Program-made: the position numbers and the translations under genes | Notes under the pieces: model-generated | The model's database searches: none | Told to the model about the DNA's origin: nothing | Seen by the model: the letters and a program-made list of their open reading frames with translations, nothing else | Origin: Phytoseiulus persimilis | Taxonomy: Eukaryota > Arthropoda > Arachnida > Mesostigmata > Phytoseiidae | Length of the DNA stretch: 64,000 bases | Direction of reading: 5' to 3' | Assembly: GCA_037576195.1 (NCBI GenBank) | Contig: CM075102.1 | Location: forward strand, 46,992,745-47,056,744 | In this document: piece after piece, positions 1-64,000 of the stretch | How the letters are laid out: the number at the start of each line of letters is the position of its first letter | How positions within the stretch are numbered: position 1 is the first letter of the stretch

Positions 1-1163
1 ACCTCTGCCCATTCAGGTCCCGCTGGGTGTTGGGAAGTCACTTGGGGCAGCCTTTTGAGAACGGCATACGGATCAATCGGTAGGATACCAACGCTCCTGA
101 AAGCTGCCCTTGCATTCGTCCTGAGATTCTCGCCTACAGTCTCGAGAGTCTTCTTGAGTAGCTTCGGGGAAGCCGTCTTCGGTAAAGTTCCCAGACGTTT
201 GATGCTCCATTTCCGCAGCGTTCTTCTCCAAGCACGTTTCAGGGGCCCAAATCCTCGCAAGCTTTCACCACATAGGGCGACAGATGGCTGGACAAATTGT
301 CTCCGATTAGAACTTTTTCACCGTCAAGTCTCCGGAAGTAGGGTGCCGCAACTCGGGTGAACCAATTCTCAAAGGCTCTCAGAGTAAACCATTCGCTTTC
401 GTCGGCGTCATAAAGAGCCCTCGGTGGCCCTCCCTCTGATCACGACTCGTAAAGATATTTGGCCTTGTAGATTACGTACGGAGGAAGCATCTCGCCATTT
501 GCTGCGATCGCAAACATGACGCTGAAGTGCGATTTTGAATGGTCTCTGACCACCTCAGCTTTCCGTGCACCGCGGCGGAATATCGCTCTCAATCTCCCTG
601 GGTCGTCGGAAAACCCTGTCTCATCATAGTTTACGATATTTGCCGCTGGAACTCTCTCTAGTGACTTTTCCAAATTCTTGAAGTAGGCTAGAATCTCCTC
701 TTCCGATATACGAGCCCGAGTACTGCTCACGTTCTCGCCGAATCGTTCCGTCAGGTTTGGATGCCGTTTGAAGAATCCTGCCACCCAGTCGTCGCCAGGA
801 ATGCCACCTGTATACTTGGGGATGTGTCGATTCCGGCTCTTCAGGAATCCATGCACGATATTCTTGAGATCACTTCTAGTAACGGGAAACCCCCAATCCG
901 CGCAGAAACCCACACATTTTTTCCAGCGCAGCCTCCTCTTTCACAGAGGGGGCAGTCTGTCCTCCATACGGCTTGCGGCTTTTCATCTTGAATTGGAATT
1001 GCAACGTCGCTCGCGGCACTGAATATTTTTCGGCGGCCTCGTTGACGCTCAATTTCCCACTCCGCGCATCTGCCAGTGCCAACTCGAGCTGTTCGGGCTC
1101 ATACTTCCGTCGGCGGGCCGATCCTTTCAGTTTCTGGTACACTCTGCGCATGGCCAATATCAC
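1..1163 (-). mobile_element. Degenerate Tigger/pogo-type (Tc1/mariner superfamily) transposase, 3' end runs off the window
   Basis: Read on the minus strand. The N-terminal part (876-1163) is a helix-turn-helix of the pipsqueak type. The next block (440-913) holds the second DNA-binding region and the start of the DDE domain with the first catalytic Asp in NYDETGFSDD. Reading on past 440, the second catalytic Asp is visible in LIGDNLSSHLS (about 265-300), followed by a C-terminal block starting PLKRAWRR that reaches position 1. The copy is dead. The first two blocks are in different frames around 905. An in-frame TGA lies at 440-442 where a Trp is expected after YES. Near 242 the segment that should carry the third catalytic Asp is missing with a frame change. 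No terminal repeats or TA duplication could be placed. The family call rests on domain order and motifs. Confidence 0.8.
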
Positions 1164-1549
1164 CCCTGAGAATTGAGATTTTTTACAAAATGTTCGAAAA
1201 AAGCAGAATCAGGCCAGCTTTCGAGATTCGGTCTACGGTACGGACTAAAGAGACATAGCAACAGGGATGACAGAAATTTCAAAGCTTCCGGACCATCCAG
1301 AAGGGAGCTCCGAGGAAGACTATTTCGAACTTTTGGAGAATACCGAAATGTTGACATTTTTCAAATTACTGTAGGAAATCACTCACAGTGCCGAGGCTCT
1401 CGTCGATGTTAATATCGTTGATGTCATGAGTCGAAGACTTGAAAACCGTGTTCAGATGCACCTACATCGTCGTCCTTCTAGAGCTAAATCGCGAAACGGG
1501 GCCGCCTATAGCCGCGGCCAATATCACCCCGGCCGGCCAATATCACCCC
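1152..1549. repeat. Three copies of a 15-bp word GGCCAATATCACCCC
   Basis: The identical 15-base word occurs at 1152-1166, 1516-1530 and 1535-1549; the last two are tandem with a 19-bp period. It begins where the transposase reading frame starts, so it may be a scrap of the transposon's terminal or subterminal repeat. That origin is inferred. Confidence 0.55.
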
Positions 1550-2242
1550 GGTCGACGGTACCCGCAAACCCTGAGCTACATCATCTGGGAATGCAACGAA
1601 ATATACCACGAGGAAGAGCAAACACTAGATCGACTGGGTCTCGACGAAAACCTTTTTCGAGGATGACGGGCCTCGCCAAGAGGTTCCCACAGCGTTGGTA
1701 GGAGAAAACTATAACTACACGCTGAGCAAACTCGTCTCGGCTCCGTAGCGAAAGCGTTCGACTTTCATCAACACAGACACGTCCTCATAGCACTTGAAAG
1801 GATGTGATCGTACATTGCTTCCGCTGATCGTGATTCCATGACTTCATTGAGAACGGCCAATATTGGGCTATCTGTTGGGGTATCTCGCTCCAATTTTTGT
1901 CTCCGATGCGTCCCACAAAAAAGTAGGTTGCCATAATGGCCTGCGTTAAGAACGCGCCACCTTGCTTTGTAATCAAAGTAGCCGACGGTCACCTTGCTTC
2001 AATCCGTTTATTGACTGAGCAAGAGGTTCTCTCTGAAGGTCAATATTTCTCCGACTGCTGTACTGTTCATGCGCTTATATTTTCCCATGCACGGTAAACG
2101 CATTGTGTGATTAGACTCCCGAATACATGCATTCCGCTTTTATGCATTTCAAGTGGAAACTCTGCTTTTTCTTCTTCATCTGCTCGCTTGATCAGGTTTT
2201 CTCAATGACGCGCCATCACAAATCGACCCGCTGCCTCGTCAC
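1167..2242. other. Repeat-rich stretch; possible LINE tail at 1555-1665 (+)
   Basis: No host gene is recognised here. On the plus strand at about 1555-1665 a short reading frame contains IIWECNEIYHEEEQTL, reminiscent of the Cys-containing C-terminal tail of non-LTR retrotransposon reverse transcriptases. It is isolated and stops soon after, so the LINE identity is only a suggestion. On the minus strand 1768-1992 has two overlapping open frames of unknown nature. The rest shows nothing I can name. Confidence 0.25.
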
Positions 2243-3400
2243 CAGGCCTTGCAATGGTTATTCAACCGCGGTTATCAACCGCAATAACCGAGAGCAGATT
2301 GCGGTTATGAGCGCATTTAACCGCATATTTTTGAACGATCCTCCACCGCGAATTCGGACTCAAATCGAGGCTTCATCTCATATGATAAGCGTATGATTCC
2401 TTGGGGAAACGTCGCATTGGCATACTCAGGAGGACTGATATCTGAAAAAGGTATTCGGGAAGTTCCTTCGATTTGACCTCACTCGATTTAGTCAGACGTA
2501 GATCCAGGAACTGTGCTCTCAAGCACCTATGAGAATCGTGATGAAGTCCTTCAACAAAACGGAATCTCTAATGTAGTGGTCATTACCGAGGACGACGCCC
2601 TTCCAAAGACCGCAAGGATGATCCCGGAGCTGGGAGCATTGACTTGGAGTCAACGAAAACTGGAAGCAACTCAAGATAGGACCCAGAGGATAGCTTTCAC
2701 AATGTACGACCGACTCTCGATAAATAACTCGGGAATCGGGACGTCGAATTCACGCGATTGATATCAACCCATCGAAAAAAGCTTGCATTCGAGCCGTCTG
2801 CCCTCACGAAATCGTCCAGAAATTGTCCTTAAAGCCACATCCAAGAGTCCGCATTAGCTTTTTGGCGGGTCATCGGAGGTTGAACGCGGACTATATTCAT
2901 CAGACTTTGGGTTCTTCAGTACAAGATGATCTCTTCAAGATGGGGAAATCGTACGAAAAGTTCCGTCACCTGTGATTCGACAAATGTTCCCGGCCCTATC
3001 TCATCGGATACAGCTGTTTCAAACGGATTCTTTGATGAATGTATTCTGAGATCTCGCAGTGTCCGTGGAATATGGAACCTTCGTTTTGAGAAAAGAGAAG
3101 GAGCTTCCTGAAAATCATGCAAAGTATTCTGTCTCCAGTGTGGAGTTTCCACTGAAACTCTGAGGATGATCTCGGGGATGGGCGATGGCCTGTTCCGATG
3201 TGATCAGGCGTGAGTACGACGGTATAAATGCAGAAGCTGCGTGAAATCACGTCCCCGGGCACTTTTCCATATAACCGCGGTGATTTGCGGTCATCGGCGT
3301 GGTTCTCGATCTTAGATTTGCGGTCAGCCGGACACGGATTTGCGTTTATCGGTTACCCGTACCTCGGTCATTTGCGAAGCTACTCGTAACCTCTCTCATC
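2243..3400 (+). mobile_element. hAT-like non-autonomous element, copy A
   Basis: This stretch is a diverged sister of 16800-17865. They share blocks in the same order: around 2345-2440 with 16810-16905, around 2590-2710 with 17200-17320, and around 2920-3060 with 17440-17575. The 5' end starts CAGGCCTTGCAATGG and is followed by a cluster of CCGCGGTTAT/AACCGC words. The 3' end again has a cluster of GCGGT/CGGTTA words. The start of this copy is the reverse complement of the end of copy B (GCGGTTATTAGCAAGGCCT), so the family has terminal inverted repeats. A CAGG terminus and subterminal GCGGTTA clusters fit hAT elements. No transposase frame is present. The 3' boundary is approximate and no 8-bp target duplication was confirmed. 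Confidence 0.6.
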
Positions 3401-3766
3401 CGTCCCTGCACTCGAGAAAGCTCGTGGAGTCTCGGCGTGACGACTCTTCGAGCTCGGATTTGTTCATTTCAGTTTTCACGTCTTTGTGGTTGAATAACCT
3501 CCTGTCGTGTGTTATCCTGCATTCCGCTCTCCGTTCGTTCCGAGATGCACGTTCTTGAGTGCACGTGGAACATGGATGGCCAATCGTCCCGGGAAACAAA
3601 GACCCGAAGAGTGTTGTAGGCCTTCAGCGACACAAAGTGAGTAGTCGTGCTCATGGATTCTTGAATGAAAATATCGTAGCCCTCATTGTTTCCCTCGTTT
3701 GTGAGTCTCGTACACTCCACAAGTCGATGGACGATTCTAGCTCTGAAACCAGAAGTCTTTGAAGGT
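3401..3766 (+). other. Intergenic leader before the membrane-protein gene
   Basis: No recognisable gene. It lies between the hAT-like element and the ATG at 3767, so it probably holds the promoter and 5' UTR of that gene. No TATA box or other clear promoter motif was assigned. Confidence 0.3.
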
Positions 3767-5895
3767 ATGAACCTGTGGCAGGTTCTCTTCCTGCTGACCC
3801 TCGGGCGGTGCTCTGGAGTATCTGAAACCCTCTTCGATGCATACCCTTTCGATCTGGTGATAAAAATACCCGGTGTGAACCTCAGTAAATACGTGAGTTG
3901 ATGGAAACCTCCAATCAGAGAGGCCGTCTTCTGTTTCCGCATTCGCAGTGCCGGCGATAAAATATTCAGGATGTCGAAGGAGGAACAGTATCGGCCTTCA
4001 CCGTGACTTTGGAGTTTGCTTCCGCCCCTAATGGAGTATCGGACGGGGAGCAGAGAAATCGCCCGCAGTGGTTGCGAATGGACAGTCCAGACTTCACGCT
4101 CGCATGGAATGATTTGTGTCGAATATCCTCCGCAGGTTTTAGAGACGGAAGAAGTGCCATTCGTAGCTAAGAAAGAGATAACCGCCGGTGGCCTCCGCTT
4201 GCGAGGAATTCCCCTAGGAGACCCGGACGATCGTATTTTAGTGAAGTGGGAATCGCCCGAAGGAGAAACGAATCCTGTAGCGATCGAGTTTTCCTTCCTA
4301 AAACTTGACGTGACCGACCAGGGGTGCAAATTGTATCCTGCCGCAGGTGAGTTTCGATTGAGAAGGCATTTCGACTGACGAATCTCTCAACTTCACTTGG
4401 GGCGAAAAACCTCATCTTGTTTCTGACGCGGTCTCCTTTGAATTGCAGTGATCGAGATTGGGGAGTATTCTTTTTATGAGAGCAATCGGGAGAGACTTTT
4501 CGACGCAATGGACACTCTCTCCAAGCGAATCGAATATCCCATGAAACGGATGAAGGTGCAGCCACCGCTGAATCCGAACGAGGTTTATCATGATTTTCTT
4601 AAGTAGTTGGAAATATTCATTTTTTGATCTGGAGGCGAGTTGTGGTAGTAGATCTGGCACGCGACAGGAATGTCAATATACCAATAATCATCCCAGATTC
4701 GTCTGCAGAATTGGCGTCTCGGTCTGATGGCCTCGGAGAATTGTCCGGGTGAAAACTCCACGCAAATATGGACAGCTATCAATCGGATCGTTGAGAAGAT
4801 CCATGGCGACGATATCGGCGAGATTGATGGAGTTTCGTGAGTTCAAAGTTTGAGCTTGGGATATAATGGAGTGTTCATCCAAAGCTTCTGAGTGTGCCGT
4901 AAGTCAAGTCCCCGCGCGGGTTTATATTGATACAGTCCTCCCGTTTCAGACCGAAAGCTCGGGTAACGAAGGAATTCAGTGAAATTTTCCGAAATTTGCC
5001 ACGTCGGCTCGGTCCCAATGAGGGAATCGATCGAGGAATAGCTTTCCCTTCAACTCCAACCAACGGGACGATTGAAGGGCGCTCGAACGACGTCGTGATG
5101 ACGTTGGCGGCAAGCTCCGCTTCATCCTCAACCCTGTCAGCCTCAATCGTAGAACCGATTGAGACATCAACTGAGGTCCGCACAACAACGTCAACTGAGG
5201 TCCCCCCTACAACGACAACCGAGATTTCCACGACGACGTCAACTGAGGTTCCCACTACGACGACAACTGAGGTCCCCACTACAACGTCAACTGAGGTCCC
5301 CACTACAACGCCAACTGAGGTCCCCACTGCAACGTCAACTGAGGTCCCCACGACAACGTCAACTGAGGTCCCCACTACAACGTCAACTGAGGTCCCACTC
5401 ACGACGTCAACTGAGGTCCCACCTACGACGTCAACAAAAGCCCCTGCTGCGAGGACAACCGATACACCGCCCATAATGCCTACTGCCTCGGTGGCCACTT
5501 CCACAACGAGTGAAATTCAGTTTCTGATAGTGACAGAGATCGCTCTTGCCGGCGAGGAGGATGTTGAAACTGCTCGCAGGCTCGATGAAGAAAACCCGGA
5601 AACTTTCATCGAACAAAACTCCGGGGCTTCGGTCGCCATGCCTCTCTTCGCAATCATAGTGCTTCTTGCGATAACATCTGCTGTTGCAGTGTTCACGGTT
5701 GCGAGAGCGAGAAATGTTCATCGGAAAACATTCGTCATAGGCAGTAAGATGCGTGGAAGCAGGAATATACACTTTCCGTTCGAATACCATCCACATCATA
5801 ACGGACGACCACCTGAATTCCTTCATTTTTCAGACGCCTCCCCGGACGAAATCAACGACATAGTGGTTCTCGGCAGTGATGATGTCTTCAACTGA
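3767..5895 (+). CDS. Type I membrane protein with mucin-like stalk (full-length copy 1), seven predicted exons
   Basis: I do not recognise the family. Predicted exons are 3767-3892, 3970-4035, 4136-4346, 4449-4582, 4709-4836, 4950-5743 and 5834-5895. All junctions have GT..AG ends and matching phases, giving 506 residues. The protein begins with a signal peptide (MNLWQVLFLLTLG). Next comes an ectodomain of about 165 residues with few Cys, then a Thr/Ser/Pro stalk of TSTEVPTT repeats (about residues 275-360). A single membrane segment follows (MPLFAIIVLLAITSAVAVF), with a basic stop-transfer and a short acidic tail ending in LGSDDVFN. If the weak donor at 4583 is not used, translation stops at 4604-4606, giving a soluble form of about 187 residues. 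The last 90-bp intron can also be read through. It is the first unit of a tandem duplication. AATAAA lies at 6025. Confidence 0.65.
5160..5445 (+). repeat. 24-bp coding minisatellite (TSTEVPTT repeats)
   Basis: About a dozen tandem copies of a 24-bp unit encode an eight-residue Thr/Ser-Glu-Val-Pro repeat, the predicted O-glycosylated stalk of the membrane protein. Units differ by a few bases. The paralogue at 10041-11045 has only a short, diverged equivalent around 10490-10620, so the array expanded or contracted after duplication. Confidence 0.85.
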
Positions 5896-6274
5896 CGAAC
5901 ATAATGTGATCTTCGCTCGTTCTTTGCCGACTTCAGAGCATCATAGTTCTTTTTTATAATTGAGAGAGTTTTCATCTGTGTCTTGAGCATTTTAACATAA
6001 CTACATTATACTACAGACGAAGAGAATAAATTCTGAGACTTCATCGATGTTTGTCTTAAGATACGGATTTGAGGTTATGGTGTTGATTGGCATGAGGCGG
6101 CAGACGCAGCATCTTTCTCCTAGAGTTTTTCTCCGGATACTCTGAGACGACGCGCGACATTGCAAATATTGGTTTCAGGGACGACGCAAACCCGCTTCGG
6201 CGCCGGTAGTGTTTATCCGTTACCGACTCATGATACAATATATCATCGTATACGTCGCTCAAGTGGGACCGAAA
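5896..6274 (+). other. 3' UTR and flank of membrane gene copy 1
   Basis: Non-coding stretch conserved with 11046-11410. It ends at the left boundary of the foldback insertion; no other gene seen. Confidence 0.5.
6025..6030 (+). terminator. Polyadenylation signal of membrane gene copy 1
   Basis: AATAAA 130 bp after the stop codon. The same hexamer is conserved at 11191-11196 in the duplicated copy. Confidence 0.6.
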
Positions 6275-8014
6275 GGGTCTCGGCACTTCCTCGGCACTTC
6301 TGGCCTTGGGTCGGGGATTCGAATGAGATATATTGTTGCGGATACCTTATCCCAAGAGAACACTTTCTGTCCAGTCGACGGGCTCCTAGCTGCCTTGTTC
6401 TTTTCTATTGCATGAAACATCTTCTGGACCGATGAAAACCGAGCGAGATTCGGAAACTTAAAATGCTCATGTCTCCGTTATCTGAAGGAGTTCAGAGCTC
6501 ATCAAGTGGGTTTTGGAAAGCTCGTGAATCCAGCTTTCCGATGCTCCCTTCAGAGTTCTTCAACGATCAATTCGAATACCTTCAAAATGACCATCTTCAA
6601 AGTGAATGTTTCTGACCCACTTCCTGGAGGTTGACCACTTTCTAGCTTGTGTCATAATATGCCCCCCTTCAGTGCGAGCACAATGCGATGAACAGATCGA
6701 AAAATATTTGGGGGACCAAGGTTAAAAAACTAAAAAACTGTCGTTGGTCACCCTGAAGTCATCGAATTTCATGCTTAAACGCCAGAATATTTGATGGTGG
6801 AAGGCCCCGAGCCAGAGAAATCATATTGTGAGCCGTGGAACACACGGAATCAGCCGCCCAGACACCACAAAGTTTGGTCAGATCGATCCCGGAATCACCC
6901 GCCCATACCCCCAAGAGTATGATCTGACTGGCCCCGGAATCACCCCTCCAGCTTTTAAAAAGTATGGTCAGATTGTTCCCGGAACCACCCCTCTAGACTT
7001 GGAAAGTGATGGTCAGATCGGTCCCTAATAACTCATCCAGGTTTTAAGAAGAATGGTCAGATTGGTCCCGCAATCATCCTTTTGGGCTTTGGGCCTGACA
7101 CAGTCAAATCATTTTGGAGTTTGTACGGGATCGACCAATCTGACCCTACTTTTTAAAAGTCTGGAGGGGTGATTCCGGGACATATCTGACCATACTTCTC
7201 CGAATCTGGAGGGGTGATTCCGGGACCAATCTGACCATACTTCTTAAAACCTGGAGGGGTTATTCCGGGACCGATCTGACCATCACTTTCCAAGTCCAGA
7301 GGGGTGGTTCCGGGAACAATCTGACCATACTTTTTAAAAGCTGAAGGGGTGATTCCAGGGCCAGTCTGGTCATACTTTTGAGGGTCTGGGCGGGTGATTC
7401 CGGGATCGATCTGACCAAACTTTTGGGTGTCTGGGCGGCTGATTCCGTGTGTTCCACGGCTCAGAATATGATGTTCCCTGGCTCGGGGCCTTCCACCATC
7501 AAATATTCTAGAGTTTAAGCATGAAATTCGATGAATTCAGGGTGACCAACGACAGTTTTTTAGTTTTTTAACCTTGGTCCCCCAAATATTTTTTCGATTT
7601 GTTTATCGCATTGTGCTCGCACTGGAGGGGGGCGAGGGCATAATATGAGACAAGCTAGAAAGTGGTCAACCTCCAGGAAGTGGGTTAGAAACATTCACTT
7701 TGAAGATGGTCATTTTGGAGGTATTCGAATTGATCGTTGAAAATCTCTGAAGGGAGCATCGGAAAGCTGGATTCACGAGCTTTCCAAAACCCACTTGATG
7801 AGCTCTGAACTCCTTCAGATAACGGAGACATGAGCATTTCAAGTTTCAGAATCTCGCTCGGTTTTCATCGGTCCAGAAGATGTTTCATGCAATAAAAAAA
7901 AACAAGGCAGCTAGGAGCCCGTCGACTGGACAGAAAGTGTTCTCTTGGGATAAGGTATCCGCAACAATATATCTCATTCGAATCCCCGGCCCAAGGCCAA
8001 GAGTGCCGAGACCC
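6275..8014. mobile_element. 1.74-kb foldback (long inverted repeat) element
   Basis: The two halves are near-perfect reverse complements. The left arm starts GGGTCTCGGCACT at 6275 and the right arm ends AGTGCCGAGACCC at 8014, with a centre near 7090-7115. Each arm is about 800 bp and includes an inner array of roughly 45-60 bp units. The empty site is visible in the second duplication unit: the sequence flanking 6274 and 8015 is contiguous around 11420-11440. So this is an insertion that came after the duplication. There is no transposase frame, so it is non-autonomous. The structure matches foldback-type elements; the family is unknown. The left end has a small internal duplication of CGGCACTTC absent from the right end. 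Confidence 0.85.
6850..7440. repeat. Inner tandem units of the foldback arms
   Basis: Imperfect units of roughly 45-60 bp share the core TGGTCAGAT..GTCCCGGAATCACCC on the left arm and its complement on the right. About five units lie in 6860-7070 and seven in 7125-7440. Internal tandem repeats inside long inverted arms are a known hallmark of foldback elements. Confidence 0.8.
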
Positions 8015-8339
8015 TTTCGTCGTTCTTGCAGATCAAGCCCGGCTCCGGGAAGAAAGCCAGCGGACGCTGTATTCGTCTAGTGATAAGAGGTCGAAGCCCC
8101 CCACGACTTGAACCCCCTAAGTCAAATGAGTCCCGCTCGCTGAAACACTGGATGCATTCATTGTTCCCGACCTGAAGAGCAAATGCTGTAGAATCACAGC
8201 GGTACATATGTTCAAGGGACGCAAGAGCTTCTCGAGATGGAACTTCCACTCGGATGCCCACCGCGGTTCACAAGTCACAAGTCTATCGAGTGAGCTGAGG
8301 AAGCTCAGCAAAGTTCCAGCTCGTGTTTAAACCATACTC

Positions 8340-9330
8340 AAAATCATGCCGTCGAAGAACGCTCCTGTGTACACGCTTGACTTTGACCGCCGGCGACAAA
8401 CCACGTTTCTCCAAAGCGTCTTCCGCACAAGTGAGGATGCTGTTCCGGATTGAACTCGCTATGTGCCCAATGTCGAGCTCGCGAACAACAACAAACTTCG
8501 TTCACGGATTCTGATGGTTTTACAATTGACAAAGAATGTGAAGTCCTAGGCTGGAGTGTCTCTGGAAATGACACAAGATGTCGCAAAAGAAGCTCAAACA
8601 CCTCCGATTGTGGTTGTATATCGGGAAGAGCTCCTTCTTGAACTGCACCGCCGGATGCGAGGCTCTAAGAGGATGGTTCATAAACGGAAACCCAAGGAAT
8701 CTAGATTGCAACAGCCTCCCTCCTCCAACCCTTTCTCGAATCGATCCGCTGTCGTCAACTGCTATCGTTGAAGAATGTGATTTGATTGCAGGTTAGTGAG
8801 AACCGTTGAGTTTGTGTCGTGGTCATAACTGCACCGTGAAACCCGGCTGACGTAGAATCCCTCCCCAAGAGAACACTAGTGCTCGCAACGAGTGATTATC
8901 GTGGGGATTTCCGTCCTGTACTGTCTCAAGCACGAGACAATGAAGTTCCTGGACGTTCGCGAAGATCTGAGTAACCTCGCTTTCCTGTTGGACTTCCTCA
9001 GGCGCCGTCATTCGGAAAAAGAAGCTTACATGCAGGCAAACCTGCCAAAATACTTCGCCATTCTGGAAGAGCTCTAAATGATCCTTGAAAGAGCTTCACA
9101 AGTGATTCGAACGAATTGGGCGTCTATGAAAAAGGCTTTCCGACAGGTTCATCAGCAGTTTTCGACCGTCCGGGAATAACTCATCTTTCCTTAGAACGAG
9201 GACTTTGACCCGCTGAGACTTCTCGGTGCAGGCGGCTTCGGCGCTATCTAAAGAGTTCATTCGGGTGGGGCGATTGTAGGCGGGAACCTAATACGACTGG
9301 AAAGAGTACGACAACCGATGTATGCGACTT
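8340..9330 (+). pseudogene. Kinase pseudogene: truncated 5' half of the kinase at 12090-13876
   Basis: The left duplication unit carries the kinase 5' flank and the first part of its coding region. The block LDVREDLSNLAFLLDFLRRR and the glycine loop LLGAGGFGA are intact. The frame is broken by stops that the other copy lacks: at the codon after EEL (about 9075), after the Val-Arg-Glu block (about 9178), and just past the glycine loop (about 9250). Similarity ends near 9325, before the catalytic loop, which is the right breakpoint of the duplication unit. The gene therefore cannot make a kinase. Confidence 0.85.
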
Positions 9331-9944
9331 CGTGAGCGGGTCAACTGCCGGCGGTCGTCACACAACTCGGGCCATGAACAGTAGATACTATCTCGACGGA
9401 TACCAGTGCCAACAGACATTCACATCTCGACGCGTTTCGAGATACCAATGGCGTCATTCACAAGCCCGTCTTCAATGTCTCTGTTGCAAGTGTATTATCC
9501 GGTTTCATATGCATAGACCTGGTACGCGGTTGCTGGCCTGCGAGAGGCAATCCGCACGGCATGTTCCCCGTTTCTGATGTCATCATTCACGTATGCGACG
9601 ACGGGCGCTGATCGCCTCGACTCCGTTGTCCGATGGACATGAGTGTCGCTCGCGATCGCGTATCATTCGACAACGAGCACTCGTCGATTACTATTTGTTT
9701 CAAGAATCCCTCGTTTTTCCCGATGAAAATTATTCCTTCGGGTGGTCAGTGATACCCAGGGCCCATTGTACGCTTCCATTTCATAACAATCGTCCCACTC
9801 GTTCAGAAGTTGCTTCTGGAAACAGGGGTTCGTGCAGCATTCTAGATTCTAACTGGGATTCTAGGTTTTTCATATCCCACTTCAGGCTGAAACTTCCGAC
9901 GCTTCTACTAAAATCATACTTATCTCTGATAATTCAGCGTGAAA
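9331..9944. other. Unique sequence at the duplication junction
   Basis: About 600 bp lie between the end of the left unit and the start of the right unit and match neither. A clean tandem duplication would join the units directly, so this is an insertion or the trace of a more complex event. Reading frames here have no recognisable product. Confidence 0.5.
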
Positions 9945-10040
9945 AATTCATTTTTTTATCTAGAGGCGAGTTGTGGAGGTAGATCCGGCTTGCGACAGGA
10001 ATGACATTATACCAACAAATCATCCCAGATTCGTCTGCAG

Positions 10041-11045
10041 AATTGGCGTGTCGGTCTGATGGCCTCGGAGGATTGTCCCGGTGAAAACTCCACGCAAATT
10101 TGGACAGCTATCAATCGGATCGTTGTGAAGATCCATGGCGACGATATTGGCGAGATTGATGGAGTTTCGTGAGTTCAAAGTGTGGGCTCGGGATAGAATG
10201 GAGTGTTTATACAAAGCTTCTGAGTGTACCATAAATCAACTCCCCGCGCGGATTGATATTGATACAGTCCTCCCGTTTCAGACCGAAAGCTCGGATAACG
10301 AAGGAATTCAGTGAAATTTTCCGAAATTCGCCACGTCGGCTCGTTCCCAATGAGGGAATCAATCGAGGAATAGCTTTCCCTCCAACTCCAGCCAACAGGA
10401 CGATTGAAGGACGCTCGAACGAAGTCGTGATGACATCGGCGGCAAGCTCCATTTCATCGTCAGCCTCAATCGTGGAACCGATCACGGCGTCAACTGAGGC
10501 CCCCACCTCGACTGTCTCTCCGACGAAAACGTCAATTGAGGTCTCCCCTACAACGTCAACTGGAATCCCAACCACAACGTCCAATGAGGCTCCCATTACT
10601 TCCGCAACAAAAGCCCCTGCTACGAGGACAACCGGAACAGCGGCCAATTCGACAAAGAGTGGAATTCAGTTTCCAACAGTGACAGAGATCGCTCTCGCCG
10701 GCGACGGGGATGTTGAGACTGCTCGAAGGCTCAATGAAGAAAGTCTGGGAACTTTTCTCGAAGAAAACCCCGGACCTTCGGTCGCCATGCCTCTCTTCGC
10801 AATCATCGTGCTTCTTGCGATAACGTCTGCTGTTGCAGTGTTCACGGTTGCGAGAGCAAGAGATGTTCATCGGAAAACATTCATCATCGGCAGTAAGAAG
10901 CGTGAAAACAGGGATATACACTTTCCGTTCAAATACCGTCGGCATCATAACGGAAGACCACCTGAATTCCTTCATTTTTTCAGAGGCCTCCCCGGACGAA
11001 ATCAACGACATAGTGGTTCTCGGCAGTGATGATGTCTCCAACTGA
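10041..11045 (+). CDS. Membrane protein copy 2, 5'-truncated
   Basis: Exons 10041-10168, 10282-10892 and 10984-11045 match the last three exons of copy 1 and give 267 in-frame codons. They cover the segment before the stalk, a short Thr/Ser-rich stalk without the regular TSTEVPTT array, the transmembrane helix (identical MPLFAIIVLLAITSAVAVF) and the tail ending LGSDDVSN. No exon matching the signal peptide or ectodomain of copy 1 is found upstream, as the duplication breakpoint cuts them off. It may be a pseudogene, or use an unseen new 5' exon. Without splicing the last 91-bp intron, the extra T before the acceptor shifts the frame and loses the tail; with splicing the frame is kept. AATAAA at 11191. 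Confidence 0.6.
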
Positions 11046-12089
11046 CGAGCACAATGTGATCTTCTTCGTTCTCTGCCGACTCCAGAGCTTCATCAAGAGT
11101 TCTATTCGAGAAATGAGAGAGTTTTCATCAGTGACTTGAGCATCTTGACAAAGCTACATTATACTACGGACGTACGAGATTGAGTGAGAGAATAAATTCT
11201 GAGACTTCATCGAAATACGGGTCCGAGGTTATGGCATCGATTCCCATAAGGGGGCAGATCGTCGCTTTCTCCTCGAGCTGTTCTCCGAATGATTTGAGAC
11301 GACGCGAGACTTTGCAGAGATGGTTTCCCTGGACGACGCGACTCCGCTTGGTCACCAGTTTCCTTTATCCGTTAACAACTCATAATACATCATCGTATAC
11401 TTTGTTCGGTTGAAACCAAAATTTCGTCGTTTTCGAAGAGCGAGACCGGCTCCGGGCAGTCAGGTCACCGGGCGCATCATTCATATGGTCATGAAAGGTC
11501 GGAACCCTCAACGACTAAGACGCCGCCAGTCAGCTCAGTGCCGCCTGCTGAAACCACCGCGGCTCTTCGACACTGCATGCACTCATGGTTTTCATGGGCT
11601 CAGTTCCCGCAACAGCTCATGTTTGGACCACATGCAAAATCATGCCGTTGAAGAACGCTCCTGTGCACACCCCTGATGTTGACCGCCGGCAACAGACCAC
11701 ATTTCCGCAAAGCGTCTCTCGCATAAATAAGGATGCTGTTTCGAATTGAACTCGCTATGAGCCGGATGTCGAGCTCTCGAACAACAACAACAAACTTCGT
11801 GCACGGATTGTGATGGTTTCACAATCGACAACGAATGTGAAGTCCCAGGCTCAAGTGTCTCTGGAAATGACACAAGATGCCGCAGAAGAAGCTCAAACTT
11901 CTCCGATGGAGGGAATATCTAGGGGAGAGCTCCTTCTTGAACTGCACCGCAGGATGCGAGGCTCCACAAGGATGGTTCTCAGACGGAAACCCAAGTAATC
12001 CGGCTTGCAACAGCCCCCCTCGTCCAATCCTCTCTCGAATCGATTTGCTGTGTCATTTTCTATCGCCAAATACGGTGATTCGATTGCAG
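11046..12089 (+). other. Intergenic region and 5' flank of the kinase gene
   Basis: Conserved with 5896-6274 plus 8015-8820 of the left unit. Several coding-like pieces occur, e.g. 11642-11750 and 11810-11998, but both copies share a stop in the middle and I cannot build a first exon. The polyadenylation signal of membrane copy 2 is at 11191-11196. Confidence 0.4.
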
Positions 12090-13876
12090 GTTGGTGAAAA
12101 CCGTTGAGTTTGTGTTGCGGTCATTCCTGCATCGTGAAACCCGGCTGACGTTGGATCGCTTCCCCAGAGAACACTTTTGCGCGCAACAAGTGATTATCGT
12201 GGGGATTTTTGTCCTGCACGGTCTCCAGCAAGAGAGATTGACGTTTCTGGACGTCCGGGAAGATCTGAGTAACCTGGCTTTCCTGTTGGATTTCCTCAGA
12301 CGCCGTTACCCGAAGGAAGAAGCCTACATGCACGCATACTTGCTGAAATACTTGGCCATTCTAGAAGAGCTCTGTACGATCCTCGAGAGAGCTTCACAAG
12401 TGATTCGAACAAACTGGTCGTCGGTGAAAGAGGCTTTCAGACGAATTCATCAGCAGTCCTCGCCGGTCCGGAAAGAACACATCGTTCCTTTGATCGCAGA
12501 CATCGAGCCGCTGAGACTTCTCGGCGCAGGCGGCTTCGGCGCCATCTACAAAGTTCGTTTGGGCGGGGCACTCGTAGGCGGGAAGCTGATACCACTGGAA
12601 AGAATGCGACAGCCGAAGTATGCCTGTGTTGACAAAATGGTGGCATCGATGGTCAATAGCCCCTTCGTTATAAGGTACTACTCATGCTTCGCCACGGACA
12701 AGGCTTACTGCACCTTGATGGAGTACATCAGAGGAGTCGATCTGAACAGACTCATCAAACACGGCGATCCCTTAGATACGGTAACGATTAAATTGGTATT
12801 AGCGCAGCTGGGCCTAGCAGTACAATACCTGCATTTTCGGGGCTTTATTCATAGAGATATAAAACCAGCGAATATTATGGTTCTCCCCGGCTGTCGCATC
12901 AGGCTCATTGACCTCGATACTTGCAAAGTTTGTACATCTCTATACGGAGACGGTTACACTCGCAGTTTCAAACGAAGAACATATGGAGAATTCCGAGACT
13001 CGGAAATAGCTGGCACATTGGTATTTTTCGCTCCGGAAACTATCACCAGAGAATCCTACGGTCGAGCTGCAGATTGGTGGGCGTTAGGGGTCACAGCTTA
13101 CATCGCGGGTGTGGGAAAACTGCCCTTCAAAGGGAAGGATGAAGAAATTCGGAGGAAAATAGAATCTGCGCGGTATCGAGTTCCGGAGGAGTATCCTGAG
13201 CTTGCTCGTCTGCTTGAGCGCCTCATTCGGAGAGATCCGAAGAAGCGGATCACTACAGCTCGCTTCGAAGAGTATAAGGAGCAGGAAATTTTCGCCGGAG
13301 TCCATTGGGGAAATCTTGATAGAGACTTCCTCTACGACGTCAAGCAGCTGCGAGACTTAATGCAAGGCAACGCGGACGGGACTTTATCCGCGATTCAGCT
13401 TAGTGAGAAGAAACCGAGGAAAAACAAGAAGCTGAGGCCGCAATTGAAATTCAGTGAAGTCACTGTAAGTACTCATGAGCGATTCTGATTGTGAAAGGAA
13501 ATCGCGCTCAGTATCGCTCCCAGGATTTGCTCAGTCGACTCTCTCGCAGGACGTGCCCAAGCACGAGAAGCTCTACACGTTTTTCACAGATTCCTTCTAC
13601 AACTTCATTGCCGCGAGATCGGAAGACCCGAACGGCAAAGCTATTCTAAAGATAGAGGAAGAATACGATTTCATCCCAGAGTTTACTGAGAGACGACGAC
13701 GCGCAAAGTACAAATTTGAGGTACTCCCTTCGGGTATACCCGGTATTCCCAGCCTGCAAACTTGGTTCCTCCCAGAGATTGCAGTGAAAGGGAGCTGGAT
13801 TGCGACCCCACAGACCTTCTCCAGGTTACAATTTTTCGAGACTTGGTCCACAACGAAGGGCGGCCCCGTTGGCTGA
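12090..13876 (+). CDS. Lineage-type Ser/Thr protein kinase (AGC/MAST-like fold) with a DLD motif
   Basis: Large exon 12090-13464 and exon 13550-13876, joined in phase 0 across an 85-bp intron. The true 5' exon is not identified; the main exon begins at an acceptor at 12089. An N-terminal helical region (LDVREDLSNLAFLLDFL) precedes the kinase domain. The domain shows the glycine loop GAGGFG, the candidate ATP Lys in GGKLIPLERM, the catalytic loop HRDIKPANIM, an APE-like FFAPE, and DWWALGVTAY. The magnesium motif is DLD instead of DFG, and the helix-C Glu is not evident. The Lys, the catalytic Asp/Asn and the metal Asp remain, so activity is possible. The C-terminal exon carries FTERRRRAKYKFE. 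The kinase domain has the general shape of AGC/MAST kinases; substrate unknown. AATAAA at 14274. The 5' part is duplicated as a pseudogene at 8340-9330. Confidence 0.8.
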
Positions 13877-14273
13877 GGGACTACGCGCTCTGTAATCTGC
13901 GAAGCATGGTGCTTCCAATGGGATCCGTCGAATGATTCAAACCCTTCTGGGGCATGCTCGCTTCAGAGTGGACGTGCAGCCGCCATTTCAGTTCGGCACG
14001 AATGCGAATACGACTCCGATTTCCCAACTAATTTGTTAAATATGAGCACTCCTCGAGAGCTTTGCTTGCCGCTCCCTCCGCGTTCCTTCCATATCGTATG
14101 GAGTAATCGAATCATCACGTTTTGCAGGACTTCCTGAAGTGGGACAGCTATAATCCCGAGCCTGAAGGTCTAAAATATCAGAGGAACCAAATGGTTGTGT
14201 GTGATGTTCCGCGGCCGACATATTCGTAGCTCATTCGGCCCGAGAAAAGAACCATTTCGTTGCTCGCAATGTG

Positions 14274-14279
14274 AATAAA
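14274..14279 (+). terminator. Likely polyadenylation signal of the kinase gene
   Basis: AATAAA about 400 bp after the kinase stop codon, the first such hexamer downstream. Confidence 0.4.
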
Positions 14280-14340
14280 TTGAGATGATTTCGGCTTAGC
14301 TTCCAGACGGATGGGGATTGAGGGACCTCCGGTTCATCTT

Positions 14341-14580
14341 ATGAAGATTTCTTGTTGGTTCAATATGCTATTCGTTCCCTTGGCGATTGCGACGGATGCG
14401 CTCTCTGCGACCCGCGGCGCTGCAGATGCCTCCACGGAACAACGCTCCACGGAACGGAACGACCCCACTCCGACTGAAGGACACACGTTCCTTCCAATGA
14501 ATCAGAGAATAAGGCAACGGTGTACAGGGTGTCACAGTGAGGCTCGAGCAAATCTCTCTGATTCAGGGCGGGAAGAATGA
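14341..14580 (+). CDS. Possible small secreted protein
   Basis: An 80-codon frame starts MKISCWFNMLFVPLAIATDA, which resembles a signal peptide, followed by a hydrophilic Thr/Glu-rich part and a CTGCH motif. No homologue is recognised and there is no duplicate to test conservation; it could be a chance frame. Confidence 0.25.
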   Translation: MKISCWFNMLFVPLAIATDALSATRGAADASTEQRSTERNDPTPTEGHTFLPMNQRIRQRCTGCHSEARANLSDSGREE

Positions 14581-14689
14581 CGCGTTCAGCTGTCTCTCAA
14601 TTGCGCCAATCGGTAGAGGATTCGCGTTACGTGTTGCGGCTGGAAATGATTTTTATTTTCTTGGATCGATCACATGATGAGTCGGAAAC

Positions 14690-14830
14690 CGTCAAAAGAC
14701 ACTGGATCGACTCCGTACCGGCATGATCTAATGCGAAGAAGGGTCTCACTCACTTGACATTGAACAGAACGTTGATCGCTTCAGAGCTCGAGAAAGGGTT
14801 GTCGGAGAGGTCGAATCGAGGCGGCAACAG
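14690..14830 (+). mobile_element. Partial copy of the foldback/MITE family found in the SLC6 intron
   Basis: The words GTACCGGCATGAT, TCACTTGACATTGA and ATCGCTTCAGAGCTCGAGAA, in this order and spacing, match both arms of the element at 41860-42490. Only one arm is seen here. Boundaries are approximate. Confidence 0.5.
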
Positions 14831-15019
14831 TATCGCCGCGTACAGGGTCTTTAAATTAGGTCGGGACTCTTTCGCCATTTCTCTTCCGACTGTTATTCAA
14901 AGCTCAGTGGGCGTATTTCGATTTTTTTTTTCGGATTTTCTCGGAACTAAGCAGTTGCCTCTGTCGTTCTTCGTTTCATTTAAGTCTCTTTTTTCTGGAA
15001 AGTTGCGATTCTATTCCCT

Positions 15020-15555
15020 CAAAAATTCAGAGGGCTCGCGGATCTTCCACAGGTGCCGCAGCTGAGTTTGGTCGGTGTGATGTGGAGCGGTGTTCATCTG
15101 ACAAAATGTGGCCGGCGCTGCCAGCATCCCTCTCCAAACTGGGAAGAACTCACGAGCCATAACATAGAAACGTCGCCACAATAGCAGGTGCCGGGTAACC
15201 TCTGACACTTGACCAGAGAGAGAGGTCTGTAACATTTCGAAGACGGGTTTCTGGTCACGAGACCCATGCTCAAGTTGCGTATTCTTTCTCCGATTCAATT
15301 GATTTCATATTTTTGAGTCGATTTCCTCCATTCGTCAAAACTCGACTCCCGCGCCGTTGGTCAGTTTCCGACGGAAACACCAGAAGCCAACGAGTTTCAA
15401 TGGCGACTTTCTCTTGTTCTGGCTCGTTAGTTCTTCCCAGTTGCGAGCACGATGCTGGTAACACCGGGCGTTTTTTTTGGAAGGATACCCTTCCACATCA
15501 CAGCGGGCGAGCTCAGCTGCGGCGCCAGTGGAAAATTAGCAGACCCTCTGAAATT
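15020..15555. repeat. Imperfect palindrome of about 530 bp
   Basis: The left arm (about 15020-15295) is the diverged reverse complement of the right arm (about 15300-15555). Shared words include CTCAGCTGCGGC, GTTCTTCCCAGTT and AGACCCTCTGAA-type ends. In both arms the same frame reads roughly PHH....QLR..WKI..PSE, so the arms derive from one sequence. It abuts the fucosidase pseudogene. A second foldback-like element or a local inverted duplication would explain it. Confidence 0.6.
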
Positions 15556-15724
15556 GAGGGGAGAAAAATTCCCCAATTTTCGCAATACAGAGAAACGAAA
15601 CTTTCGCTCGACGGCCTATTTTCCGAGTTCTGCGTCCCTGGGGGAATTCGAGGCAGACGCATCGAGGACGAGTTATCGAAACGAAATCAGGAATTTTCAG
15701 GCTGATGCGATCGCTAGCACCATT

Positions 15725-16330
15725 TTCCTGTCGGTCGCTGACGAGGACCTCATCCTTCACCGGCCTGTCGTTGCACAGCGATGCCAAGGAATAAGTTGCG
15801 TTCCAATACACGTCTTGAGTGTGATCCACCGTCTGACCAGATAAAGTCGGGTTCGCAATCGTTCACTAGTCGGTGGGGATCCGGCAGAACTTCAATCTAT
15901 GTAGCTCATGGTTGTTCTCGTGCTGTGGGTACATCGGATTGAGCCTTTCAAACAATGAGTGAGAACTCTAAGGTGGAGTATTGCTGCACGCGTCGCCTGT
16001 GCAAGCTCCCCGACGAGATCTTTCTGAGGTCTAACAGCCATTGAACTCCGATTGCACGAAGTTCGAGAGAGCCGCAGCGTGTATCCTCCGTGAGGCTTGG
16101 AAGTTGGTATCCCGCACTTTGCACCATCGTCACTGAAGAGCTACGCGCTTTGAATCGCGGTGTAGAACTCTGCAACGAAATCTGCAGCGGGATCGGCACC
16201 TGTGAGTTCTCGCTTGTGGTTTTGTGTCATTCAATTGAACGTAGATTCCAATTTTCGCTTCGTCGTCCCCCTTGAGCGTGGGTCGTATATCCAGAGACTC
16301 CCAAGTGGGGACCTACAGGGTGGTCATCGT
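15725..16330 (-). pseudogene. Truncated alpha-L-fucosidase pseudogene
   Basis: The minus strand aligns with the N-terminal half of the fucosidase at 18657-20146. The block DVYWNAT..LA.L.ND.PVKD lies at about 15735-15825, the region of [13 protein letters not shown] at about 15930-15990, and the TWESLDTRP region at about 16280-16315. Frames are interrupted many times. About 100 bp corresponding to 19920-20010 of the intact gene are missing near 16215. Nothing of the C-terminal half is present. It is an old tandem paralogue. Confidence 0.8.
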
Positions 16331-16799
16331 AGGTCGGGAAGTTCTTACTCTCTCTTCTTTTGGTCATAAATCGGTGAAAATCATCCGATTCTGGAATTTA
16401 TTCTCGCGTACCATAGCTGGAATGATGGCGCATCTTATTCTCCTCGATGAATCTTCTCGATCCCTTGAATCGGTTGACGATTGAGTTTCTTGAATCGGCT
16501 CAAAGATTGCCTTTTTTTTTCAACTTTTCTCGAAAAAACAGTCGTAGTAAAACAGTAGCTCCTCTAACGCCCCACAACTCCAGATTTCTCGCTCAGGATC
16601 TGTGAGAAGGACAAAAGAACGTTTCGACCTTGACCTCAAGATCAACCCCCTGACAAGAAGATTTTCCGATGGCAAAAAGTTTTAAGATTGATCCAAGCTA
16701 CCCGACGAATAAGTTCAAGGGTCGATCCGACAACTTTTTTAAAAAATTGAGGGGGCGGGATTGTCGGGGGGGGGGGAAGTTGTTAGATGAGCTTTTCTG
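16331..16799. other. Intergenic, nothing recognised
   Basis: No supported gene. Contains poly-T and poly-G runs (G run near 16770) and leads into the left end of the hAT-like copy B, whose 5' terminus I could not place. Confidence 0.3.
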
Positions 16800-17865
16800 C
16801 AGGAAATCCGGACTCAAAACCAAGAGTGCGTCTCATCTGATAAGCATACGATTTTCTGGGGAAGTGCCTCTGACCAGCATACTCAAGAGGACTGAGATCT
16901 CTCATCGAACGAAAATTAACAGACAGGAATGAGAGTTGGTTTCAGCATTCAGCTCGGCAGAGCGAATGTGCAGCGAGAAAGTTCAAGGACTCCATGAGAA
17001 AGCATTGGAAGCGGTGGACTCAATCTTCCAAAGCAGAGCTCTACGCATCCGGTAAGTCCCGCAAAGCAGGCACAGCGGAAGTATCTTTCATGTGGGTTGC
17101 AGTCGCGTGGGAAGGCATCGATGGAAGGTGATGGATGGTGATGAACCTTTCTTCGGAAAATGGAGATCTCTGATCGGAATTCACCGATCGGAACCGAAGA
17201 CCACGCCTTTTTCGAAGTCAGCAACGATGATCCCGGAACCAGAAGCAGCGACTTGGAGTCGGAAAACAAACTGGAAGCCGACAAAAGAGGACCTCGAGGA
17301 TAGCATTGACAATTTACGGCCGGTTCCGAGTGAAGAATTTGAGAATCAGGACATCAAGAAGCCTGAGAGCATCGCGGGAGCTTGAACCCGAAGCTCCTGA
17401 CTTCACTGATTGGACGGGAGGCGTTTCAACATAAGATGATCCTGTAAGTTTTGGATTCGGGAATCGTACAAGGGATTCCGTGACTCGTGATACGTTGGAA
17501 AATGTTCCCGGCCCTATCCCATCAAATACCTGCTGTAACGAATGAATTCCTTGTGTGATTCGTTTTGAGATATTTTGTATACGTAAATTATGAAGGGAGG
17601 GGGAGTTTCCTGAAATCCATACCGAGGAAGTTTTCATTGAAATTCTCGGGCAGGATTTCGAGATTTCCTTCGTCTTCGGCATTGGCTCACTCCTGTGTGA
17701 TTGGGTGTGAGAACGATGGTATACATGTAGGATCAACTCGGAATTACGTCTGCGTGCACTCCTCCACACAAACACGGTTATGTGCGTTTATCTTCGCGTT
17801 TGGATTCGCGGTTATCGGTCAACCTTGACCGCTGTTATTCAGAAGTGCGGTTATTAGCAAGGCCT
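16800..17865 (+). mobile_element. hAT-like non-autonomous element, copy B
   Basis: Diverged sister of 2243-3400 in the same orientation. The right end is clear: a cluster of CGGTTAT and GCGGTTAT words followed by TTAGCAAGGCCT, the complement of the left end of copy A. The phrase GTTCCCGGCCCTATC at about 17500 is identical in both copies. No transposase is encoded. Confidence 0.6.
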
Positions 17866-18188
17866 ACCGACAGGACACATTTTTTCTTACTGCCCCTCAG
17901 CACACTTCTCCAGGAGCATCAGCTGGGGAGTTGGGTCTTCCGCTGAGAAGGAACAGGGTGAGCCACGATAGCCGCATTGATGACCTGATGTTGTTCAGGC
18001 TGTTGACAGAGCGTGATCAAGGAGTAGAGTTTCAACAACCTGCTGTTCGCCACAAGCTCAAGTTTGAGCCGCTTTCGGAGAGCGCTAAAAAACAGAGGTG
18101 ATCACACATCACTTCAATGCCCGATATATCAAGAGAGTGCGCCTGGAACTCGCTCCTGAGAGACTTCAGTTTCTTAGGTCGTTTCCGA

Positions 18189-18715
18189 ATGTTTGTTGTT
18201 CGACTCAGCATCGTGGTAACAGTGATTTCCCTAGCTTTAGCACTTCATTCCGATAGTAGCGCCCTCTCGACTGAAGAGAGAACGAAGTATACTCCAGAGC
18301 AGGATTATTTCTCAGCGTCCGTTGAACACTGGGTTCTTCCTCGATGTGCTAGCTCGCAACACTGCACCATTGCTCGCGGAATCTCGCATCTCAATAATTT
18401 TGAACTGTGAGGCCAAATCATGGCGACGGCCCTTCCCTCACAAACACACCGCTCCTTATGCTGACGACTCATCATTGTAGGTCGAAACTCATCCAGCTGA
18501 AATCTTCCATGGGGAACCGGAATTCTCGAGATATTCCCGGCGGAGGAGAGAGAGCCCTCGATTTTGGAAAGAATTCTCACAATGGGGAGGCCTACCAGAA
18601 ATCTTTTCTAAGCAGCGGTATCCGGAGATGGAATATTCACAATCGACACTTGAGTTTCAATGATAAGGAAATATCGGTTTTCGGATTCGGGTGCAGTTCA
18701 TTCCATGTGGGATAG
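18189..18715 (+). CDS. Candidate secreted peptide precursor, two exons
   Basis: Exon 18189-18406 begins with a strong signal peptide ([19 protein letters not shown]), then a short region with two Cys seven residues apart (PRCASSQHC). It ends at a GTGAGG donor. An acceptor at 18480 gives exon 18481-18715 in phase, ending FGCSSFHVG. An alternative frame of the same exon has a tetra-Arg site ([12 protein letters not shown]), as in peptide precursors, but would need a different upstream junction. No homologue recognised. The 3' end overlaps the 3' end of the convergent fucosidase gene by about 60 bp. Confidence 0.4.
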
Positions 18716-20146
18716 TGCTTTCATCTACAAGCATCGATTTCGTAGCAATCAACCGCGACGCGGCCCGATTGTCGAAGCGTCTTGGTTTAAATCTTGTAGC
18801 GTAGTCGACGCCATGTGAAGGCGTGATCTTCACCGTGAGAATTCCAGATGGACGGCTCTGCGGCAAAGTTATCACAGTTTTTGTTGCACCGAGCTGGAAG
18901 CTGACGATCTCGGCACTCCCGAGGAGAGTGATACTCTCGATTGCGCCGATGGTTTGCGAATTCAACCCGCTAACTTCGACGGTATCTGTTGGCTTCAGTA
19001 TGGTGGCATACACGGCGTTGTTTCTCGTTGTGTACCAAACATTGGGATTCGTTGTATCGTTCTGATGTATCCAGGGTCGTGATTCGTAAATAGCCTCACC
19101 ATTCACTTTCAACCATTGACCCATTTCACGGAGTCGTTCTTCAAATATGGGTTCTATGGTGCCATCTTTCCTCGGCCCAATATTTACTAGCAGATTACCG
19201 TTGCAGCTGACTGTCTGGATGAGAGTTGTCAACAGTTCTTCTGTACTCAAAACATCCGTCAGGTTCATGGTTCGCCTGTAACCCCACGATTCGCGATCGA
19301 GGGTCATCGCGTTTTCCCATTTGTGGGGTAGAAGTACGCCGGGATTGTAGCGGTCCTTGCAGTTGTAGAAGTCGCCGTGAGTGCAGCCGATGCCTATTCC
19401 CCATCGGTCGTGACAAGGACCCGATCTTTCACCGGGCTGTCATTGTACAGCCAGGCCAAGAAATTCGTTGCATTCCAATACACGTCGGGTGCTTCCCAAT
19501 CACCGTCGGACCAGATGATTTCAGGTTCGTAGTCGTTCACCAGCTGGTATAGCTCCGGTAGAGCTTTACGCTCCACGAAGTTTTGAGTCAGGAAGACGTT
19601 CTTCTTGTCTTGAAGGTACATCGGATTGAACCACTCGAAGAGGGAGTGGTAAACTCCGAAGTGGAGTCCTGCTTCGCGAGTTGCTCGTGCCAGTTCCCCG
19701 ACGAGGTCCTTCCGAGGTCCCACGTCCATAGAATTCCAATTGAAGGAAGTTGATGAGGGCCACAGCGTGTATCCCTCGTGATGTTTCGAAGTCAAGACCA
19801 CGTACTTCGCTCCGGCGTCCTCGAAGAGCTCCGCCCATTGTCGCGGGTTGTAGAATTCTGCGGTGAAATCTTTGGCGAAGTCGGCGTAAGTGAATCCTGG
19901 CTTGTAATTCTGCTTCATGAAGTTGACAATGTCCTTGTTACCGGACTTCCAGTATTGCCAAAACCACTCTCCTTCGAAGGACGGCACCGAAAATACTCCC
20001 CAATGGAGAAAGATGCCAATTTTACCTTCGTCGTACCACTTGGGCGCGGGTCGCGTATCCAGGGACTCCCATGTCGGGAGATACCTCTTCGCGCCGAACG
20101 CGGACGTCGTGGTGGCAACCAGCAGCAGCACGGTTCTCAACAACAT
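18657..20146 (-). CDS. Alpha-L-fucosidase (glycoside hydrolase family 29), one frame discontinuity
   Basis: Secreted or lysosomal enzyme that removes alpha-linked fucose from glycans. I start it at 20146 ([18 protein letters not shown], signal peptide) instead of the upstream in-frame Met at 20188. Family blocks in order: [74 protein letters not shown], the nucleophile block EIIWSDGDW, then the C-terminal [16 protein letters not shown] block and beta-sandwich. About 495 residues, normal for the family. Between 19394 and 19420 the frame slips by one base just where VNDRWG is expected, so the gene appears as two frames. All else is intact, so this may be a sequencing error or a very recent lesion. 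Intronless as seen. A dead paralogue lies at 15725-16330. Confidence 0.9.
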
Positions 20147-20189
20147 GTTCTCAGCACGGTTGTCATCGTTTTGATGCCAAAACACCAAC

Positions 20190-22045
20190 CAGTCTTTGGG
20201 GTCATCTGGAACGGCTCTCCAAGCGAGCGAGGGAAATTGACCTAATCTCGGCGATGCAATGAGCTGCCCATCGCGACTTATGGACTCAAGAGACCCACCA
20301 AAGCGGGTAGTGATCGATAGACATCTAACAGCAGACCGAGGATATTCAAAGGCGGCTTTCGGCCGAGTCGAAACTTTGGAGCACCTGAGCTGTTGCGTTC
20401 GCCAGTCCTGCTGATAGAATCATTTCCGGTAAAAGCCATCGGTTCTGTGAAAATATTAGGCAACTGAGGTGAGAATGACGTTATGCTCATACGTGGCTCG
20501 GATCAGAGAGTCTCAATCTCTTTGGCCTGATCACAAGGGAGATAGCGGTTGCGGATCGGAGAGTTTTAAAACCTAAGGATGTTCCAGAGCCTGGCTTGAT
20601 GATGCCGCTAGGGGCGCTCATGATTACTTGTGGAGAGTTTCCCGATTCGCATTCTCTATTAGTGCCTCTTACGCATCGACCGCAATCCATCCCTGTTTGC
20701 ATAGGGAATAATGAGGATTACGCTGGAGCTAGTGAATCATGGGACTCGATTCGACTCTCGGACATGTTGAAGGACACGCAACTGATTTGCGATTCTCAGC
20801 TTCGGAGCTGGAATCGGATGTCAGCTTCGTCAACCTGTCCAATTTGTCGAGCTTCTGACTGCGGTCACGTTCTCCCAGTCTCGTGCGTTCTCAACTGACC
20901 CGTGAGAGTCCCATCGCATGTAATTCCAGGAGGTCAATATGGTTCTGAGTCGATGGGTTTTACCGAACTTCTCGAAAATCAACTGCGACAGGTCTCCCCG
21001 GAGCTCATGCTGGTCCCACCTTCCCTGCTAGTATGGGATAAGCGTACACCGCTCGTTCCACCGCTGTTACGGTTGTTACGGAGGGCCTGAGCGAAGGAAA
21101 CGTAACCTGGTCGATAAGCTCCGTGTGATTTCACTGATTCTCGTCGCCCGATGCGGAGAATTCCCGGAGAGCGAAGTTTAAGCTGACCTGCGAAAAGGAC
21201 TGCAAACGATAGATCTTATTCTGGAACTTCATTCAGTTGAAGATGAAGTCAGCAGTGCGATCCGGGAAGCTTGTTGCATGCCCAGATGGGCTCGGCATCA
21301 GATGAAATGGTGACAAGAATAGCTGTCGAATCGGCACTTCGACAATAGTTGACCGGCGATTCCACCGTCGGAATGCGCTCCCAAGAGAGAAGAGCTTCCT
21401 CTACGGAATATGTACCAAAAAAAAAGGTTTCGTGTGCCAAGCGATGTTTCTAGAATTTTTCCGAAGTGAGTTGTTCCCTTGATACTCTGGAAAAGGTTTC
21501 GAGAGACTTCCGGAATCGATTTGCAGATTATGATTCTTGGTTACGGGAGCATCTCTCTGCTGAGGTGTCCTGGTCACACATCTGGGAAGGCTCTGGGCTA
21601 CGGAAGCAAAACTGACTGTAACCTGACATATATGTAACTTCACAAGAAAAAAACGTCCGGGTTACCTGACAAAGCTTCAGAAGTCGGTTGTTGTGATATG
21701 TTCACCATTCTGAGAACCTTCAACGGAAAAGAGGTCTCTTGGAAGAAAAAACGTGGTTGTTCAAATGCAACGAGTTTATTCGCTCACTCTTAAACGATTT
21801 GAACGGTTTGTTGCGCAACCTTCGGACGAACAATACCTACAAGATGTATACTTTCGTGACGAAGTTCCCCAGGAGATGCACTGGAAGCTCTGACTGAGAA
21901 TAACATCCGCTGAATGAGGAATAACTGCTGATTATCCCACCTGCATCTTTCTAGAGAGCAGAACGTTTTCGGGTCGAGGCTACCCGACAAGTGCCGAGAT
22001 AGGTCTCAACAAACGGAGAAGAATCTTGTGATCGAAAAATCCCGC
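20190..22045. other. Intergenic between fucosidase and G-gamma
   Basis: No gene I can support. A plus-strand frame at 20596-20898 has a few Cys (STCPICRASDC) but lacks the rest of a zinc-binding domain. TTTATT at 21775 is the complement of AATAAA and may be the polyadenylation signal of the G-gamma gene. Confidence 0.3.
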
Positions 22046-22246
22046 TCAAAGCATGCTGCAAGTACCCCTCTCTCGGAAAGGATTCAATTTCTGATTGGGA
22101 AAGCCTACGTAGAGGTAATCCTCATTTTTGCGTTCCGTCACATACGCCAGCAGATCTCCGATTGCACGAGACGCTGGAATTCTTTGCTGGTTTGCTTCAC
22201 GTCGTAACTGTTCCACCTGCCGCCTGAGCTGCTGCAGCTGAGACAT
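22046..22246 (-). CDS. Guanine nucleotide-binding protein gamma subunit
   Basis: A 66-residue protein of the usual G-gamma size. It starts MSQLQQLRRQVEQLRREANQ, the coiled coil that pairs with G-beta. It contains EDYLYVGFPNQKLNPFRER, the classic NPF-containing block, and ends in the prenylation box CSML (Leu at the end suggests geranylgeranylation). It would anchor G-beta-gamma at the plasma membrane for GPCR signalling. An acceptor AG lies one base before the ATG, so the coding region sits on one exon with the 5' UTR split by an intron. I do not assign a specific paralogue. Confidence 0.92.
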   Translation of the reverse strand: MSQLQQLRRQVEQLRREANQQRIPASRAIGDLLAYVTERKNEDYLYVGFPNQKLNPFRERGTCSML

Positions 22247-24280
22247 TCTGTGATTCGAATCTGGAATATTCAAGAAGGATCATCTTGAACAAGGAACGGA
22301 ACAGGAAGAACGGCATCAGTTCCAAAAACTCCACCCGAGTCTTCCGATCCCTCGTTGACATTGCAATCGGAATCGTTCGGAGCTTGTCGGAAAGCTCCAC
22401 GTTCGAATATACGAATAAACAGCAAAAGCGCTGCAGGCTTGGAAGGGGCTCGCTCGAAGCGGCCTCAGCGGGACCTTATGGTTTGGAGTTGATATTGGTT
22501 CGGCCACTGTTCGTTGTTAACTGACAGTTATTCCGATACGGAAGACGCCAGAGCTTCTGATATCGTGAGGATTTCCCCGAATAAAGTTCCGACGATTTTC
22601 TCGTCTTGTCCTGCTTCGCATGAGACCCACTTCTAACTTCGAGGCTCACAAAAGGGCGCCAGAGTTCCATCTTTCGGTCAGGGAATGGAGGCCATCTGGG
22701 GAGCGCGGGCTACAAGGATCATAATACTGATCAAATCCCACGAGCCGCTCGGAGATTGTGCAGGGAACCCCTTGGCGACGCCCCTAGTCTCGGGGTCTCC
22801 ATGATAGGTGCTTAGTGCAACGAATACTCTTGTGGAATTCATAACCAATCCTCCCGAAAAGTGCTTCACGTTGTGATGTTGAAGCTTTGAAACGACTCTG
22901 CTATGTACTGATGGCTCTTCAAATAACTCACTGCAATCCAACGTGAAGCCTTTGAGGGAGCGATTCAGTCGCAACAAGTTGTTGTTTCGTTCCGAACTGT
23001 CAGTGAACACGCGGAGTGTCTGCTCGCAATGGACAAAGAACCTTGATGGGAGTTCCTCCTTACCCTCTGCGGCCGCCGTTCGCTGAGCAGTGTACGAAGC
23101 TATGAAGTCGGCTCAGAAGTGGAACGAAAGAGCGAATTCTCTCGAGAGGATATCGATGATCCAAACTTTTGCCTGAAGCGAGCATCCGTCCCCCAGCACA
23201 GATCATGGTCATGAGCCAGGAATGTTATCCCGTTCTGGTCGATTGGTATTCGTTCCGAAATTCAAGCAGCTGTCGTTGGGCGGTCTGTGGCGGCTCGAGA
23301 ACGTTTTTTTGGAATGGAGCCGAATCATCCGCAATTCCGCCAGGGTAACAAACACCCATGCTCCCATCCCAAATTATTGAAGCTCATCGCGATTCTTTCA
23401 AAAATACGGCGGGGGTGTATCGCGCGAGAATCGTAGAAGCATCCGTATGATCACGGCGACGAATAAGAATCAGAGAGCCACGTGAGTGATCGAGCGGAGG
23501 AAACGGATGATTGAATCCATGGTATGCTTTCCGTGTCGAAAATCGAACGATGATGATTGAGTCAATCAGATGATCAGACGGCTTTGGACGTTCCGTCAGC
23601 TAAGTAGCTCACTATCCGTGGCTTAAGAATGGCAGTGGTGTTGTTGTGGATACTCTCAGCTGGCTTATGAAAGACAAGTGGATGAGGTGGAGACGGTTGT
23701 CAACTCTGAACGGTCAGCCCGAGGAACGGATGAAAGGGATCAGATATACCTACTGAGGTTCGGAGCTTGCGTTAACTTCCTGTTTTCGGGACTTGAATTA
23801 TTTGACGAATCCGAGTGTCGGTTTCGTCGAGTGTTCGGCTTCCGATCGTGATTAACTCCCGATTTCCGGCTAAAACATCATGAGAGGGTCCATCTTGAAG
23901 AACCTGGGATCCTTCTCTTCATCAATGCGACTGTACTCTGAGAGATCAATAGTGGCTTCCGTAATCGCCGCAGCGATTCGTTGAATGTAGCAATCGATCA
24001 TCGCAGGAATCGCATTCGATTCAAGCTGTAGTGGCAATTCGCTACCAGTGTACCCCGGATTGAAGTATAATCGCATTAGCTCCGTTCAGTACGGGTTTCC
24101 TGGCGGGGAGGCGTAAGAGGGCGGGGGGATTTTTATCGACTGACTCCAGCATTACCCTTGGAAGTTTCCAAGGTATCGTGGGGGCGACTTGTTTTTCTGT
24201 GTCGGGGGTCAGTCATCGTTATGAAAGTGAGGAATTTGGTTCCCTACCAACATTCTTGTTTCACAGGTGCGGGGTCCAAC
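22247..24280. other. Intergenic with 5' UTR of G-gamma; a 68-codon minus-strand frame at 23870-24076
   Basis: The upstream UTR exon of G-gamma should lie here but has no clear signature. The minus-strand frame 23870-24076 starts with ATG right after an in-frame stop, contains IPAMIDCYIQRIAAAITEA and ends FKMDPLMMF. It looks protein-like but matches nothing I know. The remainder shows no gene. Confidence 0.3.
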
Positions 24281-27200
24281 ATGCATTCTGTTGACGTGAA
24301 GTTACAGTTCGAGCAACGTAACATGACAGAGTTACGAAGCTTACTCGACAAATCAAACGAACTGACCAACAATATGTGTGGAATTTTGAAATCGTTCGAC
24401 GACCGGTGAGTGGGCTGTGAATACTCTGAATGCTCTTGGGGGCTTGTGGGAGTGGTGAATTGAATCTCAGTCCTGTCATATTCAACCACGAATCTTGTGA
24501 GCTCTGCCCGCCCAGTTCCGAGAACTCTAACGAATTTCCTGTCACATAGGCTTGAACGTCTGGAGAAAACGATCACACCTGTTTATAAGCAAACGGGATC
24601 TCTTCAGAAAAGGCAAGAGAACATCAATCTCGTTTTAAAAAAATGGATTCTGTTATTCCGATGTACAATGTGGCAGAACGCCTCCGAGGTACCATCAGCA
24701 GGGGCCCAACGCAAGAAGTCAAGGTGAGAAACGGTCTCGAATCGATATGTATCTTGAGGCTCCTGATTGCGAGAAGCACTCGAGCGATTCTCGATTCTCA
24801 CTTCAGGAATACATCGACACCATCGAAGAATTGCGCCAAGCACTGCAATTTTTCGAGAAGAGTTCGCCGTTGAATGCCGAAGTGCCCGCTCTTAAACAAC
24901 TCATCAATCAAGGTCAAAACCTCCTGCTTCAACATTTCGAGGTATAACTTCTCCCCGATTTCGCGCGTTTTTTTCTCGCCAAGAGTACATGTCGAAGTGT
25001 CTGAATCGATCACTTGAAAATTCGGGAGTACCTCTGACGTTTGTGTCCGTTTTAGGACCAGCTGAATTCCCATTCACGCCCACTCCCAGCTCCCACAATA
25101 CACGATCTGATTGAAATCGATGAAGAGCTTCGCAGTCTGGACTCGACCAGGAGTTTGGATCAAATTTCAAAAGAGGTAAGTATTCGAGCAGCCGAAGCTC
25201 CGTGCCCTGCTCCTGGCGATCTTAACTTACAAAGGCTTCCCCAGGTCCAAGACGAGCTCCGTGAAATGGCCGTATATCTTGCGCAATGCGGCCAGGAAAG
25301 TCGGGTCATGGAAAAGTACGGAGCGGTTCGCAGCCGAATTTTGGTCCAGAGCATTTCGAACCTGAAGGATCACGAAAAATCCACGAGTGGAAGCAGCAGT
25401 CATATGATGACAATAGGTGCGTTACCTGATGGAGTGCTTATTTTTCTCGGGCTCTGTGCGCTTCAGACGTTAAGACTCGTACCGTATTGAATACGGCCGT
25501 GTTCCCAGGCGTGTCTTCAAGCCCACTTCCCTCTCGTCGCTCGGCGGTTTCGTCGTTGAAGGATCCGAGCGTTACCGGAAGGAGCGTAGGCCGGAAGATC
25601 AGGAACGCCCTGCTGCGTAATGCGGGTTTGAAAAAGAACTCTGCTGACGCGTCCACTGGGAAATATCTCACACTTGGGAGAGAAATCCGAGAGGAGGTTG
25701 AAGTAGAGAGCTTCCTCACATCCGTCAGCGCACTTCTGAAGCTCATGCAAAACGAAGCTCAGCTCTTGAGAGCGATTCTCCCAGAGAGGCATGTGACCGA
25801 TTTTGGTTTCAGATCCGTAATGCTAATTCCGATGGTCGCTATATCGCTCTTTGCTCAATGGGAATGATATTCCAGGAAGCCGAGTCTGATGAGCCCGACA
25901 GAGGCTCAGAACGCAACATCTGTTGACAGAGCGGTTTTCGAACACGTCGTTCAAGCCGCAGTCTCAATCGTCATGGCCGAGGGCGAGAATTTAGACAAGG
26001 TTCGTGTTTCCAGACGCTGTATACCCGAACGGTAGATCGATTACTGATCTTCCAGCTAAGCTCGTAGGTATCTCTTCACGAATCATTGAATTAGAGACAT
26101 TCTTTCCCTCACTGTACAAGCATCCGGTATGTAACACTCTCGATGTGGCGCGACGCCAACGACACCCACTCCAGATTATTCTCACATCTGATTTCGTTCA
26201 TGCACTACGCAATAATTGTCCTCCTGCGGAATGAATCTTACGAATCTTACTCCGCACAGATCGTGAAAGAAAGTGCAACACGTCATGAGTTCCAAATTGT
26301 TCTGAGTCTGTTCCCGGCGCTGCAACATCTCACGCAACTCAGGCCAGAATATGAACAGTTGATGGAAGGTTTGTGTGTCTCAGCTTTGTTTTCCGCATGC
26401 AAAGTCTTCTCTGGGACTGTCAGTGACGTCGTTCTCTTTAAAGGCTGCACCCAAAAGGATCAGCTGTGCAAGGCCCTTGTCAGGATGCAGACCACTCTGA
26501 ACAAATCATTGAATGAGTTCGTGGGATCTGTGAGGAACGATCCCGTGGTGAAAATGCCCAAAGACGGCACCGTTCACGAGTTGACATCCAATGTCATGAT
26601 GATGTTGGAACGACTTCTGGCTTTTGTGGAGATGGTGAGACCCCTGATCTGCGTTGCTTTCACTCTCAACCGATGCACAGAGTTGTGTCGCTTGCGAAAA
26701 GTACCGACCAATGACCCGCGCTCCTTTAATAGGTCGGCAACGTTCTCGTCGTACCGGATCTCAGGAAGCTGTCTAAGGCAGAAGATCGCAACCGGTGCAC
26801 TCTATCACAGTATGTGCACCTGGTTCTCAGCGCACTCAGCTTGAACATCAATAATAAGGCCGCAAGCTATACCGACGAGTACCTTCAGGTGAAGTCATCC
26901 GTAACTTCTCCTCGCGAGCTTGAAAGCGGCCAAGAACTTCTATATATAACTCTCCAATTTATCCACAGGCTATATTCCGCCTGAACAATCTACATTACAT
27001 TTATCAGTCTTTGCAAAGGAGCGGTCTCTTGGACGTGGTTCAAGAATTCTACCCGTCGATGGGGGAGCACTACCTGGAGAACCTCCGGGAGGAGAAGAGA
27101 AAATATTCGCAAAGTTGGAGCACTGTCCTACATTACATCGTCGATGTATGAGACATGAGCTGCACATCATCATCGATTCAATGCCACCATTGGACTGATA

Positions 27201-27766
27201 TTTCCGATATTCTGCTCAGGCACGAAGTGTCGCGAACTCACACGCGTTCCCTTGCAGGTCGATCGCAGTTTGACGGTTGCATCACCTAGGGGGTCGGCCG
27301 ATGCTCTCAAAATGAAAGAAAAAGACAAACAAGCCATCAAAGAGAAGTTTGCGGGATTCAACAAAGCTATCGACGATATTTTACGGTGAGTCCTTAGACA
27401 TCTCCGACGTTTCCCTGCAGTGCACCCCCCGCCGGATACTGATAGTTCAAACATATTCCCACAGGACACAAAAGCAGTACGCCGTGCCTGATGCCGAGCT
27501 CCGCCAAACTATCAAGCGTGACAATGAAGAGTTCATTGTTCCTAAATACAGGTTTGTATTTTTTCCCCAGTGAGGACATCTCTCAATATAATGTAGCCTC
27601 CAAACTGGATGCCCCTCTTCGCTGTACGAATCTCTCCGTTGCTCACAGATTGTTCTACAACACGTACGCCGATGTGCCCTTTACGAAGAAACGGGACAAG
27701 TACGTTCGGCATTCACCGATCGAAGTCTCAGACATGATCAAACAGTTTTTCGACACGTCTGCCTGA
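24281..27766 (+). CDS. EXOC7: Exocyst complex component 7 (Exo70), 14 exons
   Basis: Exo70 binds PI(4,5)P2 and tethers secretory vesicles to the plasma membrane. Exons: 24281-24405, 24550-24723, 24807-24941, 25056-25175, 25245-25416, 25509-about 25819, about 25876-25999, 26260-26368, 26444-26634, 26733-26888, 26969-27145, 27258-27385, 27465-27551 and 27649-27766; about 708 residues, normal for the family. Diagnostic blocks: LQKRQENI and GPTQEVKEYI near the N-terminus, RHEFQIVLSLFPALQHL, the signature MPKDGTVHELTSN at about 26560-26600, NNLHYIYQSL, and the C-terminal lipid-binding region RDKYVRHSPIEVSDMIKQFF. Two oddities: in exon 2 the A run before ATGGATTCTG has seven A where the frame needs eight, and the exon 6/7 junction lacks a phase-matching GT donor, so it may use GC or contain another slip. 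Polyadenylation signal at 27871. Confidence 0.95.
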
Positions 27767-27870
27767 AGTTCTCCGAAATATTATGTGGTCCGAATCGTTT
27801 CGAGTGATTCGCTAGAACAGGCTGGTACAGTTATACATGAAGTGCGCTCGCCGCCTCGGAACGTAAACGA

Positions 27871-27876
27871 AATAAA
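27871..27876 (+). terminator. Polyadenylation signal of EXOC7
   Basis: AATAAA 105 bp after the stop codon. Confidence 0.7.
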
Positions 27877-28751
27877 TATATCTAATTTATGAAATATCTC
27901 ATGTGAATCGAGATTACCGACTTCGTCGACAACTATATCCGGAGAGATCTAGCTGCAACCAGCGATCGAACTTCCCGTGACTGCTCTGATTGGTGTTGAG
28001 CATATCTTTCCGGCAGAAAGAGGCGGAAGAATCTTAGAATAATCTTATCCCCGTATTCTATTCCGATTCCCGCTGTCGGCGCATAGAATGAACTGCTGCT
28101 GTTAGTGTCTAAACTCTGTGTAGTATTTTCGCGCCGGGAAATACGGAGGATTCCTCAAAGAATCTTCGGGAGACGAGGAATCTTCCAAATACTGTACAAT
28201 CTATGTATAGATATGTATAGACGATGGAATGAAGAGGGGGAGGGTGGGGGAGGAGGGGGTGGGGGAGATGTTGAAGTCCAGGTTCAAGTCCTAACTCAAT
28301 TCGGTGTTGAGCATAGAGACTGATGAGAGATTTACAATTTGTGGTTCAGAACTTCGAATTCTTGGTCCTCTTTGGAACCTTTTTCGTGGGAATTCTAGTC
28401 AGATCGAACCAACCCGCAAGACGGAGCATCTATCCATCTGCTCTTGAACGTCGGGAAACGATAGGAGAACATATATTGTGTGCTCACAATCCGACTGAAC
28501 ACGCGATCAAGTCAAGTCGTGCTATACTCTGGATGATTGTTTCTGCTTGTAACGCATAGCTTCAATTTTTTGGAATCTCGGTAGCCTCGGAATGGGTCCG
28601 GGTCCCTCAATCCGCTGAGGATCTCCGATTCTCGGCAGAGAGATCGCTGTTATGGCGGTATACATTCATGGCATCTGTGAAAGGCGTTAAATTCACCGCA
28701 AGGACTCTCCCCCGGATACGAAACATAATGGATACAAGTTTTCCAAATATC
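27877..28751. other. Intergenic between convergent EXOC7 and eEF1G
   Basis: No gene seen. A purine-rich run of G with occasional A/T lies at about 28226-28268, on the strand of EXOC7; it could form G-quadruplexes between the two convergent 3' ends. Confidence 0.4.
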
Positions 28752-28757
28752 TTTATT
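28752..28757 (-). terminator. Polyadenylation signal of eEF1G
   Basis: TTTATT on the plus strand, i.e. AATAAA on the minus strand, 42 bp past the stop codon. Confidence 0.7.
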
Positions 28758-28798
28758 AGGCAGATTATCGGAGGGCAACCGACCGCCAAATGAAATGT

Positions 28799-30483
28799 CT
28801 ATTTGAAAATTTTGCCTTGATTGAACTTCTTGCCACCAAACTGGCCTTCCCAGGCAAGATATTCGTTTACCAGAGCTTTGGTGCTCTCCTCCTTGGGGTC
28901 GAGTTTCTTCCACTGGTAGGATTCGTAGTCGATTTGCCAGTCTTCAGATAGAGTGAAAGCCAGCTCATGACTCCTCCAGACCCAGATGCCAGAAATTGTG
29001 GAGCAGTTGTCTTCTCCAAAGAGACACATCGAGGCGAAGGCGTGCTTCCGCATTTTGTCTAGGCGTTGCATCATTCCGGAAATGAGATTGCAAGACATGA
29101 ACACCTGGGTGAGATCCTCAGGATACTTGTACTCGCAGTACCAGATGGAGTAGTTCTCCGGGTCGAACTTCTGCCAGAAGTAAGGGATAGACACGGCAGT
29201 GTCTTCGTTCGAGTACGAACGTTTGAAGTCGTCCATCACGAAGGTGCCCTTGGGGAACGCGTCGAACGGATCTTTCTTCGGAGCAGCGGCGAGGAACTCA
29301 TCCCCGTCATCAGTAGGTGGCGGAGCTTCTTTCTTCTCTTCCTTCTTCGCCTCTTTCTTCTCTTCCTTCTTGGCTACTTTCTTGTCAGTTTTTTTGCCGG
29401 CATCGCCCCTGCCTTGAATTTCGGCAAAAGTGGCAGCATCGAACTGAGCAGCCTTCTCACAGAGCTTCACTTGACCCACAACTTTTTTCACGTTGGGCTG
29501 GTTCAGGATCGTCTCGAACCACCGGTTCAAGTTGACGTATGGCTTACGGAACGTGGGTTCGAGTACGAGAGTGTACAGGTTCAGTAGGGCGCAGAAGACG
29601 GAAATATCGGCGAGAGAAATTCGCTCTCCAACGAGGAAGGTTTTCGTGAGGAAAACACTGTCAAGGTAAGACAGAATCTTTTTCACCTCGGTTTGAGCCT
29701 TGTCTTGAGCTTGCTTGTTGAAACCCATGATTCCCAAACACGGGAAAGTCCATTGGCTGGCAGGGGGTACGATTTCATTGTCAGCAAAAGAAATCCATTG
29801 CAGGATCTGTGCCTTGTCAGCATCGCTCTTGCCCTTGAGTTCCGCACCGGCTACGTAGTAAGCAATGGCAGCAGCTTCAGTGATGGTCAAACCAGTCTTG
29901 CTTTCGAATGCGGGAACCTTACCTGGAAACAACGAAGCTCCATATTAAGAATTGGCGCTCTCATCTAAGGTGGAGGGATGGCGAGAGTCTGCAGTGTGTT
30001 TCGTTCCCGGAATTCGTCGGTGAGATCACACGAAATATCCGGTTCTCATCCTGAACTACTATAATTCGGCCGATTGAACTTCGTCAGTGTGGCCATTAGC
30101 ATCGGCTAGAGACTCTGACTCAATATGGACCCAATGGTATTGAGCCCACAGGCAGCCTCCGTCTCATCCAAGGCATCGGAGGGGAGACATGCCACCGGCA
30201 CTTCAGAAGCGAAGTTTTGTTCACTAACGAAAGGTGTTTGAGGGCTGCGGCGAAGCGTGTGTATCACATCCAGAGAGAAACTGACTCCAACGTGGCTTCC
30301 GATGTGGTACGTACCGAGGGGAAACTTCGATAGGAAGGCATCCGAGCGGTTGGTTTCACCAAGAACGAAATTCGGGGGCTCTTGATGGACAGTGAGTTTG
30401 GCTTTGCCATACTCTGCAGCGATGAGGATGTTCCTCGAGCGGAAGTTATCCTTGCACGTGTAGAGCGTTCCCTGTGCCGCCAT
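28799..30483 (-). CDS. EEF1G: Translation elongation factor 1 gamma
   Basis: Scaffold subunit of the eEF1B nucleotide-exchange complex that reloads eEF1A with GTP. Exon 1 is 30315-30483 and exon 2 is 28799-29922; the 392-bp intron has GT..AG ends and joins in phase ([11 protein letters not shown]), giving 430 residues, the usual length. Layout: GST-like N-terminal domain ([26 protein letters not shown]), GST-like C-terminal domain ([18 protein letters not shown]), a Lys/Glu linker ([16 protein letters not shown]), and the conserved C-terminal domain with [29 protein letters not shown] and [13 protein letters not shown]. It converges on EXOC7. Confidence 0.97.
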
Positions 30484-31433
30484 CTTCGCTACGACCGGAG
30501 AGGAAAAGAGATCTTACACAGCTCGATCAAGCCGGCCGTTGTCCACTAGCGCAGACGATCCTACAAGCCATCAACAAGAGAGGGTAGGGCCAAGTCCAGA
30601 ATTTCCGGAACAGTTGATTGTTGGAAAGCTAGTTCGAGCTGATTCGCGGCGATTGTCGAGCTGCGACGATTTTGTGGAATGCTCGAGCTAGTTTTATTAG
30701 ATCAGACGGGCTCTCGACTCGAATCGGAGCTCATCAGAGTTGCTGCCTCTCTCTTTTCGAATGGATGAATTTTCCGAGACCATCAAGATAAAACCGTTTG
30801 GCATTACTGCCGTCGTAGGCAACGCGGTTAATCATTAGGTGTTGTTTCCAATAGGAGGGACCCAGGACGACTCCCCATAGTTTCTTCAGTGTCCGTAGCT
30901 CCGCCATCTGTAAGTGTTTGGGCTCTGCATAGATATTTCAGCTTCGCTTCCATCGAGCTGGTCCTCAGTCTCAGCGCCAGCCGGCGTACGGACTACAACG
31001 ACGGCAAGAGCTGAACGCGCAACCCCAAGTTGCCAACGACGCATACTGTTCGTGCGAGAATAAAAAATTACTTCCGCTCTCCGAGTGCAGACCGCTCCGC
31101 ATCGCCTCGTTGGAAACGTCCGCCTCGGATCGAACCATGACATGAGATTATTGATGAAAGTTTCAGAGTGACGAATGAATACATTTTCGAATGCTCTGAG
31201 GGCCGGCAGCTTATCTTGGCTGTCTGTCACGTCAAACCAGCTGTTTACCAACACTGCGTCAGCGGTTCCACGATTGCCGGGAGTTCCGTTCGGAGATCAC
31301 AACGAGATCTACGCATATTTTGTTGTGGGATTTCGTGCAAGCCCAGTGGAGAAGCAGTTTGACGCATATGGAATTGTGGATATAGCCGAAGAAATCGGAG
31401 GCACTCCTTTGTTTGCCACGAAAGATTGTGATA
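30484..31433. other. Divergent promoter region between eEF1G and EIPR1
   Basis: The two genes are head to head with about 950 bp between start codons, so promoters and 5' UTRs of both lie here. A plus-strand ATG at 31175 opens a 133-codon frame that overlaps the EIPR1 start. Confidence 0.4.
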
Positions 31434-31576
31434 ATGACGCAAGCTGCACTCATTCAAGGAATCGAGCTTCACGCTCGGACTCTCGTGCCTTACAGGGACG
31501 GTTCGGATCAGAATACTTTTCTTGTTGGAACGCAATCCCTCCGAGTGGAGAACCACATTCATCGTCTGACATTTGA
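31175..31576 (+). CDS. Upstream overlapping open frame of unknown status
   Basis: It begins with ATG and reads MNTFSNALRAGSLSWLSVTS, resembling a mitochondrial presequence, then PGVPFGDHNEIYAYFVVGF. It runs 143 bases past the EIPR1 ATG in another frame. The composition up to about 31430 is protein-like, but no family is recognised. It may be a 5' exon of a separate transcript, a regulatory upstream frame, or chance. Confidence 0.25.
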   Translation: MNTFSNALRAGSLSWLSVTSNQLFTNTASAVPRLPGVPFGDHNEIYAYFVVGFRASPVEKQFDAYGIVDIAEEIGGTPLFATKDCDNDASCTHSRNRASRSDSRALQGRFGSEYFSCWNAIPPSGEPHSSSDI

Positions 31577-32465
31577 CGACGAAATCTCGAACTCTCTGGA
31601 GAAAAAGAGTTTCCTTCATCCGCTTGGCGAGGTCTGGCACCTAGCGACATACCCTGAGAGTCCCTTGATAGCAACGTGTTTCAATCGAGTCTCAGGGGAA
31701 GGCTGCTCCAAACGCGGCGCAATCTTCAAACTGCGAGATGACGACCTCGAGCTCCTCTACCAAGTCCAGCCTCCCGCCGAGATGGGCACCGAAATTCGGC
31801 AGATTCACTTCGAGCCGTCGACAGGGAAATCCTTCGCAGCCCTGCTCGACTGTCAGGTTGTGTTTCACGACGTCGACACTCAACAGGTCTCACATCGCTC
31901 AAAAATCGAGGCGAAGAACACTCTCAAGACGTTCGCGTTTGGCTTCAACCCCACCGGTGATATTCTCGCGCTCAACAGTGATTCCACGTTGAGGGGACTC
32001 GACACGCGGAATCTACAGGAGTGCTGGTCTGTTCCGAACGCTCACACGAATCAGATACGGAGTCTGGACTTCAATCCGAACAGACCGAATATGTTGGCGA
32101 CGTCGGGCGACGACTGTGCCGTCAAGTTTTGGGACTTGAGGAACCTGGAGAAGCCGGTTGTGAGCATGCGCCACCATTCTCATTGGGTGTGGAGTGTCAG
32201 ATACAATCCCTATTACGACCAGTTGGTGCTGACCGGCAGTTCTGACTCGAAAGTGCACTTGTTGCGGGTGGCCAGTGTGAGCTCGGACGAAGCCAGTCAG
32301 GAGCAAGAAGATGTGCTACTGGAAACATTCGACGACCACGAAGACTCCATCTACTGCACCGAATGGGCACCCAATGATCCTTGGATATTCGCGTCGATTA
32401 GTTATGACGGGCGACTCGTCATAAACCGGGTGCCGAAAGAAGAGAAATTCCGCATCTTGTGTTAG
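31434..32465 (+). CDS. EIPR1: EARP and GARP complex-interacting protein 1 (WD40 protein, TSSC1)
   Basis: A 343-residue WD40 propeller in a single exon. The EIPR1 family partners with the EARP/GARP tethering complexes in endosome recycling and dense-core vesicle traffic. Start chosen at 31434 (MTQAALIQGIELHARTL), which aligns with the family N-terminus. Family blocks: FLVGTQSL, GEVWHLATYP, DSTLRGLDTRN, AHTNQIRSLDFNPN, SGDDCAVKFWDLRN, HSHWVWSVRYNPYYDQLVLT, EDSIYCTEWAPNDPWIFASI and the terminal SYDGRLVINRVPKEEKF. Shorter than the human protein, with the variable loops reduced. Polyadenylation signal AATAAA at 32487. Confidence 0.95.
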   Translation: MTQAALIQGIELHARTLVPYRDGSDQNTFLVGTQSLRVENHIHRLTFDDEISNSLEKKSFLHPLGEVWHLATYPESPLIATCFNRVSGEGCSKRGAIFKLRDDDLELLYQVQPPAEMGTEIRQIHFEPSTGKSFAALLDCQVVFHDVDTQQVSHRSKIEAKNTLKTFAFGFNPTGDILALNSDSTLRGLDTRNLQECWSVPNAHTNQIRSLDFNPNRPNMLATSGDDCAVKFWDLRNLEKPVVSMRHHSHWVWSVRYNPYYDQLVLTGSSDSKVHLLRVASVSSDEASQEQEDVLLETFDDHEDSIYCTEWAPNDPWIFASISYDGRLVINRVPKEEKFRILC

Positions 32466-32486
32466 AATATCTGATGTGCGGATTCG

Positions 32487-32492
32487 AATAAA
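32487..32492 (+). terminator. Polyadenylation signal of EIPR1
   Basis: AATAAA 22 bp after the stop. Confidence 0.6.
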
Positions 32493-32888
32493 AATGAATC
32501 GTCTTCTTATCATAGACTCACGATTCTCAAGACCGCAAAGTCATTTTCCAACAACGTCAAAGTTTCGAAATCGTCGCCCAGTGCCGAGAAACGGAGGCAC
32601 ACTCGTCTCTGCGGTTGCGAGCAGTTTTCACTCCTGAGAGAAGAACGCGAGTATCTACCCTTTCTCCGGCGCTTTGATTACGGATGGACAGTCACAAACT
32701 CTCCAGCAGGGCCTCTAGTCTTACGAGTCAGGCATACAGTCCCGTCGCTCCTGTTGTGTGCAGTGCGCCCGTTGGAAACGGTCTGGTTTTGGAGAATTTT
32801 TCTTCGGAATATTCAGCAGACGATCCGAATCGCTGATCTTCGATGGAATCCTCATGTGGAAGTTTTTTCTAGGTAGCAGAGTGCAGTC

Positions 32889-34313
32889 ATGTTGAGCCGC
32901 ATGCAGATACGCCGCCTCGCTGCTCTGCCGCCATGCAACTTCAAACCGGAGAAATACAGCGGGCCAAAAGCCAGAGATATTCTCTCCTCCCGAAATAAGA
33001 ATATTAATCCGTCCCTAACCGCAAATTTGCTCTACAGTGAACCGTTGTACATAACCCAAGGTCACATGCAGTGGTTATGGGATGAGGGAGGTCGTAGATA
33101 TCTCGATATGTTCGCCGGCATCGTTACCGTATCCGTTGGTCACTGCCATCCCGTCGTCAATCAGGCTGCCGAAAGACAGTTGAAATCCCTGTGGCATACC
33201 TCGAATATCTACTTGACACGACCTATCCATGAGTTCGCGGAGAAACTCACAGCGAAACTTCCCGGTGACCTCAAAGTATGCTACTTCGTCAACAGCGGCT
33301 CCGAAGCCAACGATATGGCGATGATGCTGATGCGAGCTCACACGGGAGCCTGGGACGTTGTTTCCTTGCGAAACGCATACCACGGTATGAATCCATACTG
33401 CGCGAGTCTTTGCTCTGTCTCGAGTTACAAGCGGCCCCAAGCAGGAAACTTCGGGGTTCATCACACAATGAACGCTGATCCTTACCGTGGGATCTGGGGT
33501 GGAGCGAAGTGCCGGGACAGCCCCATCCAAACAGATCGTTCGTGTGACTGCAACGAAGGGTGCAAAGCCGCCGACATGTATGCCGGTGAGTTCAGAGATC
33601 TCCTGAATCACTCGATCTCAACGAAGAAGATGGCGGGATTTTTCGCCGAGAGCATCCAGGGCGTCGGAGGAATCGTTCAATTTCCGCGAGGCTTCTTGAA
33701 GCAAGCGTACGAATTGGTCAGATCCAGAGGTGGAGTTTGTGTCGCCGACGAAGTACAAACCGGATTTGGTCGACCCGGTGAGCATTTCTGGGGCTTTGAA
33801 TCTCACGGCGTTGTCCCAGACATCGTCACCATGGCGAAGGGCATCGGGAACGGCTTCCCTTTGGCAGCAGTTGTGACGACTCCGGAGATCGCTGCCGCGC
33901 TAGCTCAAGCAAATTTTTTCAACACGTTCGGGGGTAATCCGGTCGCCAGCGCCGTCGGCTCAGCGGTGCTCGACGTTATCGAGCGAGAGAAACTCCAGGA
34001 GAATTGCTCTGTTCTTGGAACGCATCTTTTGCAAGAACTTGGTCAGCTGAGGTCAAACTTCGAGATAGTTGGAGATGTTCGTGGACAAGGACTCATGATC
34101 GGTGTCGAACTTGTTGAGTCGAAACAAACTAAGCAGCCGTTGGCAGCAGAGAGAATGGCGAAGATTATGGATCTGACCCGCGGCAATGGATTACTCATAG
34201 GTCGCGGCGGGAACTTCGGAAACGTTCTCCGTATCCAGCCTCCAATGTGCATCACGAAAGCCGACGCGGATTTCACCGTGGATGTTTTGAAGGAGTGCCT
34301 TCGGAAGATTTAG
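32889..34313 (+). CDS. AGXT2: Alanine--glyoxylate aminotransferase 2-like, mitochondrial
   Basis: A 474-residue class III PLP-dependent aminotransferase in one exon; the family uses alanine or beta-aminoisobutyrate as donor and glyoxylate or pyruvate as acceptor in mitochondria. A short basic N-terminus (MLSRMQIRRLAALPP) fits a targeting peptide. Motifs: MFAGIVTVSVGHCHP, YFVNSGSEANDMA (cofactor phosphate binding), RNAYHGMNPY, FAESIQGVGGIVQFP, CVADEVQTGFGR with the Asp that contacts the pyridine nitrogen, and the Schiff-base Lys in MAKGIGNGFPLAAV. FFNTFGGNPVASAVG and a C-terminal GRGGNFGNVLRIQPPM follow. All catalytic residues are present. The gap to EIPR1 is about 420 bp; polyadenylation signal at 34434. 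Confidence 0.95.
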   Translation: MLSRMQIRRLAALPPCNFKPEKYSGPKARDILSSRNKNINPSLTANLLYSEPLYITQGHMQWLWDEGGRRYLDMFAGIVTVSVGHCHPVVNQAAERQLKSLWHTSNIYLTRPIHEFAEKLTAKLPGDLKVCYFVNSGSEANDMAMMLMRAHTGAWDVVSLRNAYHGMNPYCASLCSVSSYKRPQAGNFGVHHTMNADPYRGIWGGAKCRDSPIQTDRSCDCNEGCKAADMYAGEFRDLLNHSISTKKMAGFFAESIQGVGGIVQFPRGFLKQAYELVRSRGGVCVADEVQTGFGRPGEHFWGFESHGVVPDIVTMAKGIGNGFPLAAVVTTPEIAAALAQANFFNTFGGNPVASAVGSAVLDVIEREKLQENCSVLGTHLLQELGQLRSNFEIVGDVRGQGLMIGVELVESKQTKQPLAAERMAKIMDLTRGNGLLIGRGGNFGNVLRIQPPMCITKADADFTVDVLKECLRKI

Positions 34314-34433
34314 AAATATTCTACATCCCTGCCCTGGAGTCCCAAAGCTAGCGAAATTACAAGTTGTTCTCAAGTTGTTGAGCTCCGTGCCGACGAATGT
34401 CAACCATATTCGAACGCTATGATGAGTGCCTCA

Positions 34434-34439
34434 AATAAA
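34434..34439 (+). terminator. Polyadenylation signal of AGXT2
   Basis: AATAAA 121 bp after the stop. Confidence 0.6.
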
Positions 34440-34593
34440 GATCACTGGATATGACGCAGGCATCAACTGTCCCGGGTGCTTTTTCTTCGAGAATGCAACC
34501 TTTGGCTGGCTCTTGAATCATTCTGGAATGTGTCGATCGCACCAAGTTCTCTGAATATTATTCATCCATAACAGTTCTGATTAACACAGCGAG

Positions 34594-36368
34594 ATGACCG
34601 AAGAGGAACCCACGACGACAAACGGAGCAGCTCTAGAAGCTTCTCCCCCCACGCCAGAGGAGGCGCCATTGTTGACCGAGCTGCAGCAGCCAGAGGCGGG
34701 CGACACCGAAACCCTGACTCCCTCCTTCAAAGAAACCGTCAGGAACGAAGTCCTTGGAGTTTTGGATCATCTGAACGTCATCAAAAACAATGGTGGGTTG
34801 TAGTCAGACTTTTCCCGATCCACACCGAGGGCTCAGCCCATTCTGCCTCAACCAGACTTCCCCTCGGACCCTAGAGTGTACAGTAGAACCTCGAGCATCG
34901 TCAACCTCGATTATATGAGTTCTCAGCCTCAACAGCTCAGTCGATAAGAACCGCGTCGATTCAGTCGCAGCCTAAGCTGTGTGGAGGATCTTCAAAATCC
35001 GAAGTTGATATGATCGAGGCTCTTTTGTATGTAGTCCTACCATATTGTCTATGATCTTTTGATCGAACCCAAGAATTTCATTTTGCACATTCAAGAATTC
35101 GTACCGAAGCCCGACGGCACATGGGTCGAAGCCAAGTGTCCCGCTCGTATTGATTTGTTCGGAGGATGGACAGATACACCTCCAATCTGCTACGAAATGG
35201 GGGGCTCGGTGGTGAACATGGGAATCCTGGTCGATGGAGTCAAACCGATTTCTGCGAAAGCACGTTTCAATAGTAGCCAGGCGAAATTGAAGCTGCTAAT
35301 GATCGAGAAGAATGGACCAGAGAAGCTGGTGGTGGTCGAGACGATGGAAGAGCTCCTCGACTTCAGTGACCCTTCGAGTGAGGGAGCTTTACTCAAAGCC
35401 TGCATAGTCGCATGTAACATTTTCGACAAGAGCAAGCCCCTGAAAGATCAACTGCTGGAAGAGTACAAAGCCGGCTTAGATATTGTCTCAGTAACTCATC
35501 TCCCTCACGGCAGCGGTTTAGGTGAGTCTCGTCCGTCCTGTCAGGTATCGGTGCTTTTCGAGGATATCAATTTATTTTTTATTCATTGATTTATATTTAT
35601 TTGCCGCTGACGTGCGAATCACTCTCATATTGGTGATCTTCGTTTTGCAGGTACGAGTAGCATTCTGGCGAGTGCTCTCTGTGCCGTGATTTGGGGCGCA
35701 ACAGGCTACCTTTTCGATCGAAAGTCGCTCCTGCAAGTAGTTCTTGGCGTTGAACAGCTGCTGACCACGGGTGGCGGATGGCAGGATCAGGTCGGTGGAG
35801 TCCTCGGCGGCATAAATCGAGGATTCTCGAAACCAGGACCGTTGCTCCAGGTCAAGTTTGAACCGCTCCCTGTAGAGGACGCGTTCGTTGACCTCTTAGA
35901 GCAGCACATCGTTCTTGTGTATACCGGGAAAATCCGGTTGGCGAAAATATTCTGGACGTTGTCGTGAGCCGATGGTTCGATCACTGCCCGGCCATGATGG
36001 ATTGCTTCCGCAAGTTGCACACGGGCAGCATGCAAATGCAGGGAGCCATCAAGACGCGCGACATGGCTAGGATTGCCGCTTTGTTCACTGAGTATTGGGA
36101 ACTGAAGAAGAAGTTGGCTGAGAATAGTGAACCCCCCGAAGTCACTCAACTTATTAGGGTAGTCGAACCGTTTTGTGTCGGTTATTCCTTATTGGGAGCA
36201 GGAGGCGGTGGGTTTCTTTGTGCCATAACGGCTCTTCCGGATATGCATGATGAAATCCGAACCGAACTGAAACGGAACTCGGACTTCGATAAAGTCACGG
36301 TGCATCGCATAAGTTTGGATACCCACGGCATACAGCTCTACAGAGGGAACTCGATAATACATATCTGA
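34594..36368 (+). CDS. L-fucose kinase-type GHMP kinase, lacking the N-terminal domain
   Basis: Exons 34594-34792, 35096-35521 and 35651-36368, all in phase, about 447 residues. The second and third exons match the C-terminal kinase half of animal fucokinase (FCSK), which makes fucose-1-phosphate in the salvage route to GDP-fucose. Key blocks: CPARIDLFGGWTDTPPICYE, the ATP loop LPHGSGLGTSSILASA, LTTGGGWQDQVGG, LVYTGKIRLAK and the C-terminal LLGAGGGGFLCAI. The large N-terminal pyrophosphorylase-like half of FCSK is absent; instead exon 1 encodes about 65 acidic, Thr/Pro-rich residues starting MTEEEPTTTNG. Only 280 bp separate it from AGXT2, so little room exists for missing exons. At about 35941-35950 an A run is one base short (RLAK/NILDV), breaking the frame in an otherwise conserved block. 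AATAAA at 36614. Confidence 0.85.
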
Positions 36369-36613
36369 TTTTGAGTAGGACGCTCCGCTCCAGACGATTC
36401 GGCCCGCCGCGCCGAACCCGAAAATAGTACGCTTACGCAGTCCTCGCTGTCCCCAGTATTTGTGTCATTTCATGCGAAGGCTGTTATCGCTTACGATTAT
36501 GTTGTTATTACCTTTATCATCATATATTCATCACAATCATGTTATGTACATACAGGAGAAGAACGATGGTGTCCTTTTTTGAAATCAATGGAGAACGAGC
36601 AAGTTATCGACGA

Positions 36614-36619
36614 AATAAA
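36614..36619 (+). terminator. Polyadenylation signal of the fucokinase-type gene
   Basis: AATAAA about 245 bp after the stop. Confidence 0.5.
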
Positions 36620-36699
36620 ATAAGAAGAACATTCCAAAGCTTGACGTTGCTGCGAATTCCCCTCGCCTCCGCAATATCGCATTCATTGATTCATATTCA

Positions 36700-37205
36700 G
36701 TTCAGCCCTCGATTTCGGTTCATCTTGTTTCCTAGTTGTAGACTTCCAGTATTCATTCATTCATATGAACTCTCTTGGCCATTCCTTCTCACCGTCTGAG
36801 AAATATGAATGTAGTGACCACGATGCACACTCGATAAGAAACGAACCCGGCTCCGGTGTCGAACTGTGGTTGTCGACCTCGCAGAGTTTCATCGAGGGCT
36901 GATGGGACAGCTTGTCATCAGTATTCTATGCCCCGTAACTAGATGCAGTGATTTATAGTTCGCTCAGTTTCCGATTCCGGTCCATCTCATTTTCTAGTTC
37001 CAAACTTCCAGTATCCATTCATTCATACGTTAACATGAACTTCTTCGAGAAGAGAACTTGCGGTCACTACTCCCCATTTTCTGAGAAATATGAATGGAAT
37101 GCAAACTCGATGACGAACAAACCCGGTTCCGGTATCGAGCTGTGGTTTCTGAGCTCGTGTAAGGCTCATCAAGGGCTAACGGGACAACTCATAATCGGTC
37201 TGATG
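36700..37205 (+). repeat. Diverged direct tandem duplication of about 255 bp
   Basis: Unit 1 (about 36700-36950) and unit 2 (about 36958-37205) share ordered words: ACTTCCAGTATTCATTCATTC / ATCCATTCATTC, CTGAGAAATATGAATG, AACCCGGCTCCGGT / AACCCGGTTCCGGT, GAACTGTGG / GAGCTGTGG and GGGACA. Function unknown. Confidence 0.65.
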
Positions 37206-37209
37206 TATG

Positions 37210-37461
37210 ATGGCTCCAGAAGTTCAGAAACACAGTGCGGAGTCTGCGGAACACTCGTCAAAAGCAGTCTTGAAAACATATCTGGATAGTTCTGAGATGA
37301 TAATCACTCTTCTGAGCGGCCAAAAGAATGCTTTATCGAATCATGCGGCAATCGACAAACATTCTGGACTCTCCTTACCACGAAGTACTATGGATGAGAC
37401 TTTTCGCCAGATTCTCGAAGGATACCGATGTCTCGTCAGTCAGAAACATCAGGCAACGTGA
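37210..37461 (+). CDS. Uncharacterised 83-codon frame
   Basis: Begins MAPEVQKHSAESAEHSSKAV and reads a plausible soluble helical sequence (LKTYLDSSEMIITLLSGQKN) before a stop. An overlapping frame continues with REKAAKMESAKSIAVVLADAR to 37546. No family recognised and no splice context established. May be a decayed exon or chance. Confidence 0.25.
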   Translation: MAPEVQKHSAESAEHSSKAVLKTYLDSSEMIITLLSGQKNALSNHAAIDKHSGLSLPRSTMDETFRQILEGYRCLVSQKHQAT

Positions 37462-37839
37462 AAAAGCGGCGAAGATGGAGTCCGCAAAAAGTATTGCCGT
37501 AGTATTGGCAGACGCGCGAGTGGCTCTTGGGTGCAGAAGGAACTGAACTTCGATGGTCGGGAGAAAGTTTTGTAAATTAATTAATTAACAATGATGGAAT
37601 GATTCCCATCAAAGAAGTCAGACAATTCTCCGGTCAACGTTCGTCGGCAGCTGCGGCGATCCCGACCCCGAGGGAGCTCTTTTTAGAATCGTTTGAGCAG
37701 CCCTATTTCCAACGTTTCGAGTTTGTCAACCACTCGCCCTCAAATGATCGGTCAAATTTCCCTGGCAACGACTTCCCTTCTGCAAATGAGGCTCGGATCG
37801 GGCGGCAAAGTTCTGATGAACACGAAAATCCCAACTGAG

Positions 37840-40807
37840 GGATGACTAGGAGGTTTTCACATGCATTCAGAGCCCCGACTCAAACAACTGTCCATTCCGG
37901 AACGTACCGACAGTATTTCGTCCGCACCGCGCAGGGGACGGTTGCAGAGCTGCTGCTAACGGGGAGTTCGACAACTGAATTCCTGCATCAGTTCTAACCT
38001 GGACTGAACTGTCGAGCGCTCTCGTGCCACCAACAAGAGAACTGTGTGATAGAATGCCTCATGGAAAGCACTCGTTAACACGATAGCACCACCAAGTTGA
38101 TTGGAAATCATTTCCACAAATGTACTCCATCAATAGCGAGCAGTCTTTCTATTGAATCAGATCCCTCGCCCTTGCTTGCCCATTGCTTGAGCGGATCCGT
38201 CGCGAGCGCCCTAGCGAACATTCAGGCCAGGTTCCTTAGGGTTATCTGACGGGGTCGATCTCTGAATCAAGCGAGTGCGTAGGCCGGGGCTCTCTCAGCG
38301 CTGTGGGCAGGCTTCCGGCTCGATGTTGAGCGTGCCAAACACGTGAACCACTGCTGTGACTGGGGCTGAGAAAATCGCCGTCGGTGGCTCAGAGTTTCGT
38401 AGGGAATCTGAAAAGCCTGACTGGAGTTCGGTAGTTGTGAATCACCGCTTCGAATCTGTGTGGCGAGCGGCAACGCCATCGGTATACTCGGTGACACGGA
38501 AGCCTGGCGGTCGCCACCGCCGTCCGACAGAGAGTGCATCTTCCCTTGTCTGGAGCATTGACACTGAAGTCGTCTCACGGGAAACGACACGAAATGACTT
38601 CGAGTGAGTTTTTCAATGCGTTTCCGCGAATCGTCTCGAGAGATTTTCGGCGCAACGATACATGTACCACTTGTCGGTTCTCCACGTGCGTGAACCAAAA
38701 GCCTGGCACAGGCTTGGTGAAACGGATCATAAGGATCTAGGCTTCTAGCTGACAGGGCCGCATCAAATCAATGTAGACCCAGCCCGGAGGTACCAATATC
38801 CAGTTTGCTCTTGTTAACGAAATTCCAGGGTTGGAGGTATTTGTTGACAGCCGTAGCGGCTGACGCAACGGCGAAGAGCGCTCAAGAGTTGGAAGAAGAG
38901 CTCGAAAAAATCCACAGTTCAGTTCGTCGACGAGCCCAGCTTGAGATCCGAAAAAGCGCGGCCTGCGACGAAGTGTGTCATTTCAAATGCAAAGGTCTGT
39001 GGTGAAAGAGGCCAGGAGATCCTTCCCATACAGCATGAGGGTCAGCACCTGAGATGAGCACATTGCGACGCGGAATGGAGCATGCCACTCATGAGGTGAG
39101 CTCGACGGGCAGCTCAAGTGGCGCTTCCCGCCAACTGAGCATGGGAAAACTCGACCCTCTGATCTCAGGAGAATTATGAACCCAATTATCGGGATCGGCG
39201 CGAGAATTTGAGTCCGACTTCGATCTCGACGAGAATTGAAAAAGATCGCAGGTATTCCCGATGGCACCGCAGAGTGCATACATTCATGATGCTTAGTTCA
39301 TTCTTCAGAAAACTATAATATCTCAATGCTACGACTCTCTCCCCATGTCTCCGGGGAAACTAGTAGACCAAATTCATGAATCATCGGGATTGTGTGCTTT
39401 CGGTAGATTCCTTGAGTTCAGCAAGCAAAGTCGCTCCAATGAGCGATCCTTCGCTCCGAATCCTTTCGGATCAGAGCTCTCCAAAGCCGGCACCTGGGAC
39501 CACTGTATTCACGTATGGGATGTCGTTCGGGACTCAATCGGGACAAAAAATGAAGAACAGGCCGCAAACAGCGTCGATGCCGATGGAGAAGACTCCATTG
39601 TCAGTGAATGACGTCTTGTGACCCCAGCTCCACGATGATCCATACGATCATCAGCGTAACGTTGGTCAGCTGCTCCTGGTCGACGCTCCGCGCGTTCCGC
39701 TCAATTTCAGTTTCAGAGACTTCGTTGCAAGAGGCGCCCCCTGTGGCCATCGTTGGCATCAACTTGCCCAGTGCTCTGTGTTGTCCCGTCGACACGGGTG
39801 TGCCTACCAGAGTCATTCACTTCGGATCTGCTCCGCGGCACTGGAGTGATGCATGAATACTGCGAGATCAGAAATCCCGTGTACCGCGAGTCGGTGCTCC
39901 ATCGATAGACGGCTACCCCAGATTTTCTTGTGCTGAATTGTTCATCTGCTGTCCTCAACACATGTTAGATGACATGAGTTTGGAGTATGACGAGCTCCCT
40001 CAGCTCGAGGTTGACGACTATGAGAGCTCAAGTAAGAACATCGGTGAAGAAGTCCTCATCCGCTGCCCGAGAAGTGATTTTTTTCCCCGCGATCGCTCCC
40101 AAGCTGCATTTTATGCGGGAGTGAACCGCTGCCGGCTCGATTAGCTGAGCAAACTCTGTCCATGATCAGATGAATGGTCTTGTGACAGTGCAGTTGTTCA
40201 GTAGTCCGCCTGTAAAGCTGACGGCAAAACTCTCTGAAGTCTCCTCCTCTCCACTCGTGCTCCGCCGTCAAATGGTGGAAGGATACTGGAATTTAATCAG
40301 GATGCTTTGGGAAACGGATTCCGTGTCCGCCGCGGAGGAGTCTGAGGAATAGCCGATATGTAGCCAGTGAGTCGAGGGTCTCGTTGGTACAGCTTCGACG
40401 AGCCAATACCTTGAATCGGACCAGCGAGCGACCGTCACTAAGTTCTGCGTCAATGATTCCACAAATAGATCGCGTTCGCGAGAACCTTGTTCACGAAAAC
40501 TCATTTGACAAAGAGCGCGCTCAAGCGGGAGCTTGACATTCCTGCGTTGATCTACGGGCCGGTCACTAGCTTTGAGTCACTCCTCTGGAGATCCAATACG
40601 GAGATTCGGTCATATGATCTCTTGGAAGACTTGCCGAATCGATATTGGCAGAGCCTGAAGACTGATGCGGTGATGTTCCTAAACTCTGCTCCATCCGTGT
40701 ATAGGTATAGAGTTCTGTTTTCCGAACTCGTAGAGCTCAATCGGATGTTTTCCCGTCGATGGCCAGGGAAAGACTGCTGACGCCATCATCTGCGCTGAAG
40801 ATCGGGG
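37840..40807 (+). other. Stretch with scattered coding-like pieces, no identified gene
   Basis: Several plus-strand pieces look like exons of one unknown gene. About 38857-38993 (KSAQELEEELEKIHSSVRRR, preceded by AG and followed by GTCTGT). About 39420-39608 (Ser/Pro-rich). About 39960-40031, ending in DDYESSS at a GTAAGA donor. About 40180-40350 (LRRQMVEGYWNLIRMLWETD). About 40508-40750 (DIPALIYGPVTSFESLLWRS). I could not join them with consistent phases, and no domain is recognised. They lie upstream of the SLC6 gene on the same strand. Confidence 0.3.
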
Positions 40808-43800
40808 ATGAGTCCGAGCAAGACTGCGAAACGATGGAGTTTCCCTCCAAACCGACTCCAGATTTTTACCTCGCTGTTCGATACAGCTTCCTCCTCTATG
40901 GGGGAACTTGTGGGAGCAGACTTGTTTACCGCGTCAAGAATGTTCTCGTCAATTACAGGTGATGGAGCCGCTTCGAAAGAAGGCAGCGAGAGCTCCGCAG
41001 AGCAGAGAGAGCGATTCGGAAGCCGTCTAGAGGGCATACTGTATTGTATAGGGTTTGCGGTAGGAATCGGAGATGTTTGGAGATTCCCGTTTCTCGTATA
41101 CCAAAATGGTGGAGGTGAGTCCCAGTTCTGAGTGATTCGCGTCTGGAATCTTTATAACGGGAAACTGCCCTACTTTGATGACACTAAATTGGGAACTGCT
41201 TCACAGGAGCATTCTTCTTCGCATACATCGTACTCATGTTCATTATTGCCGTTCCTCTGTACACCATGGAACTAACGATCGGACAATTCTCTAGTCGGGG
41301 ACCCCTCGAAGTTTGGAAATGTGTGCCCATGGCTAAAGGTTGGTCGGTTTTAATTTTTGGATGATTTTCCAAAGCTTCATGATGAGAGTCTGCTCATCCT
41401 GGATAAAGGGAATCCCGGGACAGAAACCGCTGTGAGTACATCGCCTTGTGCTCCTTTTAGGCATTGGGTACGCCATGGTGACAATTTCATTATTGGTGGC
41501 AGTTTATTACAATGTGATTTTGGCATACACTCTGTATTACCTCGTGCAGTCTTTCCGTTCGGTCCTGCCCTGGGCGGACTGTTACGATTGGTGGGGAGCT
41601 GATAAAGAGACCTGTTTCGTTCGCCAAAAAGGTAAGCTACAGTCCATTTCTCCTGAAGCCTCCAGTAATGCACAGAAATATAGTTCACAGGGTGGCCGAA
41701 TTAGGTGGGGAATTTTTTGACTCTTTCTTGTTCGACTCATCACTCTGCTTCTTAATTTCGAATCAGTAAGGTTATTTCGGAATCTCGGGACGAGAAAACA
41801 TGATCGGGTTCGGGATTTTTCTTTCGGGAGTGATAGCTCGGGAATCGCGCGTTTTTTTCGATCGGTGGAGAGTTGCATATCCAAGAGCGACTCAGTAATC
41901 ACCCTCTTTATCTGTCGTTCAACCTGAGCAGCCGGGAAATATACGACCTCGACCGATCGAGTTTGTACCGGCATGATTCGATGCGTCAAATGACCCCTTT
42001 CACTTGCCATTGAGCACAGTGAGAATCGCTCCAGAGATTGAGAGAGGGCGAGCGATTGTGTCAGCCTGGAAATCGCCGACAAAATCTGGTCCTCGATGCG
42101 TTTTCCCCTTGGCTGTTCAGGGATGCAAGATTCGACAAAAATTCAGACGGTGAGAAGTTCTCATTTTTCACCCAGAAATCGAGCTCTGCCTTAAAACGGA
42201 CTAGCATGATTTTTGGGTGAAGAAAAAAGCCGATGCGGCAAAGGCATAGCTGTGTAAGGAGGAGGAGACTTCGTCAAGAAATCAGCCGATTCGTAGGCCG
42301 ATACGATCGCTTGCCTTACATCGAGCTCTGAAGCGATTCTCCCTTTGTTCAAGGGCAATAACCAGGGGAACTTTCCCGTGTAGTGTCATACCGGTACGAT
42401 CCCGACCAGTTGACTTTCGACGTTTACCGGCTGGTTGACGAAAGCAGCCCACGAAAAGGTTTTCAGACGCTACAGGAGAAGCAATTCTGAATCGATTGAC
42501 GCATATAAAAAAAACATGGGTTGGCAGTATCACATACTGCCGCTTGTTTTGCGTGAAAACGTGGAGCTGTGTGGTCCTCAATGGGGTGAGTTGGAAACCG
42601 GTCATGATTCTTCTTTTGATCTCGAGGGGGCGATGTCAGGAGCAATCCCTTGAAATCTTCGTAGGGTCCTTCGGTGACCCTAAGCATTCAGCTCCGCGCG
42701 TTGCCTAAGCACCACTCAGGTTCTCAGGCGCGCCATTCTAATGAGGGCAGAGAATGCTGCAAAGTTTCTGACCGAAACTCCGAGATCTTCAGCACGAGAT
42801 TAATGGCTCCCCACTGTTCATGTAGAAACCTCGTTGTTTGATCAGCGATCCTATGTGCAGGCAGCTAAGCTCAGTGATTCAGATTGCCTCGAGATTTCAT
42901 TTTTCCCTGCTCATCAATTTGCCTCCATTTTGTCCCAGAAGGATTCACGTCCCAAGACCTTTGGACTTGTTAGGAATTCACAGCACAGCGTCTGACACGC
43001 CGATCGCATCCAATTTATCCTATCTAACCCCAAAATTCGGCCAATTTTCGGGTTACAAATGATATATTAAATAACCTGGGGAGAGATAAGGGGCGGTCCG
43101 AGAGCAGCTCATATGAACGCTCCCTGTCCTGCACAATTTATTCCATTGCGTTTCTCGAAACCCGAGAAGAACTCTTGTTCATGCTGATTTCCGAGCAGCC
43201 GAGCTGTCGATCGTAGAGAAAGAGACCACGAAACCGATGATGTCCTCAAATCGAGATCTCGAAATAGCTTGACTGATTTAGAATCCAATCATCGAGTAAT
43301 GAGCGGGAAAACGCAGAGAAAAATATGCCTAGCTAATTCAACCGCTCTGTGGTTGAGAGTCTGTCAAGCGTCTTCACTGTACGCCCACATGGGACCCGGC
43401 TCCATCCCGTGATTCTATCCGAACGGTCACGATCTCTCACTTGAGGGAGGCCGATGCTCAAAACGAGCAACAGACGTGAGAGAACGAGTCTCCTTGCAGA
43501 TCTCATCCTGTGCAAAAGTGTCCCTTGGGTTCTTCGCGAAAGATACGCTAACACCAACGTCTCAGGTGAGACAGTATCGATTTTTCCCGAGGATGGGGCC
43601 AGTGCGTTCAGGGTTCCTCTCGAAGAATTCGCAGCACTGATGACGAACTGCAGCAATGCGACTACATCGGCCGCTGAAATGTTCTGGGAGCGGCATGTGC
43701 TCGAACTTTCATCTGGAATCTCGGAGGTCGGTGGGCTGAAATGGGATCTGGTAGCTTGCCTATTCGTCAGCTGGCTCATCGTGTTCCTATGTCTGATCAG

Positions 43801-45495
43801 GGGCGTGTCATCTTCCGGAAAGGTCAGATGATCCATTTTGGAGGATTCGGTCTGTTGAGATGGTTGTCTTCTCAAAGAAGCCCAGCAGCCTTCCGAGATA
43901 TTTGACTGTAAGCTGAATCGGCATACAAACCGGATCCCTTCCGTTCAAAAGGTGGTCTATTTCACGGCAACGTTCCCCTATGTCGTACTCACGATTCTGC
44001 TCATCAAAGGAGTCACCTTGGATGGTGCGATGCTGGGCTTGGAATACTTTCTAGTTCCCAAGTTCGACCAATTGAAGTCTCTCAGCATCTGGCGTAAGGC
44101 TGCTGAACAATTATTTTATTCCCTGGGCATCGGTTGGGGTGGACTCATCATGAGCGGGAGTTACAACAGCTTTCGTACCGTTACCACCGTGTGAGTTCAG
44201 AACGTAGCTCAAACTACTCCCTTGGAGGAATCGAGTTATTTGAGTTGCTTGCGAAAATGGGCGAATGCTGAAAAACAGAAGGATTCTTCGCCAGAGATTC
44301 AATCATTGTGATCGTCGCCGATCTCATTACATCGTTCCTCGGAGGAATCGCCATTTTCTCAGTACTGGGCTACATGTCGGTGACATACGGAGTCCGCATA
44401 GAGGACGTTGCTAAACAAGGACAAGGGCTAGCCTTCGTAGTGTATCCAGAGGCCCTCACTACTTTCTGGTTCCCACAGCTGTGGTCTGTGATCTTCTTCG
44501 TGATGCTGTATCTGCTCGGAATCGATTCAGAGGTATTTTGGATAAGTAGCAAGATCAAGAACTTCCATCGGTACATGTCATTACGCGCTCTCTCAGAATC
44601 GCTCGACCATGATTGAAGCACTCACGAGCTCATGCGCAATATCGACTCGTTCCAGTTCCCTCTAGTTCAGACGGCTCTCACCGTACTTTCTGACGCCTTC
44701 CCGATTTTGCGGCGACATAAAGCCCTCACTGCCTTCGTCACCTGTACGGCCTGCTTCCTCGGGGGCCTGACCTGCGTCACGAGAGGAGGACAATACGTTC
44801 TGAATCTGCTCGACACTTACTGCGCGGGAGTTTCACTCTTAACCGTGGCGACTGCCGAAATCGTGGCTTTGATGTGGATATATGGTGCGTACAAACTCGA
44901 CAACAATCGGGAACTCGATCGCACTCAGCTCTAGATGCGTAGTAATCTGAATCCGAGAATCACGAAGCTGAGAGATAAAACTGTCCGCAGGCGTCAACCA
45001 GTTCTCAAACGATGTTGAATTCATGCTTGGATCAAGACCTAATCTTCTCTTCCGTTTGTCGTGGTTCTTAATATCACCGATTCTCTTGGTTGTACTTGTT
45101 GGCTACTACTTTTACGAATGGACGCCGATTGTTTACAACAATACCGACCCCTATCCTCTCTGGGCCGATTATCTGGGTCTTGCGTTCGCTGCCTTCTCAG
45201 TCATTCAGATCCCAATCGTCGCGCTTTCCGTGTTTCTGAGGAAGAAGGTGAGCCTACTTCCTTCTTGTGCTGGCAGACTCAATCCCATGCGCTACGTGAG
45301 AACTGTATTGGAATCGATCGCATCATTTACAGAGAACTCGCTTATGTGGCTTCATTGCAGAACCCGAAAGACGCGTTCCGGCCACATGAGAAGTGGGGAC
45401 CAGCCGACAAGCATCTCCTCAAAGAGTATAAGCGGTTCAAAAACGACTCGGGAGATCTCGAACTCCGTCACAGAACACAAAACGGAGACGTTTGA
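40808..45495 (+). CDS. Sodium- and chloride-dependent SLC6-family transporter, nine exons
   Basis: Exons: 40808-41114, 41207-41338, 41461-41631, 43566-43822, 43952-44190, about 44279-44532, 44656-44884, 44991-45247 and 45361-45495; about 660 residues with 12 membrane segments. Helix 1 and after: [22 protein letters not shown], then [22 protein letters not shown] and [14 protein letters not shown] large loop holds paired Cys and N-glycosylation sites (NCSNAT). Later: [41 protein letters not shown] and [10 protein letters not shown]. The family couples Na+ to uptake of neurotransmitters, amino acids or osmolytes; substrate cannot be told. The helix 1 Asn in the usual GNVWRFP is Asp here. The third intron (1.93 kb) carries a foldback element. 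The exon 5/6 phase is off by one and unresolved. The start Met is the most upstream plausible one. Confidence 0.9.
41860..42490. mobile_element. Foldback-type MITE inside SLC6 intron 3
   Basis: The arms (about 41860-42085 and about 42275-42490) are diverged reverse complements. Paired words include GTACCGGCATGAT with ATCATACCGGTACG-type complement, GAGAATCGCTCCAGAG with CTCTGAAGCGATTCTC, and AGCGATTGTGTCAGCCTGG with its counterpart near 42290. Loop about 190 bp. No coding frame. A single-arm relative sits at 14690-14830, so it is a dispersed family. Confidence 0.7.
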
Positions 45496-46046
45496 GTCAG
45501 CATCCAGAATCGACCAGACGATCCCGTTTGCAGATCACCTCAACCGGCACCAAAGGACTCTTCCAAACGTCGATGAATGTAAATTGGTACCCTCTGCATT
45601 TTTGTCTATCAAGTCGATCAACGAGTCGAGAGAGAGGCCAAGGCGTATGATTTCCTCTACCGCAGGCTCATCTTGATTTCCTGTCTCTCCAGAGAGGAAG
45701 CTCGAAGGAGCTCGTATTCAGAAATCTCGCTGCATCCACTCAGCGACAACGAGAGAGCGACACTTAGAACATTTTCGACGTGTTATTTGGCTTCGAGTAC
45801 ACCTCCGCAGGGACATATGGTGACGATAGTCATGATGTAAACAGAGGAAATTCCTCAAGCTTCTCGACCATACCAAGACTGTAGGGCTCAGAAGTTCCGT
45901 AGAATGAGAGACCCCCGATCGAATTAATATATTTTCGAGAATCCTCCAATCGGGGCTCGCCGTCATCTGCGCTATCGAGTCATCCGCAATCTGGGCGAGA
46001 TGAACCACTCGACCCAACAGTTATTCCCGGATTCTCGGATCAGGAA

Positions 46047-46052
46047 AATAAA
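46047..46052 (+). terminator. Possible polyadenylation signal of the SLC6 gene
   Basis: AATAAA about 550 bp after the stop codon; the first such hexamer downstream on this strand. Confidence 0.35.
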
Positions 46053-47790
46053 TATGAGCATTGTCAGCACCAACAGGACGCTAGTTCCCTCGTGGATTCT
46101 CTCCACACGACCACCAACGGAGATCCTTCGGGAACTGAGTCGTGAAGCAAAGATGGGTCGTGGAACAGATAGCCGGGCCTCTCATAAGGAAACTGCAGCC
46201 ATGCCTCGCTGGGACCGAGTTCCACTCAGTTCCCACCCAGTCAGTCAGATATTCAGAGTGCTAATTTCGTCCAACATGGATGCGTGAGCGGCCTTGAAGG
46301 GATTGGCAGGTTGATCGGCGCTTTGAGCCGCTCCTTCAACTATTCGACATAAAAGCCGTGAAAGGAGTCGAGCCGCAGAACTCCATAGGAACGGGAGAGA
46401 TCCGATGAGCTGCTCTCTAGGAATTCTCCCCGAGTCGATCATCTCATCATGGCAGCACGCTACACACGGCCCCGAGGCGAGACATGACATTTGGAATTTC
46501 CCACAAATTGTCGAGGTTGAGTGATGCATTGGTTCGATATTCAAATGGGATTGAGTTTCTCGATGGGAAACCCGAGGTCGCTCTTAAGCTGTCCTTCAGA
46601 ACGAAACGAATACCGTGGAAGCTCCTACTATAGAACTCTGAGAGACGATTGGAAAAGCCACGCGAGTTCCAAGTTACACTTGATACAATCCAGGAAAACA
46701 GGTGGGACAATTCAGTGGGACACGAACTTAAGGCGCCGATACGGAACGTCCACGAATAGCAGAACTCAGTTCCATCACGTATTCGATGAGCTGGTAATAA
46801 ATGGTTCTAACGCAGGAGGGTGGAATGAGTCCTACCGCACAATGCGCAACGCGGGACCAGAGTGGAGACCATTAAGAACAATGCAACCCGCTCTTCGTAG
46901 TCGGGATCGGCACGTTCCTCTGAGGCCGGCGCCACCAAACATTCCGAGGCCGCGCTATACTTTTCAGGGGGTCAATTTTCGTTTGGTGTCTCGGTGACTC
47001 AGCGAACTCCAGCGATTTCCGATACTTCCCAGGGTATCCGTCCTGTTCCGTTCGCGAGCGGCAAATCTAACATTTTTTCCCCATCCTGACAACCTGAGGG
47101 TGGTTCAGTTTGAAAAGTTCAAAAAATTGAATTTTGCTTCTCAAGCTCTCGAGAATCCTTCATTCCGCCAAATCTCGTTATGAGAATCTCGCGTTGTGAC
47201 GACCCGATCTCCATAGTACGTCATTCGACTCGAGTACCGGGGAAACCTCGCCGTCTCTGATGGAAATATCCTCACCGGTACATCACCACCGGTAAGGGGT
47301 GGCCCACTTCATGCATAGGTCTCGTCATTCTCCAAACGCACGAGTTTGGGAGGGTCTCTACAGTGACGGGTCTGGGGTTTGATCTTGCCAAGGCCTCCGA
47401 TCGACCACGGTTTCGTCCTTGAAACATCATTACTGTTGGAAGCGAGCTTCTGGAACGAGGACTCCGTATTTTGAAAAGCCCCAAGGGGTACCCACTCGGA
47501 AGTGAAAGTCTAGCCCCATTCCCCAGCCGCAAAGGCGGACTTACCGGTTGAGATTCATCAAAGGAAGGAAGACAACAGAAATAAACTGTTCCGGGCTCGT
47601 GTATTGAACTCTGCCCAGTGGTAATTGAACCCAAACCTGTGTCCTCGCAGTGGGGGGCGGTAATGTGGCTCAGCCTTGGGGCGGCGATTTCCTACATCTG
47701 GCTCTGGCGAGACGAAATCCTGGTATTCGCCTGTTCGTGCCCTTTCTGAGAGCTTCTCGATCGGGGTTCTGCGACTACTTTCCAAATGTT

Positions 47791-47818
47791 GAAAACGAGA
47801 AATCTCGTTCTCGTTTTC
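47791..47818. repeat. Short perfect hairpin
   Basis: GAAAACGAGA at 47791-47800 and its complement TCTCGTTTTC at 47809-47818, with an 8-base loop. Context is non-coding; function unknown. Confidence 0.5.
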
Positions 47819-50800
47819 CAATTCGTTCCAATATATCAAGGGAAGATGCCAGAAGTTTGGTACGGAAAGCTGAGAGTATATTGAACCTCAGAATCCAACG
47901 CTCCGACCTTCGAGTCCTGCTAAGTCATGTATCGCCTTCCCCATGTCAATCCTATTAAGCAGCTCGTTTACTGCGGAGGGGATCGCGGGACATCACGAGC
48001 GCAACTTGCTCATTCCCGAGCTTCGAAAACTTCCAGAAGTAATTTCTTGGGAACGGCTCCCCATCCCTCAGTCCTCGCGTAGGCTCCCCGCAGCTGAGTT
48101 TACAGAGTTCCTAGTTTGAGCGGTGAGCCAAGTTCGGTAATAGATTGCGTCCGGGGAAGAAAATCGACTTCAGAGGAAGGATGCCAGGGTTCTGCAATCA
48201 CCTAATGATGGAGAGAAGATTTTGGAGGCTGTACCTGAGTTTGAAGAACGCGTTTTTCCGGTTCGAGATCATAATTAGTAAGAGTTCCCCAAGGAGTGAG
48301 ATACAAGGATGCCACGGTGATTGATGACGCTGTTAGATCGATGACACTGTTCGTAGGGTGTTTCGCGAAATGTGTTGTTATTGGTTCCAATGGCAACTCT
48401 CCTTCGTTTCCACGATCACTGAGGAGTGTCCATCTGAGTGACGCATCAAGAGGAACAGGCTCTGCTTAGCTCCAATAGCTGACACGAGCTTCGATCGAGG
48501 TGAGCTCAGGAGATATCTTGAAGAAATTCCGTTAAAAGTCTCACATTTGTTCCCAATCAACCGATTCGTCTCGATGAGAAAGTCAGAGGCGATAATGCCG
48601 CCCGTGGTGCCGGCCCAAGATGTGTCGCCAAGACGCACCGGGCGCGACCTACAATTATCTCAAGCGATATGCAGGTGTTTATCATTGAATAGCTCTGGAC
48701 GTTTTCTGCCACCAAGAGCTCACAGCTGATGACAGTGCTTCCGAAAGAGATAAGAGGTCAGAGAGAGATTCGCCTCACAACGACTCCTACCGGAACGAGT
48801 TGAATGTTCAGGACGGAGCGGCGTGACACTCTGGCGGGGGCTCCTCGGAGCCAAACGATACCCTGCTGTCAAGCTGAGTTCCGAAATCCCGTCAGGCAAA
48901 GCACGTTCTTCTTCGTTGTCCGAACTTGCTCTGTACCCGTTGCCTGGAAGTGTGTGTGTCTTCCGACTCTTACGATGGGATCTGATGACAGGAAGGATAT
49001 TCGGCTCCTCCTTGACAGCGGTCATCTGTATGAGTTGTCTCTAGTTGTCCATCGTTATTGCGGAGTGCGAAGCAGCAAGGTCGATTTGATTCGGTCCTGA
49101 TGCGAGAATGACCGATTAGCGCTCGGTCGATCCCAGAAGATTGGCGAGCTCTGTCGCCGAGAGAATGTTGTATTTCGCGGCAACAATAGCTTGTTCCCGA
49201 CTCGCTCTCCGACATAATCAAGCCGATTTATGGCTCCGACTCGAGGGCATTGCCGCCCCACTATACCTACCAAAGGGCTATCTCAAAGGTCCGACGCTCA
49301 CGGAGGGTGGAGACTTTGTTGAGCATTTCGTTATCCGCAACATTTTGCAGGATCCCGTACCGCCGGGAGGTGCGGCAATGCCAAGCTTCCACCATCCAGC
49401 GGAGCTCGGTGCCTCTGCAAAAGCGGTTAGCTTCTTCGGAAGGTTCCCACTTCCGGGTGCTCTTCATCGCAAGCATGAATACCCAGAAACCCTTGTCTCT
49501 CATGTACTGTACGGATTCCCTGGATGCACGAACCACGACGTGAGCACCTCAGGTTCTCAAGAGGATCAGAAGAGCCTCAAGATGGAACAATAGTTTTCGG
49601 TTTCGAAATATAGTCCAGCGAGTGTTATTGCCTCTGGTTCTGCCTTCGGGTACTCATGGTAAAGGGCTCGCATAAGTTACACTTCGTCCGAGGGGAGTTC
49701 GATCAATGCCGCAGAGCGTCATCGGCGCCTTTTGAAGAAAGAGCTAGGTACCGTCAAGCATCATCGCATCTCGATCCTCAGTCAACTATGGAGCCAAACA
49801 CCTACTCAACCCGAGTACGAAGCAGGCTTGAGCGAGGTTCGAGGCATCATAACGTATTGGTGCAGATGCCCAAATCGGACCCACGCAGTGGGACGCTGGG
49901 TCCATGTGGCCGCGGGCATTCTGTCTCTTGCTCATGACGGGCATGCATTAACCATCGCTCGTCCGGGGGCTAAGTTGGAAGTCGGAAGACGATGATGCTC
50001 ATGATTGAAAATTTCGGAATGAAGCTTCTTTCGCTCGCTCCAGTCATTCATCGCTCCAACTCTTGCTGTGCATCGACTCCTGGTAGCTTCCATCCAAAGT
50101 TCCTGTTTCTCAGCTGACGCTAGAAAATCGTGCGGATATCCAGCATGCCTAATGCGTGGAGATTCGGATCTGTCGAAAGACCGAGACACGCGTGGAACAA
50201 GGGTTGAATATGCTGTATCGGGAGACAAACTCAACCCGCCTGCGGGTGCGATTGCCGAAGGCGGCAATATGACTCGGGGTGAGTTCATACCCATGGGATG
50301 CTCGGATACTTCCATTCTGACTCCGTTATCCAACGGAACTTTGAGAAGTGACTGGTCTCATCTCAGTCCTCGCCGGTCAGTGCAATGATCCTCACTCAAC
50401 TTTTGATGTCGATATTCGGTACTCGGAAATCAGAGGTCGGCGGCTTAAAGCGTTCGATGTGCTCAATCGACCCGAAACCCCGCGAATCGTTGATCCCGAA
50501 TTCCCGAAAAAGCTCAAGTGTGACCGAGGGTGATGAGAACGTGTTGGAGGACCCTCCTTAGGATAGCTTGGCCAAGATCCGTGGTTATCGGCTGTCTCGT
50601 TTAGTCTCGGAGCTCGTAGGAGACTGGCAGACTAACATTCAATTCGCTACCCTATTCGACGGGCATGGGGCGCGTTCTACACAACAAGAAAACGATCATC
50701 TCGCTTCTGAGATGATCTGAGCCAGGGTTAGGCAAAGCGCAGCCCGCTGGAGACCACTGTGCCCGCCATTGTGCATGCAGGCCAAAATGTGGCCCGCGCG

Positions 50801-51461
50801 TCGTACCATGTTGCCCACCCTTGATCTGAACCCTCATGTGACGAGATGGTCATACCGCGACAACCCTGCCGTCGTGATGCCAACTCAGGAAGGACCTGCT
50901 GTCATTGATTCCAGCCACATCTTCACCGTATCACGTTGTTGGAATGGGCGTACAACGATCTGACCAATGTCGATTGCTGCGTTGAATTCTGAATAATCCT
51001 CGACGCAGATCAGCGCCTCGGATCGCCTGGATGATAACTCCGATTCGGATCCGTCGCGAGATTTCCGAATCCAAAAGACCTCTTAGATTACAAACGATTT
51101 ACATTGACTTAACATCCGCGAAACGATTGGGCGCTAAGGCATCAACGAGGAGACGCCAGTGGCGCAGAGAATCAAACTGTCGATGCATGGTAGGGCTCGG
51201 TCGCCGCTTCCCGCACGCGTAGTCGAAGTCTATCTGTCGCTGTATAGCCTGGCTGCTTTCCTGCCCTCTCTCTATGAGCGAGGGAAGTCAGCATGTTCCT
51301 CGCAGCAGTTGCCTGCTGCCTGACTCAAACCTCCTCTAATGGTATCCCGTCAGAAAAAGTTTTTCGAGAGTAAAGTTGGTGCTGGCTCATCAATTAGGAA
51401 ATCTCTGAAGCTCTCGCCGTTTCTTGCTGGATACTGAAGAACTCCGTCTCCTGCCACTAAA

Positions 51462-54400
51462 ATGCGGGAGGTGACTTCTACATTGTTCGTTGCGGCCATC
51501 AGTTTTTTGACTGCTGCTGCTCTGAATTGCGACGTCGCGCGGCAGCACTTCCGCTCAAGAAACTTCACTGTGTTAGAAGATTTCCGAGAGCATTCTCCGG
51601 GTGAGTTTCTCTTAACACACGCAACCGCTAACGTGATTCAGTGGGTGACTCCGTGGATAGGGGTCACACTTGAGCTTCCGCGAATAACGACGAGACTGCC
51701 ACTTGTTGCCGCGACCGCTATAGGAATGCATACGTGATCCAATGTGCGGCTTGAATCCAGTGATTCGAGAGGTGGCAGCGACGGTTAATTCCGCCGGAAA
51801 CGTAACGCCGTCGAAGTCAAGTGAAGCCGTTGAAGTTCAGTAGCGCACCATCGGGACGAACCATAGTGCAAGCGGCGCCAGACTCCTCGAGATCGTTTTT
51901 GTTTATCTCAACGACCACCACGAGTTCAAAGATCTCGCATCCGGACGGCTCAACTGTTCGATCTATACAGAGTACCGGCCGGTCTATGGCACGTTACCGG
52001 CCTGCGACCTATCGCGGTCGGTGTCGGGCGCGCATCCCAAGGTACGCACTGGAACTCGCCGGTAGCAATCGTGGGAGTGGAAGCCGACGCGCTCCACTTG
52101 TCTCTGCACTTCTTCGTCTTCGAACGTCGAGCGAGCCTGGCATTGCCGTAGAGCACGATGACTCTCAGTTGTCTTGAGGAGAATCTCATTCAGTCAGCTC
52201 ACGGACAAAACTTCGCGGTAGACAAACTGTTTGGAATGTCCTGAACAATTCAGATGTCCAATCCATGGAAATTCCAAAGCTATAAAATACTGCCCCGGAT
52301 AGCTACTCTGGGCTTCGAACATGAAGACGCCCAGGCTCCGTTCACACTTTGAATGGGAACATCAGTATGCAATGGAGGGATATAGATCATTCCACAACTC
52401 AAACGGTCGTATGATGCATCGGTTACACCGGTTTCATGGAGCGAGTCAGGGGAAAGTCGGCCAGTCGTCGTGACTGGGATGAAGCCGTAGTTTGCATGGG
52501 AAATACGCACTGTGACCTTCATTCTGCTTTTCTTCGAGATGGGACAGCCGCTCTCTCACATGCAAAGGTCTTTTCGCAAACAGGAAGCCCTGACGCGCTC
52601 GCTGAATGATTATTTTTTTTTGAGGCTGACGGTATGATTCTTCCATACGAAATTTCAGCGTTGAAATGGACTCGGAACTCCCATAAGCGTCCCGAGGAAT
52701 GTTTGTTCCGCTCGTCGTGGAGCCTTTGTGTTTCGGGTGCCTAATGAGCAATACTTTACTCTTTTGATCTTGACTCCGGCCACAAACGAACGCAGTTAAT
52801 TTTAGGCAGGCACGCAGCAGCGTGGAGGAACCATTCAAGGTTGCAGAGGCTGATATTTCGGGTAATTAAGTAAAGCAGGGGACCACCCTGGTCGTGATCT
52901 CTGAATTACCTCAATGAACCCGTAAACCCACCTCCGACGAGGCAATATTTCGAAGATGACGATGTTATTACCCCTCGCATGCCGCGTTTTGAATACGTTC
53001 GGTGGTAAACTGAAGCGCTTCTGGCGCGAGAAGGACGGGTCCCTCTTTATGATGCACGACGGCGCGAGCCTGACTCTACCATGAACTCTAGAACCATTTT
53101 CTGAGTGTATGTGCGTTGAATGACATGCGTGGTTCACAGTCGTCCTACCGGGCTGGACTCCTGAGTTGTTTCAACGTGCCAGGGATAGCTGATATTCGAT
53201 GTCCGGGAATCCCAGCCTGCGAACAGAATTACGCAGGCGGCGGATTACGTTCTCAACTCAGCTCCTCGCCGTTTCCTCCAGACTAGCGCATAATCCAGAC
53301 GAACGTAAAACAAGCTACCTTGGCCATAAATAACTTTGCTTGGATGTTCCGCGCCTTTCACGCTACAATCTCGTGAGCCCGATCGCTGAAGTTATGAATG
53401 ACACTCGAGTACTTTTGAGATTCGATATTTGATTTGAACATGACCGGATGGATCGCTGATCCGTCCGATGTCTCAGTCACGAAAGATATCCTCCCCAGAT
53501 TCGAGTCATCTTGCCCTCGGGTGTTTCCGAGAAGTGTCATCACTGACGACGATTTCGAATCCTAGATTCGTAACTATCAACGAAACGAGCGCTTTCCTCA
53601 GCTAGTACTGACGAAATAACCTGATTAGCTCGACTTGGGCCGAGCAAATTTTCTCCGAATCTAGCGACACGATCCGAACTCCTGACATAGTCGGCGCATT
53701 CGGTTTCGGTGTCAGGATACTTTGGACTAGATCGTTGTAAACCCCTTTCAAGTTTCGCGAGGTTTATTGCTCCTCGTTTGAGATCTCCGACCCGAGGGAA
53801 TGCGAGAGAAGAAGTACTTCAAACTCGAACGCCTCGATGCCCCGCTGCAGATGGGCAACCAGATAGATGAACGGATAGATAGAGCAACAGCGAACTCACA
53901 CAACTTGTGGGTGGATCGGAAGCGAGCGTCTCAGTGAAGGAGACCAACAGAGAGAGTGTCGTCCCCATTCGAAGCAAACGAGCGACCGACTGACTGACTG
54001 ACTGACTGACTAGTGCCGTTCTGCCGACCTGGCAGCCAGCCTACCGCAAGAATGAAACAGAATCGAATCTACAAGTAATCAGACGAGCTAGAAAAAACTC
54101 GCGCTTCGCAAAGACAAGCCTTGGATCATCGCGTGTAATCAGTGGGACGAAGCTAAGCGATTTTGCCCCAGCGTCGGCCGTTCTCGAAACGAGACCCGAT
54201 AGACACCGACAAGATATCGCCATGTTTGTAAAACGCTCATCCATTCTCGAAAACGAATGCTCTGAAAGAACGCTCAGTTCGACGTTTGTGATCTTCGAGA
54301 ACGAGCGAGCAAGCCGCTCAACTGGCTCAGAGAGGAAACTTCCGAAGCTCTTTGAAGTATTATCCCTGTATTTAAGCAAACCGCCTAATTGCCTGATAAC

Positions 54401-57400
54401 TGAGCGGAAAAACGCTTCAGTAGCCACGATCGTCTCTGTTTATAACCGGCCGCTCGCGATAAGAGAGCCTCTTGTGTTCAACATCGAAAACGTATTGGCA
54501 CGGGTGGCGCGCGGTCGCAGGGTGCAGCAGCGTATTCTCTCTCGAATTAGCATTTGTTTGTGACGAAATTGCGCCGAAAATTGCCACAGAGATGTAGAGT
54601 TTTCTACAGGGGAGAGGAATGCTCGACGGTCGAGCTTCACTCTGGGTTCTTTGAACGCTTTTCTGGCAGCAGTTTTCAGCTGAGGAGGCTTCAACGAAGA
54701 GCGCGTTGTTGCCGCTGTTTGCTCGAACTACCAGCTCGGTTCAGTGAAATGACGCCCGACAAGCAAGCGACCGACCGACCGACGGACCAACCCTACTGGT
54801 GGCAGAACCACGTGTGGTTGAGCCTTGCCGGCCGGACGTCTCATTGCATTGTGGCTGCGTGGGCTATTCGGCGACAGCCTGCTTGCTTCCCTAGTTTGCT
54901 CAGACTGGCTGCTGGTTAACGAATGCGCGGGGGGTTTGAGCCAGCCTTTTTGTGTTGAGGGCTCGGGTGTTTTCTTCTGAGGATTAACGAGTAAGAAACT
55001 TCGGAAGCCACCGAGGAAACCTATCACCTCGTTGAATCGACTCAGTCACCAAACGCCTCGCCAGGGACCCCGGATCAAGGGCGAAATCGAGCGCGAGTTT
55101 TTTTTTCGCACAGCGACAGCTTAGTTAGGCCGTTCATTCCTTGATCCTTGGGGCAGTACATTATCGAGGAAAATCCACTGACAGAGCTTGCTGACTCGAC
55201 GGCATCGCTGATACAAGACATCGAGAATGGTTCTAGCGCGGTTTCGAGCATTGTTTCCGGATGTGGAATTTCAGAGCTCCCGCTCTCCTCAGTGAAAGAA
55301 TTCGGAACCTGCTTGCAGCCTCGCTAACTCATTTTCAATCCTAGATTGAGAGATGAACGGCTCTGAGGATCTGTCTTCGTCTTTCGAGCGCCCGCACCAA
55401 CGGCTCACACCCGTTTTCGAAGGATGGACTCCAGATGAAGTTCCGATTAGAATCGTCGGGATTCGCGGGCCGCGCGCCAACCGAGAAAAAGAATAGGCCG
55501 AAGGCAAAACGAAGCGGAATCAGTGGTCCTCGATCATCTATCCATGACTTATCTCACCCCTGCCTGTTTGTTGTTGCAAAAGAACTCCGTGCGGGCGGTT
55601 TTTCAAGAACGCTTTCGGGCCGCTCAGAACGGGTAGACTATCACCGATGTCCCCGCATGCGAGACGCGCCTTAGAGTGTAGTCTTAACTTACATGACCTT
55701 CATCAAAGGTCGGTCTCGGTGCGTACCCTAGACGCGAGGAGGATTAGTACTCATCGATTGATCAAAGTGCTAGAGAGCCAACTTGTTCCCTGAGTACAAG
55801 AAAAACAGAGTTCTATCATGCGAAAGACTTAGTCTCCGATGGAAGCAGCTGATCGAGTGCATAACCGGGCGGAGAGCCACCGAAAGCGGTCGAAACTCAG
55901 CAGATCGAGTGCAAAACTCTAGGAAGAGGCAGACCCCTAGAGAGCCATCATAGGAACGATGAGATCACATTGAGCGTTGTTTACGAGCTCAAAGATGCGC
56001 CAAAACTGCGTCGGTGGAATTCTCCAAGTCTCGGTTCCAGCTCTTGAATTTATGGAGCGAGCTCTTGGGAAGATTGACGAGCCTTCCCGGGACTTGTCAA
56101 CTGGGCTTGGAACTATTTCGGGATGCAACTTCTTTCCGGAGTGGTAATCCATGGCCAATTGATCCCTCGGAAAGTGCTCTGTTGATGCCCACGCGGGGTC
56201 GGAGTCTGTGCTAGGGAACCACATTCGATTACCATTCATGGGTGGAAAAATGGAAGGAAAACACGTGTTCAACGGTTACCGAGCTTCCTTTGTCTCGCAG
56301 CGCGTTAATTTAGTGGTGACGAATACCAACAACAAATCCAACATCAGACAACACAGAGCCCTCATTGTCATCGGCCGTCCTACCGGTTGGAGGTCTCCGG
56401 GTTCTCTTGAATCGCGTCCAGTTCCGCCCGGCAACCAGATGTAGTTGGACCAACACATGTAAACGAGAGCAGACTGCCTGTTTCCTCCAATCACCGTACG
56501 ACAAACTGGGCGCTGCATACCGGGGAAACCTCGACGTTTCAGAAGCTCCGCACGCCTTGAACCCGATCCATGCGTTTCACAAGATCTTCTAAAAAGCTTC
56601 CCCGTTGCTCTCGATTTGGAGATCGAACCCGGCTGGAGTAGAGCGAGAAAAACTTGGAGAATCTCACTAGGATTCTCGAGAGCGGTACTGTAATCGAGTG
56701 GGGCCAGAGCGTTTCATCATTCTCAACATGAGAAGATTTTCAGGAGCTGCCACCGCTGCAGCGAGAGTTAGCTGGCGTTCGCTGTCAGAATCTAATTGAC
56801 GTACAACTCCACTTAGTTTGTTCGCGTTGACTTTCCGGTTCTAGCAGATCAGGCCATCTCCGATGACGCTAGGGAGACGCGCCGGTCGAGTCGCCCGATT
56901 TCAAACTCCGGGATCGAACGAGAGCTTGACGCGAGCTGAAGCATCTAAAATTCGTTCGACAGGCGCTCCGCGAGTGGAGTTCAGTGAAAAAAGAGAGAAC
57001 AACAACATCTGAGAGTTGAAACAATTGTGATCACGGACAGGAAGCGAACGAGAAGATGCATTTATCTGCTTGTTTAGATAGTAGTCTCTCGAACAGCGCC
57101 AGCCGCAACTCAGGCTACAACGACAATCTTATTGTGGCAATTGTCTTGTTTGACTCGCTTCGTGATGGAGGACAACAGAGCGGGGACGTTCCTCTTCTCG
57201 CTCTGATATCCTCGATTGTCGCCATTTCCAGCTGGAGGAGTTCTCCATCCTTCATTCGCGACTGCAAAGGCTCAGATCTGTCACACCTGACCGGATACCG
57301 ATACTCACTCGCCTTCGGTCCATGTTCTCCGCTCTTCAATGTCCCCAGGGGAGAACCTCGAGGCAGCCTATACGGCTTTCGCGTCCTTCGTTTGTGGAAC

Positions 57401-58153
57401 ACCGAGCTTGTGATCATTCCAAGGATATACTGTAATCTGGCGGGACCCGACGCGAAGTCGAAGCCAAGTCGGTCACGGAGTTTGGTTGTTCGTCGAGCTG
57501 AGAACGGATCCACTGCAGTCACACCACCGTATTTTGAGATTAACTGCAACTGGACGCTTTCACATGACCAAGAAGATCTTGTTCTAGGAGAAAATATGTT
57601 CTTGAAGAGTTTCCTCCGGGCGTGCGCTTAAGCCCTTGAGTCGCTTTTTTTCTCGGCCCGGATTTCAAGCGGCGGCTGAAGCTCTGAGGAGGTCCGAGAA
57701 AAGCTGTAGCGTTCCTTCCACATCAGTTCTCCGTTCTAGCGATCGGATCACCATATCACGGCAGAAGAGAGAGCTGTTCGCTGGATTTTCGGTGGTTTCG
57801 GTCGATGCCGACGGTGGCGGTACCGACTGGCCGACAAAGAGATTCATTCCGTCCGGGGCGCTTGTGGTTGACCCGAATGAAAGGATGGCATCGCACAACT
57901 CGAAGTTCTGCCGCTATTGCCTCTCCAGGACGCGTTCATGCGCTCGGCTCGGGCAGGAATATTAAATCAGAAATGACCCGGTGCTAATCGGCGCTTTCTA
58001 TTACAGGGAGTGTCTGCGGCAACACGTCCACGTGCTGTTCGCCCGCCCTCCAGGAGGAAATGAAACTGAAAGCGCCGTCAGAGCTCAAACAGAGACTGTC
58101 TTTCATCGAGGACTATCATCGACAAATGTCTCACATCGAAATCCAGATGCACG
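51462..58153 (+). CDS. Glypican (GPI-anchored heparan sulfate proteoglycan core), first two coding exons
   Basis: Exon 1 (51462-51600) starts with a signal peptide (MREVTSTLFVAAISFLTAAA). It has the family's first Cys in NCDVARQHFRSRNF and ends in HSPG at a GTGAGT donor, phase 1. Exon 2 (58007-58153) begins after a TTACAG acceptor, restores the phase and reads GSVCGNTSTCCSPALQEEMK, the glypican C..TCC...EEK-type motif, then KAPSELKQRLSFIEDYH, and ends at a GTGAGT donor. Glypicans are cell-surface co-receptors that shape Wnt, Hedgehog and BMP gradients. The split after the first Cys motif and before the CC motif fits the family. The 6.4-kb first intron is by far the longest in the window. No third exon is seen before the right edge, so intron 2 exceeds 5.8 kb. 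The paralogue (dally- or dally-like-type) cannot be told. Confidence 0.75.
51601..58006 (+). other. Glypican intron 1
   Basis: Mostly unique, fairly GC-rich sequence. One internal frame (about 51843-52020, plus strand) reads LLEIVFVYLNDHHEFKDLAS and NCSIYTEYRPVYGTLPACDL before a GTACGC donor, and looks protein-like. Others at 57056-57631 (+), 57115-57549 (-) and 57665-57898 (-) are open but unrecognised. A GACT microsatellite lies at 53986. Confidence 0.45.
53986..54011 (+). repeat. GACT tetranucleotide microsatellite
   Basis: About six to seven perfect copies of GACT/CTGA. A related GACC run is at 54770-54790. Confidence 0.9.
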
Positions 58154-61100
58154 GTGAGTCATGTCATCCAAACGACTGGGCGGGAGGGCCATACGAGATT
58201 CCGGAGCAACTTTTCTCTAAACAGAACACGTCAGGAGACTTGAGTTCGATCCAGAGCCACCCGGTCACGATTCAAGTGAAGAGCGACCGAGAGGAGAAAT
58301 TGAAATATTCACTCGCTGGAACCTGAAAAATCTATACGCCGGCCTCCAGACTCTGTTTACCTGAAAACAAGTTGGCAGCTGGCGGATACGCTCAAAGTGG
58401 ATGGCCCGAACTTTTTCAGCTCCGTAAATATTCGGCCAGAGACAAACATTGGGAGATTTGGGTAACGCTCGCTGGTGCATGGTGGAGAAGATTCGCCGGT
58501 ATGTTCAAAGCCAAAGAGGGACCGAAGCTAAAAGCCATGCGTCTCGTTGTATCAAACTTCCAGTCACCTTGAGGATGATTTCGAAGCCCGTGTGTCGGAT
58601 TAGTATCGTTTCGAGGGTCTGAAACGGGTCTCGGAGCTCTCCAGCGACTAGCTCAAGCGTAATGTCATGTATACAGGATATGAGGAATGTAAAACACGTC
58701 TGAGCTCATCGCGAACGCTGCCATGTATTCTTACACCTTCTCTGTTGCTGAAACAGAACAGGCCTCGAATTTGCGATCGGCGTATGATGACCTTGCCTCT
58801 GTTGATCACACTGTGGCCAGCTTTCAGCGAGTCTCTACATGCTGTTTGGGAGGAAATTTCAGCACTCGTTGACTCGTTCGATCGAGGGAGGTCAGATGGT
58901 ATCCTTCCTCAGAGACTCGATAAGTTTCTTCCGGATGATTGGCGCACGTGACGACGGCTCTAACTAACTATGGAGCGGCCTAGACGCCGGCAGTGAACGA
59001 CGGCCATGCCCTCTGCTTCGAGCGCATCCTATTTCAGACGGTTGGATATTGTTGTCATAGATTTCTCTCCAATCAAATCTGCCGCCATCTCGTAGTGATT
59101 CTGTGCTCCTCAGAGCCCAAGTAGAAAAAACATGTGTTCGAATTTCTAGAATGCGGCCATGAACCTTTCCGCCCCGCACAAAATCTTAAACCGCGCCCGA
59201 GTTTCCCGGAGAGGAGTATGACATCAATTGGGGCACACGGAGGTTTCAGAAGTGGAAGTCCATGCGATCGAACGAGAGAGCTGCTTTCGTTGAAGAATGG
59301 CCTCCTTCCGGTCCGATATTTTCGAGACGCCAGCGCTGTTCGCGTAGCATCAATCGAGGATGCTCATTTCGCTGATGGGAGGTATTTGGCCGACGAAGTT
59401 CTTCCTTTCTCGCTTAGCCGAGCCAATTTGCCTCTGATATCAATATCCGGATGGACATCGGAGCGATGCTACCCGTGGTCGACTGTCGACGTCTGCTGTC
59501 GGATCAGTGGACAAAAAGATTGTCTGAGTAGAGATCAGAGGTCGCGCGTGTTAAGCCCGGACCGATGCAGACTCTCACATCCTCCGCTTCTCCGACCTTT
59601 CCGCTGCATATTCTATCGCTGTGAATCGAGAGCGAAGTGTTTTAGCTGCATGGAGCATCACTTCAAGCAACTCAAGATTCTGACGAAATTACTCTCTAGA
59701 CTAGGAATCTGAGAATTTTCTCCTTCCTCCCTCTCTGGCGGCTCGTCCGCCAGCCAGCCCAGATGCCTGATGGCTACCGTAGCTGAATAAATGGACTTTG
59801 CTTCGACCGTCAGGTCAGATGATCGGATAGCTCGCGACCTGCGTTCTCGGGTATAGAGTTGCAAGAGGCCGGGCGGATCCGCGTTGAAATCCGAGGGATG
59901 ACCCGATCCCATGTGTGAATACTGCGCGCTATCCGGAACCCATAGTAGAGAGCTCAATCCATTGGTTCATTGTAGTCGGCGACAAAACTACAATGACATT
60001 TTCCTCCATGCGCTCTCTGACGAACACACTCGCCGGCTGGTTAGCGGGGAAGCTAAGAATGGCGATGAGAAAAAACCTGTTTGGAATGGAATGCACAGAT
60101 TCGCTCGGAGTCTGTCACGCGTCTGTCATCACCTGTTGAATGACAATCACTTGATCAAGATTCTTGGCAGTGTTGGTCTTCATGACTGAAACGACGGGGT
60201 GAAGGATCTAATATTTTTGTAGATCCTGCTGCTTGTCTCCGTTCCCTCATTCATCAGACGTCTGGGTTTTTACGTTTTCCGTCCCGCAGCCTCCAAAAGC
60301 CGGGCTTGTTCGGACAGGACGATAGTTTCGATGGAGAAGACGTTTCTCGCGGCGGGGTCGCCCTGTCGATAGCGAGCTCGCCGGGCAGCTAGGCTGTGCG
60401 ACTCGGTATGTTGCTGTGGGACTGCGTATGTGCGTCCGCCCGCTCGCTCGCTCATTCATTCATTCGATCGTCCGCTGATTTCGATAAACAGGGCTGGAGC
60501 CGGGTTTGCTTTGATGAATAGGGGAGGTCGGCTGAACAATGTACCTCACTGCAGGAGGTGATGATTTTCGTCGAAGATCTGTACGCGAGCACCTCTCTCT
60601 CCCCCCTCCTTCTTTCTTTCAACCTTCGGCGAGTCTGAGAAAGAGAAAAATTCGGCCGAATTCTGGCGCTGGCACCCTGGATTGAATGGAATGGATCTTC
60701 TGTACGCACTAGAACACTCGATATTTCTCAAATCGCTCTGTGGAATCGCAACCGTAGCTAAATTCAGAGCTCCGCGGGCTCGCCGGATTCTCTGCTCGAA
60801 GAAGTCGCAGCAGCGGTATCGGAGTACGCACCGGTAGAACGAGCCGTAGTGCGAATTTTTCGGAGTCTCAACTCCCTGTGTTCGATATTCATCCTCGGTG
60901 GGTCTTCCGCGATCGCGATAAGTTGATGATCGAACACGTTTCGTCCGGATTTTCTGTCATCAACCCGGACCTAGCCGTCGTCACTGGCGGTGGGACCGGT
61001 GGTGATGGCATTTTTCAGCGCTCACGGCCGGTTCCGACGCTGGAATAGATAAACTGCTAAAATCTCGTTCTCGAGAATTTGTCGCGTCTTGAAATTTTCG

Positions 61101-64000
61101 TTCTGCTCGTAGAACTGCCGCGGAGGGAAACATTCTAAGCCGCATGCATATGTCTATGTTTAGCCTGATCAGTCTTGCTTGATGGTGGTGCGTCTTCCTT
61201 GAGGAGTTCGTTAACAGGCGGGGTAGAACTCCGACCTTCTTCCCTCGGTGAGATATACATGAAAATGTTATTTCTCCTCCCGATGGGAAGCTCCTCGATA
61301 TCATGCTCATCTAGAGATTCTCTTTCGGAGGAAACAGGGTTCGCCGAAGTTTACCATACCTTTCACCGAGATATTAAAACGACTACTGTATTGACTGAGC
61401 TCGAAATTCGCATCTTTCATAAGGCGAAAGTGGCTGGCAAAGAGAATAAACGATTTTATGAACGACTGAGGAAGTCCAAGAAACGGGTACGGAGAACAAC
61501 GGAGAGAGGGAGGCTGAGGTCTAGCACAGCTACAGCACTCTACTGTGGGCTTCGGCTCTGCGCGCCCTCGCTCGCCCAAAGACTTGCAAGAGCCGATGGC
61601 CTCGGCCCTGGCCGGCCCGTCGGTCGACAGGCAAACTCTGTGATTCGTCTCTCCACGCTGGGCCTTCTCCGAATATCGAACCAGCGGCCAAGCTAACGGT
61701 TGGTCGCTGTTGCTGCCGTGTCCGCCGGGAGCATCACAGCTGCCGTTGCTGTTGCTTTTTCTGTTGTGTCTGTCGTCAGTGCCAGAGATTCTCTGGAAAC
61801 AGATATGCGCCGCTGAGGCGTCCCGCGAGCACGTTCGCACGCCGTACCATCAGTAATCAAGGAAAACGCCTGCAGAGACTCTCATCACAGAGACCAAGGC
61901 TGGCTTGTCTTCAAAAGCGGAGCAATTTATTCCGAACTTAGCTACAGTTAGCTGAAATTCCTGGTGGCTCCAGCGGTCACGCCAAGCGATCGGTTGGTTG
62001 GTCGCTCAAGTTGTTACTTCGGTCAAGACTCCATATTTTAGTCGAGGAAAACTGAGTGATGGGGCTTGGCTGTCGAGTAGCTAATCGCAACTGAGGTGCC
62101 ACCTTGAAGAAACTCTAGGCGGAGTTGCCGTCGAACTGGGAAAACGTTGAAGCGATTCACGTTGAATATTCCAATGGTCCGTAACTCCCGAATAGCGGGG
62201 AGGACCGTGTTCTCACGAAGGCTACCATTGGAAACCGCTGGAGAACGTTTCAGTGCCTGTAGGTTTCGTCGTGTCAAGACTTCTCGGCAATCAAGTGCCG
62301 AAGTTGCTCTTCCTGAGGCGTCCGTAGGCCCTCGTTTGACTTGATCAGATTTGAAATTTTAAGAATGTTACCCAGTGGGTCAGTGGGCTCGACGATTAGA
62401 TCTCGAGATAGACAGCGTTTTCCTCAGCTTACCCGGCGCCACCGAACTGCTGAGATTTATTGGTTCATTTGAGCCTATCTTTTTGATACTTTTATTGTGC
62501 CTCTGACGAACGTTCGCTATTCTTAACTCCGAACGCCTTCGGAACGCTGGTGGTGACAGTTCCCAACGCGAATTAGACACTCTGCGCCATGAAGGAAGTT
62601 CAACCTTCTTCCCTCAGTATTCGATCCGAATCCACTGCAACAAGTCAGCCGGAACACTCACAATGCCCGAGTTATCTGATCACGGTAGATCATGTGACGG
62701 AGGATGCAGACAGGGACAGTTTGCTACCGTTTTTAAGGGATTCGTTCCATGCTGCCAACCCCAAGGATCATACCGGAACCGGTCCCATCGTAGACCTCTA
62801 ATATTGCACGTACTCTGACAGCGAGCCGATTCATTGAAGCTCCAAGTGGCTCAAATCGACAAGATTCCGTTCATTCAGTCGAGTGTACGTAAACGATTTC
62901 GTCGGAGAGGTTCACCCAAGTCGGGAGTTTTTGATTAGTGGTTTCGTGCCGGGCTCCGAATAAATAAATACCTTGTAAGAGAAGAACGATCGGCCATCTA
63001 TTTGATTATGTTAGGGCGCTGTTGAAGTTGTTCGGTACCCCAGCGAGTCGCTTTGGCGTTTGCCGCCAGGCCCGCCGATTCCGTTGCCGCCGCCGCTGTC
63101 GTCGTCGCCGTTGCTCACCAACTTGTTCTGATCTTTTTCACTTACGAGCCTCACTGAGTGGGCCTTCGGGCGTTTCTCTCGCGACCGGAACACGCTGAAA
63201 CAATCGTGAAAAGTATTAGGAGCGGAGTAGGACTGTAGATACGTTCGCTCGAGAACACTCGGCATGGGAACGTTTCCACCTTGTCGTTCAGTTGGTTTCA
63301 TCAATTTCAAGCCCGGCTTTTTACCGACAAGATGCTGAATTCTATCCACGTGGTGGATAGGAGGTGCTGATTGGCCGACGGAGGGTTGACTCGAGGTGTC
63401 CACAAAGTCTATTGAGACAGTGCCTGATCGTCGTTCCGAGCAATCAAACGTTCCAACAGGGATGATAGAAAACGTGATTAGCGGAAATACGGAGCAACTT
63501 CCCTGGAGCGGTGGTGTCATGTGTGGCCGTCGCATTTCTCTTCAGAATTAATAGACCTCTGAGTGCTGTGCGCACTCGTTGAAAAGAGGTTCAGTTTCGC
63601 TCTCAAACGCTGCTGCTCGATCGCCCGGGCGGCGGCCAATTGAGGGTGAAATGCGGACCCTTCTCGACCGTTCCTTCTATTTGCTCGCTACGCTGGACCG
63701 TAATATCTGATCCGGCTATCGTCACAAGCGCTTGCGTCGCCGGATATCGTTTGCTTCCCTCCATGGTCAATCAAACGCACTCGATTACTGCAACTACTTC
63801 CGCTACGAAAAGTTGGATGCTTTCCTGCTCATGTTTAGTTCTCCGGAGCATGGGGTGGTGAACTTGGCGTGGGTCAGAAATGTGACGAAAGTATGAGTTT
63901 CATCAGAACATACGGCCTCTGCTGCTCGTCTTCTTAGCTGACCGAAAGGCTCATGTGCTTGTCTGAAAACCCTGAGCCCTGAGTTCTGCGGGGATGAACA
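58154..64000 (+). other. Start of glypican intron 2, to the window edge
   Basis: No glypican exon 3 is visible. The stretch has many open frames on both strands without recognisable products. Among these, minus-strand 63011-63190 is the most gene-like and is listed apart. Confidence 0.4.
63011..63190 (-). CDS. Possible terminal exon of an unknown minus-strand gene
   Basis: After an acceptor-like TTGTTTCAG the frame reads SREKRPKAHSVRLVSEKDQN, then a Gly/Asp low-complexity part (DDDSGGGNGIGGPGG) and stops after TTSTAP. The open frame continues upstream to 63535. No family recognised. If real it would be nested in, and antisense to, the glypican intron. Confidence 0.25.
   Translation of the reverse strand, partial: FRSREKRPKAHSVRLVSEKDQNKLVSNGDDDSGGGNGIGGPGGKRQSDSLGYRTTSTAP

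Follow-up and report, generated by a model that had tools for sequence, protein, structure and literature searches.

A tandem duplication running from a membrane-protein gene into a kinase gene in Phytoseiulus persimilis, and its later history

How does a stretch of DNA come to hold, in one row and on one strand, a whole membrane-protein gene, the front half of a kinase gene, a membrane-protein gene without its head and a whole kinase gene? This order is found in the window analysed here, that is, the whole stretch of 64,000 nucleotides from Phytoseiulus persimilis (GCA_037576195.1, contig CM075102.1), which lies on the chromosome-size contig C2 of the genome that we searched (181 Mb, 127 contigs). 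A first-pass annotation had read it as a tandem duplication with breaks in two neighbouring genes and with reciprocal truncation of both; the duplication and its breaks stand, and the truncation is not a finding separate from them. Overall, the locus is an ordinary exon-level tandem duplication with a later history that is moderately instructive.

The two units and the genes they cut

Comparison of bases 3-15 kb with the window by BLASTN gives a direct repeat in four collinear pieces (E 3.8e-10 to 0), which form two head-to-tail copies with collinear homology:

4609-9325, forward strand: duplication unit 1, from BLASTN and alignment, holding a later foldback insertion
9940-12623, forward strand: duplication unit 2, from BLASTN and alignment
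4610-5291 and 9941-10632: repeat piece 1, 85% (BLASTN)
5309-6253 and 10488-11400: repeat piece 2, 79% (BLASTN)
8015-8146 and 11422-11554: repeat piece 3, 71% (BLASTN)
8317-9325 and 11613-12623: repeat piece 4, 83% (BLASTN)

In the alignment, homology begins at about 4609/9940 and ends at about 9325/12623, and the unit edges given earlier were thus correct within about 5 bases. Homology extending past the breakpoints was looked for over about 400 bp on either side and none was found: beyond the left edge 65 of 200 shuffles score as high as the real sequence and beyond the right edge 40 of 200, whereas none of 200 does so for a control taken from within the repeat. The head-to-tail join is not direct, as 614 bp of unrelated DNA separates the units, and because about 1.74 kb of unit 1 is the inserted foldback element, the copied unit is nearer to 2.7-3 kb.

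The genes, which we call M (membrane protein) and K (kinase), are laid out as follows:

3767-5895, forward strand: M1, intact membrane-protein gene, exon edges by eye
3767-3892, 3970-4035, 4136-4346, 4449-4582, 4709-4836, 4950-5743 and 5834-5895, forward strand: exons of M1 in a seven-exon model
8514-9325, forward strand: K1, 5' half of a kinase gene, a pseudogene with stops, a lost donor and a cut in the catalytic domain
10041-11045, forward strand: M2, headless membrane gene, from its spliced frame and model-based
10041-10168, 10282-10892 and 10984-11045, forward strand: exons of M2, equivalents of M1 exons 5-7
11813-13876, forward strand: K2, intact AGC-type protein kinase gene, from its reading frame, Pfam and structure matches
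11813-11994, 12090-13464 and 13550-13876, forward strand: exons of K2, 627 aa

The reading frames confirm the earlier description of a full M, a half K, a headless M and a full K. The left break falls within intron 4 of M1, with exons 1-4 to its left and exons 5-7 inside unit 1, and the right break, at 12623, falls early in the kinase domain of K2, within the catalytic part.

M1 has a signal-peptide-like start, a Thr/Ser-rich stalk and one hydrophobic segment, and its model is supported by exon-by-exon matches in the genome and by the spliced frame of exons 5-7. A Pfam scan of 4007-4375 and 4903-5892 returned no family over its cut-off. Searched against the genome, the C-terminal protein matches M1 and M2 strongly, and the one other match listed (E = 1e-4, 31%) covers the Thr-rich stretch only (query 84-189); all eight matches of the M head (E up to 1) lie in the two M copies of the window. 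The last intron of M1 (5744-5833, 90 bp) is itself open in frame, and M1 can be read without splicing there. Were it exonic, its 91-bp counterpart in M2 would shift the frame and give another C-terminus (ORF 10235-11029); we prefer to read it as an intron, judging by eye from the GTAAGA donor and the TTTTTCAG acceptor. The polyadenylation signal AATAAA is kept in both copies, at 6025 in M1 and at 11191 in M2.

The kinase domain of K2 is recognised by Pfam (Pkinase, 2.3e-40), and the start of exon 2 is backed by matches to paralogues. The best structure matches of K2 are AGC kinases, RSK (N-terminal kinase domain) coming first and then PKN, PKA, PDK1 and Akt, among the best 60 of 741; its N-terminal region is its own and is present too in several paralogues of the same genome. 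By eye, what we take to be the Mg-binding motif reads DLD in place of DFG. The genome search with the kinase gave one close partial copy, K1 (70%), and the other matches reach at most 57% identity (98 matches listed; 97 of 232 candidates scored).

K1 has kept its start codon and has lost the donor of exon 1; its exons hold no frameshift and 8 in-frame stops in 238 codons. This number lies above neutral simulation, which expects 2.1-3.8 stops and in which 0 to 3.5% of 2000 runs reach 8. Chance could account for the excess, as could active loss or changes that took place in K2, and beyond these we have no explanation.

Might the two units be an assembly artefact, or two alleles set in tandem? 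Nothing was found in favour of this. Outside the Thr/Ser repeat and 8141-8316, 361 of their 2413 aligned sites differ, the lesions of K1 are private to it and the foldback element stands in one unit only. A 591-bp segment of M is found in two places of the genome, both within the window, and a third close copy of the unit, on another contig or elsewhere, was not found among the best candidates that were scored. An allelic or collapsed origin, the doubt attached to the first reading of the locus, is therefore extremely improbable in our view.

Foreign DNA at the joint and in unit 1

Two stretches of the region have no counterpart in the other unit:

9326-9939, no strand assigned: junction DNA, 614 bp, without local homology
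6275-8014, no strand assigned: foldback (long terminal inverted repeat) element, in unit 1 only, with inverted arms and dispersed copies

The junction DNA had been taken as a sign that the event was not a simple one. Indeed there is more at the joint than a blunt join; a later insertion or a deletion scar could also account for it. A piece of about 330 bp (9427-9759) is 71% identical to C1:45060556-45060867 on another chromosome, differing at 64 of 306 ungapped sites (21%), somewhat under the 28% of the spacer. C2:3684598-3684637 matches a 40-base piece at 90% identity, and a weaker relative of the filler, with 61% over 202 columns, is located around C4:4717.7-4717.9 kb. Going by these relatives, the filler resembles a remnant of an old low-copy repeat. 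A copying event around the time of the duplication could also explain it, and given the relative on C4 an old low-copy repeat seems at least as likely. Rfam gave no match at gathering scores in 3000-15000, and the junction shows no homology to the foldback element or to 8013-8316 (25 to 81 of 100 shuffles as high).

Two origins of the junction from the genes themselves were tried and rejected by Smith-Waterman comparison on both strands. As a decayed head of M2, it scores against the 5' side of M1 no better than shuffled sequence (78 and 13 of 100 shuffles as high), and the same holds for a decayed tail of K1 against the 3' side of K2 (90 and 12 of 100); on this scale the junction tests reach 25-35, and pieces known to be homologous and neutral reach 95 and 185. 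A likeness between the C1 relative and residues of M exons 1-2, seen by eye, was likewise set aside, as the M-head search of the genome matches only the M copies of the window.

A junction without homology to these sides of the two genes is expected if the 5' part of M and the 3' part of K were never duplicated, and the filler is compatible with a tandem duplication, a class in which we place the locus in the wide sense. A history in two steps would end in the identical map: the whole M-K pair would be duplicated to M1-K1-M2-K2, and a later deletion would take the 3' part from K1 and the 5' part from M2, its scar holding some 614 bp of foreign DNA. The piece of dispersed repeat at the joint fits such a history, and so does the kinase omega, 0.48 between K1 and K2 (95% bootstrap 0.32-0.74, 230 codons) and 0.39 (0.25-0.66) in the part in exon 2 only, which leaves room for a K1 that was once complete and constrained. 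Against this, two events are invoked where one is enough, and neither K 3' nor M 5' sequence can be traced in the junction; we consider the two-step history unlikely. The data do not distinguish between junction DNA that was made as filler during the event, that was inserted afterwards, or that marks the scar of a deletion.

The second stretch, about 1.74 kb long, consists of arms of about 0.8 kb that are 95% identical (38 of 792 ungapped sites differ). It had been overlooked in the first-pass annotation. We liken it to foldback or long-TIR non-autonomous DNA transposons, presumably its nearest kind, being nearly all two inverted arms and belonging to a dispersed family. Used as a genome query, one arm matched at least 73 stretches (each arm counted separately; 40 of 1919 candidates scored), from which we count at least about 30 other places on C1-C4. 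Ends were read at ten of 11 loci, one of them the copy in the window and the remaining one, L013, being without an arm pair: AAAGGG starts nine of ten left ends (L014 unread), and CCCTTT closes six of nine right ends (none at L017; three off by one base). No target-site duplication was recognised at the loci read; the unit 2 site has AAATTT. In unit 2 the equivalent site (11421/11422) is uninterrupted, 11418-11424 reading AAAATTT, and because unit 2 reads through the site the element is younger than the duplication, barring a clean excision from unit 2.

Uneven divergence and the headless membrane gene

The units have not diverged evenly along their length, a feature that had also been overlooked before. 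One tract stands apart:

4609-6067 against 9940-11221, no strand assigned: low-divergence tract, about 11% at near-neutral sites

Near-neutral sites are here the introns of M, the spacer and the third positions of M and, from 12181 on, of K, and the columns exclude the Thr/Ser repeat (5154-5511) and 8141-8316; the left piece retained the first 13 bases of the foldback element (6275-6287), which show as a 14-base gap. At about 6060/11220, shortly after the polyadenylation signal of M, divergence at these sites rises abruptly from 11% to 27%, with 73 of 666 sites differing to the left of 6067/11221 and 130 of 474 to the right, and no permutation of 5000 matches the likelihood ratio of this change-point. 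All 2413 aligned sites give the same picture (100 of 1071 left, 261 of 1342 right; 0 of 5000 permutations), and the 2-unit support interval of the step, from M and spacer sites only, is 6041-6082. Within the M introns 33 of 303 sites differ, against 93 of 333 (about 28%) in the spacer; the whole M tract has 73 of 660. One frozen and one neutral copy would predict 15.6%, and the M tract lies below this (P = 0.0005), as do the introns alone (P = 0.012). Parts of K outside the near-neutral set also lie below the spacer, differing at 30 of 197 sites (5' flank), 25 of 182 (exon 1) and 20 of 95 (intron 1), which speaks against conversion.

This step suggests, as its simplest account, a later gene conversion between M1 and M2. 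Regional constraint or a difference in mutation rate is also possible as its cause, and in its most definite form such a reading would have selection or a low mutation rate act on the M transcript in both copies, with no conversion at all. The step lies some 10-50 bases past AATAAA, a coincidence under conversion that would be none under constraint linked to the transcript; the splice sites and frame of M2 are intact under the seven-exon model, under assumed indel rates a frame would survive 45 neutral substitutions, half the number observed, with a probability of 0.017-0.080, and the 5' flank of K likewise lies below the spacer. The introns and third positions, however, share the low divergence of the rest of M, amino-acid changes are not uncommon (omega 0.57, 95% bootstrap 0.32-1.03, over 207 codons with 59 Thr/Ser-repeat codons dropped), and M2 is without a start region. 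Constraint on the transcript thus appears a rather doubtful substitute for conversion, which we retain as the simplest account.

What, then, is M2? Spliced, exons 5-7 are open for 327 codons in M1 and for 266 in M2; both frames finish alike, and the splice sites are conserved. With the break at 4609 in intron 4, M2 lacks the first 179 codons (a count from the exon model) and with them the signal peptide. The clean reading frame claimed for it at first holds under the seven-exon model of M1 and fails if the last intron is exonic, when the frame shifts. Omega between M1 and M2 is 0.58 over all 266 codons (0.37-0.93, 500 bootstraps), and the value of 0.57 outside the repeat could also be obtained with one constrained and one free copy. 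Over eight settings the probability of an intact frame in M2 ranges from 0.0045 to 0.229 under assumed indel rates. Taken together, the omega and intact-frame tests leave selection on M2 unproven, and the clean frame may be owed to refreshing by gene conversion from M1.

A new 5' exon for M2 was sought as a single exon with an ATG and a good donor in the right phase, in 8317-10035. The scan gave one candidate of 8 residues, below the length needed for a hydrophobicity score, against a background mean of 2.1 candidates per random stretch of the window (n = 30), of which 0.47 have a hydrophobic start; this single-exon scan yielded no new signal-peptide exon. Alternatively, M2 could be a working young gene of the junction, in which membrane and cytoplasmic exons would have come under the kinase promoter and captured junction DNA, with the K1 half now serving only as its promoter and 5' region and repeated conversion from M1 keeping the transmembrane and tail exons in step; we speculate on this as a long shot. 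As far as the sequence tells, M2 is probably a fragment with a frame refreshed by conversion, and most likely it is without function, judging from the missing signal peptide and ectodomain and from a clean frame that would come in part from recent conversion.

History of the locus and its place among known duplications

The best explanation, and in our judgement a probable one, is one tandem duplication followed by decay of K1, entry of the foldback element and conversion of M. A single event would have copied about 2.7-3 kb. This segment began in intron 4 of M, took in the spacer and ended in the catalytic domain of K, which lies downstream in the same orientation; the unit edges are observed, and that one step produced them is inferred. 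At the new joint some 614 bp of other DNA would have been added, during the event or later. Geometry would keep the leftmost M and the rightmost K whole, enclosing the 5' half of K and the 3' half of M, since a duplicated segment that runs from M to a downstream gene on the same strand leaves the outer copies whole and cuts the inner ones. That one intact copy of each gene is kept, which had been put forward as the net outcome, follows from this geometry and not from selection. K1 decayed afterwards, as its lesions show, the foldback element would have entered the spacer of unit 1, as the uninterrupted site in unit 2 suggests, and conversion would have homogenised the shared exons, introns and 3' end of M up to about 6060, to about one third of the divergence of the spacer, as read from the step.

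Duplications that reshuffle parts of genes in this manner are known: in Drosophila yakuba, according to one report (PMC5460883), chimeric structures from tandem duplications bring changes in expression, and 30 de novo gene structures were described. The locus resembles those cases in that parts of different genes can be joined: its breaks lie inside genes, its outer copies are whole and its inner copies are joined. Here, in contrast, the duplication is old (about 28% in the spacer), has extra DNA at its joint and a dead inner kinase half, and is known from DNA alone. Exchange of sequence after duplication, here read from the divergence step, is also what a study of interlocus gene conversion in segmental duplicates describes (PMC3790853); compared with the duplicates treated there, ours are one pair without an outgroup, with a conversion inferred from divergence alone. 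We found no paper on the locus itself, which carries little weight as the queries could not name it. New with respect to the first-pass annotation are the foldback element, the divergence step, the lesions of the K1 pseudogene, the splicing and frame of M2 and the relative of the filler.

The locus is thus a compact example of how one tandem duplication across two genes can yield one whole and one broken copy of each. Later conversion can give a broken copy a younger and cleaner look, and this serves as a warning that a clean frame by itself is no proof of selection.

Insertions and repeats in and between the units

5154-5511, Thr/Ser-rich stalk array of the intact membrane-protein gene M1
6275-8014, foldback element in unit 1, belonging to a multicopy family

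In the exons that they share, M1 exceeds its headless copy M2 by 61 codons, all in frame, owing to the Thr/Ser-rich stalk array, whose repeat length is changing fast in the M copies. The foldback element is flanked by AAA and TTT, which adjoin as AAATTT at the uninterrupted unit 2 site, and its insertion at this locus therefore left no clear target-site duplication. The filler DNA at the junction between the units has a relative on another contig, C1 (45060556-45060867; locus L054, 3557-3868), which looks like an old low-copy repeat, and a second, weaker one on contig C4.

Other long open frames

18657-20419, minus strand, resembling alpha-L-fucosidase
28799-29944, minus strand, resembling elongation factor 1-gamma
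31386-32465, plus strand, resembling a WD40 protein
32877-34313, plus strand, resembling a class III aminotransferase

These likenesses were judged by eye, and the names are those that we presume.

The dead kinase half and the kinase family

8514-9325, K1, dead kinase half

The K1 exons contain eight in-frame stop codons (four TAA, four TAG and no TGA) and no frameshifts. Neutral simulation with 60-120 substitutions predicts 2.1-3.8 stops, versus the eight in K1, a number reached in 0 to 3.5% of runs. The intact kinase K2 has paralogues elsewhere in the genome (loci L022, L023, L025, L029 and L032) that it resembles in a portion of its N-terminal region; stops within some of these matches may be introns or decay. 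K2 and its paralogues possibly constitute a lineage-specific AGC-like kinase family.
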